Source of the DNA: Blattamonas nauphoetae
Taxonomy: Eukaryota; Preaxostyla; Oxymonadida
Assembly: GCA_033064195.1 (NCBI GenBank)
Contig: JARBJD010000109.1
Coordinates: 1-64,000 of the forward strand
DNA length: 64,000 bases
Reading direction: 5' to 3'
Shown here: piece by piece, positions 1-64,000 of the stretch
Layout: every line of letters starts with the position of its first letter
How positions within the stretch are numbered: position 1 is the first letter of the stretch
Program-made: the position numbers and the translations under genes
Notes under the pieces: generated by a model
The model's input: only the letters and a program-made list of their open reading frames with translations
Told to the model about the DNA's origin: nothing
Databases searched by the model: none

Positions 1-13
1 TTCAAGATCTCTT

Positions 14-3000
14 TTGATCTTTGCGATTCTGAATTCTGTAACAGATCAAAATGGAAACACCACTTATGAGGAGAATACACCCTTCTATCAGAACTCAATG
101 AAAACATCTCCAATTACCGTTCAAAATCCTCAAGACATTGATGCAGTCATAAATGCGATGAAATCAAGAATTCGAGACAGTTTTGAAGTCACAGTGATTG
201 ATACAAAACGAGTGCCTTGTGCCATTTATGGAGCTGCTTTTTATGTGTACCGATTGCGAAATGGTGGTGCTTGTGTTCCAGGATTGAAAGAACATATTTC
301 TCTTCAGACAGTGTTTTATGTCGACTGTAAATACAAAATTTGTTTATTCACAGCTTTGACTTATCTCACTCATGGAAAAGAAGCTGATGGCAAGAATATC
401 TGTCGTGATTCACGCATCAAGATTGCAAAACAACATTTCACATCATTCTATCATTACACAGACCTCACTAGTCCAGCATTAGTGAAAATTCTCAAAGAGT
501 ATCCAGGATTCAACATCTCAACAGAAATTGACAAATTTGTTTCATTTTTCAATGTGAATGTACATATTTGTGAAGCAATTGAAAAAGACAATGGAGGCTC
601 ATGGATTTATGCACTTTCACAATCGTTTCTTTCACCATTGGAGAACGCTAGAGACCTGAATTTATTGATGATCATTCTCGAGTCGGATGCACACTTGATG
701 TTCGTTTCTGATCCACAAAAGTTGATGAAATTGATGATTTGTCCACACTGCAAAGACTATTGTCGACCATATAATTCAAGAGGCGCAGGCACCAGAGATT
801 TTGACAATCATGTGAAGAAATGTCTTGAACAGGGTATCAAAAATGAAGAAAGATCAGTGGATTTAGAGAATGCTTCAGCTCCAATTCTAAATGCAGTTCT
901 TGACAATCCAACAATGTCTTATCTCTTGTCCCGAGGAAGGATGAATGAATACAAATACACTGATCAGTTCTTGACATTCGATATTGAAACAATCATTGGC
1001 GAATTTTCAATGGATCTTCCTCAATCTGAAAACACACAAGAAAAGAGTACAGTTCTGAACAAACATCATTTATATTCATTAGCGTTTTCTTCTTCACTTC
1101 CATATTCACAAACAATGAAAGATGTACATCGACTCGAATGTTCATATGACGAAAAAGGTAGAAATTCAGTGTATCTTGACAAGAGTTTTGAATCAATGAA
1201 AGACAATGAAGAAGAATGGATCAGAATGTGTCTCAAAGCTGGATTGATCGATGCTGATTTGACAAAAGAGAAGATACACAAGCAGGCTCACAATATTGGA
1301 TTTATCCATTTCATCATAAATGATATGTTCGTCGAAGCATTGAGAATTCAAGAATATCAACAGTACTCAGATCCAGAAATTCCATCAAATAAGTATGTCA
1401 CAGTATTGGGTTGGAATAGTGCAAACTTCGATCTTCCTGTGATCATGAATGCACTTCATTTCACGCAATGGAGCATCTATGAACCACCTCTTGGATCGGG
1501 AAAGTGTCCGAAACAGCTCGTGGTTTGTCTTAAGAAACTCCAGGTGTCATTGAGATTCCTTGATGCAATGAATTTTGTATCGCCACAGTCATTGAAATCA
1601 TTTGTGCATGACTTTGGTGATGGAACTGATTCAAAAGGCATCTTTCCATATGAAGCAATCAATATCACAAATGTTGAAGAAGAACTGAATAAATCAGAAC
1701 CGTTTCCAGAAGAAGTGTTCTATTCGCATGTGAAAAATGAATCGTTGTTGAAAGATCTTTCGTATTCTGACTACGTTGAAGATGCCAAGCGTTTCAGAAC
1801 AAGAAGAGAATATCTGAAGAACTATAACATCAACGACACACTAATAATGATTGATCCAATACAGAAATTGATCCAATGGTTTGCATCAGGGAGAGTCGAT
1901 ATGTTACAGTTTGTTTCATGTCCAGCAGCAGCAGTGAATTTGAGAAATATGTCAACATACTTTCCGTCACTCTATTCTGATTCACCTCCATATGCTGACT
2001 TCGATATCAATGCCTCGTATGTCGTCAAAACTTATGAGAAAGCCTATGATTTGACACCAGCGAAATGGAAATATATGGTGAAGAATTGTGAATACCAAGA
2101 TGAGAGAGCCGGTCGTGATTCTTCTCAAAATGTGAATGACAATGACTATGAATGGATGACTGAATTGATCAAGAAAGGATGTGCCATTTGTGGAGCTTCA
2201 TTTACGCATCAGAATCAACCGACTCTCGACAGAATTGACTGCTCACTATCTCACACAAAAGAGAATTGTCAACCATGCTGTGTTTACTGTAATGTTGCTA
2301 AATCCAATCGAGATGAACAACTAACGAAACTCAAGATTAAACTGCGCCAATATGCTCAAATTCACAAGCTTCAAATGACATTGACTGATGAACGAGTGTA
2401 TAAGCTATTGAGGAGTGGAATCACTGGTGGTTTGTCTAATGTTATGCACAGACTGAATCGATCAGGGATTGATACCATTCATCGTTTTGAATACGATAGT
2501 GCAACGAAAAAAGTGATTGACAAAGATACTGGAAATGTAATGACTCACATCCTCTGTCTTGACAATAATTCTCTCTATCCGAGTGTTTCAGCATCAGTAC
2601 CACACAAAGCTGTTAAATGTACAAACTACAGAATGTATATGCCAGGAAGCGTCAAATTCTACACAACAAAGAAGGAAGTAATGTTGAAAATCATTAAAGA
2701 AAGGAAAGATCTGTTCGCTGTCAAAGTGAAGGGACACATTCGAGAGGACAGAATCCATGATTTCATCAATATGCCTCCAATCGTTCAGACAATCAATATC
2801 AAACCAGATCAGATGTGCACAGAAGATACTCTTGAAGCAATGCGGAATTGTGGAGTTCCTGAAGGGAAATCAGAGAAGAAAGTCACACAACTGTTGTCCA
2901 CTTTTGGTGAGTACAGAGTGTTCAATTCATACTATTTGTGGTTCCTTATTGATGATTGTGCTTTTGAAATCGATGATGTGTCTGAGATGGCTGTCTTCGA

Positions 3001-3886
3001 GAAGAATACTGCATTCAATGGATTCATTACATCAATGATTCAACGTCGAATCGCTGCAATCGAAGCTGGAAACACTGGGATGGAAAAGTTCTGTAAACTA
3101 ATCCTCAATTCATGCTACCGTTATGATTCGCTCAATACCGAGAAATACAAAAGATCATATTTGTTGAATCGAGAACAGACATTTCTGAAGCACTTGTATC
3201 CTGATTTTCTGTCGACAGATCAGATTGGGAAAGATTTGTATTTAGTCGATGTGAAACCCAAGAAATTCAAATGCAAAACTGCTCTTCAATCAGCGTTCTT
3301 TACACTGGAGAATGCCAAGTATTGGTACTTTAATTTCTACTACAATTTCCTCACTAAGTGCTGTGATGAACAGAAGTTTCATTTCATCTATTGTGACACA
3401 GATTCGTTGTCTATCGCTATTGCAGGTGATGCAAATCAAGACTGTCATCAAGGGATATCAGCTATTGTCTCGGATCAAAAGTTCTACGACAAGAAAGTGT
3501 TTCAAGGGCCGAATCCAAAGTGTGGAATCAAATCAAGGAAGAAGCTATTGGGATTGTCAGTGGAAAAAGAAGGTGATTTCATGATTGCACTGTCACCAAA
3601 ATGTTATTCTATCAGTGAGAAAAATACCCCAGTGCACAAAGCCATTAAAGGTATCTCACTAGCACGGAATTCACAGCTGGATCAATCACAATTCATCAAA
3701 GCAAATGAGACAAAGCAACCGATTGAAGGGGAGAATGTGAACTTTCAAATGAAGGAAGATTCAATGGTGACAGTGCTGGTGAAAAAGAATGCATTGACAT
3801 CAATTCACACAAAGATGACGGTACTTCCGAATGGCTCATATGCTCCATTCATTGATGGATTAAACAGAGTGGACTATCTTTGCTGA
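14..3886 (+). CDS. polB: Family-B (protein-primed type) DNA polymerase of a Polinton-like element, 5'-partial
   Basis: Replicative DNA polymerase of the virus-like element. The frame is open to the left edge, so the true start may lie outside; the first in-frame ATG is at about 98. Residues of about 100-230 resemble the N-terminal OTU-like region seen in Maverick polymerases, followed by a CxxC...H...C zinc motif at about 245-270. The 3'-5' exonuclease motif FDIET is near residue 322, the palm motif DNNSLYP near 850 and the catalytic YCDTDS near 1126. Between exonuclease and palm, at about 723-765, sits a CxxC...LDRID...CxxCN block typical of HNH-type zinc nucleases. About 1290 residues is within the range of Polinton polymerases. 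Followed after 195 bp by the integrase. Family assignment is firm; the role of the HNH-like insert is not known. Confidence 0.88.
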   Translation: MIFAILNSVTDQNGNTTYEENTPFYQNSMKTSPITVQNPQDIDAVINAMKSRIRDSFEVTVIDTKRVPCAIYGAAFYVYRLRNGGACVPGLKEHISLQTVFYVDCKYKICLFTALTYLTHGKEADGKNICRDSRIKIAKQHFTSFYHYTDLTSPALVKILKEYPGFNISTEIDKFVSFFNVNVHICEAIEKDNGGSWIYALSQSFLSPLENARDLNLLMIILESDAHLMFVSDPQKLMKLMICPHCKDYCRPYNSRGAGTRDFDNHVKKCLEQGIKNEERSVDLENASAPILNAVLDNPTMSYLLSRGRMNEYKYTDQFLTFDIETIIGEFSMDLPQSENTQEKSTVLNKHHLYSLAFSSSLPYSQTMKDVHRLECSYDEKGRNSVYLDKSFESMKDNEEEWIRMCLKAGLIDADLTKEKIHKQAHNIGFIHFIINDMFVEALRIQEYQQYSDPEIPSNKYVTVLGWNSANFDLPVIMNALHFTQWSIYEPPLGSGKCPKQLVVCLKKLQVSLRFLDAMNFVSPQSLKSFVHDFGDGTDSKGIFPYEAINITNVEEELNKSEPFPEEVFYSHVKNESLLKDLSYSDYVEDAKRFRTRREYLKNYNINDTLIMIDPIQKLIQWFASGRVDMLQFVSCPAAAVNLRNMSTYFPSLYSDSPPYADFDINASYVVKTYEKAYDLTPAKWKYMVKNCEYQDERAGRDSSQNVNDNDYEWMTELIKKGCAICGASFTHQNQPTLDRIDCSLSHTKENCQPCCVYCNVAKSNRDEQLTKLKIKLRQYAQIHKLQMTLTDERVYKLLRSGITGGLSNVMHRLNRSGIDTIHRFEYDSATKKVIDKDTGNVMTHILCLDNNSLYPSVSASVPHKAVKCTNYRMYMPGSVKFYTTKKEVMLKIIKERKDLFAVKVKGHIREDRIHDFINMPPIVQTINIKPDQMCTEDTLEAMRNCGVPEGKSEKKVTQLLSTFGEYRVFNSYYLWFLIDDCAFEIDDVSEMAVFEKNTAFNGFITSMIQRRIAAIEAGNTGMEKFCKLILNSCYRYDSLNTEKYKRSYLLNREQTFLKHLYPDFLSTDQIGKDLYLVDVKPKKFKCKTALQSAFFTLENAKYWYFNFYYNFLTKCCDEQKFHFIYCDTDSLSIAIAGDANQDCHQGISAIVSDQKFYDKKVFQGPNPKCGIKSRKKLLGLSVEKEGDFMIALSPKCYSISEKNTPVHKAIKGISLARNSQLDQSQFIKANETKQPIEGENVNFQMKEDSMVTVLVKKNALTSIHTKMTVLPNGSYAPFIDGLNRVDYLC

Positions 3887-4080
3887 GTATAACTTATTTT
3901 TATGTCCAATAAATGCCAACAGTTGATTCAATATTCAAAAATGTTCCATCTTGGGAAGTTGCAAAACAGAAGCGACATGCAACAAGAATTATTCAACAAT
4001 GTTCAGAAGAGAATGGACTCAAGACAAATCTGCAACTCTACTCTCGTATTCTTCATCAGTAACAGTTCTCACAACAGCAA

Positions 4081-5202
4081 TTGTCAGATATAGCAAAACA
4101 AGATCGTATACTCCAGTTTGGAGGGAAAACACTGTTGGAGTTGTACAATTCATCCTTTGCTTTGTTTCGTGTTAATCATCCAGATCAAGTGTTTGAAGCA
4201 GATTTGCGAAGAATGAGAGTGTTCAATCCAGCACCGAGAATCAATGCGCCTGCTCCACGGAATCAACAACAAATTGACCATCCATTCAAGTCGAAAACCA
4301 AAGTGTTTCATCAAGTGAATCCAACAGTTCCAGTTCCAGATCAGAATACGTTTGTGACAGATCACTATCCAAAGAATCGATTGTTTCTTCAACGTCCTTC
4401 ATTCTCTCCATATCGACATTCATGGGAGATAGATATCATGGTTCTCAAGACTAATCCTCAATCAATTCCGCAGTCCTATCTGGTGTGTGTGAACATTAAT
4501 ACCAAGTATCTTGTGATGATCAAAATAGCGTCGATGAATGATGTAGTAATCCAAAATGCTCTTCAGCAATTGATTCAAACAGTGAAAGTTGAGCACATTC
4601 GTGGAGATGCAGAATCGGGATGGAACAACAATCGCATCAGAGATTTCCTCGAAAGGAATAACGTCCAGTTCTTCTTTTCATCATCTCCCTTCACGAACAA
4701 AAATAGAATTGTTGATCGAATGATTCGCACCATCAGAGATGCTTTTCGTGGCAATGTGACGCAGATGTGTGACAATAATGTAATGCAACAGTTTGTGGAT
4801 TATTACAATCTAACTCCTCATAAGGCATTTCGCAATATTGTGACTCCAGTTGAGGTTGAAAGAGATGCTGAACTCGAATGGGCAAATATCCAACGAAAGC
4901 AAGACAAATTGAAGCAAATCAAGAGAACTCAGAACAGGAAAGGATTATGGGATTATCAACCAGGCAATGTGCTTCAGATTCATTTGGATTTGTCAAAGAC
5001 TCAACACACTTTCGAGAAACGCAGACGACAGTTCAATAAATTGGCGACATTTCTGGCTTATGTCAATGGTAATGTTCGCTGTCAACTACTTCAACCATAT
5101 CAAGACATCCGAGTTGTAGACATTCCTATTCACTTCACAGAAAAGTTTACAGATTCAGTCAATGCTCTGACGCCTCAGATCAGTAATAAGTTCAATCTCT
5201 GA
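4081..5202 (+). CDS. Retroviral-type (RVE) integrase of the Polinton-like element
   Basis: Integrase that would insert the element DNA. The catalytic RNase H-like core spans about residues 105-225: a first acidic block at WEIDIM (about residue 115), a second at RGDAESGW (about 174) and the following helix with NRIVDR about 35 residues later, the spacing of DDE integrases. The C-terminal 100 residues are basic and look like the DNA-binding tail. The open frame begins without an ATG at its left limit; the first in-frame ATG is at about 4213, so the start is not resolved. It lies directly behind the polymerase in the same orientation, as expected for a Polinton/mavirus module. Confidence 0.8.
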   Translation: MSDIAKQDRILQFGGKTLLELYNSSFALFRVNHPDQVFEADLRRMRVFNPAPRINAPAPRNQQQIDHPFKSKTKVFHQVNPTVPVPDQNTFVTDHYPKNRLFLQRPSFSPYRHSWEIDIMVLKTNPQSIPQSYLVCVNINTKYLVMIKIASMNDVVIQNALQQLIQTVKVEHIRGDAESGWNNNRIRDFLERNNVQFFFSSSPFTNKNRIVDRMIRTIRDAFRGNVTQMCDNNVMQQFVDYYNLTPHKAFRNIVTPVEVERDAELEWANIQRKQDKLKQIKRTQNRKGLWDYQPGNVLQIHLDLSKTQHTFEKRRRQFNKLATFLAYVNGNVRCQLLQPYQDIRVVDIPIHFTEKFTDSVNALTPQISNKFNL

Positions 5203-5291
5203 TGAAAATAGGGACAGTTATTTTTGTTTGACAATTTGAAGATATCAACTTTATCGTATATACAGACTAATGAACGGGCAAAAATAGTCAG

Positions 5292-6112
5292 AGAAGAGCC
5301 TTCCCACGTTCGTACGAGCTTCCTATAGACACCCCGATACTCCTTTGGGGATCGTTCTATCGCGATCCTTCTTAATGACTGCTGCTGGCGAAGTCCTTGA
5401 AGGGTTAAGTCTTGGGTGGGCATGATTTACGGGCACATCTAAGTGCTGCCAACATGAACCCCGGGGACAATCTTTCGATCATCCGTCTCCAATCCAACCT
5501 CCAAATCGTTCTGCGCATCAGTCACCAGGGCACCATTTTGCCTGAGTATCTTGGAACATTCCGTCGAGGGCTCTGTACTTGAACTTGTTCTGAAACTCCT
5601 CTTCATATACAAATTAAAAAATCAGAAAGTTAAAAAAGTTTAACGTTTATTTTTGGATCACCCATATCTCAGGAACTACTGCTCAGATCACTCTGAAAAC
5701 ATCATAAATGAACTCAGCAGATCGATATTGACCTTGGAACAGTCTTGGATGGTCAAAGTTTCAGATTTCATTTTTTTCAAACTTTGTCTGGATCTGCTCT
5801 TCATATACAAATTAAAAAATTAGAAAAGTAAAAAAGTTTAACGTTTATTTTTGGACCACCCATAACTCCAGCACAACTGCTCAGATCACTCGAAACACAT
5901 CATAAATAAGCTCACCAGACCGATATTAACCTTGCCAGTACACTTTTGGATGGTCTCAAAAAATAAAGTTAATTTGTAAAAAGTCAACTTTTGTATTTTC
6001 ACATATGGAGGTGAAAAAAGTGAAAAAATCAAAATGGCCAGAACAATCCACCGATGCCACAGATGCATGGGGAGAGTGTGCACGTCATTCTGGTGCGTTC
6101 TGATCGAAATAT
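5292..6112. repeat. Long direct repeat, copy 1 (second copy at 27398-28215)
   Basis: About 820 bp between the integrase and primase genes that recurs in the same orientation 22 kb to the right. The first 435 bp or so look identical in both copies, while the rest is clearly diverged. Inside it are two tandem subunits of about 190 bp, each with a CTTCATATACAAATT start and a CTGCTCAGATCACTC block (about 5598 and 5790). The left third has a short open frame on the minus strand that I do not recognise. It serves as the only spacer of more than 300 bp inside the coding module. Confidence 0.8.
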
Positions 6113-6187
6113 CAGTGAATTGTGGGTGTCAGAAAAAACAAACGCTTAACTTTTTTAAAAATCTAATATTTTATCTCCTTAGAAAGA

Positions 6188-7927
6188 ATGAACACAAAAG
6201 TTGAAGACAAAAAAGTCAATGACATTTGTGCCATTAATCCTGGATTGATCAACGATCATTTCGAAGCATTGTTCAACGGCACTCCAGTCGAAATACAATC
6301 TTTGTATGATCGTTTGAGAGCTCATGAAGTACCAATATATGACTACAAGAAATATAGTGAAGGTGCTTCAACCGAGAATGCTGGAAACAGAAAGACAGGA
6401 ACAGCGATAAATATTGCACATGTGACCAATCTAGCAGTCGTGGACATTGACGTCTTGAATAAGGATGCTGATGAACAAACCAAAACCAAAATCAGACAAT
6501 CAGTGATTGATGTACTCCCTAAAAATGTCGGATTAGTCGTCACTGGTTCTGGTGGCCTTCACATCTATTGCGATATTGACGGATACAAACTGGAAAAGAA
6601 TTCAATGGTGAAGGTAAAGAAAACTGAGCAATACGATGTGGATTTGTTCGCTTGTGTAGACTCCAATCTGCGCTGGATTGTACAACCAAAATCAAGAGTG
6701 CAAAGGAAGGTCGAAGGCAAGAATAAAATCCATACATATTCAACATTGAATGATTTTAATCAGCTCTTCAAACTGGCATCATTGTCCGATGTATTGTCCA
6801 ATCTGTGCATTGCATTGAAGCCAATTCCATCGGAGAAGAAGCCATCAGTCAAGCCTCCAAAGACAGAGAGTCCAAAAGCTCCTGCATTCGATAGTGATTC
6901 TATTCAACAGTATACCTTGAAGCAAGCAGAGGTAATCAGAAAAGGATTGACAGGACTGACAATCCACAATGATTCTGGCTCTCGTTCACTCGAGGATGAA
7001 GTCTCGTTGTTGCCATTGTTTGCTGGACTCAATTCATTGCGACAAATTGATGGATTCACTGACGAGATGCTGGACCAAACGTACCAAGACGTCTATGCTC
7101 ACAATACATTAACAGAAAATACAAAAATGAATTGGGATGCTCAAAGAATCAGATACGCATCGAATATTTCGCATCCAGGAGTACTCGTCAAAATCATTCG
7201 AATCCACAACGAGAAATACTACAATGATGAACTAGTTATTCCTCTCACGGACTACGATGTCTCAGATGTATTTGACAGCATTGATGAATCTGATGAGGAC
7301 CAATGCCTTGAACAAAGCAATGATGAGCCATACAAAGACAAAATTGATCTTCTATCTCCATTTGACTTCTCTACAATCAGAACAAAGGCTACGAATAAAG
7401 AATACAAATCAGAAAAGGAAGTTCTGAGAGATCTGCTGAAAGTTCTTCGATGTGTTGAAGTATCGTTGCTTTGCATTGTGAAGGAATACAGTTCGCTTGA
7501 TCTCTGCTACTGCGTCAATGTTCAGAAAGAAAGCAATGTCCTAAGATTGTTGAAATCAATTAAAGTGACCATACCAAACGAGGATCCAAAGAAGGTGAAA
7601 GTATTCAATTGCCAAAGCCTATTCGAGGACAATCGCAATCGTTTCATGGTCAATGGCATTCGATTCATCAGTGACAATCCAGAAATGTTCTCACTATTTC
7701 AAGGATACAAATACCCATTCGTTGACGAAGTAAACAATGAGCTTGTTCAATCATTCTTAGATTTCACCAAAGAGATAATTTCCGACAACAATGACAGAAT
7801 TGTACAACTTCATCTTGAATTGGATTTCTTTTGTCATTCAGAATCCAGGTCAGAAGACAGCGTCTGTCATAATCTTGAAGGGGATGCAAGGAATTGGCAA
7901 GAATGTTTGGACCAATGTGCTCTGTGA
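6188..7927 (+). CDS. Archaeo-eukaryotic primase (prim-pol) domain protein of the Polinton-like element
   Basis: Predicted DNA primase of the element. The AEP signature is readable: an hhDhD acidic motif in VVDIDV (about residue 80-86), the SxH-type motif in TGSGGLHIY (about 118-126) and the third conserved block with VDLF and IVQPKS at about 152-175. The remaining part is an alpha-helical linker with an acidic stretch at about 355-380, as in primase-helicase fusions of large DNA viruses and virophages. The ATG at 6188 follows an AT-rich spacer and is the natural start. It overlaps the helicase gene at its 3' end. The family call is good; primer synthesis itself is inferred from homology. Confidence 0.75.
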   Translation: MNTKVEDKKVNDICAINPGLINDHFEALFNGTPVEIQSLYDRLRAHEVPIYDYKKYSEGASTENAGNRKTGTAINIAHVTNLAVVDIDVLNKDADEQTKTKIRQSVIDVLPKNVGLVVTGSGGLHIYCDIDGYKLEKNSMVKVKKTEQYDVDLFACVDSNLRWIVQPKSRVQRKVEGKNKIHTYSTLNDFNQLFKLASLSDVLSNLCIALKPIPSEKKPSVKPPKTESPKAPAFDSDSIQQYTLKQAEVIRKGLTGLTIHNDSGSRSLEDEVSLLPLFAGLNSLRQIDGFTDEMLDQTYQDVYAHNTLTENTKMNWDAQRIRYASNISHPGVLVKIIRIHNEKYYNDELVIPLTDYDVSDVFDSIDESDEDQCLEQSNDEPYKDKIDLLSPFDFSTIRTKATNKEYKSEKEVLRDLLKVLRCVEVSLLCIVKEYSSLDLCYCVNVQKESNVLRLLKSIKVTIPNEDPKKVKVFNCQSLFEDNRNRFMVNGIRFISDNPEMFSLFQGYKYPFVDEVNNELVQSFLDFTKEIISDNNDRIVQLHLELDFFCHSESRSEDSVCHNLEGDARNWQECLDQCAL

Positions 7928-8660
7928 ACTAATGCGTGGATACTCTGCTCCAAACGTCACAGATATTCAGGAACTATGTGGTACCTTCAATACAGTGATT
8001 GAGGGAAAGATGCTGATTGCCTGCAATGAACTGAAGAATGCTGGTGAGGAAAGAATGTCCAATTTTGATGCCCTCAAATCCATAATATCAGATACAAGTT
8101 TTAGAGCAAACGAGAAAGGAATCGCTCGTCGTGATGCCGAGAATGTAGCCAACCTAATCTTCTGTACAAACAATGCATATCCAGTAAAGATTGAAGTCGA
8201 CGATAGATGTTACTGTGTGTGCAAAGTGTCCAATAAACGTAAGGATGATGCCAACTATTTCCTAAACCTCATTCGCTCATTCTCTCCTGAATTCTACTCA
8301 CATTTGTTGACCTACTTCAGACAAAGGGACATTTCCACATTCAATCCAAGACAATTGCCAAACACAGATGCAAGATGTCTACTCCAGGAGGTGTCCAGAT
8401 CAGCAATTGGAGACTTTTGCCTGCAACACATTGACGAATTGGAGAAAGGAATGCCATGCTCAATTGCGGCTGAACTCATGCCTGAATATTACAAAAAACT
8501 AAAGACGTTCCAGATGGATTTAAATGAGCATTGTACCAGAAAGAAAGTCACAGTGAATAAAACAAGAGTATGGTGCTATGTGATCGATCCAAAGTATGCA
8601 GAACTGCTCAGAAGGTCTGCTCTTGAATCAGAAATCGATGAAGAAGACAATCTAGAATAA
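7791..8660 (+). CDS. Superfamily 3 (D5/S3H-type) helicase of the Polinton-like element
   Basis: Replicative helicase of the element. Walker A is GMQGIGKN (about residues 31-38), Walker B lies in LIACNEL (about 84-90) and the motif C/sensor region reads IFCTNNAYP followed by VDDRCY, the pattern of superfamily 3 helicases of virophages, nucleocytoplasmic viruses and some Polinton-like viruses. The C-terminal third looks like a winged-helix tail with many acidic residues at the very end. It overlaps the primase gene and ends 30 bp before the first satellite core. A primase-helicase pair next to a PolB gene is unusual for canonical Polintons, which rely on PolB alone. Confidence 0.78.
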   Translation: MTELYNFILNWISFVIQNPGQKTASVIILKGMQGIGKNVWTNVLCELMRGYSAPNVTDIQELCGTFNTVIEGKMLIACNELKNAGEERMSNFDALKSIISDTSFRANEKGIARRDAENVANLIFCTNNAYPVKIEVDDRCYCVCKVSNKRKDDANYFLNLIRSFSPEFYSHLLTYFRQRDISTFNPRQLPNTDARCLLQEVSRSAIGDFCLQHIDELEKGMPCSIAAELMPEYYKKLKTFQMDLNEHCTRKKVTVNKTRVWCYVIDPKYAELLRRSALESEIDEEDNLE

Positions 8661-8689
8661 GCATAACAATGTAGATATATTTTTGAAGA

Positions 8690-11600
8690 ACTATTGAAAG
8701 TCCAAAAGTGCCCCAGGTGCCCCAGGTGGATCGGGTTTTTAAATTGGTTTTTATTTTGGCAGGTCCACAGGTCCACAAGTCCACAAGTCCACAGGAGCGC
8801 AGAAATGGTCTTATACTGATGGCTATATACAGTCTTTATCTTTTCTTTTATATACTGACCTGAGTCATTTAGAGATAATTGTTGCAATAAAATTTAAAAG
8901 TCCACATTATATGAATGATGTAGTATGACAGCAATGAGCAGAGAACAAACAACGGATGATATTTTTGAAGAACTATTGAAAGTCCAAAAGTGCCCCAGGT
9001 GCCCCAGGTGGATCGGGTTTTAAATTGGTTTTATTTTGGCAGGTCCACAGGTCCACAAGTCCACAAGTCCACAGGAGCGCAGAAATGGTCTTATACTGAT
9101 GGCTATATACAGTCTTTATCTTTTCTTTTATATACTGACCTGAGTCATTTAGAGATAATTGTTGCAATAAAATTTAAAAGTCCACATTATATGAATGATG
9201 TAGTATGACAGCAATGAGCAGAGAACAAACAACGGATGATATTTTTGAAGAACTATTGAAAGTCCAAAAGTGCCCCAGGTGCCCCAGGTGGATCGGGTTT
9301 TTAAATTGGTTTTTATTTTGGCAGGTCCACAGGTCCACAAGTCCACATGGCCACATCGAGTAAAAAATAATGGTTGTTCTTAGCTCATAGCTGTTTTATT
9401 ACATGAATCATGTTTGGTGGATTTTTTATTTTGATGCAACAATTTTGTTAATTTGACTTGGGTCAGTATTTAAAAGAGAAGAGCAACATTGAAAATGTCA
9501 TTTATGGGATTTACTTTTTGCTCATTGCTGTCATATTACAAATTATTATGGATTCTGTGGATTTTTCATTGGTGTTGGATTTCAATGGTGTTTTCCTAAG
9601 ACGATTGACCGACCAAAAGTGCCCCAGGTGCCCCAGGTGGATCGGGTTTTTAAATTGGTTTTTATTTTGGCAGGTCCACAGGTCCACAAGTCCACAAGTC
9701 CACAGGAGCGCAGAAATGGTCTTATACTGATGGCTATATACAGTCTTTATCTTTTCTTTTATATACTGACCTGAGTCATTTAGAGATAATTGTTGCAATA
9801 AAATTTAAAAGTCCACATTATATGAATGATGTAGTATGACAGCAATGAGCAGAGAACAAACAACGGATGATATTTTTGAAGAACTATTGAAAGTCCAAAA
9901 GTGCCCCAGGTGCCCCAGGTGGATCGGGTTTTTAAATTGGTTTTTATTTTGGCAGGTCCACAGGTCCACAAGTCCACATGGCCACATCGAGTAAAAAATA
10001 ATGGTTGTTCTTAGCTCATAGCTGTTTTATTACATGAATCATGTTTGGTGGATTTTTATTTTGATGCAACAATTTTGTTAATTGACTTGGGTCAGTATTT
10101 AAAAGAAAGAGCAACATTGAAAATGTCATTTATGGGATTTACTTTTGCTCATTGCTGTCATATTACAAATTATTATGGATTCTGTGGATTTTTCATTGGT
10201 GTTGGATTTCAATGGTGTTTTCCTAAGACGATTGACCGACCAAAAGTGCCCCAGGTGCCCCAGGTGGATCGGGTTTTTAAATTGGTTTTTATTTTGGCAG
10301 GTCCACAGGTCCACAAGTCCACAAGTCCACAGGAGCGCAGAAATGGTCTTATACTGATGGCTATATACAGTCTTTATCTTTTCTTTTATATACTGACCTG
10401 AGTCATTTAGAGATAATTGTTGCAATAAAATTTAAAAGTCCACATTATATGAATGATGTAGTATGACAGCAATGAGCAGAGAACAAACAACGGATGATAT
10501 TTTTGAAGAACTATTGAAAGTCCAAAAGTGCCCCAGGTGCCCCAGGTGGATCGGGTTTTTAAATTGGTTTTTATTTTGGCAGGTCCACAGGTCCACAAGT
10601 CCACAAGTCCACAGGAGCGCAGAAATGGTCTTATACTGATGGCTATATACAGTCTTTATCTTTTCTTTTATATACTGACCTGAGTCATTTAGAGATAATT
10701 GTTGCAATAAAATTTAAAAGTCCACATTATATGAATGATGTAGTATGACAGCAATGAGCAGAGAACAAACAACGGATGATATTTTTGAAGAACTATTGAA
10801 AGTCCAAAAGTGCCCCAGGTGCCCCAGGTGGATCGGGTTTTAAATTGGTTTTTATTTTGGCAGGTCCACAGGTCCACAAGTCCACAAGTCCACAGGAGCG
10901 CAGAAATGGTCTTATACTGATGGCTATATACAGTCTTTATCTTTTCTTTTATATACTGACCTGAGTCATTTAGAGATAATTGTTGCAATAAAATTTAAAA
11001 GTCCACATTATATGAATGATGTAGTATGACAGCAATGAGCAGAGAACAAACAACGGATGATATTTTTGAAGAACTATTGAAAGTCCAAAAGTGCCCCAGG
11101 TGCCCCAGGTGGATCGGGTTTTTAAATTGGTTTTTATTTTGGCAGGTCCACAGGTCCACAAGTCCACAAGTCCACAGGAGCGCAGAAATGGTCTTATACT
11201 GATGGCTATATACAGTCTTTATCTTTTCTTTTATATACTGACCTGAGTCATTTAGAGATAATTGTTGCAATAAAATTTAAAAGTCCACATTATATGAATG
11301 ATGTAGTATGACAGCAATGAGCAGAGAACAAACAACGGATGATATTTTTGAAGAACTATTGAAAGTCCAAAAGTGCCCCAGGTGCCCCAGGTGGATCGGG
11401 TTTTTAAATTGGTTTTTATTTTGGCAGGTCCACAGGTCCACAAGTCCACATGGCCACATCGAGTAAAAAATAATGGTTGTTCTTAGCTCATAGCTGTTTT
11501 ATTACATGAATCATGTTTGGTGGATTTTTTATTTTGATGCAACAATTTTGTTAATTTGACTTGGGTCAGTATTTAAAAGAGAAGAGCAACATTGAAAATG

Positions 11601-12084
11601 TCATTTATGGGATTTACTTTTTGCTCATTGCTGTCATATTACAAATTATTATGGATTCTGTGGATTTTTCATTGGTGTTGGATTTCAATGGTGTTTTCCT
11701 AAGACGATTGACCGACCAAAAGTGCCCCAGGTGCCCCAGGTGGATCGGGTTTTTAAATTGGTTTTTATTTTTGGCGGTCCACGGTCCACAAGTCCACATG
11801 GCCACAAGTGCAGAGGCATGAGTAGAATGAATAGAAATGATAGGGACATTGACGATGGTGGATTTGGTGGATTTTTCATTAGTATTGTATTTCATGAGTG
11901 ATTTCCTAGGACTATTGACCGACCAAAAGTGCCCCAGGTGCCCCAGGTGGATCGGGTTTTTAAATTGGTTTTTATTTTGGCAGGTCCACAGGTCCACAAG
12001 TCCACAAGTCCACAGGAGCGCAGAAATGGTCTTATACTGATGGCTATATACAGTCTTTATCTTTTCTTTTATATACTGACCTGA
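8690..12084 (+). repeat. Complex satellite array, segment 1 (cores 1-12)
   Basis: Every unit has the same core of about 85 bp beginning CCAAAAGTGCCCCAGG, with a doubled TGCCCCAGG, an AT tract, then three or four GTCCACA(A/G) heptamers. Cores start at about 8702, 8984, 9264, 9613, 9895, 10240, 10522, 10804, 11085, 11367, 11716 and 11923. Between cores are three spacers giving units of about 282 bp (A), 349 bp (B) and 207 bp (C). The order here is A A B A B A A A A B C A. Units differ almost only in homopolymer length, which points to recent homogenisation. It begins 30 bp after the helicase stop. Confidence 0.95.
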
Positions 12085-12678
12085 TAGATCCACTCAAAAC
12101 CCGGAATTTCTCCTAAACCCGGAACATGGGGGTTGAAAGATACATATTGGGCAAACTAAGAAAAAAATAAAATTTGAGAATTATAGACCGACGCAAATCA
12201 GAGAAACCCTCAAAATACCTCTTTTGGACCTGTTTGAATCAGGAGAACTGGTCATATCTTCACAACCTGTGAACCGATTTTGATGAAAATTTTCACAAAA
12301 ACGTTTTTGATGAAACGAACAATTTGAGAAAACATTGGAGAAAAAATGCTGGATATTTGGGAAAATAGAAAAAACCCATATTTTTCTCGAGAAAAAGTCT
12401 TAGAAAAAATATCTTTCATTTTTGAGCAGCTTTTGTCGAGATGTTTACGATAACAATGCACTTTATTTGGTGCAAAACGGATGGCTGGTTGTGGAGAAAC
12501 GATCCAAAAAGTTGAGAAAAATGTAGGCATTGTTGCTGTATACAGTATTTTGAGGGTTTCTCTGATTTGCGTCGGTCTATAATTCTCAAATTTTATTTTT
12601 TTCTTAGTTTGCCCAATATGTATCTTTCAACCCCCATGTTCCGGGTTTAGGAGAAATTCCGGGTTTTGAGTGGATCTA
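12085..12678. mobile_element. Foldback non-autonomous DNA transposon, copy 1 (134-bp terminal inverted repeats)
   Basis: A 594-bp insert in an A-type unit. Its ends are perfect inverted repeats of about 134 bp starting TAGATCCACTCAAAACCCGG. The interrupted unit normally reads CCTGAGTCA; here TGA stands on both sides of the insert, so the target duplication is 3 bp. No coding capacity is seen; the middle 325 bp is unique AT-rich DNA. The 3-bp duplication and long inverted repeats suggest a MITE mobilised by a PIF/Harbinger- or CMC-type transposase, but TGA is not the usual TWA target of Harbinger, so the superfamily is open. Confidence 0.85.
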
Positions 12679-13451
12679 TGAGTCATTTAGAGATAATTGT
12701 TGCAATAAAATTTAAAAGTCCACATTATATGAATGATGTAGTATGACAGCAATGAGCAGAGAACAAACAACGGATGATATTTTTGAAGAACTATTGAAAG
12801 TCCAAAAGTGCCCCAGGTGCCCCAGGTGGATCGGGTTTTAAATTGGTTTTTATTTTGGCAGGTCCACAGGTCCACAAGTCCACAAGTCCACAGGAGCGCA
12901 GAAATGGTCTTATACTGATGGCTATATACAGTCTTTATCTTTTCTTTTATATACTGACCTGAGTCATTTAGAGATAATTGTTGCAATAAAATTTAAAAGT
13001 CCACATTATATGAATGATGTAGTATGACAGCAATGAGCAGAGAACAAACAACGGATGATATTTTTGAAGAACTATTGAAAGTCCAAAAGTGCCCCAGGTG
13101 CCCCAGGTGGATCGGGTTTTTAAATTGGTTTTTATTTTTGGCGGTCCACGGTCCACAAGTCCACATGGCCACAAGTGCAGAGGCATGAGTAGAATGAATA
13201 GAAATGATAGGGACATTGACGATGGTGGATTTGGTGGATTTTTCATTAGTATTGTATTTCATGAGTGATTTCCTAGGACTATTGACCGACCAAAAGTGCC
13301 CCAGGTGCCCCAGGTGGATCGGGTTTTTAAATTGGTTTTTATTTTGGCAGGTCCACAGGTCCACAAGTCCACAAGTCCACAGGAGCGCAGAAATGGTCTT
13401 ATACTGATGGCTATATACAGTCTTTATCTTTTCTTTTATATACTGACCTGA
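12679..13451 (+). repeat. Satellite array, segment 2 (cores 13-15)
   Basis: Resumes exactly where the foldback element interrupted the A unit. Cores at about 12802, 13083 and 13290, spacers A, C, A. The A unit at the right is again interrupted by a foldback element at the same base position, so the block of about 1368 bp containing the insert has itself been duplicated. Confidence 0.93.
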
Positions 13452-14047
13452 TAGATCCACTCAAAACCCGGAATTTCTCCTAAACCCGGAACATGGGGGT
13501 TGAAAGATACATATTGGGCAAACTAAGAAAAAAATAAAATTTGAGAATTATAGACCGACGCAAATCAGAGAAACCCTCAAAATACCTCTTTTGGACCTGT
13601 TTGAATCAGGAGAACTGGTCATATCTTCACAACCTGTGAACCGATTTTGATGAAAATTTTCACAAAAACGTTTTTTGATGAAACGAACAATTTGAGAAAA
13701 CATTGGAGAAAAATGCTGGATATTTGGGAAAATAGAAAAAACCCATATTTTTCTCGAGAAAAAGTCTTAGAAAAAATATCTTTCATTTTTTGAGCAGCTT
13801 TTGTCGAGATGTTTACGATAACAATGCACTTTATTTGGTGCAAAACGGATGGCTGGTTGTGGAGAAACGATCCAAAAAAGTTGAGAAAAATGTAGGCATT
13901 GTTGCTGTATACAGTATTTTGAGGGTTTCTCTGATTTGCGTCGGTCTATAATTCTCAAATTTTATTTTTTTCTTAGTTTGCCCAATATGTATCTTTCAAC
14001 CCCCATGTTCCGGGTTTAGGAGAAATTCCGGGTTTTGAGTGGATCTA
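13452..14047. mobile_element. Foldback non-autonomous DNA transposon, copy 2
   Basis: 596 bp, same terminal inverted repeats and same TGA flanks as the copy at 12085. It differs from that copy only by lengths of A or T runs that I can see. It occupies the same position within its satellite unit, so it arose by duplication of the array and not by a second transposition. Confidence 0.85.
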
Positions 14048-15625
14048 TGAGTCATTTAGAGATAATTGTTGCAATAAAATTTAAAAGTCCACATTATATG
14101 AATGATGTAGTATGACAGCAATGAGCAGAGAACAAACAACGGATGATATTTTTGAAGAACTATTGAAAGTCCAAAAGTGCCCCAGGTGCCCCAGGTGGAT
14201 CGGGTTTTTAAATTGGTTTTTATTTTGGCAGGTCCACAGGTCCACAAGTCCACAAGTCCACAGGAGCGCAGAAATGGTCTTATACTGATGGCTATATACA
14301 GTCTTTATCTTTTCTTTTATATACTGACCTGAGTCATTTAGAGATAATTGTTGCAATAAAATTTAAAAGTCCACATTATATGAATGATGTAGTATGACAG
14401 CAATGAGCAGAGAACAAACAACGGATGATATTTTTGAAGAACTATTGAAAGTCCAAAAGTGCCCCAGGTGCCCCAGGTGGATCGGGTTTTTAAATTGGTT
14501 TTTATTTTGGCAGGTCCACAGGTCCACAAGTCCACAAGTCCACAGGAGCGCAGAAATGGTCTTATACTGATGGCTATATACAGTCTTTATCTTTTCTTTT
14601 ATATACTGACCTGAGTCATTTAGAGATAATTGTTGCAATAAAATTTAAAAGTCCACATTATATGAATGATGTAGTATGACAGCAATGAGCAGAGAACAAA
14701 CAACGGATGATATTTTTGAAGAACTATTGAAAGTCCAAAAGTGCCCCAGGTGCCCCAGGTGGATCGGGTTTTTAAATTGGTTTTTATTTTTGGCGGTCCA
14801 CGGTCCACAAGTCCACATGGCCACAAGTGCAGAGGCATGAGTAGAATGAATAGAAATGATAGGGACATTGACGATGGTGGATTTGGTGGATTTTTCATTA
14901 GTATTGTATTTCATGAGTGATTTCCTAGGACTATTGACCGACCAAAAGTGCCCCAGGTGCCCCAGGTGGATCGGGTTTTTAAATTGGTTTTTATTTTGGC
15001 AGGTCCACAGGTCCACAAGTCCACATGGCCACATCGAGTAAAAAATAATGGTTGTTCTTAGCTCATAGCTGTTTTATTACATGAATCATGTTTGGTGGAT
15101 TTTTTATTTTGATGCAACAATTTTGTTAATTTGACTTGGGTCAGTATTTAAAAGAGAAGAGCAACATTGAAAATGTCATTTATGGGATTTACTTTTTGCT
15201 CATTGCTGTCATATTACAAATTATTATGGATTCTGTGGATTTTTCATTGGTGTTGGATTTCAATGGTGTTTTCCTAAGACGATTGACCGACCAAAAGTGC
15301 CCCAGGTGCCCCAGGTGGATCGGGTTTTTAAATTGGTTTTTATTTTTGGCGGTCCACGGTCCACAAGTCCACATGGCCACAAGTGCAGAGGCATGAGTAG
15401 AATGAATAGAAATGATAGGGACATTGACGATGGTGGATTTGGTGGATTTTTCTTTAGTATTGTATTTCATGAGTGATTTCCTAGGACTATTGACCGACCA
15501 AAAGTGCCCCAGGTGCCCCAGGTGGATCGGGTTTTTAAATTGGTTTTTATTTTGGCAGGTCCACAGGTCCACAAGTCCACAAGTCCACAGGAGCGCAGAA
15601 ATGGTCTTATACTGATGGCTATATA
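14048..15625 (+). repeat. Satellite array, segment 3 (cores 16-21)
   Basis: Cores at about 14171, 14453, 14735, 14942, 15291 and 15498; spacers A A C B C A. The last A unit is cut at its TATATA by the pogo-like transposon and resumes at 17780. Confidence 0.93.
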
Positions 15626-17779
15626 CCGTGGTTGGACAACCCGTCCAAATTGGAAAACCCGTCCACCTGAGAATCGGACACAAATTGTTGGTATGAATAT
15701 TTCTTTATTGACTTTTGTTTTTGTTCTCATTTTCGACTCATTGATAAATTTTTATTTGTTGCAATAGATTGAAATGAAATTTAATCTTTTTTCCTAACTT
15801 TGACTTCGAACGGAGGGATCTTCCCTAAATTTTGTTCATCCCGTTCCTTCACAACCACCTCTTTTTACCTCTCGCGAATTCGTTCCATGACCGTATTATC
15901 TCCTTCTAAATACTCATTGTTCTTTTGTTCTCACTCTTTCTCCATCTCCTTCCAGAACGTTGGACCAACAAGTCGGACTCCAAAGTGGAACGCAAATTTA
16001 TCCGAAGTGAAGGCGTATTTGAAAAAGAACAAGATTGAACAAAAAGATCAACTTCTCACGTTGCTGAAGCTCGAACAGAAAATGAAAATTTTGCCAGGGA
16101 TCATCCAATCCATCACTGGCATTCATAGTCGCTCTCTCTCTCGAGCAAGAGCAGCTATGAAAGAAAATCGTCCAATACAACAACCAGGACGTCCCTCCAA
16201 AGTACCTCCAGCAGAACTTGACCGTCTTCGATCCTGGCTTAAGGAACAAGTTGAACTGAAGAAAGAGATCACACGTCCGATGGTCCAAAGAAGGTCTTTT
16301 TCACCATTTTCCATCTTTTCAGATCCAAAACATATTGGTTGGATCTTCCAATCCTAAAACAAGGCTGATCGAACTCGATGACAGCTGGGCATGGAATTTC
16401 TGTGATGCGAATCCCGATCTCTTCTTCTCGCGACCTATTCAAATGGATGCTCCAAAAATTGCAGCAAGCAACGAACAAAACATGGTTGAGTGGATGACTC
16501 AATTGAAAACTGTGATTGATACCTTCAGCATACCGAACGATCTTATTTTTGACTACGATGAAACAGGGTTCTCTACCATCCATGATTCAAGAGTAAAAGT
16601 GATTCACGGCGCTGGAACTCCCACACCTATCAAAGCGAAACCTACTAAAATCCAAAATTTCACTCTGGCGTGCACCGTTTGTGCTGACGGATCGCATCTA
16701 CCTCACGCACTTGTTTACCCACTTAAATCTCAGCCAAGTGAATTTAATTCACTTCGCACTTTTCATATTATCCCGTATTGTTTGGGAAATGGGTATGTGA
16801 ATAGTTACATCTTTAGCCGCATTCTGGAAGAGACTATCATCCCAGCAATCAACACCAAAAGAAACGCACCGAATCTCACGAACCAGTGGGCATTACTTCT
16901 TCTCGATAACTGTAGTTCACACTTGTCCTCAAATATTGCTGAAATGTGTAAAACGAACAAAATTCAACTGCTATCTCTCCTCCAAACACAACACACCTCA
17001 CCCAACCCCTCGACGACAAAATCTTCCAATCCCTCAAGAATCAATACGACAAATTCTATGCATCACCTCTTGAGTTCTCTCAACAAGCGCATCGGACAGC
17101 GATTGTTTCCGCGCTTCCGCTCGCCTGCCAAAAGGCATTCACGATCGACACAATCGTTTTATCGTTTCGACGCTGCGGAATCTTGGATAGAGATGTGACA
17201 CATATCCTCCATCGACTGCCAGACAATCTTGATACCGTCAAAGATGGAATAAAGACCAAACCAAGTGATTGTGGAGACAGTTCGTATGCCGGCATTCGTT
17301 CAGTGGTCAGTGCTGGAATCCTCCTAACATCGACTGAGTCGATGGAAAGACGAAAATGAAGGAAAGAAAACAGGAATCAAGGGAAGAACGAAAAAAGGAA
17401 CAGGAAGTTGTCAAGAAGAAGTGCAACCTTCGAAAAACAACCATGATTCAGCGACCCAGAGCTGTCAAGAAGACTATTGAACAAGAGCGAAAGAAAGCTA
17501 AGAAGCCCAAGAAGCCCAGAATGAGGCGCACAACAATCACAACTCGATCTGCAACGAGAAACGGGATGAACAAAATTGAGGGAAGATCCCTCCGTTCGAA
17601 GTCAAAGTAAGGAAAAAAGATTAAATTTCATTTCAATCTATTGCAACAAATAAAAATTTATCAATGAGTCGAAAATGAGAACAAAAACAAAAGTCAATAA
17701 AGAAATATTCATACCAACAATTTGTGTCCGATTCTCAGGTGGACGGGTTTTCCAATTTGGACGGGTTGTCCAACCACGG
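15626..17779 (+). mobile_element. pogo-like (Tc1/mariner superfamily) DNA transposon
   Basis: 2154 bp with long terminal inverted repeats (about 219 bp, 15626-15844 and 17561-17779; at most a few mismatches) that begin CCGTGGTTGGACAACC. It is inserted into a satellite A unit whose uninterrupted form reads CTATATACAGTC; TA is duplicated at both ends, the Tc1/mariner signature. The interior encodes a DDE_1-type transposase on the plus strand. The near-identity of the two inverted repeats indicates a young insertion, younger than the satellite unit it interrupts. The terminal 30 bp contain a doubled CCCGTCCA motif, a plausible transposase site. Confidence 0.9.
15800..17345 (+). pseudogene. pogo/DDE_1 transposase, probably one frameshift
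   Basis: N-terminal helix-turn-helix DNA-binding region at about 15990-16270. The catalytic core shows the three acids of DDE_1: YDETGF at about 16555, LLLDNCSSH at about 16895 and a third in a HLTQPLDD block at about 17005. A 40-nt GT..AG intron at 16277-16316 would join the two main frames in phase (ITRPM to IQNIL), matching the short introns of the host genes here. Past NKIQ (about 16965) the family motif continues in another frame, so one base has been lost or gained near 16970-16985. A Lys/Arg-rich tail lies at 17356-17610 in yet another frame. The start codon is not resolved. Either a recently inactivated copy or an artefact of the assembly, which shows many homopolymer differences. Confidence 0.75.
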
Positions 17780-20700
17780 TACAGTCTTTATCTTTTCTTT
17801 TATATACTGACCTGAGTCATTTAGAGATAATTGTTGCAATAAAATTTAAAAGTCCACATTATATGAATGATGTAGTATGACAGCAATGAGCAGAGAACAA
17901 ACAACGGATGATATTTTTGAAGAACTATTGAAAGTCCAAAAGTGCCCCAGGTGCCCCAGGTGGATCGGGTTTTTAAATTGGTTTTTATTTTGGCAGGTCC
18001 ACAGGTCCACAAGTCCACAAGTCCACAGGAGCGCAGAAATGGTCTTATACTGATGGCTATATACAGTCTTTATCTTTTCTTTTATATACTGACCTGAGTC
18101 ATTTAGAGATAATTGTTGCAATAAAATTTAAAAGTCCACATTATATGAATGATGTAGTATGACAGCAATGAGCAGAGAACAAACAACGGATGATATTTTT
18201 GAAGAACTATTGAAAGTCCAAAAGTGCCCCAGGTGCCCCAGGTGGATCGGGTTTTTAAATTGGTTTTTATTTTGGCAGGTCCACAGGTCCACAAGTCCAC
18301 ATGGCCACATCGAGTAAAAAAATAATGGTTGTTCTTAGCTCATAGCTGTTTTATTACATGAATCATGTTTGGTGGATTTTTTATTTTGATGCAACAATTT
18401 TGTTAATTTGACTTGGGTCAGTATTTAAAAGAGAAGAGCAACATTGAAAATGTCATTTATGGGATTTACTTTTGCTCATTGCTGTCATATTACAAATTAT
18501 TATGGATTCTGTGGATTTTTCATTGGTGTTGGATTTCAATGGTGTTTTCCTAAGACGATTGACCGACCAAAAGTGCCCCAGGTGCCCCAGGTGGATCGGG
18601 TTTTTAAATTGGTTTTTATTTTTGGCGGTCCACGGTCCACAAGTCCACATGGCCACAAGTGCAGAGGCATGAGTAGAATGAATAGAAATGATAGGGACAT
18701 TGACGATGGTGGATTTGGTGGATTTTTCTTTAGTATTGTATTTCATGAGTGATTTCCTAGGACTATTGACCGACCAAAAGTGCCCCAGGTGCCCCAGGTG
18801 GATCGGGTTTTAAATTGGTTTTTATTTTGGCAGGTCCACAGGTCCACAAGTCCACAAGTCCACAGGAGCGCAGAAATGGTCTTATACTGATGGCTATATA
18901 CAGTCTTTATCTTTTCTTTTATATACTGACCTGAGTCATTTAGAGATAATTGTTGCAATAAAATTTAAAAGTCCACATTATATGAATGATGTAGTATGAC
19001 AGCAATGAGCAGAGAACAAACAACGGATGATATTTTTGAAGAACTATTGAAAGTCCAAAAGTGCCCCAGGTGCCCCAGGTGGATCGGGTTTTTAAATTGG
19101 TTTTTATTTTTGGAGGTCCACAGGTCCACAAGTCCACATGGCCACATCGAGTAAAAAAATAATGGTTGTTCTTAGCTCATAGCTGTTTTATTACATGAAT
19201 CATGTTTGGTGGATTTTTATTTTGATGCAACAATTTTGTTAATTTGACTTGGGTCAGTATTTAAAGAGAAGAGCAACATTGAAAATGTCATTTATGGGAT
19301 TTACTTTTTGCTCATTGCTGTCATATTACAAATTATTATGGATTCTGTGGATTTTTCATTGGTGTTGGATTTCAATGGTGTTTTCCTAAGACGATTGACC
19401 GACCAAAAGTGCCCCAGGTGCCCCAGGTGGATCGGGTTTTTAAATTGGTTTTTATTTTTGGCGGTCCACGGTCCACAAGTCCACATGGCCACAAGTGCAG
19501 AGGCATGAGTAGAATGAATAGAAATGATAGGGACATTGACGATGGTGGATTTGGTGGATTTTTCTTTAGTATTGTATTTCATGAGTGATTTCCTAGGACT
19601 ATTGACCGACCAAAAGTGCCCCAGGTGCCCCAGGTGGATCGGGTTTTTAAATTGGTTTTTATTTTGGCAGGTCCACAGGTCCACAAGTCCACAAGTCCAC
19701 AGGAGCGCAGAAATGGTCTTATACTGATGGCTATATACAGTCTTTATCTTTTCTTTTATATACTGACCTGAGTCATTTAGAGATAATTGTTGCAATAAAA
19801 TTTAAAAGTCCACATTATATGAATGATGTAGTATGACAGCAATGAGCAGAGAACAAACAACGGATGATATTTTTGAAGAACTATTGAAAGTCCAAAAGTG
19901 CCCCAGGTGCCCCAGGTGGATCGGGTTTTTAAATTGGTTTTTATTTTTGGCGGTCCACGGTCCACAAGTCCACATGGCCACAAGTGCAGAGGCATGAGTA
20001 GAATGAATAGAAATGATAGGGACATTGACGATGGTGGATTTGGTGGATTTTTCATTAGTATTGTATTTCATGAGTGATTTCCTAGGACTATTGACCGACC
20101 AAAAGTGCCCCAGGTGCCCCAGGTGGATCGGGTTTTTAAATTGGTTTTTATTTTTGGCGGTCCACGGTCCACAAGTCCACATGGCCACAAGTGCAGAGGC
20201 ATGAGTAGAATGAATAGAAATGATAGGGACATTGACGATGGTGGATTTGGTGGATTTTTCTTTAGTATTGTATTTCATGAGTGATTTCCTAGGACTATTG
20301 ACCGACCAAAAGTGCCCCAGGTGCCCCAGGTGGATCGGGTTTTTAAATTGGTTTTTATTTTGGCAGGTCCACAGGTCCACAAGTCCACAAGTCCACAGGA
20401 GCGCAGAAATGGTCTTATACTGATGGCTATATACAGTCTTTATCTTTTCTTTTATATACTGACCTGAGTCATTTAGAGATAATTGTTGCAATAAAATTTA
20501 AAAGTCCACATTATATGAATGATGTAGTATGACAGCAATGAGCAGAGAACAAACAACGGATGATATTTTTGAAGAACTATTGAAAGTCCAAAAGTGCCCC
20601 AGGTGCCCCAGGTGGATCGGGTTTTTAAATTGGTTTTTATTTTTGGAGGTCCACAGGTCCACAAGTCCACATGGCCACATCGAGTAAAAAATAATGGTTG

Positions 20701-23700
20701 TTCTTAGCTCATAGCTGTTTTATTACATGAATCATGTTTGGTGGATTTTTTATTTTGATGCAACAATTTTGTTAATTTGACTTGGGTCAGTATTTAAAAG
20801 AGAAGAGCAACATTGAAAATGTCATTTATGGGATTTACTTTTTGCTCATTGCTGTCATATTACAAATTATTATGGATTCTGTGGATTTTTCATTGGTGTT
20901 GGATTTCAATGGTGTTTTCCTAAGACGATTGACCGACCAAAAGTGCCCCAGGTGCCCCAGGTGGATCGGGTTTTTAAATTGGTTTTTATTTTTGGCGGTC
21001 CACGGTCCACAAGTCCACATGGCCACAAGTGCAGAGGCATGAGTAGAATGAATAGAAATGATAGGGACATTGACGATGGTGGATTTGGTGGATTTTTCTT
21101 TAGTATTGTATTTCATGAGTGATTTCCTAGGACTATTGACCGACCAAAAGTGCCCCAGGTGCCCCAGGTGGATCGGGTTTTTAAATTGGTTTTTATTTTG
21201 GCAGGTCCACAGGTCCACAAGTCCACAAGTCCACAGGAGCGCAGAAATGGTCTTATACTGATGGCTATATACAGTCTTTATCTTTTCTTTTATATACTGA
21301 CCTGAGTCATTTAGAGATAATTGTTGCAATAAAATTTAAAAGTCCACATTATATGAATGATGTAGTATGACAGCAATGAGCAGAGAACAAACAACGGATG
21401 ATATTTTTGAAGAACTATTGAAAGTCCAAAAGTGCCCCAGGTGCCCCAGGTGGATCGGGTTTTTAAATTGGTTTTTATTTTTGGCGGTCCACGGTCCACA
21501 AGTCCACATGGCCACAAGTGCAGAGGCATGAGTAGAATGAATAGAAATGATAGGGACATTGACGATGGTGGATTTGGTGGATTTTTCATTAGTATTGTAT
21601 TTCATGAGTGATTTCCTAGGACTATTGACCGACCAAAAGTGCCCCAGGTGCCCCAGGTGGATCGGGTTTTTAAATTGGTTTTTATTTTGGCAGGTCCACA
21701 GGTCCACAAGTCCACAAGTCCACAGGAGCGCAGAAATGGTCTTATACTGATGGCTATATACAGTCTTTATCTTTTCTTTTATATACTGACCTGAGTCATT
21801 TAGAGATAATTGTTGCAATAAAATTTAAAAGTCCACATTATATGAATGATGTAGTATGACAGCAATGAGCAGAGAACAAACAACGGATGATATTTTTGAA
21901 GAACTATTGAAAGTCCAAAAGTGCCCCAGGTGCCCCAGGTGGATCGGGTTTTTAAATTGGTTTTTATTTTGGCAGGTCCACAGGTCCACAAGTCCACATG
22001 GCCACATCGAGTAAAAAATAATGGTTGTTCTTAGCTCATAGCTGTTTTATTACATGAATCATGTTTGGTGGATTTTTTATTTTGATGCAACAATTTTGTT
22101 AATTTGACTTGGGTCAGTATTTAAAAGAGAAGAGCAACATTGAAAATGTCATTTATGGGATTTACTTTTTGCTCATTGCTGTCATATTACAAATTATTAT
22201 GGATTCTGTGGATTTTTCATTGGTGTTGGATTTCAATGGTGTTTTCCTAAGACGATTGACCGACCAAAAGTGCCCCAGGTGCCCCAGGTGGATCGGGTTT
22301 TAAATTGGTTTTATTTTTGGCGGTCCACGGTCCACAAGTCCACATGGCCACAAGTGCAGAGGCATGAGTAGAATGAATAGAAATGATAGGGACATTGACG
22401 ATGGTGGATTTGGTGGATTTTTCTTTAGTATTGTATTTCATGAGTGATTTCCTAGGACTATTGACCGACCAAAAGTGCCCCAGGTGCCCCAGGTGGATCG
22501 GGTTTTTAAATTGGTTTTTATTTTGGCAGGTCCACAGGTCCACAAGTCCACAAGTCCACAGGAGCGCAGAAATGGTCTTATACTGATGGCTATATACAGT
22601 CTTTATCTTTTCTTTTATATACTGACCTGAGTCATTTAGAGATAATTGTTGCAATAAAATTTAAAAGTCCACATTATATGAATGATGTAGTATGACAGCA
22701 ATGAGCAGAGAACAAACAACGGATGATATTTTTGAAGAACTATTGAAAGTCCAAAAGTGCCCCAGGTGCCCCAGGTGGATCGGGTTTTTAAATTGGTTTT
22801 TATTTTGGCAGGTCCACAGGTCCACAAGTCCACATGGCCACATCGAGTAAAAAATAATGGTTGTTCTTAGCTCATAGCTGTTTTATTACATGAATCATGT
22901 TTGGTGGATTTTTTATTTTGATGCAACAATTTTGTTAATTTGACTTGGGTCAGTATTTAAAAGAGAAGAGCAACATTGAAAATGTCATTTATGGGATTTA
23001 CTTTTTGCTCATTGCTGTCATATTACAAATTATTATGGATTCTGTGGATTTTTCATTGGTGTTGGATTTCAATGGTGTTTTCCTAAGACGATTGACCGAC
23101 CAAAAGTGCCCCAGGTGCCCCAGGTGGATCGGGTTTTTAAATTGGTTTTTATTTTTGGCGGTCCACGGTCCACAAGTCCACATGGCCACAAGTGCAGAGG
23201 CATGAGTAGAATGAATAGAAATGATAGGGACATTGACGATGGTGGATTTGGTGGATTTTTCATTAGTATTGTATTTCATGAGTGATTTCCTAGGACTATT
23301 GACCGACCAAAAGTGCCCCAGGTGCACAAGTCCACAAGTCCACAGGAGCGCAGAAATGGTCTTATACTGATGGCTATATACAGTCTTTATCTTTTCTTTT
23401 ATATACTGACCTGAGTCATTTAGAGATAATTGTTGCAATAAAATTTAAAAGTCCACATTATATGAATGATGTAGTATGACAGCAATGAGCAGAGAACAAA
23501 CAACGGATGATATTTTTGAAGAACTATTGAAAGTCCAAAAGTGCCCCAGGTGCCCCAGGTGGATCGGGTTTTTAAAATTGGTTTTTATTTTGGCAGGTCC
23601 ACAGGTCCACAAGTCCACAAGTCCACAGGAGCGCAGAAATGGTCTTATACTGATGGCTATATACAGTCTTTATCTTTTCTTTTATATACTGACCTGAGTC

Positions 23701-25914
23701 ATTTAGAGATAATTGTTGCAATAAAATTTAAAAGTCCACATTATATGAATGATGTAGTATGACAGCAATGAGCAGAGAACAAACAACGGATGATATTTTT
23801 GAAGAACTATTGAAAGTCCAAAAGTGCCCCAGGTGCCCCAGGTGGATCGGGTTTTAAATTGGTTTTTATTTTGGCAGGTCCACAGGTCCACAAGTCCACA
23901 TGGCCACATCGAGTAAAAAATAATGGTTGTTCTTAGCTCATAGCTGTTTTATTACATGAATCATGTTTGGTGGATTTTTTATTTTGATGCAACAATTTTG
24001 TTAATTTGACTTGGGTCAGTATTTAAAAGAGAAGAGCAACATTGAAAATGTCATTTATGGGATTTACTTTTTGCTCATTGCTGTCATATTACAAATTATT
24101 ATGGATTCTGTGGATTTTTCATTGGTGTTGGATTTCAATGGTGTTTTCCTAAGACGATTGACCGACCAAAAGTGCCCCAGGTGCCCCAGGTGGATCGGGT
24201 TTTTAAATTGGTTTTTATTTTTGGCGGTCCACGGTCCACAAGTCCACATGGCCACAAGTGCAGAGGCATGAGTAGAATGAATAGAAATGATAGGGACATT
24301 GACGATGGTGGATTTGGTGGATTTTTCTTTAGTATTGTATTTCATGAGTGATTTCCTAGGACTATTGACCGACCAAAAGTGCCCCAGGTGCCCCAGGTGG
24401 ATCGGGTTTTTAAATTGGTTTTTATTTTGGCAGGTCCACAGGTCCACAAGTCCACAAGTCCACAGGAGCGCAGAAATGGTCTTATACTGATGGCTATATA
24501 CAGTCTTTATCTTTTCTTTTATATACTGACCTGAGTCATTTAGAGATAATTGTTGCAATAAAATTTAAAAGTCCACATTATATGAATGATGTAGTATGAC
24601 AGCAATGAGCAGAGAACAAACAACGGATGATATTTTTGAAGAACTATTGAAAGTCCAAAAGTGCCCCAGGTGCCCCAGGTGGATCGGGTTTTTAAATTGG
24701 TTTTTATTTTGGCAGGTCCACAGGTCCACAAGTCCACAAGTCCACAGGAGCGCAGAAATGGTCTTATACTGATGGCTATATACAGTCTTTATCTTTTCTT
24801 TTATATACTGACCTGAGTCATTTAGAGATAATTGTTGCAATAAAATTTAAAAGTCCACATTATATGAATGATGTAGTATGACAGCAATGAGCAGAGAACA
24901 AACAACGGATGATATTTTTGAAGAACTATTGAAAGTCCAAAAGTGCCCCAGGTGCCCCAGGTGGATCGGGTTTTAAATTGGTTTTTATTTTGGCAGGTCC
25001 ACAGGTCCACAAGTCCACATGGCCACATCGAGTAAAAAATAATGGTTGTTCTTAGCTCATAGCTGTTTTATTACATGAATCATGTTTGGTGGATTTTTAT
25101 TTTGATGCAACAATTTTGTTAATTGACTTGGGTCAGTATTTAAAAGAGAAGAGCAACATTGAAAATGTCATTTATGGGATTTACTTTTTGCTCATTGCTG
25201 TCATATTACAAATTATTATGGATTCTGTGGATTTTCATTGGTGTTGGATTTCAATGGTGTTTTCCTAAGACGATTGACCGACCAAAAGTGCCCCAGGTGC
25301 CCCAGGTGGATCGGGTTTTTAAATTGGTTTTTATTTTTGGCGGTCCACGGTCCACAAGTCCACATGGCCACAAGTGCAGAGGCATGAGTAGAATGAATAG
25401 AAATGATAGGGACATTGACGATGGTGGATTTGGTGGATTTTTCATTAGTATTGTATTTCATGAGTGATTTCCTAGGACTATTGACCGACCAAAAGTGCCC
25501 CAGGTGCCCCAGGTGGATCGGGTTTTTAAATTGGTTTTTATTTTGGCAGGTCCACAGGTCCACAAGTCCACAAGTCCACAGGAGCGCAGAAATGGTCTTA
25601 TACTGATGGCTATATACAGTCTTTATCTTTTCTTTTATATACTGACCTGAGTCATTTAGAGATAATTGTAGCATCAAAATATAAAAGTCCACATTATATG
25701 AATGATGTAGTATGACAGCAATGAGCAAAGAATCAACCACATATGACATTTTCCATGTTGCTCTTCTCTTTTAAATACTGACCTGAGTCAAATGAAGAAA
25801 ATTGTAGCATCAAAATAAAACAGTCCACAAAACATATAATTCATGTAATATAACGGCAATGAGCAAAAAGAATAGAAAACCCATAAATGACATTTTCAAT
25901 TGTTTCTAACTAGA
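17780..25914 (+). repeat. Satellite array, segment 4 (cores 22-50) with A-B-C higher-order repeat
   Basis: Cores at about 17936, 18218, 18567, 18773, 19055, 19403, 19610, 19892, 20099, 20306, 20588, 20937, 21143, 21426, 21633, 21915, 22263, 22469, 22751, 23100, 23307 (shortened), 23535, 23818, 24166, 24373, 24655, 24937, 25281 and 25489. The spacers mostly follow A-B-C, so core-to-core distance for whole trimers is 836-837 bp (for example 18218 to 19055 and 21915 to 22751). Spacer A, read on the minus strand, aligns with spacer B: both carry a CTCAT.GCTGT block, GCAACAAT, a GGTCAGTAT block and a TATA-like AAAAGA run. Thus A and B are diverged copies in opposite orientation. From about 25640 the spacers decay into the inversion point. 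Confidence 0.94.
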
Positions 25915-26893
25915 TTGTGGACATGTGGACTTGTGGACCTGTGGACCTGCCAAAATAAAAACCAATTTAAAAACCCGATCCACCTGGGGCACCTGGGGCA
26001 CTTTTGGTCGGTCAATCGTCTTAGGAAAACACCATTGAAATCCAACACCAATGAAAAATCCACAGAATCCATAATAATTTGTAATATGACAGCAATGAGC
26101 AAAAAGTAAATCCCATAAATGACATTTTCAATGTTGCTCTTCTCTTTTAAATACTGACCCAAGTCAAATTAACAAAATTGTTGCATCAAAATAAAAAATC
26201 CACCAAACATGATTCATGTAATAAAACAGCTATGAGCTAAGAACAACCATTATTTTTACTCGATGTGGCCATGTGGACTTGTGGACCTGTGGACCTGCCA
26301 AAATAAAACCAATTTAAAACCCGATCCACCTGGGGCACCTGGGGCACTTTTGGTCGGTCAATAGTCCTAGGAAATCACTCATGAAATACAATACTAATGA
26401 AAATCCACCAAATCCACCATCGTCAATGTCCCTATCATTTCTATTCATTCTACTCATGCCTCTGCACTTGTGGCCATGTGGACTTGTGGACCGTGGACCG
26501 CCAAAAATAAAAACCAATTTAAAACCCGATCCACCTGGGGCACCTGGGGCACTTTTGGTCGGTCAATCGTCTTAGGAAAACACCATTGAAATCCAACACC
26601 AATGAAAAATCCACAGAATCCATAATAATTTGTAATATGACAGCAATGAGCAAAAAGTAAATCCCATAAATGACATTTTCAATGTTGCTCTTCTCTTTTA
26701 AATACTGACCCAAGTCAAATTAACAAAATTGTTGCATCAAAATAAAAAATCCACCAAACATGATTCATGTAATAAAACAGCTATGAGCTAAGAACAACCA
26801 TTATTTTTTACTCGATGTGGCCATGTGGACTTGTGGACCTGTGGACCTCCAAAAATAAAAACCAATTTAAAAACCCGATCCACCTGGGGCACC
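25915..26893 (-). repeat. Satellite array, inverted segment (four cores)
   Basis: The same core and B/C spacers now read on the minus strand: cores at about 25920-26007, 26270-26355, 26478-26560 and 26812-26893, with spacers B, C, B. The last core stops abruptly inside the doubled CCTGGGGCA motif. With the main array this forms a large palindromic junction; the stretch 25740-25914 between the two orientations holds two degenerate spacer remnants. Confidence 0.92.
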
Positions 26894-27390
26894 TCATTTC
26901 ACTAATGTTCATCCATCAATTCCTCACACCACTGCATCTCCCATCAATGTCCACCAATCAATGTCCACCAATCAATGCCCACACAACAATGCCCACACAA
27001 CAATATCCTTCACCAACTCATATCACTTATATCACGTTCAGCCACAACAATGTCTCCTCAACAATGCCACCTCAACAATGTCTCCTCAATAATGTCTCTT
27101 CACCAACCTCATACACACTCATGACACGTATTTCAACACCCATGTCCACACATCAATGCCACTCATCAATGTCCCCTCATCAATATCCCAACATCAATGC
27201 CTCCTTCACCCCTCCCAATCTCTTCACACATGCCCAATCATCCTTGTCTTTCCACCTATTTCCCCTCACCTATCTTTTCACCTATGCCCAATCACCCTTG
27301 CCTATGCCACCTATTTCCCTACACATATTCTTATCAACTACTCAACCACCACCCTATATCTCTTCCATCAATTAAACAAAACAAAAATAA
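26894..27390. repeat. Low-complexity, pyrimidine-rich degenerate minisatellite
   Basis: About 500 bp of loosely repeating CAACAATGYCC and CATCAATGYCC words with very few G residues on the plus strand. No supportable gene. It separates the cut end of the inverted satellite from the second copy of the long direct repeat. Confidence 0.6.
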
Positions 27391-27397
27391 CCGAAGA

Positions 27398-28215
27398 GAA
27401 GAGCCTTCCCACGTTCGTACGAGCTTCCTATAGACACCCCGATACTCCTTTGGGGATCGTTCTATCGCGATCCTTCTTAATGACTGCTGCTGGCGAAGTC
27501 CTTGAAGGGTTAAGTCTTGGGTGGGCATGATTTACGGGCACATCTAAGTGCTGCCAACATGAACCCCGGGGACAATCTTTCGATCATCCGTCTCCAATCC
27601 AACCTCCAAATCGTTCTGCGCATCAGTCACCAGGGCACCATTTTGCCTGAGTATCTTGGAACATTCCGTCGAGGGCTCTGTACTTGAACTTGTTCTGAAA
27701 CTCCTCTTCATATACAAATTAAAAAATCAGAAAGTTAAAAAAGTTTAACGTTTATTTTTGGATCACCCATATCTCAGGAACTACTGCTCAGATCACTCTG
27801 AAAACATCATAAATGAACTCAGCTGATCGGGATTGACCTTGGAAGAGGTTTGTATGGTCAAAGCTCAAAATTGGATTTTTCGAACTTTGTCTGGATCTCC
27901 TCTTCCTTCATGTACAAATTAAAAAAATCGATAAAAAATAAATCAGCGTTAATTTTGAGATCACCCATACCCCCCGAAATACTTCTCAGATCACACGAAA
28001 CACATCGTATATAAACTCGTCAGACCGATATTAACCTTGTCAGAACAATTTTGGATGATCGCAAAAAATAAAGTTTATTTTGAAAAATTCGAATTTTTTC
28101 TTACCTTATGTAGTGATGAAAAAAGTGAAAAAATCATTTTTGACCAAAACAATCCACGGATAGTCCCGATGCACGGGGAGGTAGTGCACGTCATTCTAGT
28201 GCATTCTGGGCGTGC
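27398..28215. repeat. Long direct repeat, copy 2
   Basis: Second copy of the block at 5292-6112. The left 435 bp appear identical to copy 1; the remainder (from about 27830) is diverged and includes the CACGTCATTCT motif near its right end, as in copy 1. It is followed within 10 bp by a decayed satellite core in inverted orientation. Confidence 0.8.
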
Positions 28216-28221
28216 CCATGC

Positions 28222-28302
28222 TCCGTGGACTTGTGGACCTGTGGACCTCCAAAAATAAAAACCAATTTGATTTCGCGATCCACCTAGGCCACCTGGTCCA
28301 GT
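28222..28302 (-). repeat. Degenerate satellite core remnant
   Basis: An isolated minus-strand core with the GTGGACTTGTGGACCTGTGG run, the AT tract and a mutated GATCCACCTAGG block. It is much more diverged than any core in the main array, so it is an old outlier. The rest of the interval 28303-28983 has no gene or repeat that I can support. Confidence 0.7.
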
Positions 28303-29889
28303 CAATTGGATTGATGGATGACTACCAAATGATCGTGCAGATTGATTTGATCCTGAATCGTCTGCAATCCATTTTTGGAGCTCATTTTATCAAAATAAAG
28401 TAAGAATTTGGTCCAAAATTCATCAAAATCGAAGGTTCAGGAAATATGTGTTTTTGATGTCAAAAGTGATTTATTCCGTGTTATTGGCGATCTAGATAGG
28501 TATCGATTTCCGTCTTCTATACTCCTTCATTGAGCTGTTCAAAAATTTTGGATCAATTTTTGGAAAAAATCTCAGGATTTGGACACCTTTTCTCCTATTT
28601 TGGCAGAAAGTGATAAATGTGGAGGAGAACTGATTAATTCTGTATGTTGTCATCGATATAGCAAAATAAGAATCTTCTACTGAAGAAATCGTGAGAAATT
28701 GACGGCACTTTTCTCGAGAGGCAATCACACTTGAGCCTGTTTTCTTTGACGATATTGATTCGACTATAGAAGAAAAAAGAGAATACCGTGTTGGGGAAGA
28801 TATGCTTTACTCTGGAAGTGCTTGATACGGTCATCTGTCCGTGGTCTCTCAATCCCAGTTTTGGTTTTCCTAGTTTTCGGGGACGTTTCGGAAATTTCTT
28901 CAAAGAAATTGTTCCTGCAAGTCAGATATACGATAAAAGTCTGAAAATGAAGAAAAGTGAGGGAATCAATGAAAAAGACAGATCATCCAATTAGGCATGG
29001 CTGACCGGCCAAAAGTGCCGGTCAGTGTCACCCTAGAATAATTAAAAGGGTCAGATCTCACCAACTCAATAGAAAACATTCTATAATCGAGAAATCGGCG
29101 AGCAAGCAGATATACCAGTCAATATTTACTAACTGATCCCGTTTGGCAACCTTCTTTCCATTGTTTCTGCTCGCCGGAAAAAAAGACAGGACGGATCACG
29201 ACTGTCTCGCGAAATTTAGCTTCAACGAAAACTTTAATCGGAAGCGGTTACACAAATGGTTCATTTTCTCCTCCTCACATCTGTTTTAGATTGAAACCTC
29301 TATGGTATCAACTCTGATCCCTCCTTCGTCTTCATCTCAGAAGTGTGTTCATCTTTCACAGTATTCTCCTCTTTTCACTCTTACATTTTCTCCACAGTGC
29401 ACATGGTAGTCGGATATCTCGAAAATGAGAAGGAAAGCGTGCTCAGGAAGCTTGCAGCTGACGAAAGAAGTCAGAAGGAGATGAGTGAAAGAAAGATGCA
29501 GATTCCATCAGCTGAAGAAGCAAAGATAAGGAATAGAACACGGAGTGAGAATAAAGAAACAGGAGAAGATGTGAAGTTGGTTTGAATACACACACAAATC
29601 CTGTTCTATCCGACGATTCCAGAAGAGCCGCTTCCCTACAGAATCCGGCAGGACAGTCAACCTCTCCTCCAATGTCCTGTCAATTCTCGCAGACAGACAC
29701 AAGATCTGGCACTTTCAGTGGATTGTGATTCGGAGAGTTCGTCGTGTATGCCTCACGCCCATTTTAGGGAAATTGCCCCTCTCGGGCATTTGTGGATATT
29801 GTTCGAATTAATTACTTTCGTTTTTCTCGCTAACATTCACCTCTCTTCATCCCCGCTCCGTCTTTCTCCTTTCCCAGATTTTGATGTGT

Positions 29890-31595
29890 GTGGATCAATG
29901 CTAGGAGAAGTGCGATAACGTGTGCTCCTCATCGACCGACCACTCTGCGTGTGTTTCCTGCCTCACCGGCTGCATCCAACAGTGTGTGCCAGAGCGTGAG
30001 GATTGCCTCATCCAATGCGAATCCGAGTCCATCTCAAACAAGGGAACCAACGCGTGTCTCAACGCCTACAAACAAAACGCAGAGAAATGCTTGGCTCTGT
30101 CATCGTCAGAATGCATCGATGAATGCTCGCATGCACGGAGCGAGTCGCAAGATGTGAACCAGTAACTCAGTGTTTGTATGATGGACAAGGCATCGGAATG
30201 CGGCAAGCACGTATCAGAATGCGACACACTTTGCCTGATGAAGTTTGGGGGACACAAAAACCAGACTTTCTCGTCCTTCTATTCGGCTGCTGTGCAGAAC
30301 GCAACAAACACAACCAGACGGGACAACACAACGTCAAACACCACACATTCTTCGCCAATCGATGCCCACTTTGCTGATATGGTGCGGGAAACGGAAGCAT
30401 CGCTGGAAACGTGCCTCGGAACTTGTACCAACACGATCATGTCGTGTCAGGTGTCGCTGGACTTTTTCTGTACTCAAAAGTGTGTCGATGTGAAGGAAAA
30501 CTCGCAAAAGAGCAACACGAACCAATCCATCGCTGTGAATCGTCCTCTCCAATCTCGGGATGGCAACGAGGACACTCCCACAACTGAAGACGATGAAGAC
30601 TCCGTCGGCTCAAACTGGATGTCAAAATACCGACTGCACAACATGCCGTTCTACATTTCCGAATTTGATGGCTGCTACTTAAGCTGCAAAGACGAGTTCG
30701 TCAAGCCGTCCATGTCTCGTCTGTCTGACGTGAAAATGCGATCACCAGCGAACAATCGCACAAAAGAAGGGAAGGAAGGCGATACAGAAGGTCTTGCAGC
30801 CGAAATGGGCCGTCTGAATGATTTTGAGAAGGTTCGCAAAAATGCCAAAGAACGAGTTCGGAAGGGCATCGATGACCTTAAAGCGACTGAAGAGAAGTAC
30901 AACCAAGACGGAGAGAGGCTGAAGCAGCAAGGAGAAGAACTGAAGAAGAAGGCAGAGTCGATGAAACAGTAAAGGAAGGATCTCGAACACACAAGCTGCG
31001 AGTACCGGCAAAGGGCAGAGACGATCAAACACGAAGCTGAACGACACGCAGCGAATCTGAAGAAGGAACACGATAAAATGTGGAAGACAGGAAAGGAAGA
31101 AATCGAGCATGCACACGAAGAAGAAAAGGAAGCTATATCGGCAGCCGAAGCGAAAGCGAAGGAACTGAAAGAGAAAGCGAAGGAAGCCAAGAAGAGGATG
31201 GTGGCTCGCTTCAACAATCTGAAGAAGGAGGAAGAGTCGGTGTTCTCCGCCGCTAAAGACAAGCTGGCTGCTCTGGGAATGAAGATACGCGCTGCCCAGC
31301 AGGCTCGCTCGCCAGAACAGGAAAAAAGGAGAAAGAAGGGTGAAAACAACGCGTCTCCAAGAAGCAGGTGGTGCAGATGAAAGTAGCGGATCAGCGGGAG
31401 AAGCGCCTCAAGGTCGAGCACAAGCGGTAGCTCCAGAGGAGAACGGACGAGGACAGACGAGAGCAGCTTCTGATCAAACAGAACACAGAACGGGCACGCC
31501 TTTAGCGGCTGGAAGAGGAGAAGGAGCAGCTGCGACGCGAGAAGAGCGAGTTCGAATCGAGGGAGGATGACGAGCGGGTTGTGGTGATTCAGTAA
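29890..31595 (+). pseudogene. Cys-rich then coiled-coil protein, interrupted by in-frame TAA/TAG codons
   Basis: Not assigned to a named family. The first 250 residues are rich in paired cysteines (CxxCxxxC and CxxxC patterns, e.g. CVSCLTGCIQQC) with several N-glycosylation-type NxT sites, suggesting an exported or surface domain. From about 30790 the same frame becomes a long Lys/Glu/Gln-rich coiled coil. The reading frame stays open through TAA at 30163 and TAA at 30970; after a shift near 31340-31360 coiled-coil sequence goes on in another frame through TAG at 31428 and 31503 to TAA at 31593. Each stop sits where Gln would suit the context. The likeliest reading is decay by C-to-T changes; stop-codon reassignment is argued against by the intact genes at 42.9-63.3 kb. 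A strong GTAAGT follows at 31592. Confidence 0.5.
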
Positions 31596-31810
31596 GTTAT
31601 GTGCTACGGGGTCGTCAGACTCGTCGTCATGATCGGTACAAAGGATGAGTTGATGGAGACAAGATGAAGAGAGATGCGATGCGGGGAGAGGGGTCCAGGA
31701 GATAAAACAAGCGATGGAATGAAGGAGAGGATGTTGAGAGACGAAGGAAGAAGAGATCAGAACTACGTGTCCATTATTCAACCTTTTTTACATTTTCCGA
31801 CTCTTCCACT

Positions 31811-32000
31811 TCATAAATTGGGGACGACTATATCTCATCAAGCATTCCATCTATATCTCATCAAGTTTTGATCAAAGGTTTACTCTTTCCCTTAATAGTT
31901 TTATTTCTTCTTCTGACATCCTTTTTTCCGGACTCAGCACGCAATTCTTATCATCACCTCTGTGTATTTCTCTCCATTTTCGATATTTTTGATGCGAAGA
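31811..32000. repeat. Inverted repeat, left arm
   Basis: About 190 bp repeated in inverted orientation at 33495-33687. The outer 70 bp or so (CGACTATATCTCATCAAG onward) are identical; the inner part is diverged but both arms end in a GATGCGAAGA block. In the right arm that block is the start of a reading frame with a signal-peptide-like sequence, so the arms may be related gene 5' ends. Confidence 0.75.
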
Positions 32001-32273
32001 ACTCGAATATGTCGTTTCTAGTAGAACACGCTGATCCAACCCAAGACTTCTGAATTCCCCTGCTCCAGACTTGGATTTCACATGGTCTCGCGATGATGAT
32101 GAGGAGGAATAACGGACGAGGAACCTTTTTTCACCCCTTTCTGGTCCCCGCAGGACAATCAGGCCTTCACACCCCTTCTCCACCCTCTTTCCCCGCCACA
32201 GTCACCCATTCGTGAGCCAAGTTTCCCTGACTAATCACCAAATCGAGATGCTTCTGGAGGAGATGAACACACT

Positions 32274-33506
32274 CTACGAGCAGATCAGGGCCTTGTTCAG
32301 ATAAAGAGAGATCACATCAGTAGCTCTCTCGAGAGTCGAACAGGATCGTTCCGAGAGAGCTTTCCGAAAGAGAATCTCGACGTCATTCCGCCCGAACGTC
32401 CCACCACACCACCGATCTGCATCACCGACGAGGATGCCCAATAATTCATCGACAGTGGGCTCCTGGAAATGTGCTCGCACTTTTCTGACAGAGGTTCGTA
32501 CAGTGACATAACAAGCGAAATGATTCAGATACTTGCGAGAAGAACTGTCGAGATTCGGCTGGAGTGACTGGGAGAGGAAAGGGAGGGATGATGGAGCCAG
32601 AATGCCAAACCAACCTCTTTCTTGTTCTGATCCACCAGCGTGAGGTTCTTCACCAGCAGGACAGCCTCCTTTGTGACAGACGGAGGGGCGTGTGGGGAGA
32701 GAGCCGCGAGGAGCACACCATTCGAACAGCAGTTTCGGGGTGTGGTGAGAGCTGTGTGGAGGACGGGGATGTGTTGTGGTGTGTGCGGAGTAATTTGGAA
32801 ACGGGCCAGACCGGACACGAGCAAGGGAAGCCCGTTGTGCTCCCTCACGTAGCTCTTGTTCTCCGCTGCGAACAGGACAGACAGTTGAGACAGAAGAAGG
32901 AGGGCACACCGTTCACAGTCAGGCTCAACAGAGCGCCGAGAGTGGTCTCGATGGTCTGGAGATCGACTTCGCTGCGGATGGATGCATCGAGGAGGGTGTC
33001 GATGGCACCGACACTGCGCGAGATGTCTTTGATTTCTTCTGAGAGAGAGAAAGATGGGAGGAGGGAGACCATTGCGGGCACAGTTCCAGAGAGTGGTGAG
33101 GGCGTTCTGCGGGATGAGGGGAGGGAGCGAGAGGATGGGTGAGCGAGAGAGCAGGCGGACGAGAGTTGGTAGGCGTCGCTCTTTACAATCATGATCTTGT
33201 TCCCATCTGAAGAGGATGAGCGAGAGGGGGGCAGACTGGCAGTGCTGAAGAGGGTGAGGGCAGAGAGGGAGTGGAGGAGAGGATGAAGGATGGAAGACAC
33301 AATTTTTGACGGTACTTCAACGAAAAGCGTGCACCACGCGACGAGCGAGACGAGCCGAGGGATGATCGAGCTGTCTGACGACATGTCTCGAGTGGCGGCT
33401 GGAGGGAAAGAGAAGGGGTTAAACTGAGAGTACGAACAAAAGCGAGGTCGAGTGGCATGAAGAGGAGGAACGGCACAAGAGCACAGAAGCAGGATCTTCG
33501 CATCAA
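32274..33506 (-). pseudogene. Decayed armadillo-like gene with N-terminal signal-like sequence
   Basis: Reading on the minus strand from about 33503, MRRSCFCALVPFLLFMPLDLA resembles a secretion signal; further on, fragments in three frames give armadillo-like helices: an EEIKDISRSVGAIDTLL segment at about 33040, and LFAAENKSYVREHNGLPLLV with a following helix at about 32850-32790. The pieces lie in different frames and are interrupted by stops, so either several short introns remain unrecognised or the gene is decayed. Resemblance to armadillo repeats is moderate; product name uncertain. Confidence 0.4.
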
Positions 33507-33687
33507 TAATATCGAAAATGGAGAGAATTACAGTGAGATGAAGATCAGAATGATGTGTTGAGTCTGAAAAAGAGTGAATTCAGAATAGGAAAAAAGATTA
33601 TTAAGGGAAAGAGTAAACCTTTGATCAAAACTTGATGAGATATAGATGGAATGCTTGATGAGATATAGTCGGCCCCTCATAAATTGG
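33495..33687. repeat. Inverted repeat, right arm
   Basis: Partner of 31811-32000. It contains the putative 5' end and upstream region of the minus-strand armadillo-like gene, and its outer end touches the foldback element at 33688. Confidence 0.75.
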
Positions 33688-34102
33688 CATAATCCGACCC
33701 CGTGCCCCCCTCCAATATTTTAACAGTTTCTTGATTTTATATCATTTCACGATATTTTCGCTATTATTTTTGGATTTAAGACCGGGTTTTGGAGTTATAA
33801 ATTCATCTACACTTCACCCGATCCTTTTTCCAGACACTTTTTCATATTGTCGGATAGTCTTCACAGCCCCCCGCTCAAGAGCAGGGGGGGCTGTGAAGAC
33901 TACTGGTGAATTCTCAAAAGTACCATAGAAAAAAGGATCTTTGTGAAGTGTTGAAACAAATAATGGGCTGGATCGGGTCAAAATGGGCAGCTTTTTTTCG
34001 CCCTCAAAAACACAAAATTTTATCAAAAGTGTGTTTATTATGCAAAACCAGACATATTTGGAATTTTTTGTGAGGGGGCACGGGGTATGATTTTGCCCAT
34101 AA
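33688..34102. mobile_element. Small foldback (MITE-like) element with a strong central hairpin
   Basis: About 415 bp that pair end to end: the left end has CCCCGTGCCCCCCTC and the right end GAGGGGGCACGGGG, an inner pair is GATCCTTTTTCC against AAAAAAGGATC, and the centre (33865-33905) is a hairpin with AGTCTTCACAGCCCCCC and its complement. No coding capacity and no clear target duplication found. Confidence 0.55.
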
Positions 34103-34379
34103 ATTGACTTCATGTGAATGGAAAATCCGTTGGATTCACGACTGTTTCACAAGAGAGCAAATCTGTGACTGACTGGTCGGATCGAACCCATTGATCGAAC
34201 TTTTTCTCTCTGAACGCCAAGAACAGGTATTTGGAAGTTCTTTCTTATTGAATCTGATTTAATTATCACGAATAGAGTCATTTCTGTGTCTGATTCCTGG
34301 TTTCTATCACACCTCATGTCAATAACTTATTTCTCTGTTTAACCTGATAAGACTTCGGAGAAATGGTAAATTCCGACTA

Positions 34380-37300
34380 TGGGTTCCGAAATTTCTCCGG
34401 TCAGTGACCGTCAACATCATCGGATAAACCCGCAACTTCGGGAAAACCCGCAACTCCATGTGCTAACAACCGAAGTCACCTCAAGTGTTCATATTACGGC
34501 AATCCGGTGTGGACCAATATTGCATTCAAAATCCACATTTTTACCTCTAAATCTGGTGTCTTCATTTCAAAAGTGCTCATTGTGGGACGATTTGAAAAAT
34601 GAAAATGAATCAACCAGGTTCGAAGGTTACTCTCGAAGAGAACCACAACCCTTGGAGGAAACAGCTCTCCTACCCTGGATTTTTTCCGGTACAACACTTC
34701 TTTTCTTGTTTATCTTTCAAGTGTCTCTCATTCAGTTCGACACCTTCTCAATCAATGTATTCGACTGCTCCAACGCACTGCACGGCTCAGACCCTCTCTA
34801 CCGAGCTCTTGGTACGATCTGTTAGAGCGCTGCAGACACACTGAGCATAGTCACTGAAAGTGTGACAATCTTCTTTCTTGACCTCTATTTTTCGGCGGTG
34901 ATGATGTCCCCACTTTTCATCGTTCGAAGCAACCCAAAACGAGGTGTCAAATGTATTGTTACTTTAGGAAAGTTCCGGACATGCATAGCGGTGCTGGCGA
35001 TGGGTCTCGTCTTTTGCCAGCGACTACTGATGGACTACGCGTTCTGGCGTGCCGTGGTGAGCGTTGGAACAGCAGCAGGGATTATTCTTGCGGGGATTAT
35101 GCAACCATTCTACTCGCGTTTATCGAACTTCCTCATGCTTCATTTCAGTGTTTTTGGAACACTTCGACTTGGCCTTGAAATCGACTTCCTGGTTGATTCT
35201 GGAACGGGACAGATTATTGGAACAATCATTTTTGGGATTATTTAGGTTGGGGGAGAGATTAGACTCTCGATCCACTTCCTCCTTCCTCTGAAGGTTCAAG
35301 AACGGCGTACCTGGGGCGTGACAAAACCAAAGGCAACGAAGTGCTGCCCTGATTTGATTTAGCATCGGAAGAATGGAAATGCAGACTGAGACAACATGTG
35401 GGAAGGAAGGGTGTGGAACCAACAGTTCGGTGCATGTTCCACGAAAAATCCGTTTACTCCCGCTGACACAATTTGCAGACAGAATACATGCTTTCTCTGT
35501 CATGCACTGAAAGGAGGACAATGCTCTTCTTGCAGATTACGCCCTGTTTCTCCAAACGGTTTCGGAGAACCGAATGAAGGCACAAGTCATGATGCTGCAT
35601 GCAGAAAGGCAAGACCTGGTATTACAACACGATTTCTGATTCATTGCGTGATGAAGGGCGAATCAGCAGAGAACGGGAGTGGGGAGGAGAGTCAATGGAA
35701 CTGAACCTGAAAATGCATCTTCAAATCGCAGAAAACGACAGAGAAGACGCCAGCGACGCTCAAATCGAGTTTTACGAAAATATGAGGAAACAAAGACCGT
35801 ATTTCTCTCTTCTCCAAGAAACATCAGACCCAAGTCGTGAGAGCGGAAGCGTCGTCGAAAAAGAGTTATGAGCAGCTTCTCAGCCAGCACCCAAACGACA
35901 TCGCAGTACTTTGCTCGAAGAAGAGCGGGAACATCAAAGGCATCTTCCTTCATCAACGCTCTCAGCTTCATCGGCGATGTGGGAACGAATTTGTATGGGA
36001 TATGACCAAAGCGGAAGACATGAACAAGACATTCGACATTGTGACGTCCCTCCTCCCATATTTCACCAGTTACGGACACACAATGACATCTCTGATGAAG
36101 ACCGTGTATGACAGCGACGTCGAGAACGAAATGTGGGAGTATGTGGACATTCCTGTCGCCACCGCCTTCTTCGACGCCACGACCAACCCCACCATCGATG
36201 TCACGACAGCCGACAGATCGTTTCTGAACCTCGTTGCAGACTTGGCTCAGCTGTCCACGCAAATTGGAGCGATGAAAGACGTGCCGATGAGTTCAAGGAA
36301 GTCCACTCTCGAATTATCTCGTGTCAGTACAATTCATACCATCAACTGTTTGAAGGAGGATAGCGAGCACTCGTCGCATAGGCCGACAATGCCAGCGTGC
36401 CAATGCGGACACTCTTCAATTTGATGGTGGCTCTCCTGGCGGCCGTCATGCTGATTGCGATGATTGTGTCGTACACCTTCCTCTCACTGGGTGACGGAGG
36501 ATGGAGGGACTACACGACAACTCGGATGGACGAAGAAGAAGAGGAGGAGGACAACGGGTTGGAGAAAGAGGAACAAGACTCCGAAGAGATGGTGGAAGAT
36601 GGAGTCAACGACGAACGAAGCGAACGTGACGAGAACAATCCAGAAATGTCCAGCACACCTGCCCAGAACGACACATTCGAATCCTCATCCGAACCGAAAC
36701 CTTTAAACTCCGACCACTCGTCACTTGTCTTCGAAGGTCAAAAGCGTTCCTCTCCTACAGCTGAGATTGGATGGGAGGGGAAGAGACTCGCCTTACAATC
36801 ACTCTGACGTGTACAGCGGAGACATACTTCCATCACTAACTCACTACAACTCATCCACCTCGTACACAACTGGATTTGTTTGACCAACAACAGGAGCTCC
36901 ATTCTCACCATCGTTGAATCCCACTGTCACTCAGTTCTCGCTCAACCAGCCAACACAACCACCAGTCGAGACGAAAACAGACTTCGGATTTGGACAGTTC
37001 ACCGCTCGCTCCCTTCTGACGCAGCGGGACGAGGATGACGACCATCAAACTCGGCGAGACGACGCGGAGTGGGAAGAGGCATTCGAGAACGCAGTGGAAG
37101 ATCTGATCGCTGGTCACAAGACCATCCACAGCGGGATCCCAATCGTGACGAAGATTATCATGGTCTCTCACGTTGTCCTCGTTTTTGGGCTGCTGGTTGG
37201 TTACATGGTTCCTAACAATTTCTCGTTCAACAGCTTCACAGACAGTGTGGACAACATCCTTCTCGCAGCGATCCGCCCCATCTGTCTGACCAATTCAAAC

Positions 37301-38760
37301 TTCTTCCTTCTCAACCTCGCCTTCGACATGCCGTTCCTCGTCTTCCCCAAACTCATCACTCACCCAACCAATTCAGCCTCATGTCGAGACAACGATCAAT
37401 CTGTCTCAGTACAGGAGCTACACCTTGAAACTTCTGTCAGGATCGTTGGATTAATTCCACAAAACCAGCCTCATCACCCACTTCGACACCACAACGGACA
37501 CATTGACAAACGACAAGCTGATCGACGCTCGAACCATCACCCGATTCGACAACGACTTCAACATCGAGCAGCTGCTCGTTCCAGGAGACTATTGCATGAC
37601 TGACAAGGCTTCCTGCATCGCAGAACCGATCCATGAACGTCTGCACGAATCACATGACACACTGGTCGGGCTACAGTCTCTCGTTTCGCGCTTTCTTCAG
37701 TATGGAGAGTTTCTGAAAGAGGAAGATGAATCACAGTTCAACGAAAACCATCCGATCTTCCATTTCATGAACTCTGCTCTGCGAAAGGACCTGCGTGAGG
37801 GGACGATGAGCATGATGAAACGAATGTGCAAAGACTGCGGTGCTGACAAAGACATCTTCATGAGCAATCGTCTGATCATCGTGGTTGTGCTCGTCGTGGC
37901 GTACTTCTTCCTTCGATTTGTCATGATTCAGCCGTACGTAATTTTCAAGCGAATGAGACTGGAGGATCGGCGACTGGACGAGCTGATCTCGTTCGACACC
38001 GACGATGGGAATTATATTCGGTTTGTCGATGCGATGAAGATCGGGAACAAAGGAATCAACGGCCAAAGAGAAAAGATGATTGATGCACGAACAGCGTGAT
38101 CCGGATGCACGAGCAGCACGAGAGCGCGGGGATGCAGGAGACAGCGATGGATGTGCTGATGAAGGCGACGAAGCGAGCGTTCCGGGAAGAGGAGCAGAAC
38201 ATGGTGGACCGTCTGAAGGCGGGAGGGAAGACCTCTTCGCTGACAAACGAACAGATTGACTCACACAAACTGGAGCACCGTGTGATGATCCAACGGCTGG
38301 GCATCATCTTCGATGGGCTGCGTAGGAAGGACTTGGCTCGACAAGCAATCTCCGTTCGCCATCAGACACGCCTCTTCGACCGACATTTCATCACCAGCGA
38401 CTTGTGCGATTTGACAAGTGGGTGAATCTCTGTCGATCATACTCGTTACATTTCCATTCATTTCACCCCGACCACCGCACTATGACGTATCATCCGACAG
38501 GATTGATTGTGAGGTTGTCGTCGTTTGTGGCGCTGATCTAAATTGTGGCGATATTTATTGTATTCACGATCACATTGCAGTCACATCGGAAGAAACTGTT
38601 GAGTGAATGCATCAACGTTCAGACCTCAAACTCCCTCACTCCTGACAGCTCCAAACTCACATCGGCTCCCCACTCACTCAGCGCAATGAAGACGAAGAAG
38701 AAGCGGAAGCGATTTTGGAGGAGATGCAGGAAGGAGAGTGATTGAGCAGGGAGAAACGAG
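34380..38760 (+). pseudogene. Decayed Tiny-macrocysts (Tmc)-like multi-pass membrane protein
   Basis: A large gene in many pieces. At 34862-35245 there are at least two membrane helices with LFIVRSNPKRG and a following LGKFRTCIAV segment; at about 35379-35640 comes a block with LADYALFLQTVSENRMKAQ and MMLHAERQDL, the TPR-like pattern characteristic of Tmc proteins of Dictyostelium, ciliates and metamonads; further membrane helices lie at about 36420-36490, 37160-37215, 37300-37350, 37875-37935 and 38530-38580, with a long helical stretch before the last. Consecutive pieces change frame and TGA interrupts otherwise good sequence (for example around 35510 and 35637), so it is a pseudogene or very heavily interrupted. 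Tmc assignment is by pattern, not by search. Confidence 0.45.
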
Positions 38761-39217
38761 AAGGTGGAGTTAGAATCGCCAATTCTCGAAACATCGTTTC
38801 CAAGAGTTCGACCCACATTTCGTTTCGTTCCTGTTTTGTTGTGATCTTGATAAACCATCTTTTCTTGTTCATTTCATGAGATTATGCATTCTCCAGAACA
38901 GATTTTAATGAAATAATATGAAAAAACCTCAAAATAATGATGAAACTGGGAATATATCCGAATTCTGGGTCCAAGATCCGGGGTGTGGGTTTATCCGGAG
39001 TTGCGGGTTAAATCGAGTACGTTCAGTCCTTTACGGCGAAAACTGACCGGTCAGTGCCGGTCAGCCATGCCTACATCCAATGAAATAGGAAAATTTGTCC
39101 AGACCACCTTTGATCAGTCGCAATCACGCTTCGGTTTGATTCTGTCGGCATGGGCAGTGGTCGGTCTGAAAGCAACGAGTCCAGTCCCCAAAAATAAAAG
39201 AGTCGGCGACTTTTTTG

Positions 39218-39296
39218 AACCGCCTTTTAGTCGAGTGGTAGCACGGAAGCATTTTGCTCCCCGGACCCAGGATCGAATCCCGCCAGAGTCACTTTA
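39218..39296 (+). tRNA. tRNA-like sequence, probably a relic
   Basis: An A-box-like TAGTCGAGTGGTAGCAC and, 45 bases on, a B-box-like GGATCGAATCC, with the distances of a Gln/Gly-type tRNA, followed by T runs. The anticodon arm can be drawn only with a mismatch and without the universal U33, and the acceptor stem does not close, so it is more likely a tRNA pseudogene or the head of a tRNA-derived SINE than a working tRNA. It lies 145 bp outside the right end of the 10-kb unit. Confidence 0.3.
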
Positions 39297-39689
39297 TAAC
39301 CCTCTTTTTCTCATTTTTGATTCATAACATCTCTATAATTTGTTCATCTCATTTTTCCCCAAAGTAAAGTGCAAAAGGTCGTGGTTCAAGAGTCCTTGAG
39401 TCGGTCTGTCTTTCCCCAACATCGGACAAAAAATCGGCCTGTCCGACCGACACCGACTCTTTGTTTTGGTTCTGACTGCTTGTCCACGGATTTAAAGAAC
39501 AGTAAAATGGTCTTCTTTTTCTTCTCGGACCTAATTTATCGTTTTCCCTCATGATCTCGCTCAAGATAGATTGTCGTCCCACTGCCGAATCAGATCAAGA
39601 CATGATACTCCATATTATCAACGGTCCTTCATTTATCTTATTCAAAGTTTGTTTTCTTCCCCTTTTTCGACATTATTTCTCTCTTCAGG

Positions 39690-40346
39690 ACGGTTAGAAT
39701 ACAGGCACGCTTATGAAGACCAATGTCCCCTCCATCGACTATCTCACACTTGAAGTGCCTCTCCTGCATGAGTCTGTTCTCACTTTCAATCATTCTCCGC
39801 CTTCCTTTGCGTTCATTTTCATATCCGAACATCAATAGACTCCCATTTCTCGATTCATGACTTTCCCTCTTTTCTAATTTGTGATTTGTTGCAGCACTCG
39901 AAGCTACTATCACGACATGATTCGGATGTTCCTTGCATACGGATACGTGCCTGGGATTTCGCTGTTTGGTTCTCCTTACGATTGGCGGCAATGTCTTGCA
40001 GCAGACAGCATCCTGATTCATGAATCCTCTCCGGACACGAATCCGACAAGCATTCCATGCGTGTGGGAATCTGAATGTAGACACTATCACACCTTCAATG
40101 GGAACTCTTGTGTTTCGCAGTTTCGTGCATCTTTTCGCCGACGAGAACATTCTATTTGTCCGCCGATGGATAGCAATCGCACCGCCTTTTCAGGGTGGTA
40201 CGCATGTATTGCGGGCACTTCTGTTCGGATACAATTTGGGGCTGCCAAAGTTCGTGATCTCGCCGAATCTGATGCAGCTGATGGAACAGGTGATCATGCT
40301 ACCATTTTGGTTCAGAACGCTCACTGACCTTCCTTCCACCTCTTAA
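39690..40346 (+). pseudogene. LCAT-like (lecithin:cholesterol acyltransferase family) lipase, frameshifted
   Basis: Two adjoining frames carry family motifs. The first has YYHDMIRMFLAYGYV followed by LFGSPYDWR (about 39900-39990), the hallmark AxYDWR region before the lid. The second frame (40020-40346) has PSMGTLVFRS at about 40100, matching the HSMG nucleophile elbow, and AIAPPFQGG at about 40190, matching the IAPPWGG block; the residues after it resemble the LCAT core. The switch lies between 39990 and 40040. An upstream piece at 39690-39780 (acceptor TTCAG before it, then VPSIDYL) may be an earlier exon, and TTGTTGCAG at 39886-39894 looks like a 3' splice site. The third and fourth catalytic acids were not found, so the gene is truncated or its end lies among the next open frames. 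Confidence 0.6.
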
Positions 40347-40474
40347 CTGACATTGAAGTCTCGAGAGAAGGACGACTTAACGTTTAATGGATTCATCAAT
40401 CAGACGGATGGAACATGCATGGACTGCGAGGCTGTAGACACGCTGGAAGAAGAAGAGGCGATGTTTGAACATAT

Positions 40475-41987
40475 TTGGGGCAACACACTCTTCCATTCGC
40501 AGATCAAGGGCAATCTAATCTTATCATTGGAGCTGCGCGAAAAGATGGTGATGAACAACGGCGAAGGCGACTATGTGTCATCACGATACACTCCAACCGT
40601 GTGTACAACCTCTACAAATGCGGAGAGAGCTTTCATGTGGAGAACGGGCACGCCACCATTCCACCATCGTTCTCACCGTCCTTCCTCCAAAATCGGGCGA
40701 ATCCGGCGTTTTGGGCGTTTTCGGATGCGAATCTCGACGGGAGGGATCTGCAGGCGAGCGAGCGGGATTTGACAAACCCAATTTTCCCACCGTTCCCCAC
40801 AACTCAAATGATGAGCCCGAACCACCCGCCGCCGCAGCCACGACGCTCCCTCCACGTCTTCCCCGACGAGAGCAGGAACGCATTCTATCTGTTCGCAACG
40901 CAGAAGCAGGACCCGCCGCAGAAAGGGACGCACACGCACGACTTCAAGCGAGTGGCGCTTCTGCCGTTTGTGGAGAGAAAGGACGCGGGCGAGTCGTCGC
41001 TGAAGAGTCGGATTCTGGCGGGCGTGTTTGATGTGCTGTCGACCACAGAATATCGTCTGCGTCGGGAGAACGACAAGAAGGCGCGAGACAGATTTCAGGA
41101 ATCGTGGCAGAAGGCACTCGAACGAAGCGACGAACTGAAATTCAACCAAGATGACGACGAGTTCGATTTGATGCGGTTTGGACGAGACGACAGGCGAGAA
41201 GGATGAAGAGAGGATACAGCTGGTCTGCCGCTGGTGGAGGAGAGTGTGTGTGGAGCAAGTGAGTTGGAGGCCCAAACTCTCTTCCGTCACCGTCAGCTCA
41301 GCCGAAGACAGTTCGGGCAGAACCAGACAATCCCCGTCTGCCCGATATGCCCTCATTCGGGTCAATTGCCACCCAACCAACAGTTTCTACGAAACACTAC
41401 GAAACGAGTCAGACTCCACCGAACACAATCCACTCCTGTTTTACCACACCAAACCAGAACTCAGCCACATCCACTCCGTCCACTCCACACACTCAAGACT
41501 CATCCACTCCACCCTCGTCGAGACGCACGTCCTCCCCAAGCCAATCCCCACACAACCCTTCGCCTCCTTCGACCGCGTCTGTCTCTCCCTCGAATCCTCT
41601 CACCACTTCTTTCCCAGCCGAGCTGAGCACGGACTGCAACATCGACACCCACCTGTTTCTCGTCCAGCACTCTGGTGCCCACTCTGTCCACTCCCTCTTC
41701 CGCGAAATCTACGGAAGCACACTTGGGATGGCGACCGAACTGTTCTCACGTTCTGCGCAGGGATGGGACTGCCACTGCCGTTCGTGTCGGTGAAGAAGGA
41801 CAGAGTGGAAGAGAAGAAGAAGGGATTCTTTGAGATTGGGGCGCTGCCAGCGAAGATCTCGACGCAGCGGGCGCCGAAGAAGACGCTGTGGAAGACGAAG
41901 GATGTTCCGTTTGCGTTTACACAACCGTCGAGTGGGTTTGGGTTTCCAGAGGCAGAGCAGATGGAGGGAGAGGAAAGGAGTGAATGA
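40475..41987 (+). other. Two long overlapping open frames of unknown nature
   Basis: Open frames of 243 codons (40475-41206) and 269 codons (41178-41987) on the plus strand. Composition (Arg-, Pro- and Glu-rich, charged helix at about 41060-41160) and higher GC than the surroundings suggest former or intron-split coding sequence. I recognise no domain. They could be the C-terminal part of the LCAT-like gene or an unrelated decayed gene. Confidence 0.3.
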
Positions 41988-42870
41988 CAACGAGAAGGGA
42001 ACATGGCCAATCCACCAATCCTCCCACAACCCTCCAAACAACCGGAGAAGAGGTACAAAGTTAGTCTGATTGGGCAGATGAAGCTGCGTGTGAGAAGGAA
42101 GAAGACAGACGAGAAGAAAGAGGAAGTGAAGAGAAAGCGGAGATGAGAGCGAGACAATGCTGACACTTTCACAGCCTATTCTCCAATTTTTTATTAATTT
42201 TTGTTCTGTTTCAAGAAATTCTCTTCAACGAAGTGATCAACACATTTTCAATTCCATTGATTCAGAAACAAAGGGAATCAAAGAAAAGAGAACTCTTTCC
42301 CCACAGTTTCTGAAAAAAGAACGGAAATTTAACGTTGAAAAAAAGAAAGAGAAGGTCGCTACGACTTCATCTTCAAGTTTGCTAAAAAGGGGCACGATCA
42401 CGAAAAAAAGCAGTCGGTCGGTCGACGAGCAGTCGGACCGACCGCTGCCCATCCCTATGATTCTGGTCTTTCCTCATCTATTCATTCTTCTTCACTTTTG
42501 GGTTTCGGTCTGGTAATTCGCGTGTTTGGTGAGGCCAAAAAAATGAAATATGGGGAATGTGGCTCTGTGATTTAGAAGCGAAATTGAGAAATGGACAACC
42601 AGAAGTTTTATGAAATGCTATTTTGATTATAATTCTTGAGGGAAAAAATGGTGGAAGATTGGGACCCATTTCACACAAATCTGTGCCCCTCCGGATTTAT
42701 GCCCCACTTGTTCAGCATTTTCTTGCCATTTCAACCATATCATTTTCAATCTCTTTCAACTTTTATACCTGTAGATTGACACAAAATAATAAATTGTGAG
42801 TTAACACATTCCCGCAGACCGTTGTCGGATCTCGGACCCACTGTATCCCTATCGTTCATCCGCTAGAGAC
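41988..42870. other. Intergenic region upstream of armadillo gene A
   Basis: No supportable gene. It contains a short self-complementary stretch at about 42416-42442 built from CGGTCGGTCGACG and its near complement. The last 100 bp have pyrimidine tracts ending in AG just before the chosen ATG of gene A. Confidence 0.4.
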
Positions 42871-45055
42871 ATGCCTCCGATAAGAACTACTCGCTCTCTG
42901 GAGCTTTTTGAATGTACTCAAAATGAATTAGAGCAAGAACATTTCCTTGACAGTCCACCAATCATGCTCCGTCGTAACAGGAGAGCTACATGTGACTTAT
43001 CGAAGTTCAAGGATCAACCTGCTTCACACTCTCCGAGTATTACTGTACCTTTTTATTAGAAAATAGCAGTTTATCAGAAGATGAGTTTAGATGCAATTTT
43101 TGTCGCTCTTGGAGAAGAACAACGAACCGACATTCCTGATCTCCTCGTTACTCTTCATGATTTGACAGGTATTCCAAGATTTATTTCTCACAGTATGCTC
43201 CTGAGCAGGTACTGATGACAACCGGAGAAGACTCGTCCAACACAATTCGATCCCGCTCCTCTCACAACTTCTGATGAGTTCACAAGATCACAGAGTGATA
43301 GTATGATTCATTTTTTCAATGTACTAGGATTAGCATCTTATTCTCCGGATACTCTCTGATATTGGTATGACTTCTACTCCTCCCTGTTATCCAACAATGT
43401 TCATATTTGTCAGTAACATTACCAACAGATGAAGTTCACCACTCTTTTGATGACAATGTACTCCGGGCAATTATTGGCTTTGCTCAGAGCGGTTCACTAT
43501 GCGTGATGGACGCGGTTTGCCTCAATCCAATCTCAATCTGATTCAGGCTTGGTGGTTCCTTGACAATTTCACCATCATTGACCATGATCAGAATGAATTT
43601 GTTGATAAACTTGTGCGACTGGGGATATTTGAAGTGTTCACTCCAGCAATGATTCAACTGGCCAGCCGAACAATCCAACGACCTGCATGGCATTTGCGAT
43701 CTCTAAACCTCATCGCCAATGCCTCAGAATTGCAGTTTCCGCTCATGACAATGGTCATACCAGAACATCAAAAAAGCTGTCGCCGCATCCTCAGAACGAT
43801 CAAACGTCTCGCGGCCATCACTCACACTCCCCTCACGGCAGACGTAGCCACATTTATTTTTATGGTGTTTGTATCAGGCTGTTCTATGGACATCGACAGT
43901 GCTGTGGATGTTCTTTTTTTAGATTTGGGGCTCCTTCAAGACCTTTCCTCAGTGATCTACCATACACCAATGCCTCCGTTCTTCCCTCCACACATCCAAT
44001 CATTTTCACAACTCGCAATTTCGCTTTTGTCGTATGCATGTGAGGGTCTTTCAAGCGGATATTGTGCATATACAGTCTTGAACGAAGCCCAGACACAACA
44101 CCGAATTTCTGAGAGCAAGAAGAAAGCACTAGCCATACAACCTGATTCAGGAGTGTCAGATGAAGATAGTCTCAAGAAACAGATTGTTATCGAGCTCAAC
44201 AACTATTTCTATATCGCAAGGAACGTTTTGCACGTGATTGGCACAGCCATACCTGGAAGTGCTGATGTGGCAGACTTTTATCTCAATGCTGGTCTTCTCC
44301 CATTTCTTGGAGAATGTATTCATATTGTTCAGGCAATCCAACATGATGAACTGCCCCACGACTGTTCTCTCCTCACCTTGACAAAGGCGGATGTGGCAGA
44401 TGGAAACCCCGGAGAATTATGGAGGAGGACACTCAAAATCATTCAGTCTCTTGATTGCACATCACTCGCAACCGAGGAAAAACAGCAAATGTCCGCTTCA
44501 TCACTCACTACCCAATCTCACGATCAAATGAAACTTTCGAACATATATCCGAAGCATATAAAAGAGGTTCTTCACAATATCTCCATTTGTCTGTCGAATA
44601 TCTCAGGAATCACTGAATTACATTCACTGAGAGTACTGAACGAAACTTTCCCACAACCACATTCCCCTCAGAAGTTTCTACAATTTGTCTCTGATCGGCT
44701 TGTTGATGTCACGTCGTCATCATATTATGCGGATTTGTCAATCATTCACGGATTGTTCCTCTATCGAAGTGCACCAATTTTCTCAGAAATTGAGAAGGGC
44801 CAAGTTCTCGGAGCTATCTTTGCTTTCAAATGGAATCGACACACTCATCCAATTGCAGACACCTGTGTCTGCATTTTTTTCGAGATTCTTATTGCCTTCA
44901 TGTGGAATGCCTCCAATCCTAGAATCATATTCGACTATGTCCAGAATGATGTGATTGAACAAAACTTACTCAAATCAACAAAAGAATTATCCAAACAAAC
45001 GACGAAAACAATGGAAATCTTCTATCAGCATCTTGCTCACTTCATACACACATAA
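42871..45055 (+). CDS. Armadillo-repeat, importin-alpha-like protein (gene A, left copy; six exons)
   Basis: Exons 42871-43036, 43070-43168, 43209-43300, 43334-43364, 43414-43514 and 43547-45055; introns of 33, 40, 33, 49 and 32 nt, all GT..AG. Joined they give 665 residues. The same five introns stand at the same codons in the paralogue at 61149-63329, which is the main support for the model. The N-terminal 60 residues are charged with an RRNRR cluster, like a short importin-beta-binding-type leader; then follow divergent armadillo helices, clearest in residues 60-230, where VWWFLDNFTIID resembles the AxWALxNI helix of importin-alpha. Family usual length is 500-550, so this is longer. Likely role: nuclear import adaptor or another ARM scaffold; inferred. 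It lies 2.3 kb upstream of gene BC in the same direction. Confidence 0.75.
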
Positions 45056-47240
45056 CATAACCCGTTCCCAGTCTTTGTGAGACACACGTCTCTATTTGTC
45101 GTTTACTTCCATTTTTCTCTTATAATAACAGTTCAGGATGATCAACGATAACATTGTGTGGGTTTATTCCTGCCTGAGACTGATTCTTACAACGTGGGGA
45201 CCAATTTTGACCGTTTTGCCCTGAGTCTCACGGACCATCTCAGATTTTCATGAACGGCTTCTTGGATCTTTCTTGACATCCACAGGCTGGTATAATTCTG
45301 AACTTTCTGATGGAATCATTTTCCTCAAGAGAACTGAAAAACATGATGTTAAGAAGGCTAGCTTCAATTCTGCCCCAATCTCCACTTTTTGGATGTTCCC
45401 GATCAACACAGTCAGAACACGAGCGGTTTTCGAATTTAATGATGATTCTGTTGCGTCTCGAGAGAAATGGAGGAAAAGTTGACGATGGAGAAAGATCCAC
45501 TTCCAACTGCTGCATTCGCGAGGTTTGTGAATGATTTGAGAGGTAAAAGGGCTGTTCCAGTGTGAGAGGAGGATTCGAAGAGATCAGAGAGGTAATCGGT
45601 CCAGATATGGGTGACTTTCCACCACACCTTGAGACGAGTGGGTTTGAGGGTATCAGTACTCCTCCAACTTCGAAGAGGATGAAAGTGATTATCTTCTTGT
45701 CGATATTCACGGAGTAGTCTTTGCCCCAGAGTGCCTGATTGGCCGAACTTAGAGATTTGGGGGAGAGGTGACATGGCCTAATGGAAGGCATACTTTTGGT
45801 CAGGCATTGAAAAGTGGGGTGCGGATGGAGTGAAGAAGGATGCGGGTTGCGGAGGAAGATCGGTCAGTGAAACTGACAACAAAGTTTTGGATGAAAGTCT
45901 TGAAGGGTCCAGGAGGACTGAGAGAGAAGAGATGAGAGAGAGTTTTCCTCACTGTTCAAGGTCATTCCATCTGGCACGATTCATCATTGCTCTACGGCTA
46001 TCTGAAATGCTGAACATCGTCAGGAACCTTCGAAGGTCCGAAGAAGTCGCCGATCTGCGAGCGTGAAGGTTCAGTCGTTTTCTGGGCTCACTTGAGTTTT
46101 GAGATCAATATGACCGATAATTAGAGGTTGATGCCGTCTAAAATTGCAGCCGATGAGCCAAACTGCATGCACGCATTGAGAACTCGACAATCGAAATGTT
46201 GATCGTAGATATTGTCTGTATGATTTGGTGAGTTTGCTGAAGTGCAACTATTGGTCTGAAGAAAACAACAAGATCTCCATTTCAGTTGGGAAGACGGCCT
46301 TGGTCTTGCCAAAACTGAATGTGGCTGACGTGAACGTTGCACTGCATCCATTAAATTCAATTTCTTCCCTTGATTTGAGAAGATGTCTTTCGACGTTCTC
46401 GTTGTTGGGATTTGTGTCGGAATCTCTTTTGCGCTATTCACGGCCCCTTTCTGAACGACTTGTCGAACAGCTCAGTTCCACAGTCCATTTTATCATTCCT
46501 GCCGCGTCTTGACGAAGACGTTGGCTGTCCCGGATGAGGGCTCGCCGGATGGCTTCTTTTTATGTTTGGCTGTCTTTCCTGCCTGGGACATGTTTGGGGA
46601 GAGTACCATGGATCTCACCAACTCCATCTTTTGGGTGGCGTGCTTGCCTTTGCCTGCCGAGATCCGTTCGCCGACCTTTCAATTGCAAAACTCAGCGGGA
46701 TCCCAGATCACTGCAACAAACCCTTCAAAACTACAGCCCTGCACAAGGTCACTGTCAAAAGAAAAGAGAGATTCTTGATACTGACTTTTTCCGGAATCTG
46801 CCAGATGCTTGTTGTCTGTACTCACCCTCTCGTTCGTCGACCCCCAAGTCAGGAATGATGAAGAACCTGCACAATTTGGATGATTTCATCTTGAACTCAG
46901 TTCGTACAGAAGAAGAACCTGCTTGTAACGGCCACGAAAAACGAAGACGTGAAGGTCAAAAATACTCAAATTGTGAAGAAACAACACAGCAACTGCTCTC
47001 TTGACAGTTGTCATCATTCTCTGTGTGTTTAAGACATCAGAAAGAGGAAAGAATTGCATGTATGCACGGCTAGCCCGAAGCGGAATCCTCTCGCATGCAG
47101 CTGAGAGCCAGAGACAGTCTTTGAAGTGTTGACAGAAATAACTTTGTGGTGCTTGCTTCCTGAACCCCAACACGGAAGAATATGAAATGACGCATGACCG
47201 ATCGTCGAGTTTTAGATTTAGAGTGTGGGGATGGACAACT
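45056..47240. other. About 2-kb segment between genes A and BC, absent from the other arm
   Basis: In the right arm A and BC are only 286 bp apart; here they are 2.3 kb apart, while the last 120 bp before BC are conserved. The extra part therefore is an insertion here or a deletion there. It holds a 183-codon minus-strand open frame (45240-45791) with a CSDC..C cysteine cluster and, on the plus strand at 46380-47000, short frames including a hydrophobic MSFDVLVVGICVGISFALF start. I recognise none of these, and no terminal repeats stand out. Confidence 0.5.
45240..45791 (-). CDS. Uncharacterised open frame, 183 codons
   Basis: Open from an ATG, opposite to the flanking genes A and BC and lying wholly in the extra segment. 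It has no recognised domain; a CSDC pair and a later CGC may bind metal. A second frame of 112 codons overlaps it, so coding status is doubtful; it could also be a relic of the inserted segment. Confidence 0.2.
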   Translation of the reverse strand: MPSIRPCHLSPKSLSSANQALWGKDYSVNIDKKIITFILFEVGGVLIPSNPLVSRCGGKSPISGPITSLISSNPPLTLEQPFYLSNHSQTSRMQQLEVDLSPSSTFPPFLSRRNRIIIKFENRSCSDCVDREHPKSGDWGRIEASLLNIMFFSSLEENDSIRKFRIIPACGCQERSKKPFMKI

Positions 47241-47244
47241 TTGG

Positions 47245-47362
47245 AATGATCGGCCCTTCGTTTGCAATATTGGATCCGAGATAAATACCCTTTTGCCTCT
47301 TCACCGGATTTCTTTCTTCATTATCGGTCACTGTGCCCTTGCGTTGGACTTAACTCTTGCGC
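47245..47362 (+). promoter_or_regulatory. Conserved upstream region of gene BC
   Basis: The 118 bp before the ATG match the 119 bp before the right-arm relic (60863-60981). Two blocks are nearly unchanged: AATGATCGGCCCTTCGTTTG at 47245 and ATCGGTCACTGTGCCCTT at about 47324. Conservation of these blocks next to diverged sequence suggests promoter or 5'-UTR elements. No TATA box is evident. Confidence 0.5.
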
Positions 47363-50300
47363 ATGGGACACGCAGTCAGCCGACGCCTTGGGCAGACGCA
47401 GTACACTCCCAAAGTGCTCAACGTTGAAGCTCTCATTGAATTGTTTCGAAAGCTTCAAATCGTTGTAGATTCTTGTGTTGGAGTCCTTCATCGAAACGAT
47501 TTTCTGAATTTCGATCATGACATTGATGATACCACACTTTGTGACCTTTCACGTTTCGTATATCTGTCCTTCGCCACCATTCGTGAACAACCAAATGAAC
47601 TCGGCCCATTGGAACATTTCTTCTTCCGTTCTGCCATTCTTTCTGTATTTGGTCACATCATTGTGAATGCAATCACGTACATTAATCGCAAAGATTTGAA
47701 ATACCCGTTTCTTCATGTTGTCACTGGCACGCCTGGAATAGGAAAATCGGCAAGTCGATATCCATTCATCACACTGTTGATGAGTTACGGAGTCAGGGTG
47801 TGGTTTTCTTCCGAAATTCAATTCCATTTAGGATATTACAACAAAAAGAAATTGTGAATGCGCATTTGTGTTCCGCCGAGTAAACAAGGCGATAGCTGGT
47901 TCTGCGAGAATAACCACCAAGAATTCAGATGGGAAGAGTGTTACTCTTAAAGTCCCAACGTATTTTTATCATTACGATGTTTATGCTTTCTACTTCAACG
48001 GAGGAGCAACTAAACGAGACGACTCAGAAGATGAAAATAAACCCGAATCGACGACTGAAGCTACTTACGACCCAGCAGAATTTCACAATATTCTAAACGA
48101 TCCTGACAAGCCATGTCCAGTCCTGGGACAACTCATTGTCCCGAGTGTGGAACACTTCCCTCGTTTCCTCCGTCTCATGACCGGAAACAACACTCACGAC
48201 TTCGACAAAGCCACCAAAACAGACTATGACATCACTATTACAGCACGATCGTTTCTCAAGAAGGGGTCAGTGTTTGCTACCGATTCATCGCTAATCATTC
48301 GTGGACCGCACCAGAACAGCGTTGTTTTTCCGGGTACTGCACCTCTTGAAGCTGACCTCAGAATCGAAGCAGGTTCGACAATCAAAGCTGGATCGACAAT
48401 AGGTCGTGAATCGTCCCTCATTTATTTCTCGGTTCAGAACAAACTCGAAAACACTGGATGGCATGTCATCGATGAGTTTGTATTTTTTTTCGTCATCGTT
48501 CTCAGTCTCAAAGTCTCAGAGAAAACATTCATCTCGCAAAACGACCATTGTGTCCTCTTCACTTCACCACAGGGATCAAGATGGAACGAAACGAACACCT
48601 CAGGGAAAGGCAGACAGTGTTTCATTGCTGAATATGTTGTTCCGAAATTTTCGCTGCAAGAAGAAGCAGCGCTCCTCAACACGATGGGTCAAGCTAGAGA
48701 GCTTCGTAGCGACGAACTGGCCACTCTTAAAGTGGGACTTCAAATGTTTTCATTCGTTCCACGCCTCATCTTGGAACCGGGCCGAACTCGAGGTACACTG
48801 GATTCTATAGCACAAGCGGAATTGAAGACTGATGTTAGTCGAAGTGATCTCTTTGGGCCGAAAGTCTCGCACAAACTCCTTCACTTCTCATGTCCGCAGT
48901 TTGACTGCCACAATTGGTTCGTCCAATTTGCGACCAACAAAGCTCGGCTATTTGTCTTGGATATGTTCAATCTGGAAAGTACAAAGCATTACATTCACTT
49001 CCTCAAAACAATGACCAAAAATGTTGAATTCAACCAAAAAAAAGCAGCCATCTTCCACAACTTTGTGTTGGATGCCATCGCTTGCGGGTTCTCCATCTCC
49101 TTCCCAACTCGATTCTTATCCAATGAACCTCTCAATTGTGAGAAGCTCGATCTCCCGATAATCATGGGAGAATCAAACATCTATCTCCGAAGCTCGTCGA
49201 ACATCCGTCGTGCATTTCTGCCAGACATCTCTGGCATCGACAAAAAAAAGCTCTTTCCGTTTGAACAAAAGTACGACATCCTCTTCAAAAATCCGATGCT
49301 CCCACGCTTGATGCAGTCCAGCCAAATGGACGACCGGGATGGTACCAAGGAGCCAATTTTGGCGACGTTGGTAGACCACAAGTGCAATGCAAGTGAACCA
49401 CCGGCAATTCCCACGGTCATTCCAGCTTCTGAATCCTTCCCGTCCACATCAGGAATGGCCACGCGTCACAGAAAAAAGATGAACACCCTAACTCCCCCGA
49501 TCGTTCCAACTCCTGGATCCGTACAGTCCACATCGGAGTCATTCATGCCTTCCAAAAAAAAGGCCAAACCAACTCCCAAATTATCTCACGATTCCCCAAA
49601 TTCCCCTTCGACGACAGACGATCCTAACATCAAATGCTTCACCTATTCGTTGAACCCACTTGGAGGAAATACCGCTGGCTTCGATTCCATTCTTCTGTTC
49701 TTCAAAGTGCATGAAGAGCAAGCTGAGTTGAAGATCGACGCACTTTCAGTCATGTTCATCCAGTCAACACTTGCATCACACCATTCCATCAGCTCAGCTG
49801 GCTCGAATTTGATGTTTCTGTGTCTCGCGCTGTTCGCCAACATCTACAATCTCAAGCAAGAAGTCATTTTTCCATTCCTCTTCTTTGTGAAGAGCCCATT
49901 TGTTGACGAGTTCACATTGGATGGTGATAACAATTCGAAGTTCTTCATGGATCCAAAGAACATATGGGTGATTAATGGATACGCAGCCCAGAGGAGCCCG
50001 GTGGATGGCTCAATACATGTCGAATACAATGGAAGCGTTGTCGAATACAAAGGACGCTTGATTCTGGATTCTGTTGTGTCGCTGTTACCGAACACAAATC
50101 CGAATTACTTCAGGTGTTGCTTTTGTCATCTCGTCTTGAAAGCAGATTTCTCGAATCATCGCTGCAAAAAGCTTCAATCAAAAGAACCTATTCAATCGTC
50201 AGAACAACTCATCAGTTCGCCATGGGTGGCATATGCTTCTGGAATGGGGAAAATCGGGGTGTATGACCGTGAGAATCCACAAGTTAATTTTGAACGGAAG

Positions 50301-52976
50301 GAAGGTTCACGGCTACTGACGAAGGTTCTCTTTACTCTGGTGGTAGAAGACGAGCCGAACAGCACATCTGGCCACAGCTCGACCATAGACTGTGGTGGGT
50401 ATGGGATCAACTTGAATTATAACCAAAAGGGACTATCTCCAAACTCTCGTGACAATCACAACAGAATTGACATGATCGACATTGTGCTCATCAAACCAAA
50501 AAAAGACAAAGACAATGAATTCCCTATGATAGATGTCTCACCAGAACCCGAGCCACCCGATGACTCATTTGAAGTGACATATGATGGGCCGATTCTCGAC
50601 CTTTTCTCTTACTCCGTGCGACGACCTGTCAATGCAATATTTATGGATAGTGTAGTAGAGGATATGTCAGTCAAAGCTGACGTTCTCCAAAAGCTCAAAG
50701 ACAACAAAGATACTATTGCTGAAGTTGATCATCCAAACTCTCATCTGCATGAGTCATTGGAGTTGCTCAGAATTTGGGGAGCGAAGAAAGCGATTGGGTT
50801 CACAAAGGCAGGAACATCGCTGCATGCATATGCAGGAGATACGTCACAAACGCCATTCGACGACGTGGACAGACTGTGTAAGAACCAGTCCATTCCTCTC
50901 TCTCAAATGTTTGTTCCGATGGAATATCTGAATAGGTTGCCTGTCAATTTGTATAACACACGTGAACTCATTCCTTTTGAGATCAAATGCATCCTCACTG
51001 GAGCAAGCTCAACGAAAAGACTCCGTTTGGAACACTTATTCACGAACGAGCATATCAGATATGGAATACCAATGGCACAGAAAGATCTGGAGAAAGTTGT
51101 TGGTGATACAGTCGTCGGCACTCACCTCCTCACGAAATGGCTGATTCCTTTGCGCTCTCATCGCCCAAGCATGATGAATATGAGCCTGAACGATTTATCT
51201 CAGTTAGTTTCGTATGTGAACGGATCATATCTCATCGTTGCAGACATTCTCCAATTATGCATGAAATATCTCAATCGTGAAGATCAGCTCACACTCTCTG
51301 ACCTAACTTCCTTGACGAATTATCTCGATAACGCTGGTTTACCCAATCCTGAAAATCAAGTACCACCAAGTGAAGAGGCGATATTACGCCAACAGACTTT
51401 CTGGAAAGGCATAGACTTTCGGGTTTCACAATCTCTTCAATATTTATCCGCGAATAGCTCTTCCTTCATTGGGAGTCTGGATGGGAAACCGACATTCGTC
51501 CAACCGACTTTGTCTGCACTTAACAATGTTACAAAGGAGATCACTTTAAATAAATCTTCCACATATAATGCGGTCGACCTTCTCACGAAACTGACAGAAA
51601 TGAAAAAGCTAATTGAGATCAGACTCGATTTCATGAAAACTTGTCTCGGGCATGGCCTGAACATTGTTAACAAACAGCTTCAGCTTCTTGTTGCCCAAGT
51701 GATTGGAAAGCAGCCATTACCTGAATTTACCAACGACGACCGTGCTCATCTGATCGATCAGTATGGAACAAACCCATTGTTGTCTCCATGGCATCGCCTG
51801 ATGTTGATTCCTTTCTTCTTGGATGTTTCGCAGAATCAGGAAAGGAACAATCTGATTGTCAAACTCAAAGAATCCAGCGATTCCTCACTCGAACAGCATG
51901 AAATCGATTTTCTGTATGCATTTCTTACAATCCAAGCTCCTCTGGATGACCAAGAAACTACAAACCTGAGATCTGTCGTGGAAAACAATTTCAAGGACCC
52001 ATCCAAAACGGAGCTAATCAATCTTATTAAGGGGAGCTGCCATCAGGAGGGAACGTTCCATCGCTTGCCAAACACTTCCGAGTACAAAACCAAATGGTGT
52101 GACACAATGAACCGGCTAGAAAATAACCAACACTACAATTTGGACAGGGCCTTTCTGGGTTACTGTTTGGAGACACAGCATCCACTGAAAGATTCCAAAA
52201 AAGATAGGCTGATATCACTTATCGACAACTCCACTCTCCCAGCCAAGGAGAAGAACACACTGCACGTTTTGATCACTGGGAAGCCGATCTACTCGCAATT
52301 CCGTCGAGAAACGATCGTCAGCTACTATCTCTATCTTCCGTTCAACCACAACAGCAGTCTTCTCGATCAAATCAAGAATTCACCGAGTCTGAGTGAGCAG
52401 AAAAAAGCCGAGAAAATCGAGCTTGCGACGACAGAACTTGCACGGTCTGATCTAGAAATTGCCACCGAATTTGTGCGTCATCCTCTCAAGTCTGCAGAAC
52501 GAGACCTGAATTTGTTGTTCAAGATTCTCAAAGGAGAGGAGCATGTGAGTCAAAGACGACGACAGCAACTCATCACAAAGATTCGCCACATCCAACAAAG
52601 TATCATTCAAACAAAGAAAGATATGTGTGTTCGTCTTGGAAAAGATGGTCGGCTTTCGTGGATGGATCTCGCTTCTCTTCTTTGTTCTCCGAATGGCGAT
52701 CAATCGCAATATTTGGTTGCCATTCGATCATTTGATGAGAACAATCCATTGGACACAAAAGGTCTCGATGATGTGGCGATCGATGGTATCTATGACAATG
52801 ATTTGGGCATCGAACGCACTGGAACACCACCAAATCGTCCAACCAATCAACTCGGCGATTCACCTTATCACGAAGAACCGTCAACACCTTTACCTTTTCC
52901 GCATCGATCAATTGTTATCACACCAAAGAACACCATCGACAAACGCTCGGGAAGCGACGACCCTGAAAATCAGTAG
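47363..52976 (+). CDS. Crinkler/RHS-type P-loop NTPase with REase-like domain and long C-terminal extension (gene BC)
   Basis: Exon 1 47363-47797, intron 47798-47831 (34 nt), exon 2 47832-52976; 1859 residues. The intron is supported by the right-arm copy, where a 30-nt GT..AG intron sits at the same codon and 39 bases follow before the shared GTGTTC. Walker A is GTPGIGKS (122-129), then a VFRR strand, a Walker-B-like VIDE (about 357-360), a TSPQGSRW sensor loop (about 389), YVVPKFSLQEE (about 413) and VSHKLLHF (about 490), the order seen in Crinkler and Trypanosoma RHS NTPases. A REase-like part follows with FDSILLFF (about 762) and FIQST (about 788). A CxxC...HxxxxC zinc finger is at about 907-924. 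Residues 960-1800 are helical and unassigned; the tail is disordered. In known relatives such proteins act in the nucleus or as effectors; here the role is unknown. Confidence 0.75.
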
Positions 52977-53322
52977 ACACGCAAACGAATAATTTCTTTT
53001 TCATCCATTCACTTCACAGAAAGGTCATCATTATCAGAATGGTAACTTGCAATTGAATGAACAGAATAGAAAGAACAGAATGTGTAGAGGTGACCAGGGC
53101 TCGAGGGATTCCCACGTTGAAAATAGGAAACCCCGAAGTTTGGGGGGATCTCAGCAGCCCTTAATTTTGTCTTGTCTGATTCTCCGTTTTTCCGAAAAGA
53201 ATGCGTAATGTGTTCATATGACTAAAATTGAATGATTCTAAAAAATGCACAAAAAATCATGTCGATTTGACTGATTCAGAAAAGAAAAAAGAACAGAACA
53301 CAACACAGACAAACTCAGAAAA
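52977..53322. other. Intergenic region between convergent genes
   Basis: 346 bp between the stop of BC and the stop of the coiled-coil gene, which converge. AT-rich with several A/T runs that could act as 3'-end signals for both genes. No gene or repeat seen. Confidence 0.5.
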
Positions 53323-55899
53323 TTATGATTCATCCACAGCTCTCTCAGAAATAAAGTTCACCTGCCTGACAAATGGCTCAACCTTTTCTCCTTTGGGTGA
53401 TCGGTGATCATCAGACCTCGTCGGCCGCTGAGCAGATGAAGTGGAGGATGGTTGAGGATTTGGGATGGTTGGGCTGGCGATGAAATCACTGAAATGGGAT
53501 GATGTGGATGTGAGAGGAGTGGTGCCAAATGAAGATGATCCAAATGAAGAGAAAGTGAGAGGGGTGGATACCCTTCCATCGCGAAGTGGGCCGTTCATTC
53601 GACCCCTAAGAGAAACCCGCTTGACTTCTGATTTCGTTCCCAGAATCTGTTCAAGCTCAACAACGCGTTTAATGCGGTCAATGAGCTCTTCTTCTAACTT
53701 TGCTGATCGTTGGATTTCCTTGTTTTTTCAATTCTTCCGTGTTTTGGAGAGATTTCAACAAATCAGCCGCTTTCTTTTCCTGTGTCTCGAGAGACTGTTG
53801 TGATGTGAGCTGAGAGACGTGTAAGGAATGTTGGAGCTCAGATTGTTTTCGTGATTGGAGAGTGATTTCTCGGGACAACCGTTCAATGACCTGCTGTTTT
53901 TCGAGAAGGTCTTTCTTCTGCTGATTTAGTTCTTGGTCAAATGCTTCTTTTTCCCTTTTAATTTGAGCTGCCATTGTGGTCTGTTTTGCCAGGAGCTCCT
54001 CTTCTTTGAGCTTGTGTTGATCGACAAGACGCTTCATTTCGTTCTGTTGGTTTGTTGTTAATTCGTTGAGTTGCAGGATGGTTGATTGGAGTTTGTTTCT
54101 TTCTCGTTCTCCATCTTCGTTCGACCGATCAAAGTTTTCTGCCAATCCATTCATCTGTTGTTTCATTTCATCTCTTCGAGATTCTTCAGTTTGAATTCGT
54201 TCTCGAAGCAAACTGAGTTCGTTCTCTGTTTGTTGAAGCTGTTCTGAAAGTGTGTGGTTTGACGAAACAAGCCGTGAGAGAGATTCTGACTTCTCTTTCC
54301 CATCTTCGACTAAACGCTTGAGCTCCGATTCTGTTTGAATCTTTTCATTAGACAGTCGCTCAATTTCTGCTTTGAGGTTGGTATTTTGGGTCATCTCCTC
54401 CTCCACCCGATTTTCCACCAACCTCAGAGACACGATTTGTTCTTTTAATTCCTCATTCCGATTGTTGGCTTCGAGTAGGTTGGCTTCTCCTCGTGCTAAT
54501 CTCTCCAACATTTCGATGTTCTTCTGATCGAGTGCGTTTTGCAACGCTCTTGATGTTCGATGGAGAGTGAAGATCTCAGCGTGGAGGGTGGTGAGAGTCT
54601 GAGCCTGCTCCAGGTTCTCCTTTGCGAGGTTGTGAAGGATTTCTTTGAAAGTGGTCTGTTGATTCTGGATTGTTGAGAGGTGTGTCTCGTTGAGAGATTG
54701 AATGTATTCGTTGTTGCTGTTTCGAAGTCGTGCTATCTCAGCCATGTGGTCAGATTTGAGGGCGGCTTGGATCTGTTCGTTGTCTTGTCGGAGATCAGAA
54801 TATCGTGTGTTGAAGTCTTCCAAGAGCTTGGCTTTCTCAGCCTCCAATTGCTGTTTGGTCTGGTGTAGGTCGTTTTCATACTCTCTTTTCGTCTTTCTCG
54901 TTTCTTGTTCGTAGGCTTCCCTGTCAGAGTTGATTCTCTTCCCAAGTCGGAGGCAGACACGTTGGAGTCCCATTTGTCGTTTGTGCGCTTGTTTGGACTC
55001 GAGCTGAAGCTTCACTTTCTCCTTCTCGAACTGAACTTTCTGATGCTTGAGGGTTCGTTTGGTTTCTGTTTGCAATTCTTCCATTTCTTGTTTGACAAAT
55101 TGAACTTTGGCTTCAGACTCCTGTTGAACTTCAGACATCACGCGATCGTTTTCTTTCTTCATTTTCGAAACATGCTCTTCATTCTCTTGTCGAGACTTGT
55201 CCATCTCCTCGCGCATCGTTAGGATCTTCTCATTGTTTTCTTGACGAGCTTCTTCGAGCTCTCTCTTCATCTCCATAATTCGTGTGTCAGTCTCTTGCTT
55301 CATCTTCTCAACTTGCTTCTCATTCTCGTTTCGGGATTCTTCCATTTGTCTTCGCATTTCATTCAGTCGTTCTTCATTGTCGGCCTTCAAACGAAGTTGG
55401 CGTTCTTCAGCTTCTTTCTTCGTTTCGGAAAGTTGTCTCTCGTTTTCGTTTCGTCGTTCTTCCATTTCTTCTCGAATCAAAGATAATCTGGTGTCGTTCT
55501 CTTCTCTCATCTCAATCAGCTTCTTCTCGTTCTCGTCTCGCTGTGATTGAAGTATCTCATGATGTTGTTTCTTCATTTCCTCTTTTTCAGATTTCAATTG
55601 ATCAATTCGATGCTCATTCTCCTTTCGAATCTCTTCGGCTTCTTTCTTCAAATCAGCGATCTTCTCTGCGTGTTCTGATTTCAACTTGAGGATTCTGTCT
55701 TCGTTTTCTTTCCTTGTTTCTTCCATCTCTCTTCGCATCTCCGGAAGCTTTTCCTCAGATTCAATCTTTTTCCTTTCGAGCAAGTCTTCAGTTTCTTTTT
55801 CTTTCATTTCCATCTTCATTGATTCAATCTTCTCTTCTGATTCTTTCTGAATTTGTGTTCAGTGTTGGCTGCCGAAATGACTTCCTGAACGGTTGTCAT
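53323..55899 (-). CDS. Long coiled-coil protein, one apparent frameshift
   Basis: On the minus strand a 713-codon frame (55819 down to 53678) is almost wholly coiled coil, with repeats of about 28 residues of the type EExRKENExRI in its first third. Its start is best explained by a short exon beginning MTTVQE at 55899 and a 35-nt GT..AG intron (55881-55847). At the other end a run of six T (53723-53728 on the plus strand) marks a one-base shift, after which the heptads go on (EIQRSAKLEEELIDRIKRVV) and lead into a Ser/Pro-rich tail ending at 53323. The shift in a homopolymer may be an assembly error. The product is likely a cytoskeletal or tethering protein; nothing more specific can be said. 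It lies between the two arms of the inverted duplication. Confidence 0.65.
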
Positions 55900-55949
55900 T
55901 AACCTTCTTTGAGACTTGCAAGTGTCGATTCCCAGCAGGTGAAGATGTT

Positions 55950-58900
55950 GACTCGGTTTCAGAATCACTAACATCAAGATGGACAACGGTCCCTCTATTT
56001 CTTTTCTTGGGAGGAGGGTGTTAAACTATTGACTATCTCTTTCGTAAGCTCTTTTGGGTCTTTTCGATAGTTGTCAGATAAGCACAGAATGGCGGACAAA
56101 TAAGGCGCGCCACTGATACTCGGAGAACAGAGAAGAGAGGCGAGATCCTTCCAGGAGAATCGACGATGTAGATTTTGATCATCAAACACTTTTCTATTGT
56201 TGTAATGATGCGAGTTCGGATTTTGTTCGCTTTCTTTTTGATACGTTTTCGTTCTTTTTCATCCACTTTCTGCTCTCCATCCACTTTCTGCTCTCCATCC
56301 ACTTTCTGCTCTCCTCTGATAATATCGAACAGCGACTTCAGGTCTTTCTTGGCAGACTCTATTTCACGAGATATCATATTGACGATGGGTTGTGGATCAA
56401 GACGCTCAGTTTGTCCATATGTCTGAATCTGTGAAACATCATTGAAGAAAGTAATCAGAGTCCTCTTTTGCGTTGTATCCAGCAATGGGTGTCCTTCAAA
56501 CCAACCACACAGGAGAACACGATCAGCGTCGGAAAAGCCCGCCAAAGGTCTTCCGTGAATCAAAAGTTCTTTCAGGTATCCATACTGTTTTTCCACGATG
56601 TTCAGGGCATTCATGAGCAGAGTTTCCATTATTTGGAGACTATCCTCGATTTTTGTTTCTTTCTTTTCAGCGCAGAGAAGGTCCGCCCACACATTTGTGA
56701 GACGTTCAGACGATCCGAAATGTTTTGAAAGATGCTCAATTTTTCTCAATTCCGAGTCGTCGAATGTCGGTGTTCCATCCAGGCTCCCAATGAAGGAAGA
56801 GCTGTTTTCGTCGAGATATTTCTGTGTTTCCGTTATCCGACTCTGAATATCTTCCAAATCCATCATCTCAGCAGCTGGCATTGCTTCTTGCTGTTCGAGA
56901 TATCTCACCAAGAGCGTCAAGTCATGAGGAGTGAGCTGATCGGGACGCATGAGATATTTGGTGCACAACTCGAGAATGTTGACAACACCGAGAGATGATC
57001 CATTCACATACGAAACCAACAGCTGGAAAGTGCTCATACTCAGATGGTTCAGACTTCGGCGATGAGAGTGCAAAGGAGTCAAGCATTGTGTGAGGACCGG
57101 TTCTTTCAGGGATCGCCATCCTAAAATAGCATTTAGATCGTTCAATGGCACGAGCTGCCCACGTTTGAGATGGTCGCTAAATCTGAATTGATTCCGAAGG
57201 AGCGTCTCATTTGGAGAACATGCAGTGAGGAGACATTTGATCTCAAAAGGAAGGAGTGAGCGGACGTTATACAGATTGACTGGCATTCTGTCGAGACAAT
57301 TCATAGGAACAAACATTTGAGAGGGGAATGATCTTGTGGTCACACAGTTGCTTCACTTTGTCGTGATGTGGATGAGAATTACCCACTGCATGAATACAGA
57401 GCTTTCCGTCCTTCTTTGTGAACCCGACCAATTTGTTTTGTCTCCAGAGTCTAACCATGTGCAATGATCCATCAAGATGGTCGATTGGCAGATATCCACC
57501 TGTACTCGGAGTCGACACATCAACGACTCGTTGCGGGAAGTACGAAAAATGTCGAGCATTGGGATTGGATAGGTAGCTTCAAATGAATCCCTTCTTGGTT
57601 CAGAATCTGACGTGGAGGGTGCAATAGGGTGAACAGATTTCCTTTTTCTGTCGGTGCAATGAGCACAATGTCAATCGCATCAATGCGGTTGTGCTTGTCA
57701 CGAGTTCGGAATTAGTCCTTTTGTTGCATACTTCAATCCAATACCAAGCTGACACTCGTGTTCGATTGGCCTGCGGCCAGATGTTTCGTCCAGTTCACCT
57801 TCTCTCCCCAGGTGAAGCACAATATCTGTATACATTCGGGCTCGAGGCACCCGTTTCCAATTTTCTTGTGGGTTGTGACGGTCAAATATCCCGACTGTTC
57901 CCATTCCAGACGAATTGGTCTCCCACGGTGAAGTGATGAGTTCTTCTGACGATTGGACTGGCCCACCAGATTTGAGGCGTTCGCAGATGTGGTTCGGAAA
58001 TCTTCTTCCAAGACAAGTCCACAAAAGCAACACCTGACGTAATTCGGATTTGTGTTCGGTAACACTGAGATAATAGTATCCAGGAGCAACCTGTCAGTGT
58101 ATTTAACTTCCACTGTTCTTGCGGACCCATCCACAACCCAAATGTTCCGTTTGTCCATGAAGAATTCTGTGTTGTTGTCACCCTCCAAGTAGAACGTTTC
58201 GACGTATGGGTTCTTCACAAAGAACAAGGACGGAAAGATGTCACGAAGATGGATTTTGTAGATGCTGGAAAACAGAGCAATCCACATGAACATCAAATTG
58301 GATCCAGACGCACTGATTTTATGTTTTGATGCGAGTGTTGACTGGATGAAGATGACAGAAAGGGCATCGATGACAAAGTTGGGGTTGTCGACGACCAAGT
58401 TGGATTCCTCGTTGTGGACCTTGAAGAACAGAAGAATCGAGTCGAATCCGGAATTATTTGCTCCCAGTGGATTCAGAGAGTAAGTGAAGCATTTGAATTC
58501 AGTCTTTGTAGCGGGTCCGGAATCGTGAGATGAATCAGAAGAGGAAAAAGGGTCAGAGATGGAATCGGAGGAAGGAGAATTACAAGAGGCCCGCGCCCTT
58601 CTTGTCCTGGTTGAATAGGTGACGACCGTTGCCCCATCTTTGGGGATCTTGCGATTGTCTTGATCTTGAAGTTCAACGAATGATATCGTTTTGGCGACAA
58701 CCGCATGTTGGAAGAGGATGTCGTAGCTCTTTTCAAAAGGAACGGGTCTGTCTTTGGGGATGCGAGAGATATCTGGCAGATATGCGTGATGGACGTTCGT
58801 TGAGCTTCGGAGATGGATGTTTGATTCTCCGATGATCCCTGGGAGTTTGAAGGTCTCGCAATCCAGATTCTTTTTCGATGAGTTGGAATGGAGAAGAGAT

Positions 58901-60862
58901 GGTGAGGCCGCCGTCGATGGCATCCAGAACAAAGTTGTGGAAAATGGCTCCCATTTTGTGATTGAATTCACAATTTGATGACAAAGTTGTGAGGAATTGA
59001 TTGTACGTTTCTGTAGCCTGTAGATTGAACATGTCCAAGAGAAATCGCCGAGCTGTGTCTGTCGCAAATTGCACGTACCAATTGTGGCAATCAAACTGTG
59101 GGCATGAGAAGTGAACGAGCCTGTGAGAGACAAGTGGCCCAAAGAATTCCTGTCGACAAGCTTGAATTGTCTTATCTTGGGTGGTCACGGGGAGTCTCTT
59201 GTTCGCTTTATCAGCCAGAACTGGCTCGAAGACCATGCGCGGAACGAACGAAAACATTCGAAGTGCATTTTCATGCTCGTCCGTCGTTGTATCAAAGGTC
59301 GTTGGGATGCTGCCCATTGTGTTGAGGAATGCTGCTTCTTCTTGGAGGGAGCACTTTGGAACGACATATTCAGCGATGAAGTATTGTTTGTTTTCGAATC
59401 AGGGTTCGTTGTGTTCCATCTCGACCCATCCGGGGAAGTGAAGAGGACACAATGATTGTCGAACGGTATGCCTGTTTCATCATTGATTGTGAGACTGAGA
59501 ACGATGATGAAAAAGAACACAAACTCATCGATAACATGCCAGTCTGTGTCGGCGAGTTTGTTCTGAATGGAATAGCCGTAAGCTAGACACGATTTATGAC
59601 TTAAGCTCGATCCTGCTTTGATGATCGACCCTGCTTCGATTCTGATGTTATCGTCGACATCGTCGAGTTGTTTAGGAAGCGAACAGAATTCGTCGAATGG
59701 GTTGGGCTGTGGAGGGAACAAAACTGAACCTTGTGCAATTTCTGAGTCAGGGGCCAGTTCGATTTGATTGTGAACATAGAATGGTTTGTTTTCGACTTTT
59801 TTTTGTTTGAGGAGGTTCATCTTGATTTTGTGGAACGATATGAAGAATCGACCCTTCACTGATCACTGAATGTTTTCCGATGGTCTTTTTCGTTTTTAAT
59901 ATATCCAGTACCTTCACATCGGTTGGCGTAGCAATTTGGCGCAATGTGGAACCTGCAGCAATGGTTGAGCCCTTTTGAGAAACGATGGCGCGGTCACAGT
60001 GATATCATCCGGAGTGATAAAAGTATCTTGGTTGATATTATCTGTTTTCCCAAACATGAGACGGAGGAAGCGAGGGAAGTATTCCACACTCGGAACGATC
60101 AGTTGTCCCAGACACACACCGTTATCTGCAAGGAGTTCTCTCGGTATGTAAATTGCTCCTTCCTTTTGTTGTGAGGGACGGGACAGATTGTGATGTGGAT
60201 TTTGATTTTAATCCTTGGTTGGAGGGATACTTAATAACGTCGTAATGATAAAGATAGGTTTGGGCTTCAAGTACAATATCATTCCCATCTGAATCCTTTT
60301 CCTTTATTGTCACGGTATCGACAATCGTCTTGCTTGCTTGGCGAAACACTAAAGGACATTCACCATATCTCAGCGTTGTGACAGTCTAAAAAACTGAATT
60401 TCTGAAAAATCATACATTCACTCCGAAACTCATCAACAACGTGATGAATGGATATCGACTGGCCGTTTTTCCCATCCCAGGTGTGCCAGTAATAATATGA
60501 AGAAACGGGTTTTTTGGATCGTCATTCAAAGCACCTCGCTTGATGTAGGTCATTGCATTAACAATGATGTGGCAAAAGATCGAAAGTGTCGCAGAACGGA
60601 ACAGATAAGGTTGCAAATCGTCGATTTCATTTGCAGTTTTTGGGAGAGTGCGGAATGCTAAGTACAGGAATTGTGAAAGGTCAGAAAGATCGGCAGTATT
60701 AAGGTCCTGATCGAAATTAATAAAGTCCTTTCGGTGTAGGACTCCGACACAAGAATCAGCAATAATTTGGAGTTTTCGAATCAACAGGATGTGAGCATCA
60801 TTATCAAGCACTTTCGGGTCGTTTTCCAGTTGACCAAGGCGTTGACTAACTGTGGTTCCCAT
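55950..60862 (-). pseudogene. Broken relic of the Crinkler/RHS-type gene BC (right arm)
   Basis: Homologous to the intact gene at 47363-52976 along nearly its whole length, in opposite orientation. Recognisable parts in order: N-terminal region with Walker A GTPGMGKT (about 60480), the sensor and PP-type blocks (about 59450-59250), the REase-like region (about 58480-58330), the zinc-finger region (about 58030) and the helical C-terminal region (57343-56050). A short in-phase intron stands at the same codon as in the intact copy. The gene is broken, with roughly six to eight interruptions. Divergence between the copies is considerable, so the duplication is not recent. Confidence 0.8.
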
Positions 60863-61148
60863 ATGAAAGAGTTAAACCCAATTCAAGGGCACAGCGACCG
60901 AGAATGAACAATGTGGAAATTGGCGAGGCAACAAGGGGATTTATGGTTGATCCACCAGTTTCAAACAAAGGGCCGATCATTTCTATTTTTCATTTCAATC
61001 CACAGACTCCTAATGAGACTTATGATACCAATAATTTGAGAGACGTGTGTGTAGTCTAACCTTCAACTGCTTGAAATAATTCAACAAAAACGGTCAAATC
61101 GAAATTGTTTGGATGGTGGAGACAAGCACATCAAGCCGTTTTGGTTTG
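60863..61148 (-). promoter_or_regulatory. Intergenic region with the conserved BC promoter block (right arm)
   Basis: 286 bp between gene A and the BC relic. The AATGATCGGCCCTTTGTTTG block (60962-60981) and a TCGGTCGCTGTGCCCTTG block closer to the ATG match those before the intact BC gene at nearly the same distance (119 against 118 bp). Confidence 0.45.
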
Positions 61149-63329
61149 TCAGATGGGTCGTTTGAGAATTGCGAGATACTGGTGGAATCGCTCCATTGTT
61201 TCCGTTGTTTTTACAGAGAATTCTTTGGTTGATTTGAGTAATTCCTGTTCAATCACATCATTCTGCACATACTCGAAGATGACGTAAGGTGCGGAGGCAT
61301 TCAAAATGAACGAAATAAGAATCTCGAAAAAAATGCAGAGACAAGTGTCTGCACTCCGATGAGTGCGTCGATACCATTTGAAAGTGAAGATAGCTGCGAG
61401 AACTTGGCTCTTCTCGATTTCGGCGTAAATTGGTGCACTCCGATGGAGGAACAATCCATGAACAATCGACAAGTCCGCACAAAATGATGTCGACGTGTCG
61501 TCAACAAGCCGATCAGAGACAAATTGTAGAAGCTTCTGAGGTGAATGTGGTCCGGGGATTGTTTCGCTCAATATTCTCAGGGAATGCAATTCAGTGATTC
61601 CTGAGACATTCGACAGGCAGAGGGCAATATTGCGATGAATTTTTTTCATATGTTTCGGGTATATGTTAGAAAGTTTCATTTGAACGTGACATTTGGGACG
61701 AAGAAATGAAGTTGGCATTTGCTGCTTTTCATCAGCAGCGAGCGCCATGCAATCAAGTGAAGAAATGACTTCCAGTGTTCTCCTCCACAAATCGCCAGGG
61801 TTTCCTTCCGCAAATTCCGCCGTTGTCACGGTGAGGAGAGAGCAGTCGTGTGACAGTTCATCATGTTGAATTGTCTGAACTACACGAATACATTCTCCGA
61901 GTGCGGGGGCAAGACCAACATTGAGGTATAAACCAGCCACACTGGCGCCTCCAGGAACGGCTGTGCCAATCACATGCAAAACGTTACTTGCGATATGGAA
62001 ATAGTTGCTGATCTCAGTAACAACCCGATTCTTGAGAATATCTTCATCACAATCTCCTGAAGAAGACTGTATGGTCAGAGCTTTCTTCTGGCTCTCAGAT
62101 ATTTGGCGTCGTGTCTGGACTTGGTTCAAGGCAGTATACGCACAATATCCGCTTGAAAGACCCTCACATGCATACGATAAAAGCGAAATCGCGAGCTGTG
62201 GAAACGATTGGATATGTGGAGGGAAGAATGGCGGCATTTGGGTTCTGTAGATCACTGAGGAAAGGTCTTGAAGAAGCTTCTGATCGGAAAAAAGAAGATC
62301 CACAGCACTGTCAATGTCCATAGAACAGCCTGATACAAACGCCATAAAAATAAAAGTCGCTACGTCTGGCGTGAGGGGAGTGTGAGTGATGGTGGCGAGA
62401 CGTCTGATTGTTCTGAGGATGTGGTAACCGCTATTTGGATGACCCGGTATGCTCATTGTTGTGAGCGGAAATTGCAATACTGAGGTATCTGCGATGAGGT
62501 TAAGAGACCGTAGATGCCACGCAGGTTGTTGGATTGAACTGTTAGACAGTTGGATCATTGCTGGAGGGAACACTTCAAATATCCCCAGTCGCACAAGACG
62601 ATCAACAAATTCCTTCTGATCATGGTCGATGATGGTAAAATTGTCAATGAACCACCAAGCCTGAAAAAGATTGAGATTGGATTGAGGCAAACTACTTCCA
62701 TCACGTATAGGGAACTGCTCTGAGCGAATCCAAGAATTGTTTTGAGGATATTGTCATCAAAAGAGTGGTGAACTTCGTCTGTAGGTAATGCGACTGACAA
62801 TTAAGAAAACCGTTGGATACAAGGAGTAGAAACCACACCAATATCTGAAAGTATCCAGAGAACAAGATACTAATTCCACTTGATTAAAAAATGGAATCAT
62901 ACTATCACTCCTTCATCTTGTGAACTCATCAGAAGTTGTGAGAGCAGTGGGAGCATATTGTGTTGGACGAGTCTCCTGCGGTTGTCATCAGTACCTGCTC
63001 AGGAACAAACTGTGAGGAACATAATCATGGGGTACCTGTCAAATGACGAAGAGAAACGAGGAGATCAGGAATGTCGGTTCGTTGTTCTTCTCCAAGAGCG
63101 ATAAGAATTTCATCGAAATTCATCATCTGATAAACTGAAAGGCGCTGAGAAATAGCGTGGCAATACTTGGAGATTGTGAACTTGGCAGATCTTGTAACTT
63201 TGAGATGTCACATGCAGCTCTCCTACAACGGCGGAGCACGATTGGTGGACTGTCGAGTTGTTCTTGTTCAGATTCATTTTGAGGAGATTCCAAATGCTCC
63301 AGAAAGCGAGCAATTCTCATTGGAGGCAT
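61149..63329 (-). CDS. Armadillo-repeat, importin-alpha-like protein (gene A, right copy; six exons)
   Basis: Minus-strand exons 63329-63167, 63134-63036, 62994-62903, 62869-62839, 62793-62693 and 62660-61149; introns of 32, 41, 33, 45 and 32 nt. The joined product is 665 residues, the same length as the left copy although exon 1 is one codon shorter and exon 6 one codon longer. The exon sequences are clearly homologous while introns keep only their ends and length. The start is the ATG of MPPMRIARF, matching MPPIRTTRS in the left copy; the frame stays open further upstream, so an extra 5' exon cannot be excluded. Both copies are intact, unlike the BC pair, so selection seems to keep both. 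The same functional inference applies: ARM scaffold or import adaptor. Confidence 0.75.
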
Positions 63330-64000
63330 CGGTGTCTGAAAGATAAAATGAAAACCGTAATCTGGAGATACAGGAGAGCCACGAGGATCTGGGACCGAGT
63401 TATTCTCCACCAATTTATCGTTATTTTCCTTTTCCTTCAAAATCACTCGAGCAATTGACCTTCTCCTTATTTTGAAAAAAACACCGAGACAATCAAAAAT
63501 GTTTGAGAATGAAGTGCGGGTGTTTGTGATCTGATCGTCCATTGTCGTATCGAGTGGTCCACTGTGATTATCGTCCCGACGAACTTTGCCTCCATCATGC
63601 GTATGTTCCCCTTCTTCATTATTTCCGTCCTCTCTGGCCTTTTCAGCGCGAATGAGTTTGTGCCTTTCAGAACGTATAATTGGGCCAATATGATATGTGA
63701 ATCCATGGAAATGGTCCGTCACGTCAGTTTCAGCATTTTATCCGGACTCTTCCATTTTAGTAGTTGTTGTGCCATTTTGTATTCTTTCGGGAGATGACCG
63801 TCTGAAGACAGGCCAGTTTTGTCATAATTCAGCTTGATCTGATTAAACAAACCTGAATCGGAGAATTGACTGCCCACTTTCGTACTTGGGAAGAATCGTC
63901 CTCGTGTTTTATTGTTTTCTTGCACACCTGAGCTGACTTCAATTTTCTTCTTTTGTTTAATTTGTGCCTGAAAAGTAAGAAATGTTTGACTTCAATTTTC
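63330..64000 (-). other. Upstream flank of right gene A with unassigned open frames
   Basis: Minus-strand frames continue from about 63722 into the gene A start and another runs from 63925 to 63719 (Lys-rich, no domain recognised). They may be further 5' exons of gene A or part of a gene that leaves the window; the left arm has no matching coding sequence upstream of its ATG, only weak similarity over about 60 bp. Confidence 0.3.

Follow-up and report, generated by a model that had tools for sequence, protein, structure and literature searches.

Across eukaryotes there are NTPase-REase proteins of the Crinkler-RHS (CR) type, for which a link to transposons has been suggested; Crinklers expressed in plants are described as entering the nucleus via plant importin-alpha (all in the account of PMC5289972). 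A second comparison, by analogy, is with toxin-immunity and other linked conflict pairs such as Wolbachia CifA/CifB, which consist, like the pair described here, of adjacent, co-inherited genes, a faster-evolving enzyme-like one and a slower-evolving one of binding type. As far as we know, little is understood of how cells control the Crinkler/RHS-type NTPase-REase proteins that they themselves encode. The pair considered here, an importin-alpha-like ARM gene (A) followed by a giant P-loop/nuclease-like gene (BC), differs from toxin-immunity pairs in that its members are intron-bearing nuclear genes and the enzyme-like gene often stands by itself. We found no paper in which a Crinkler/RHS-type protein is joined to an ARM or importin-like gene linked to it, in a search that lay outside most subscription journals, and the words armadillo, crinkler and importin are absent from the main text of the genome paper (PMC10703272).

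The window is the whole stretch of 64,000 nucleotides that was analysed (C12:1-64000) from the oxymonad Blattamonas nauphoetae. The genome searched comprises 88.3 Mb in 837 contigs; the published assembly is given as 88,537,989 bp in 879 contigs with 44.96% GC (PMC10703272). Pairs 1 and 2 lie within the window, one in each of its two arms, and pair 3 lies outside it (Table 1). At the other end of the window, positions 1-8660 carry Polinton-like genes, including a DNA polymerase B at 2-3886 (DNA_pol_B_2, E 6e-8), an integrase-core match below cut-off at 4063-5202 and a DUF5906/VapE-like helicase region at 7779-8660 (E 5e-19). From about 8660-12000 onward there are tandem-like blocks with the common string gtgccccaggtgccccaggtggatcggg, spotted by eye, and an open frame at 16260-17198 has a DDE_1 transposase match of 19.6 bits, just under the Pfam cut-off of 22. 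Between the arms, a Glu/Lys/Arg-rich, coiled-coil-like open frame of 726 aa (53678-55858, minus strand; AT skew -0.42) matched no family below E 0.1 in a Pfam scan.

Table 1. Features of pairs 1 and 2 in the window
Feature	Position	Strand	Remarks
A1	42871..45055	+	NCBI BLNAU_13003, 665 aa; importin-alpha-like ARM protein; ATG 42871
A1 short first exons	42871-43038, 43069-43170, 43208-43303, 43413-43514	+	main exon from ~43523
A1-BC1 spacer	45056..47362	+	2307 bp; last ~150 bp homologous to short spacer of other pairs
16-base element AAATACCCTTTTGCCT	47283..47298	+	precedes many BC starts, with A present or absent
BC1 first exon (P-loop), Walker A GTPGIGKS	47363..47797	+	
BC1 second open frame, 1714 aa	47832..52976	+	
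BC1 nuclease-like (PD-(D/E)XK-type fold) region	49053..49896	+	placed by alignment to modelled homologue P0025
BC2	56033..60862	-	several frames; P-loop exon 60416-60862 open; ~99% identical to BC3
A2-BC2 spacer	60863..61151	-	289 bp; 71-73% identity to C266 and C594 spacers
A2	61149..63329	-	second importin-alpha-like ARM gene; ATG 63329; main exon open, 534 aa

An earlier note on this DNA had described the two arms as an inverted duplication of one cassette, with the gene order kept, both A copies intact with like introns, and the region upstream of BC conserved. We reproduced the coordinates and the order A then BC, each arm on its own strand; the main ORFs of A1 and A2 are both open (533 and 534 aa), the short exons before them match, and identity is 82.5% across the 2168 bp covering A and its introns. 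Comparison of the arms' DNA also bears out conservation upstream of BC, and the BC pieces of the two arms are 62-72% identical. That the cassette is present twice holds for gene order and fails for BC2 as a full open copy: unlike BC1 it is frame-broken, in minus-strand pieces at 60413-60871, 59188-59862, 58736-59398, 57736-59184 and 56033-57352. The 16-base element ahead of BC also occurs at 28 further places outside BC genes, often with a GCCC end, and may be a wider promoter element.

The two arms are not, as had been claimed, the products of one inverted duplication. Arm 2 is closest to pair 3 at C12:65300-73168, which lies just past the window in opposite orientation (99.1% identity over 4070 bp and 99.8% over 1633 bp), and in the trees A2 clusters with A3 and BC2 with BC3, so that pairs 2 and 3 form a young palindrome next to an older paralogous cassette (pair 1, A1/BC1), and the relationship between arms 1 and 2 is an old one. 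Contig C741 (17.1 kb) near-copies part of the window locus (BC C-terminus 99% identical, DNA past the stop 98.8%) and is perhaps an alternative haplotype or a duplicate. Other young copies are likewise segmental, tandem on C22 (10.67 kb apart) and inverted on C98 and C10, where the copies on each contig have identical cores. Because the assembly was built from Nanopore reads and polished with Nanopolish and Pilon (PMC10703272), near-identical inverted arms could be long-read fold-backs and the frame breaks read errors, a reading to which the identical cores on C98 and C10 lend some weight, as does the ~99% identity of BC2 and BC3 despite the split frame of BC2. We consider such an artefact very improbable, and it would leave the main result untouched, since identity between arms 1 and 2 is just 62-83% and diverged loci on different contigs show the adjacency again.

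Two-gene cassettes, A then BC on the same strand, form a family dispersed through the genome. Three genome searches were run for each gene; for A one scored 64 of 77 candidates and for BC one scored 27 of 262, the two others scoring all in each case. The A family numbers 32 loci, divided into group 1 (17 loci, two of them fragments), group 2 (nine, ~45% identical to A1) and group 3 (six, ~30%); it is thus a small family, not a vast ARM family of the kind that would have spoken against the pairing. Repeated adjacency, which the earlier note had looked to for support, is found in two A clades: 22 of the 26 group 1 and 2 loci have a same-strand BC within 5 kb, 19 in the order A to BC and three in the order BC to A (C98 twice, C321), and group 2 is linked at all nine of its loci. 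The four loci lacking such a BC are C204, C185 and the fragments C321:28220 and C741:30, the last with its nearest BC 5.9 kb off on the opposite strand. Positions no more than 5 kb from a BC match make up just 1.07% of the genome, so the linkage exceeds chance, with the proviso that many loci are mutual duplicates and not independent. None of the six group 3 loci is linked to BC, and an unfiltered profile search of four of their downstream flanks returned no match that reached the inclusion level (best E 0.17). Scattered BC genes without A, which the earlier note would have counted against the partnership, do exist: an A lies within 12 kb of 25 of 91 BC clusters (merged by hand, some being pieces of one gene, as on C299, with distances measured to the BC core match) and of none of the other 66. 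A group 3 A query found no additional A genes beside these A-less BC genes.

The two genes have also diverged together. An A tree of 21 rows and the BC tree (BC matches below 60 bits omitted; the broken A3 and BC2 each represented by one piece) agree on the split between groups 1 and 2 and on the closest pairs, C22/C607, C279/C281 and C12b/C12c. Distances in A and BC are correlated at 0.99 over 14 non-identical loci (none of 2000 permutations as high), at 0.79 within group 1 (13 of 2000) and at 0.39 within group 2 (154 of 2000, not significant). Tests bearing on the origin of the linkage do not reject a BC topology that unites groups 1 and 2 apart from all others (p 0.27), and they reject one that unites the linked rows alone (p 3e-7). 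Sequence comparison shows A and BC to have been co-inherited through deep divergence, groups 1 and 2 being ~45% identical in A. Both genes appear constrained: dN/dS is 0.27-0.54 in A and 0.45-0.88 in the core of BC, and in all 10 locus pairs for which both were computed the BC value is the greater; A is still constrained without BC (C204 versus C185, 0.27).

Spacers and flanks bear on how the pair has stayed together. Of the 12 A-BC spacers that were compared, nine measure 218-315 bp and three 1.2-2.3 kb, and spacer identity between pairs is 71-86% in full-length matches and 63-87% in partial ones. Upstream of A, all 21 comparisons among seven group 1 loci start at -30 to +6 of the A start, and in seven group 2 loci the matched stretch is mostly the final tens of bases ahead of the start; certain matches between C10, C319 and C281 extend over at least 260 bp. 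Downstream of the BC stop, old copies mostly diverge at 52-82 bp, C98/C289 at ~140-160 bp; C12c and C594 have one further short match in common. The outer flanks have thus mostly been lost while pair and spacer persist, so that the pair was kept where its surroundings mostly were not. This weighs against the main rival explanation, passive co-duplication, by which A and BC once stood side by side in DNA given to tandem and palindromic duplication, and the block, copied many times, has kept them together by closeness only, without joint function. That explanation has a real if minority chance of being right: the young loci show segmental copying, in tandem on C22 and in inverted orientation on C98, C10 and C12, two A genes lack BC and many BC genes lack A, and block copying alone predicts congruent trees; yet linkage remains at 22 of 26 loci, including all nine of the divergent group 2.

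The same boundaries might mark a two-gene, transposon-like mobile element, with BC as its enzyme and A as helper or passenger: old group 1 homology begins no more than 30 bp from the A start and mostly ends 52-82 bp past the BC stop, copies are dispersed on many contigs, and published work has suggested that NTPase-REase proteins of this kind are tied to transposons (PMC5289972). We regard this as improbable, and less likely than passive co-duplication, because no terminal inverted repeat above chance was seen at arm 1, the one copy examined (best flank match E 1.0), recent copies reach past the unit, and introns are retained. Moreover, BC genes without A have the same 52-82 bp limit, which is possibly just the transcript end, and the C22 and C607 copies keep at least 79% identity past the BC stop to the end of the data.

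For A, a profile compared with the PDB and a structural model were informative where single-protein Pfam scans of A and BC gave little. The AF2 model predicts a superhelix of about ten ARM repeats, as in importin-alpha, which gives A the shape of an adaptor that binds peptides, and a fold search with it supports the importin-alpha-like designation over the entire solenoid, at ~12% identity to importin-alpha in structural alignment. In importin-alpha an array of WxxxN motifs lines the NLS groove. The A proteins fall short of such an array, their motifs being few: 0-2 in six group 1 proteins (one N-terminally short) and 3-4 in three group 2 proteins. A conserved basic motif is present in the A N-tail; a whole-genome search for the IBB domain (PF01749) gave no match anywhere, with its controls equally silent. 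A also differs from importin-alpha in being linked to BC. A genome search with the Arm family produced nine matches, all of them more than 10 kb from any listed BC or A. The only place with a match to Arm_3, the importin-alpha C-terminal repeat, is C24:442704-442826 (27.5 bits, cut-off 28.8), in a 543-aa frame that is a candidate for the ordinary importin-alpha of B. nauphoetae. A C-terminal piece of A is shared more widely: fifteen short matches cover only A residues ~484-528 (47-58% identity, E 1e-5 to 2e-4, frames of ~90-110 aa), on C190, C227, C194, C55, C634, C34, C778, C44, C69, C703, C56, C200, C486, C501 and C90. Protein searches, by a method that requires shared five-residue words and so could miss distant homologues, returned only Blattamonas: 11 of 11 matches with A, 14 of 14 with BC and 21 of 21 with a BC alignment.

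Like CR proteins, BC has a P-loop at its N-terminal end, behind which lies a putative, weakly matched REase-like domain, and we take the order of its conserved blocks to resemble the CR pattern. Its description as an NTPase-REase is backed by a Walker A motif in 22 of 24 BC proteins, the exceptions being P0003, which has its P-loop on a separate exon (P0007), and P0024, which has a later start. Further backing comes from weak yet consistent matches of a modelled homologue (P0025) to nuclease folds of PD-(D/E)XK type. The Crinkler/RHS label of the earlier note found no support. Pfam includes a Crinkler header model, and neither this N-terminal header (at E up to 10) nor RHSP (PF07999) was matched in a Pfam scan of 14 BC proteins; a genome-wide RHSP search was silent, as was its control. 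BC departs further from CR proteins in its giant size, in an extra Cys/His motif (17 of 24 proteins), in having A as a neighbour and in a frequent N-myristoylation-type start. Such starts (MGxxxS/N) open 12 of 13 assessable group 1 BC loci, truncated C557 and C149 being set aside, and membrane tethering of group 1 BC is possible on the strength of this motif; the genome contains an N-myristoyltransferase gene. As a common mark of A-linked BC the start is ruled out by group 2, where none of nine loci has it, and basic clusters in the BC linker did not tell A-linked from unlinked BC proteins apart.

From the co-inherited cassettes we infer, with a confidence just short of even, that A is a dedicated binding partner of its neighbouring BC, escorting or restraining it. 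The ARM groove of A would hold BC or a stretch of it, and A would either escort BC towards the nucleus or keep its nuclease idle until needed. Of the two readings we favour a binding controller; a role as classical import carrier is possible but weakened, since the WxxxN array that would read an NLS is thin. The host might use the pair it encodes as a weapon against DNA that invades it, or the pair might be an effector equipped with its own controller. By analogy with bacterial toxin-immunity pairs, it might even be a dispersed eukaryotic two-gene conflict module, in which an importin-alpha-fold protein, made over from a nuclear-import adaptor, serves a giant NTPase-nuclease as its dedicated controller, either escort or immunity partner, although we hold this to be rather unlikely. 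The linked importin-alpha-fold partner, retained next to BC across deep divergence, is a concrete, testable candidate for the control or nuclear delivery of an NTPase-REase-like protein. If the pair is functional, it would represent a new wiring of a host-encoded nuclease, with an import-adaptor fold recruited to another job.
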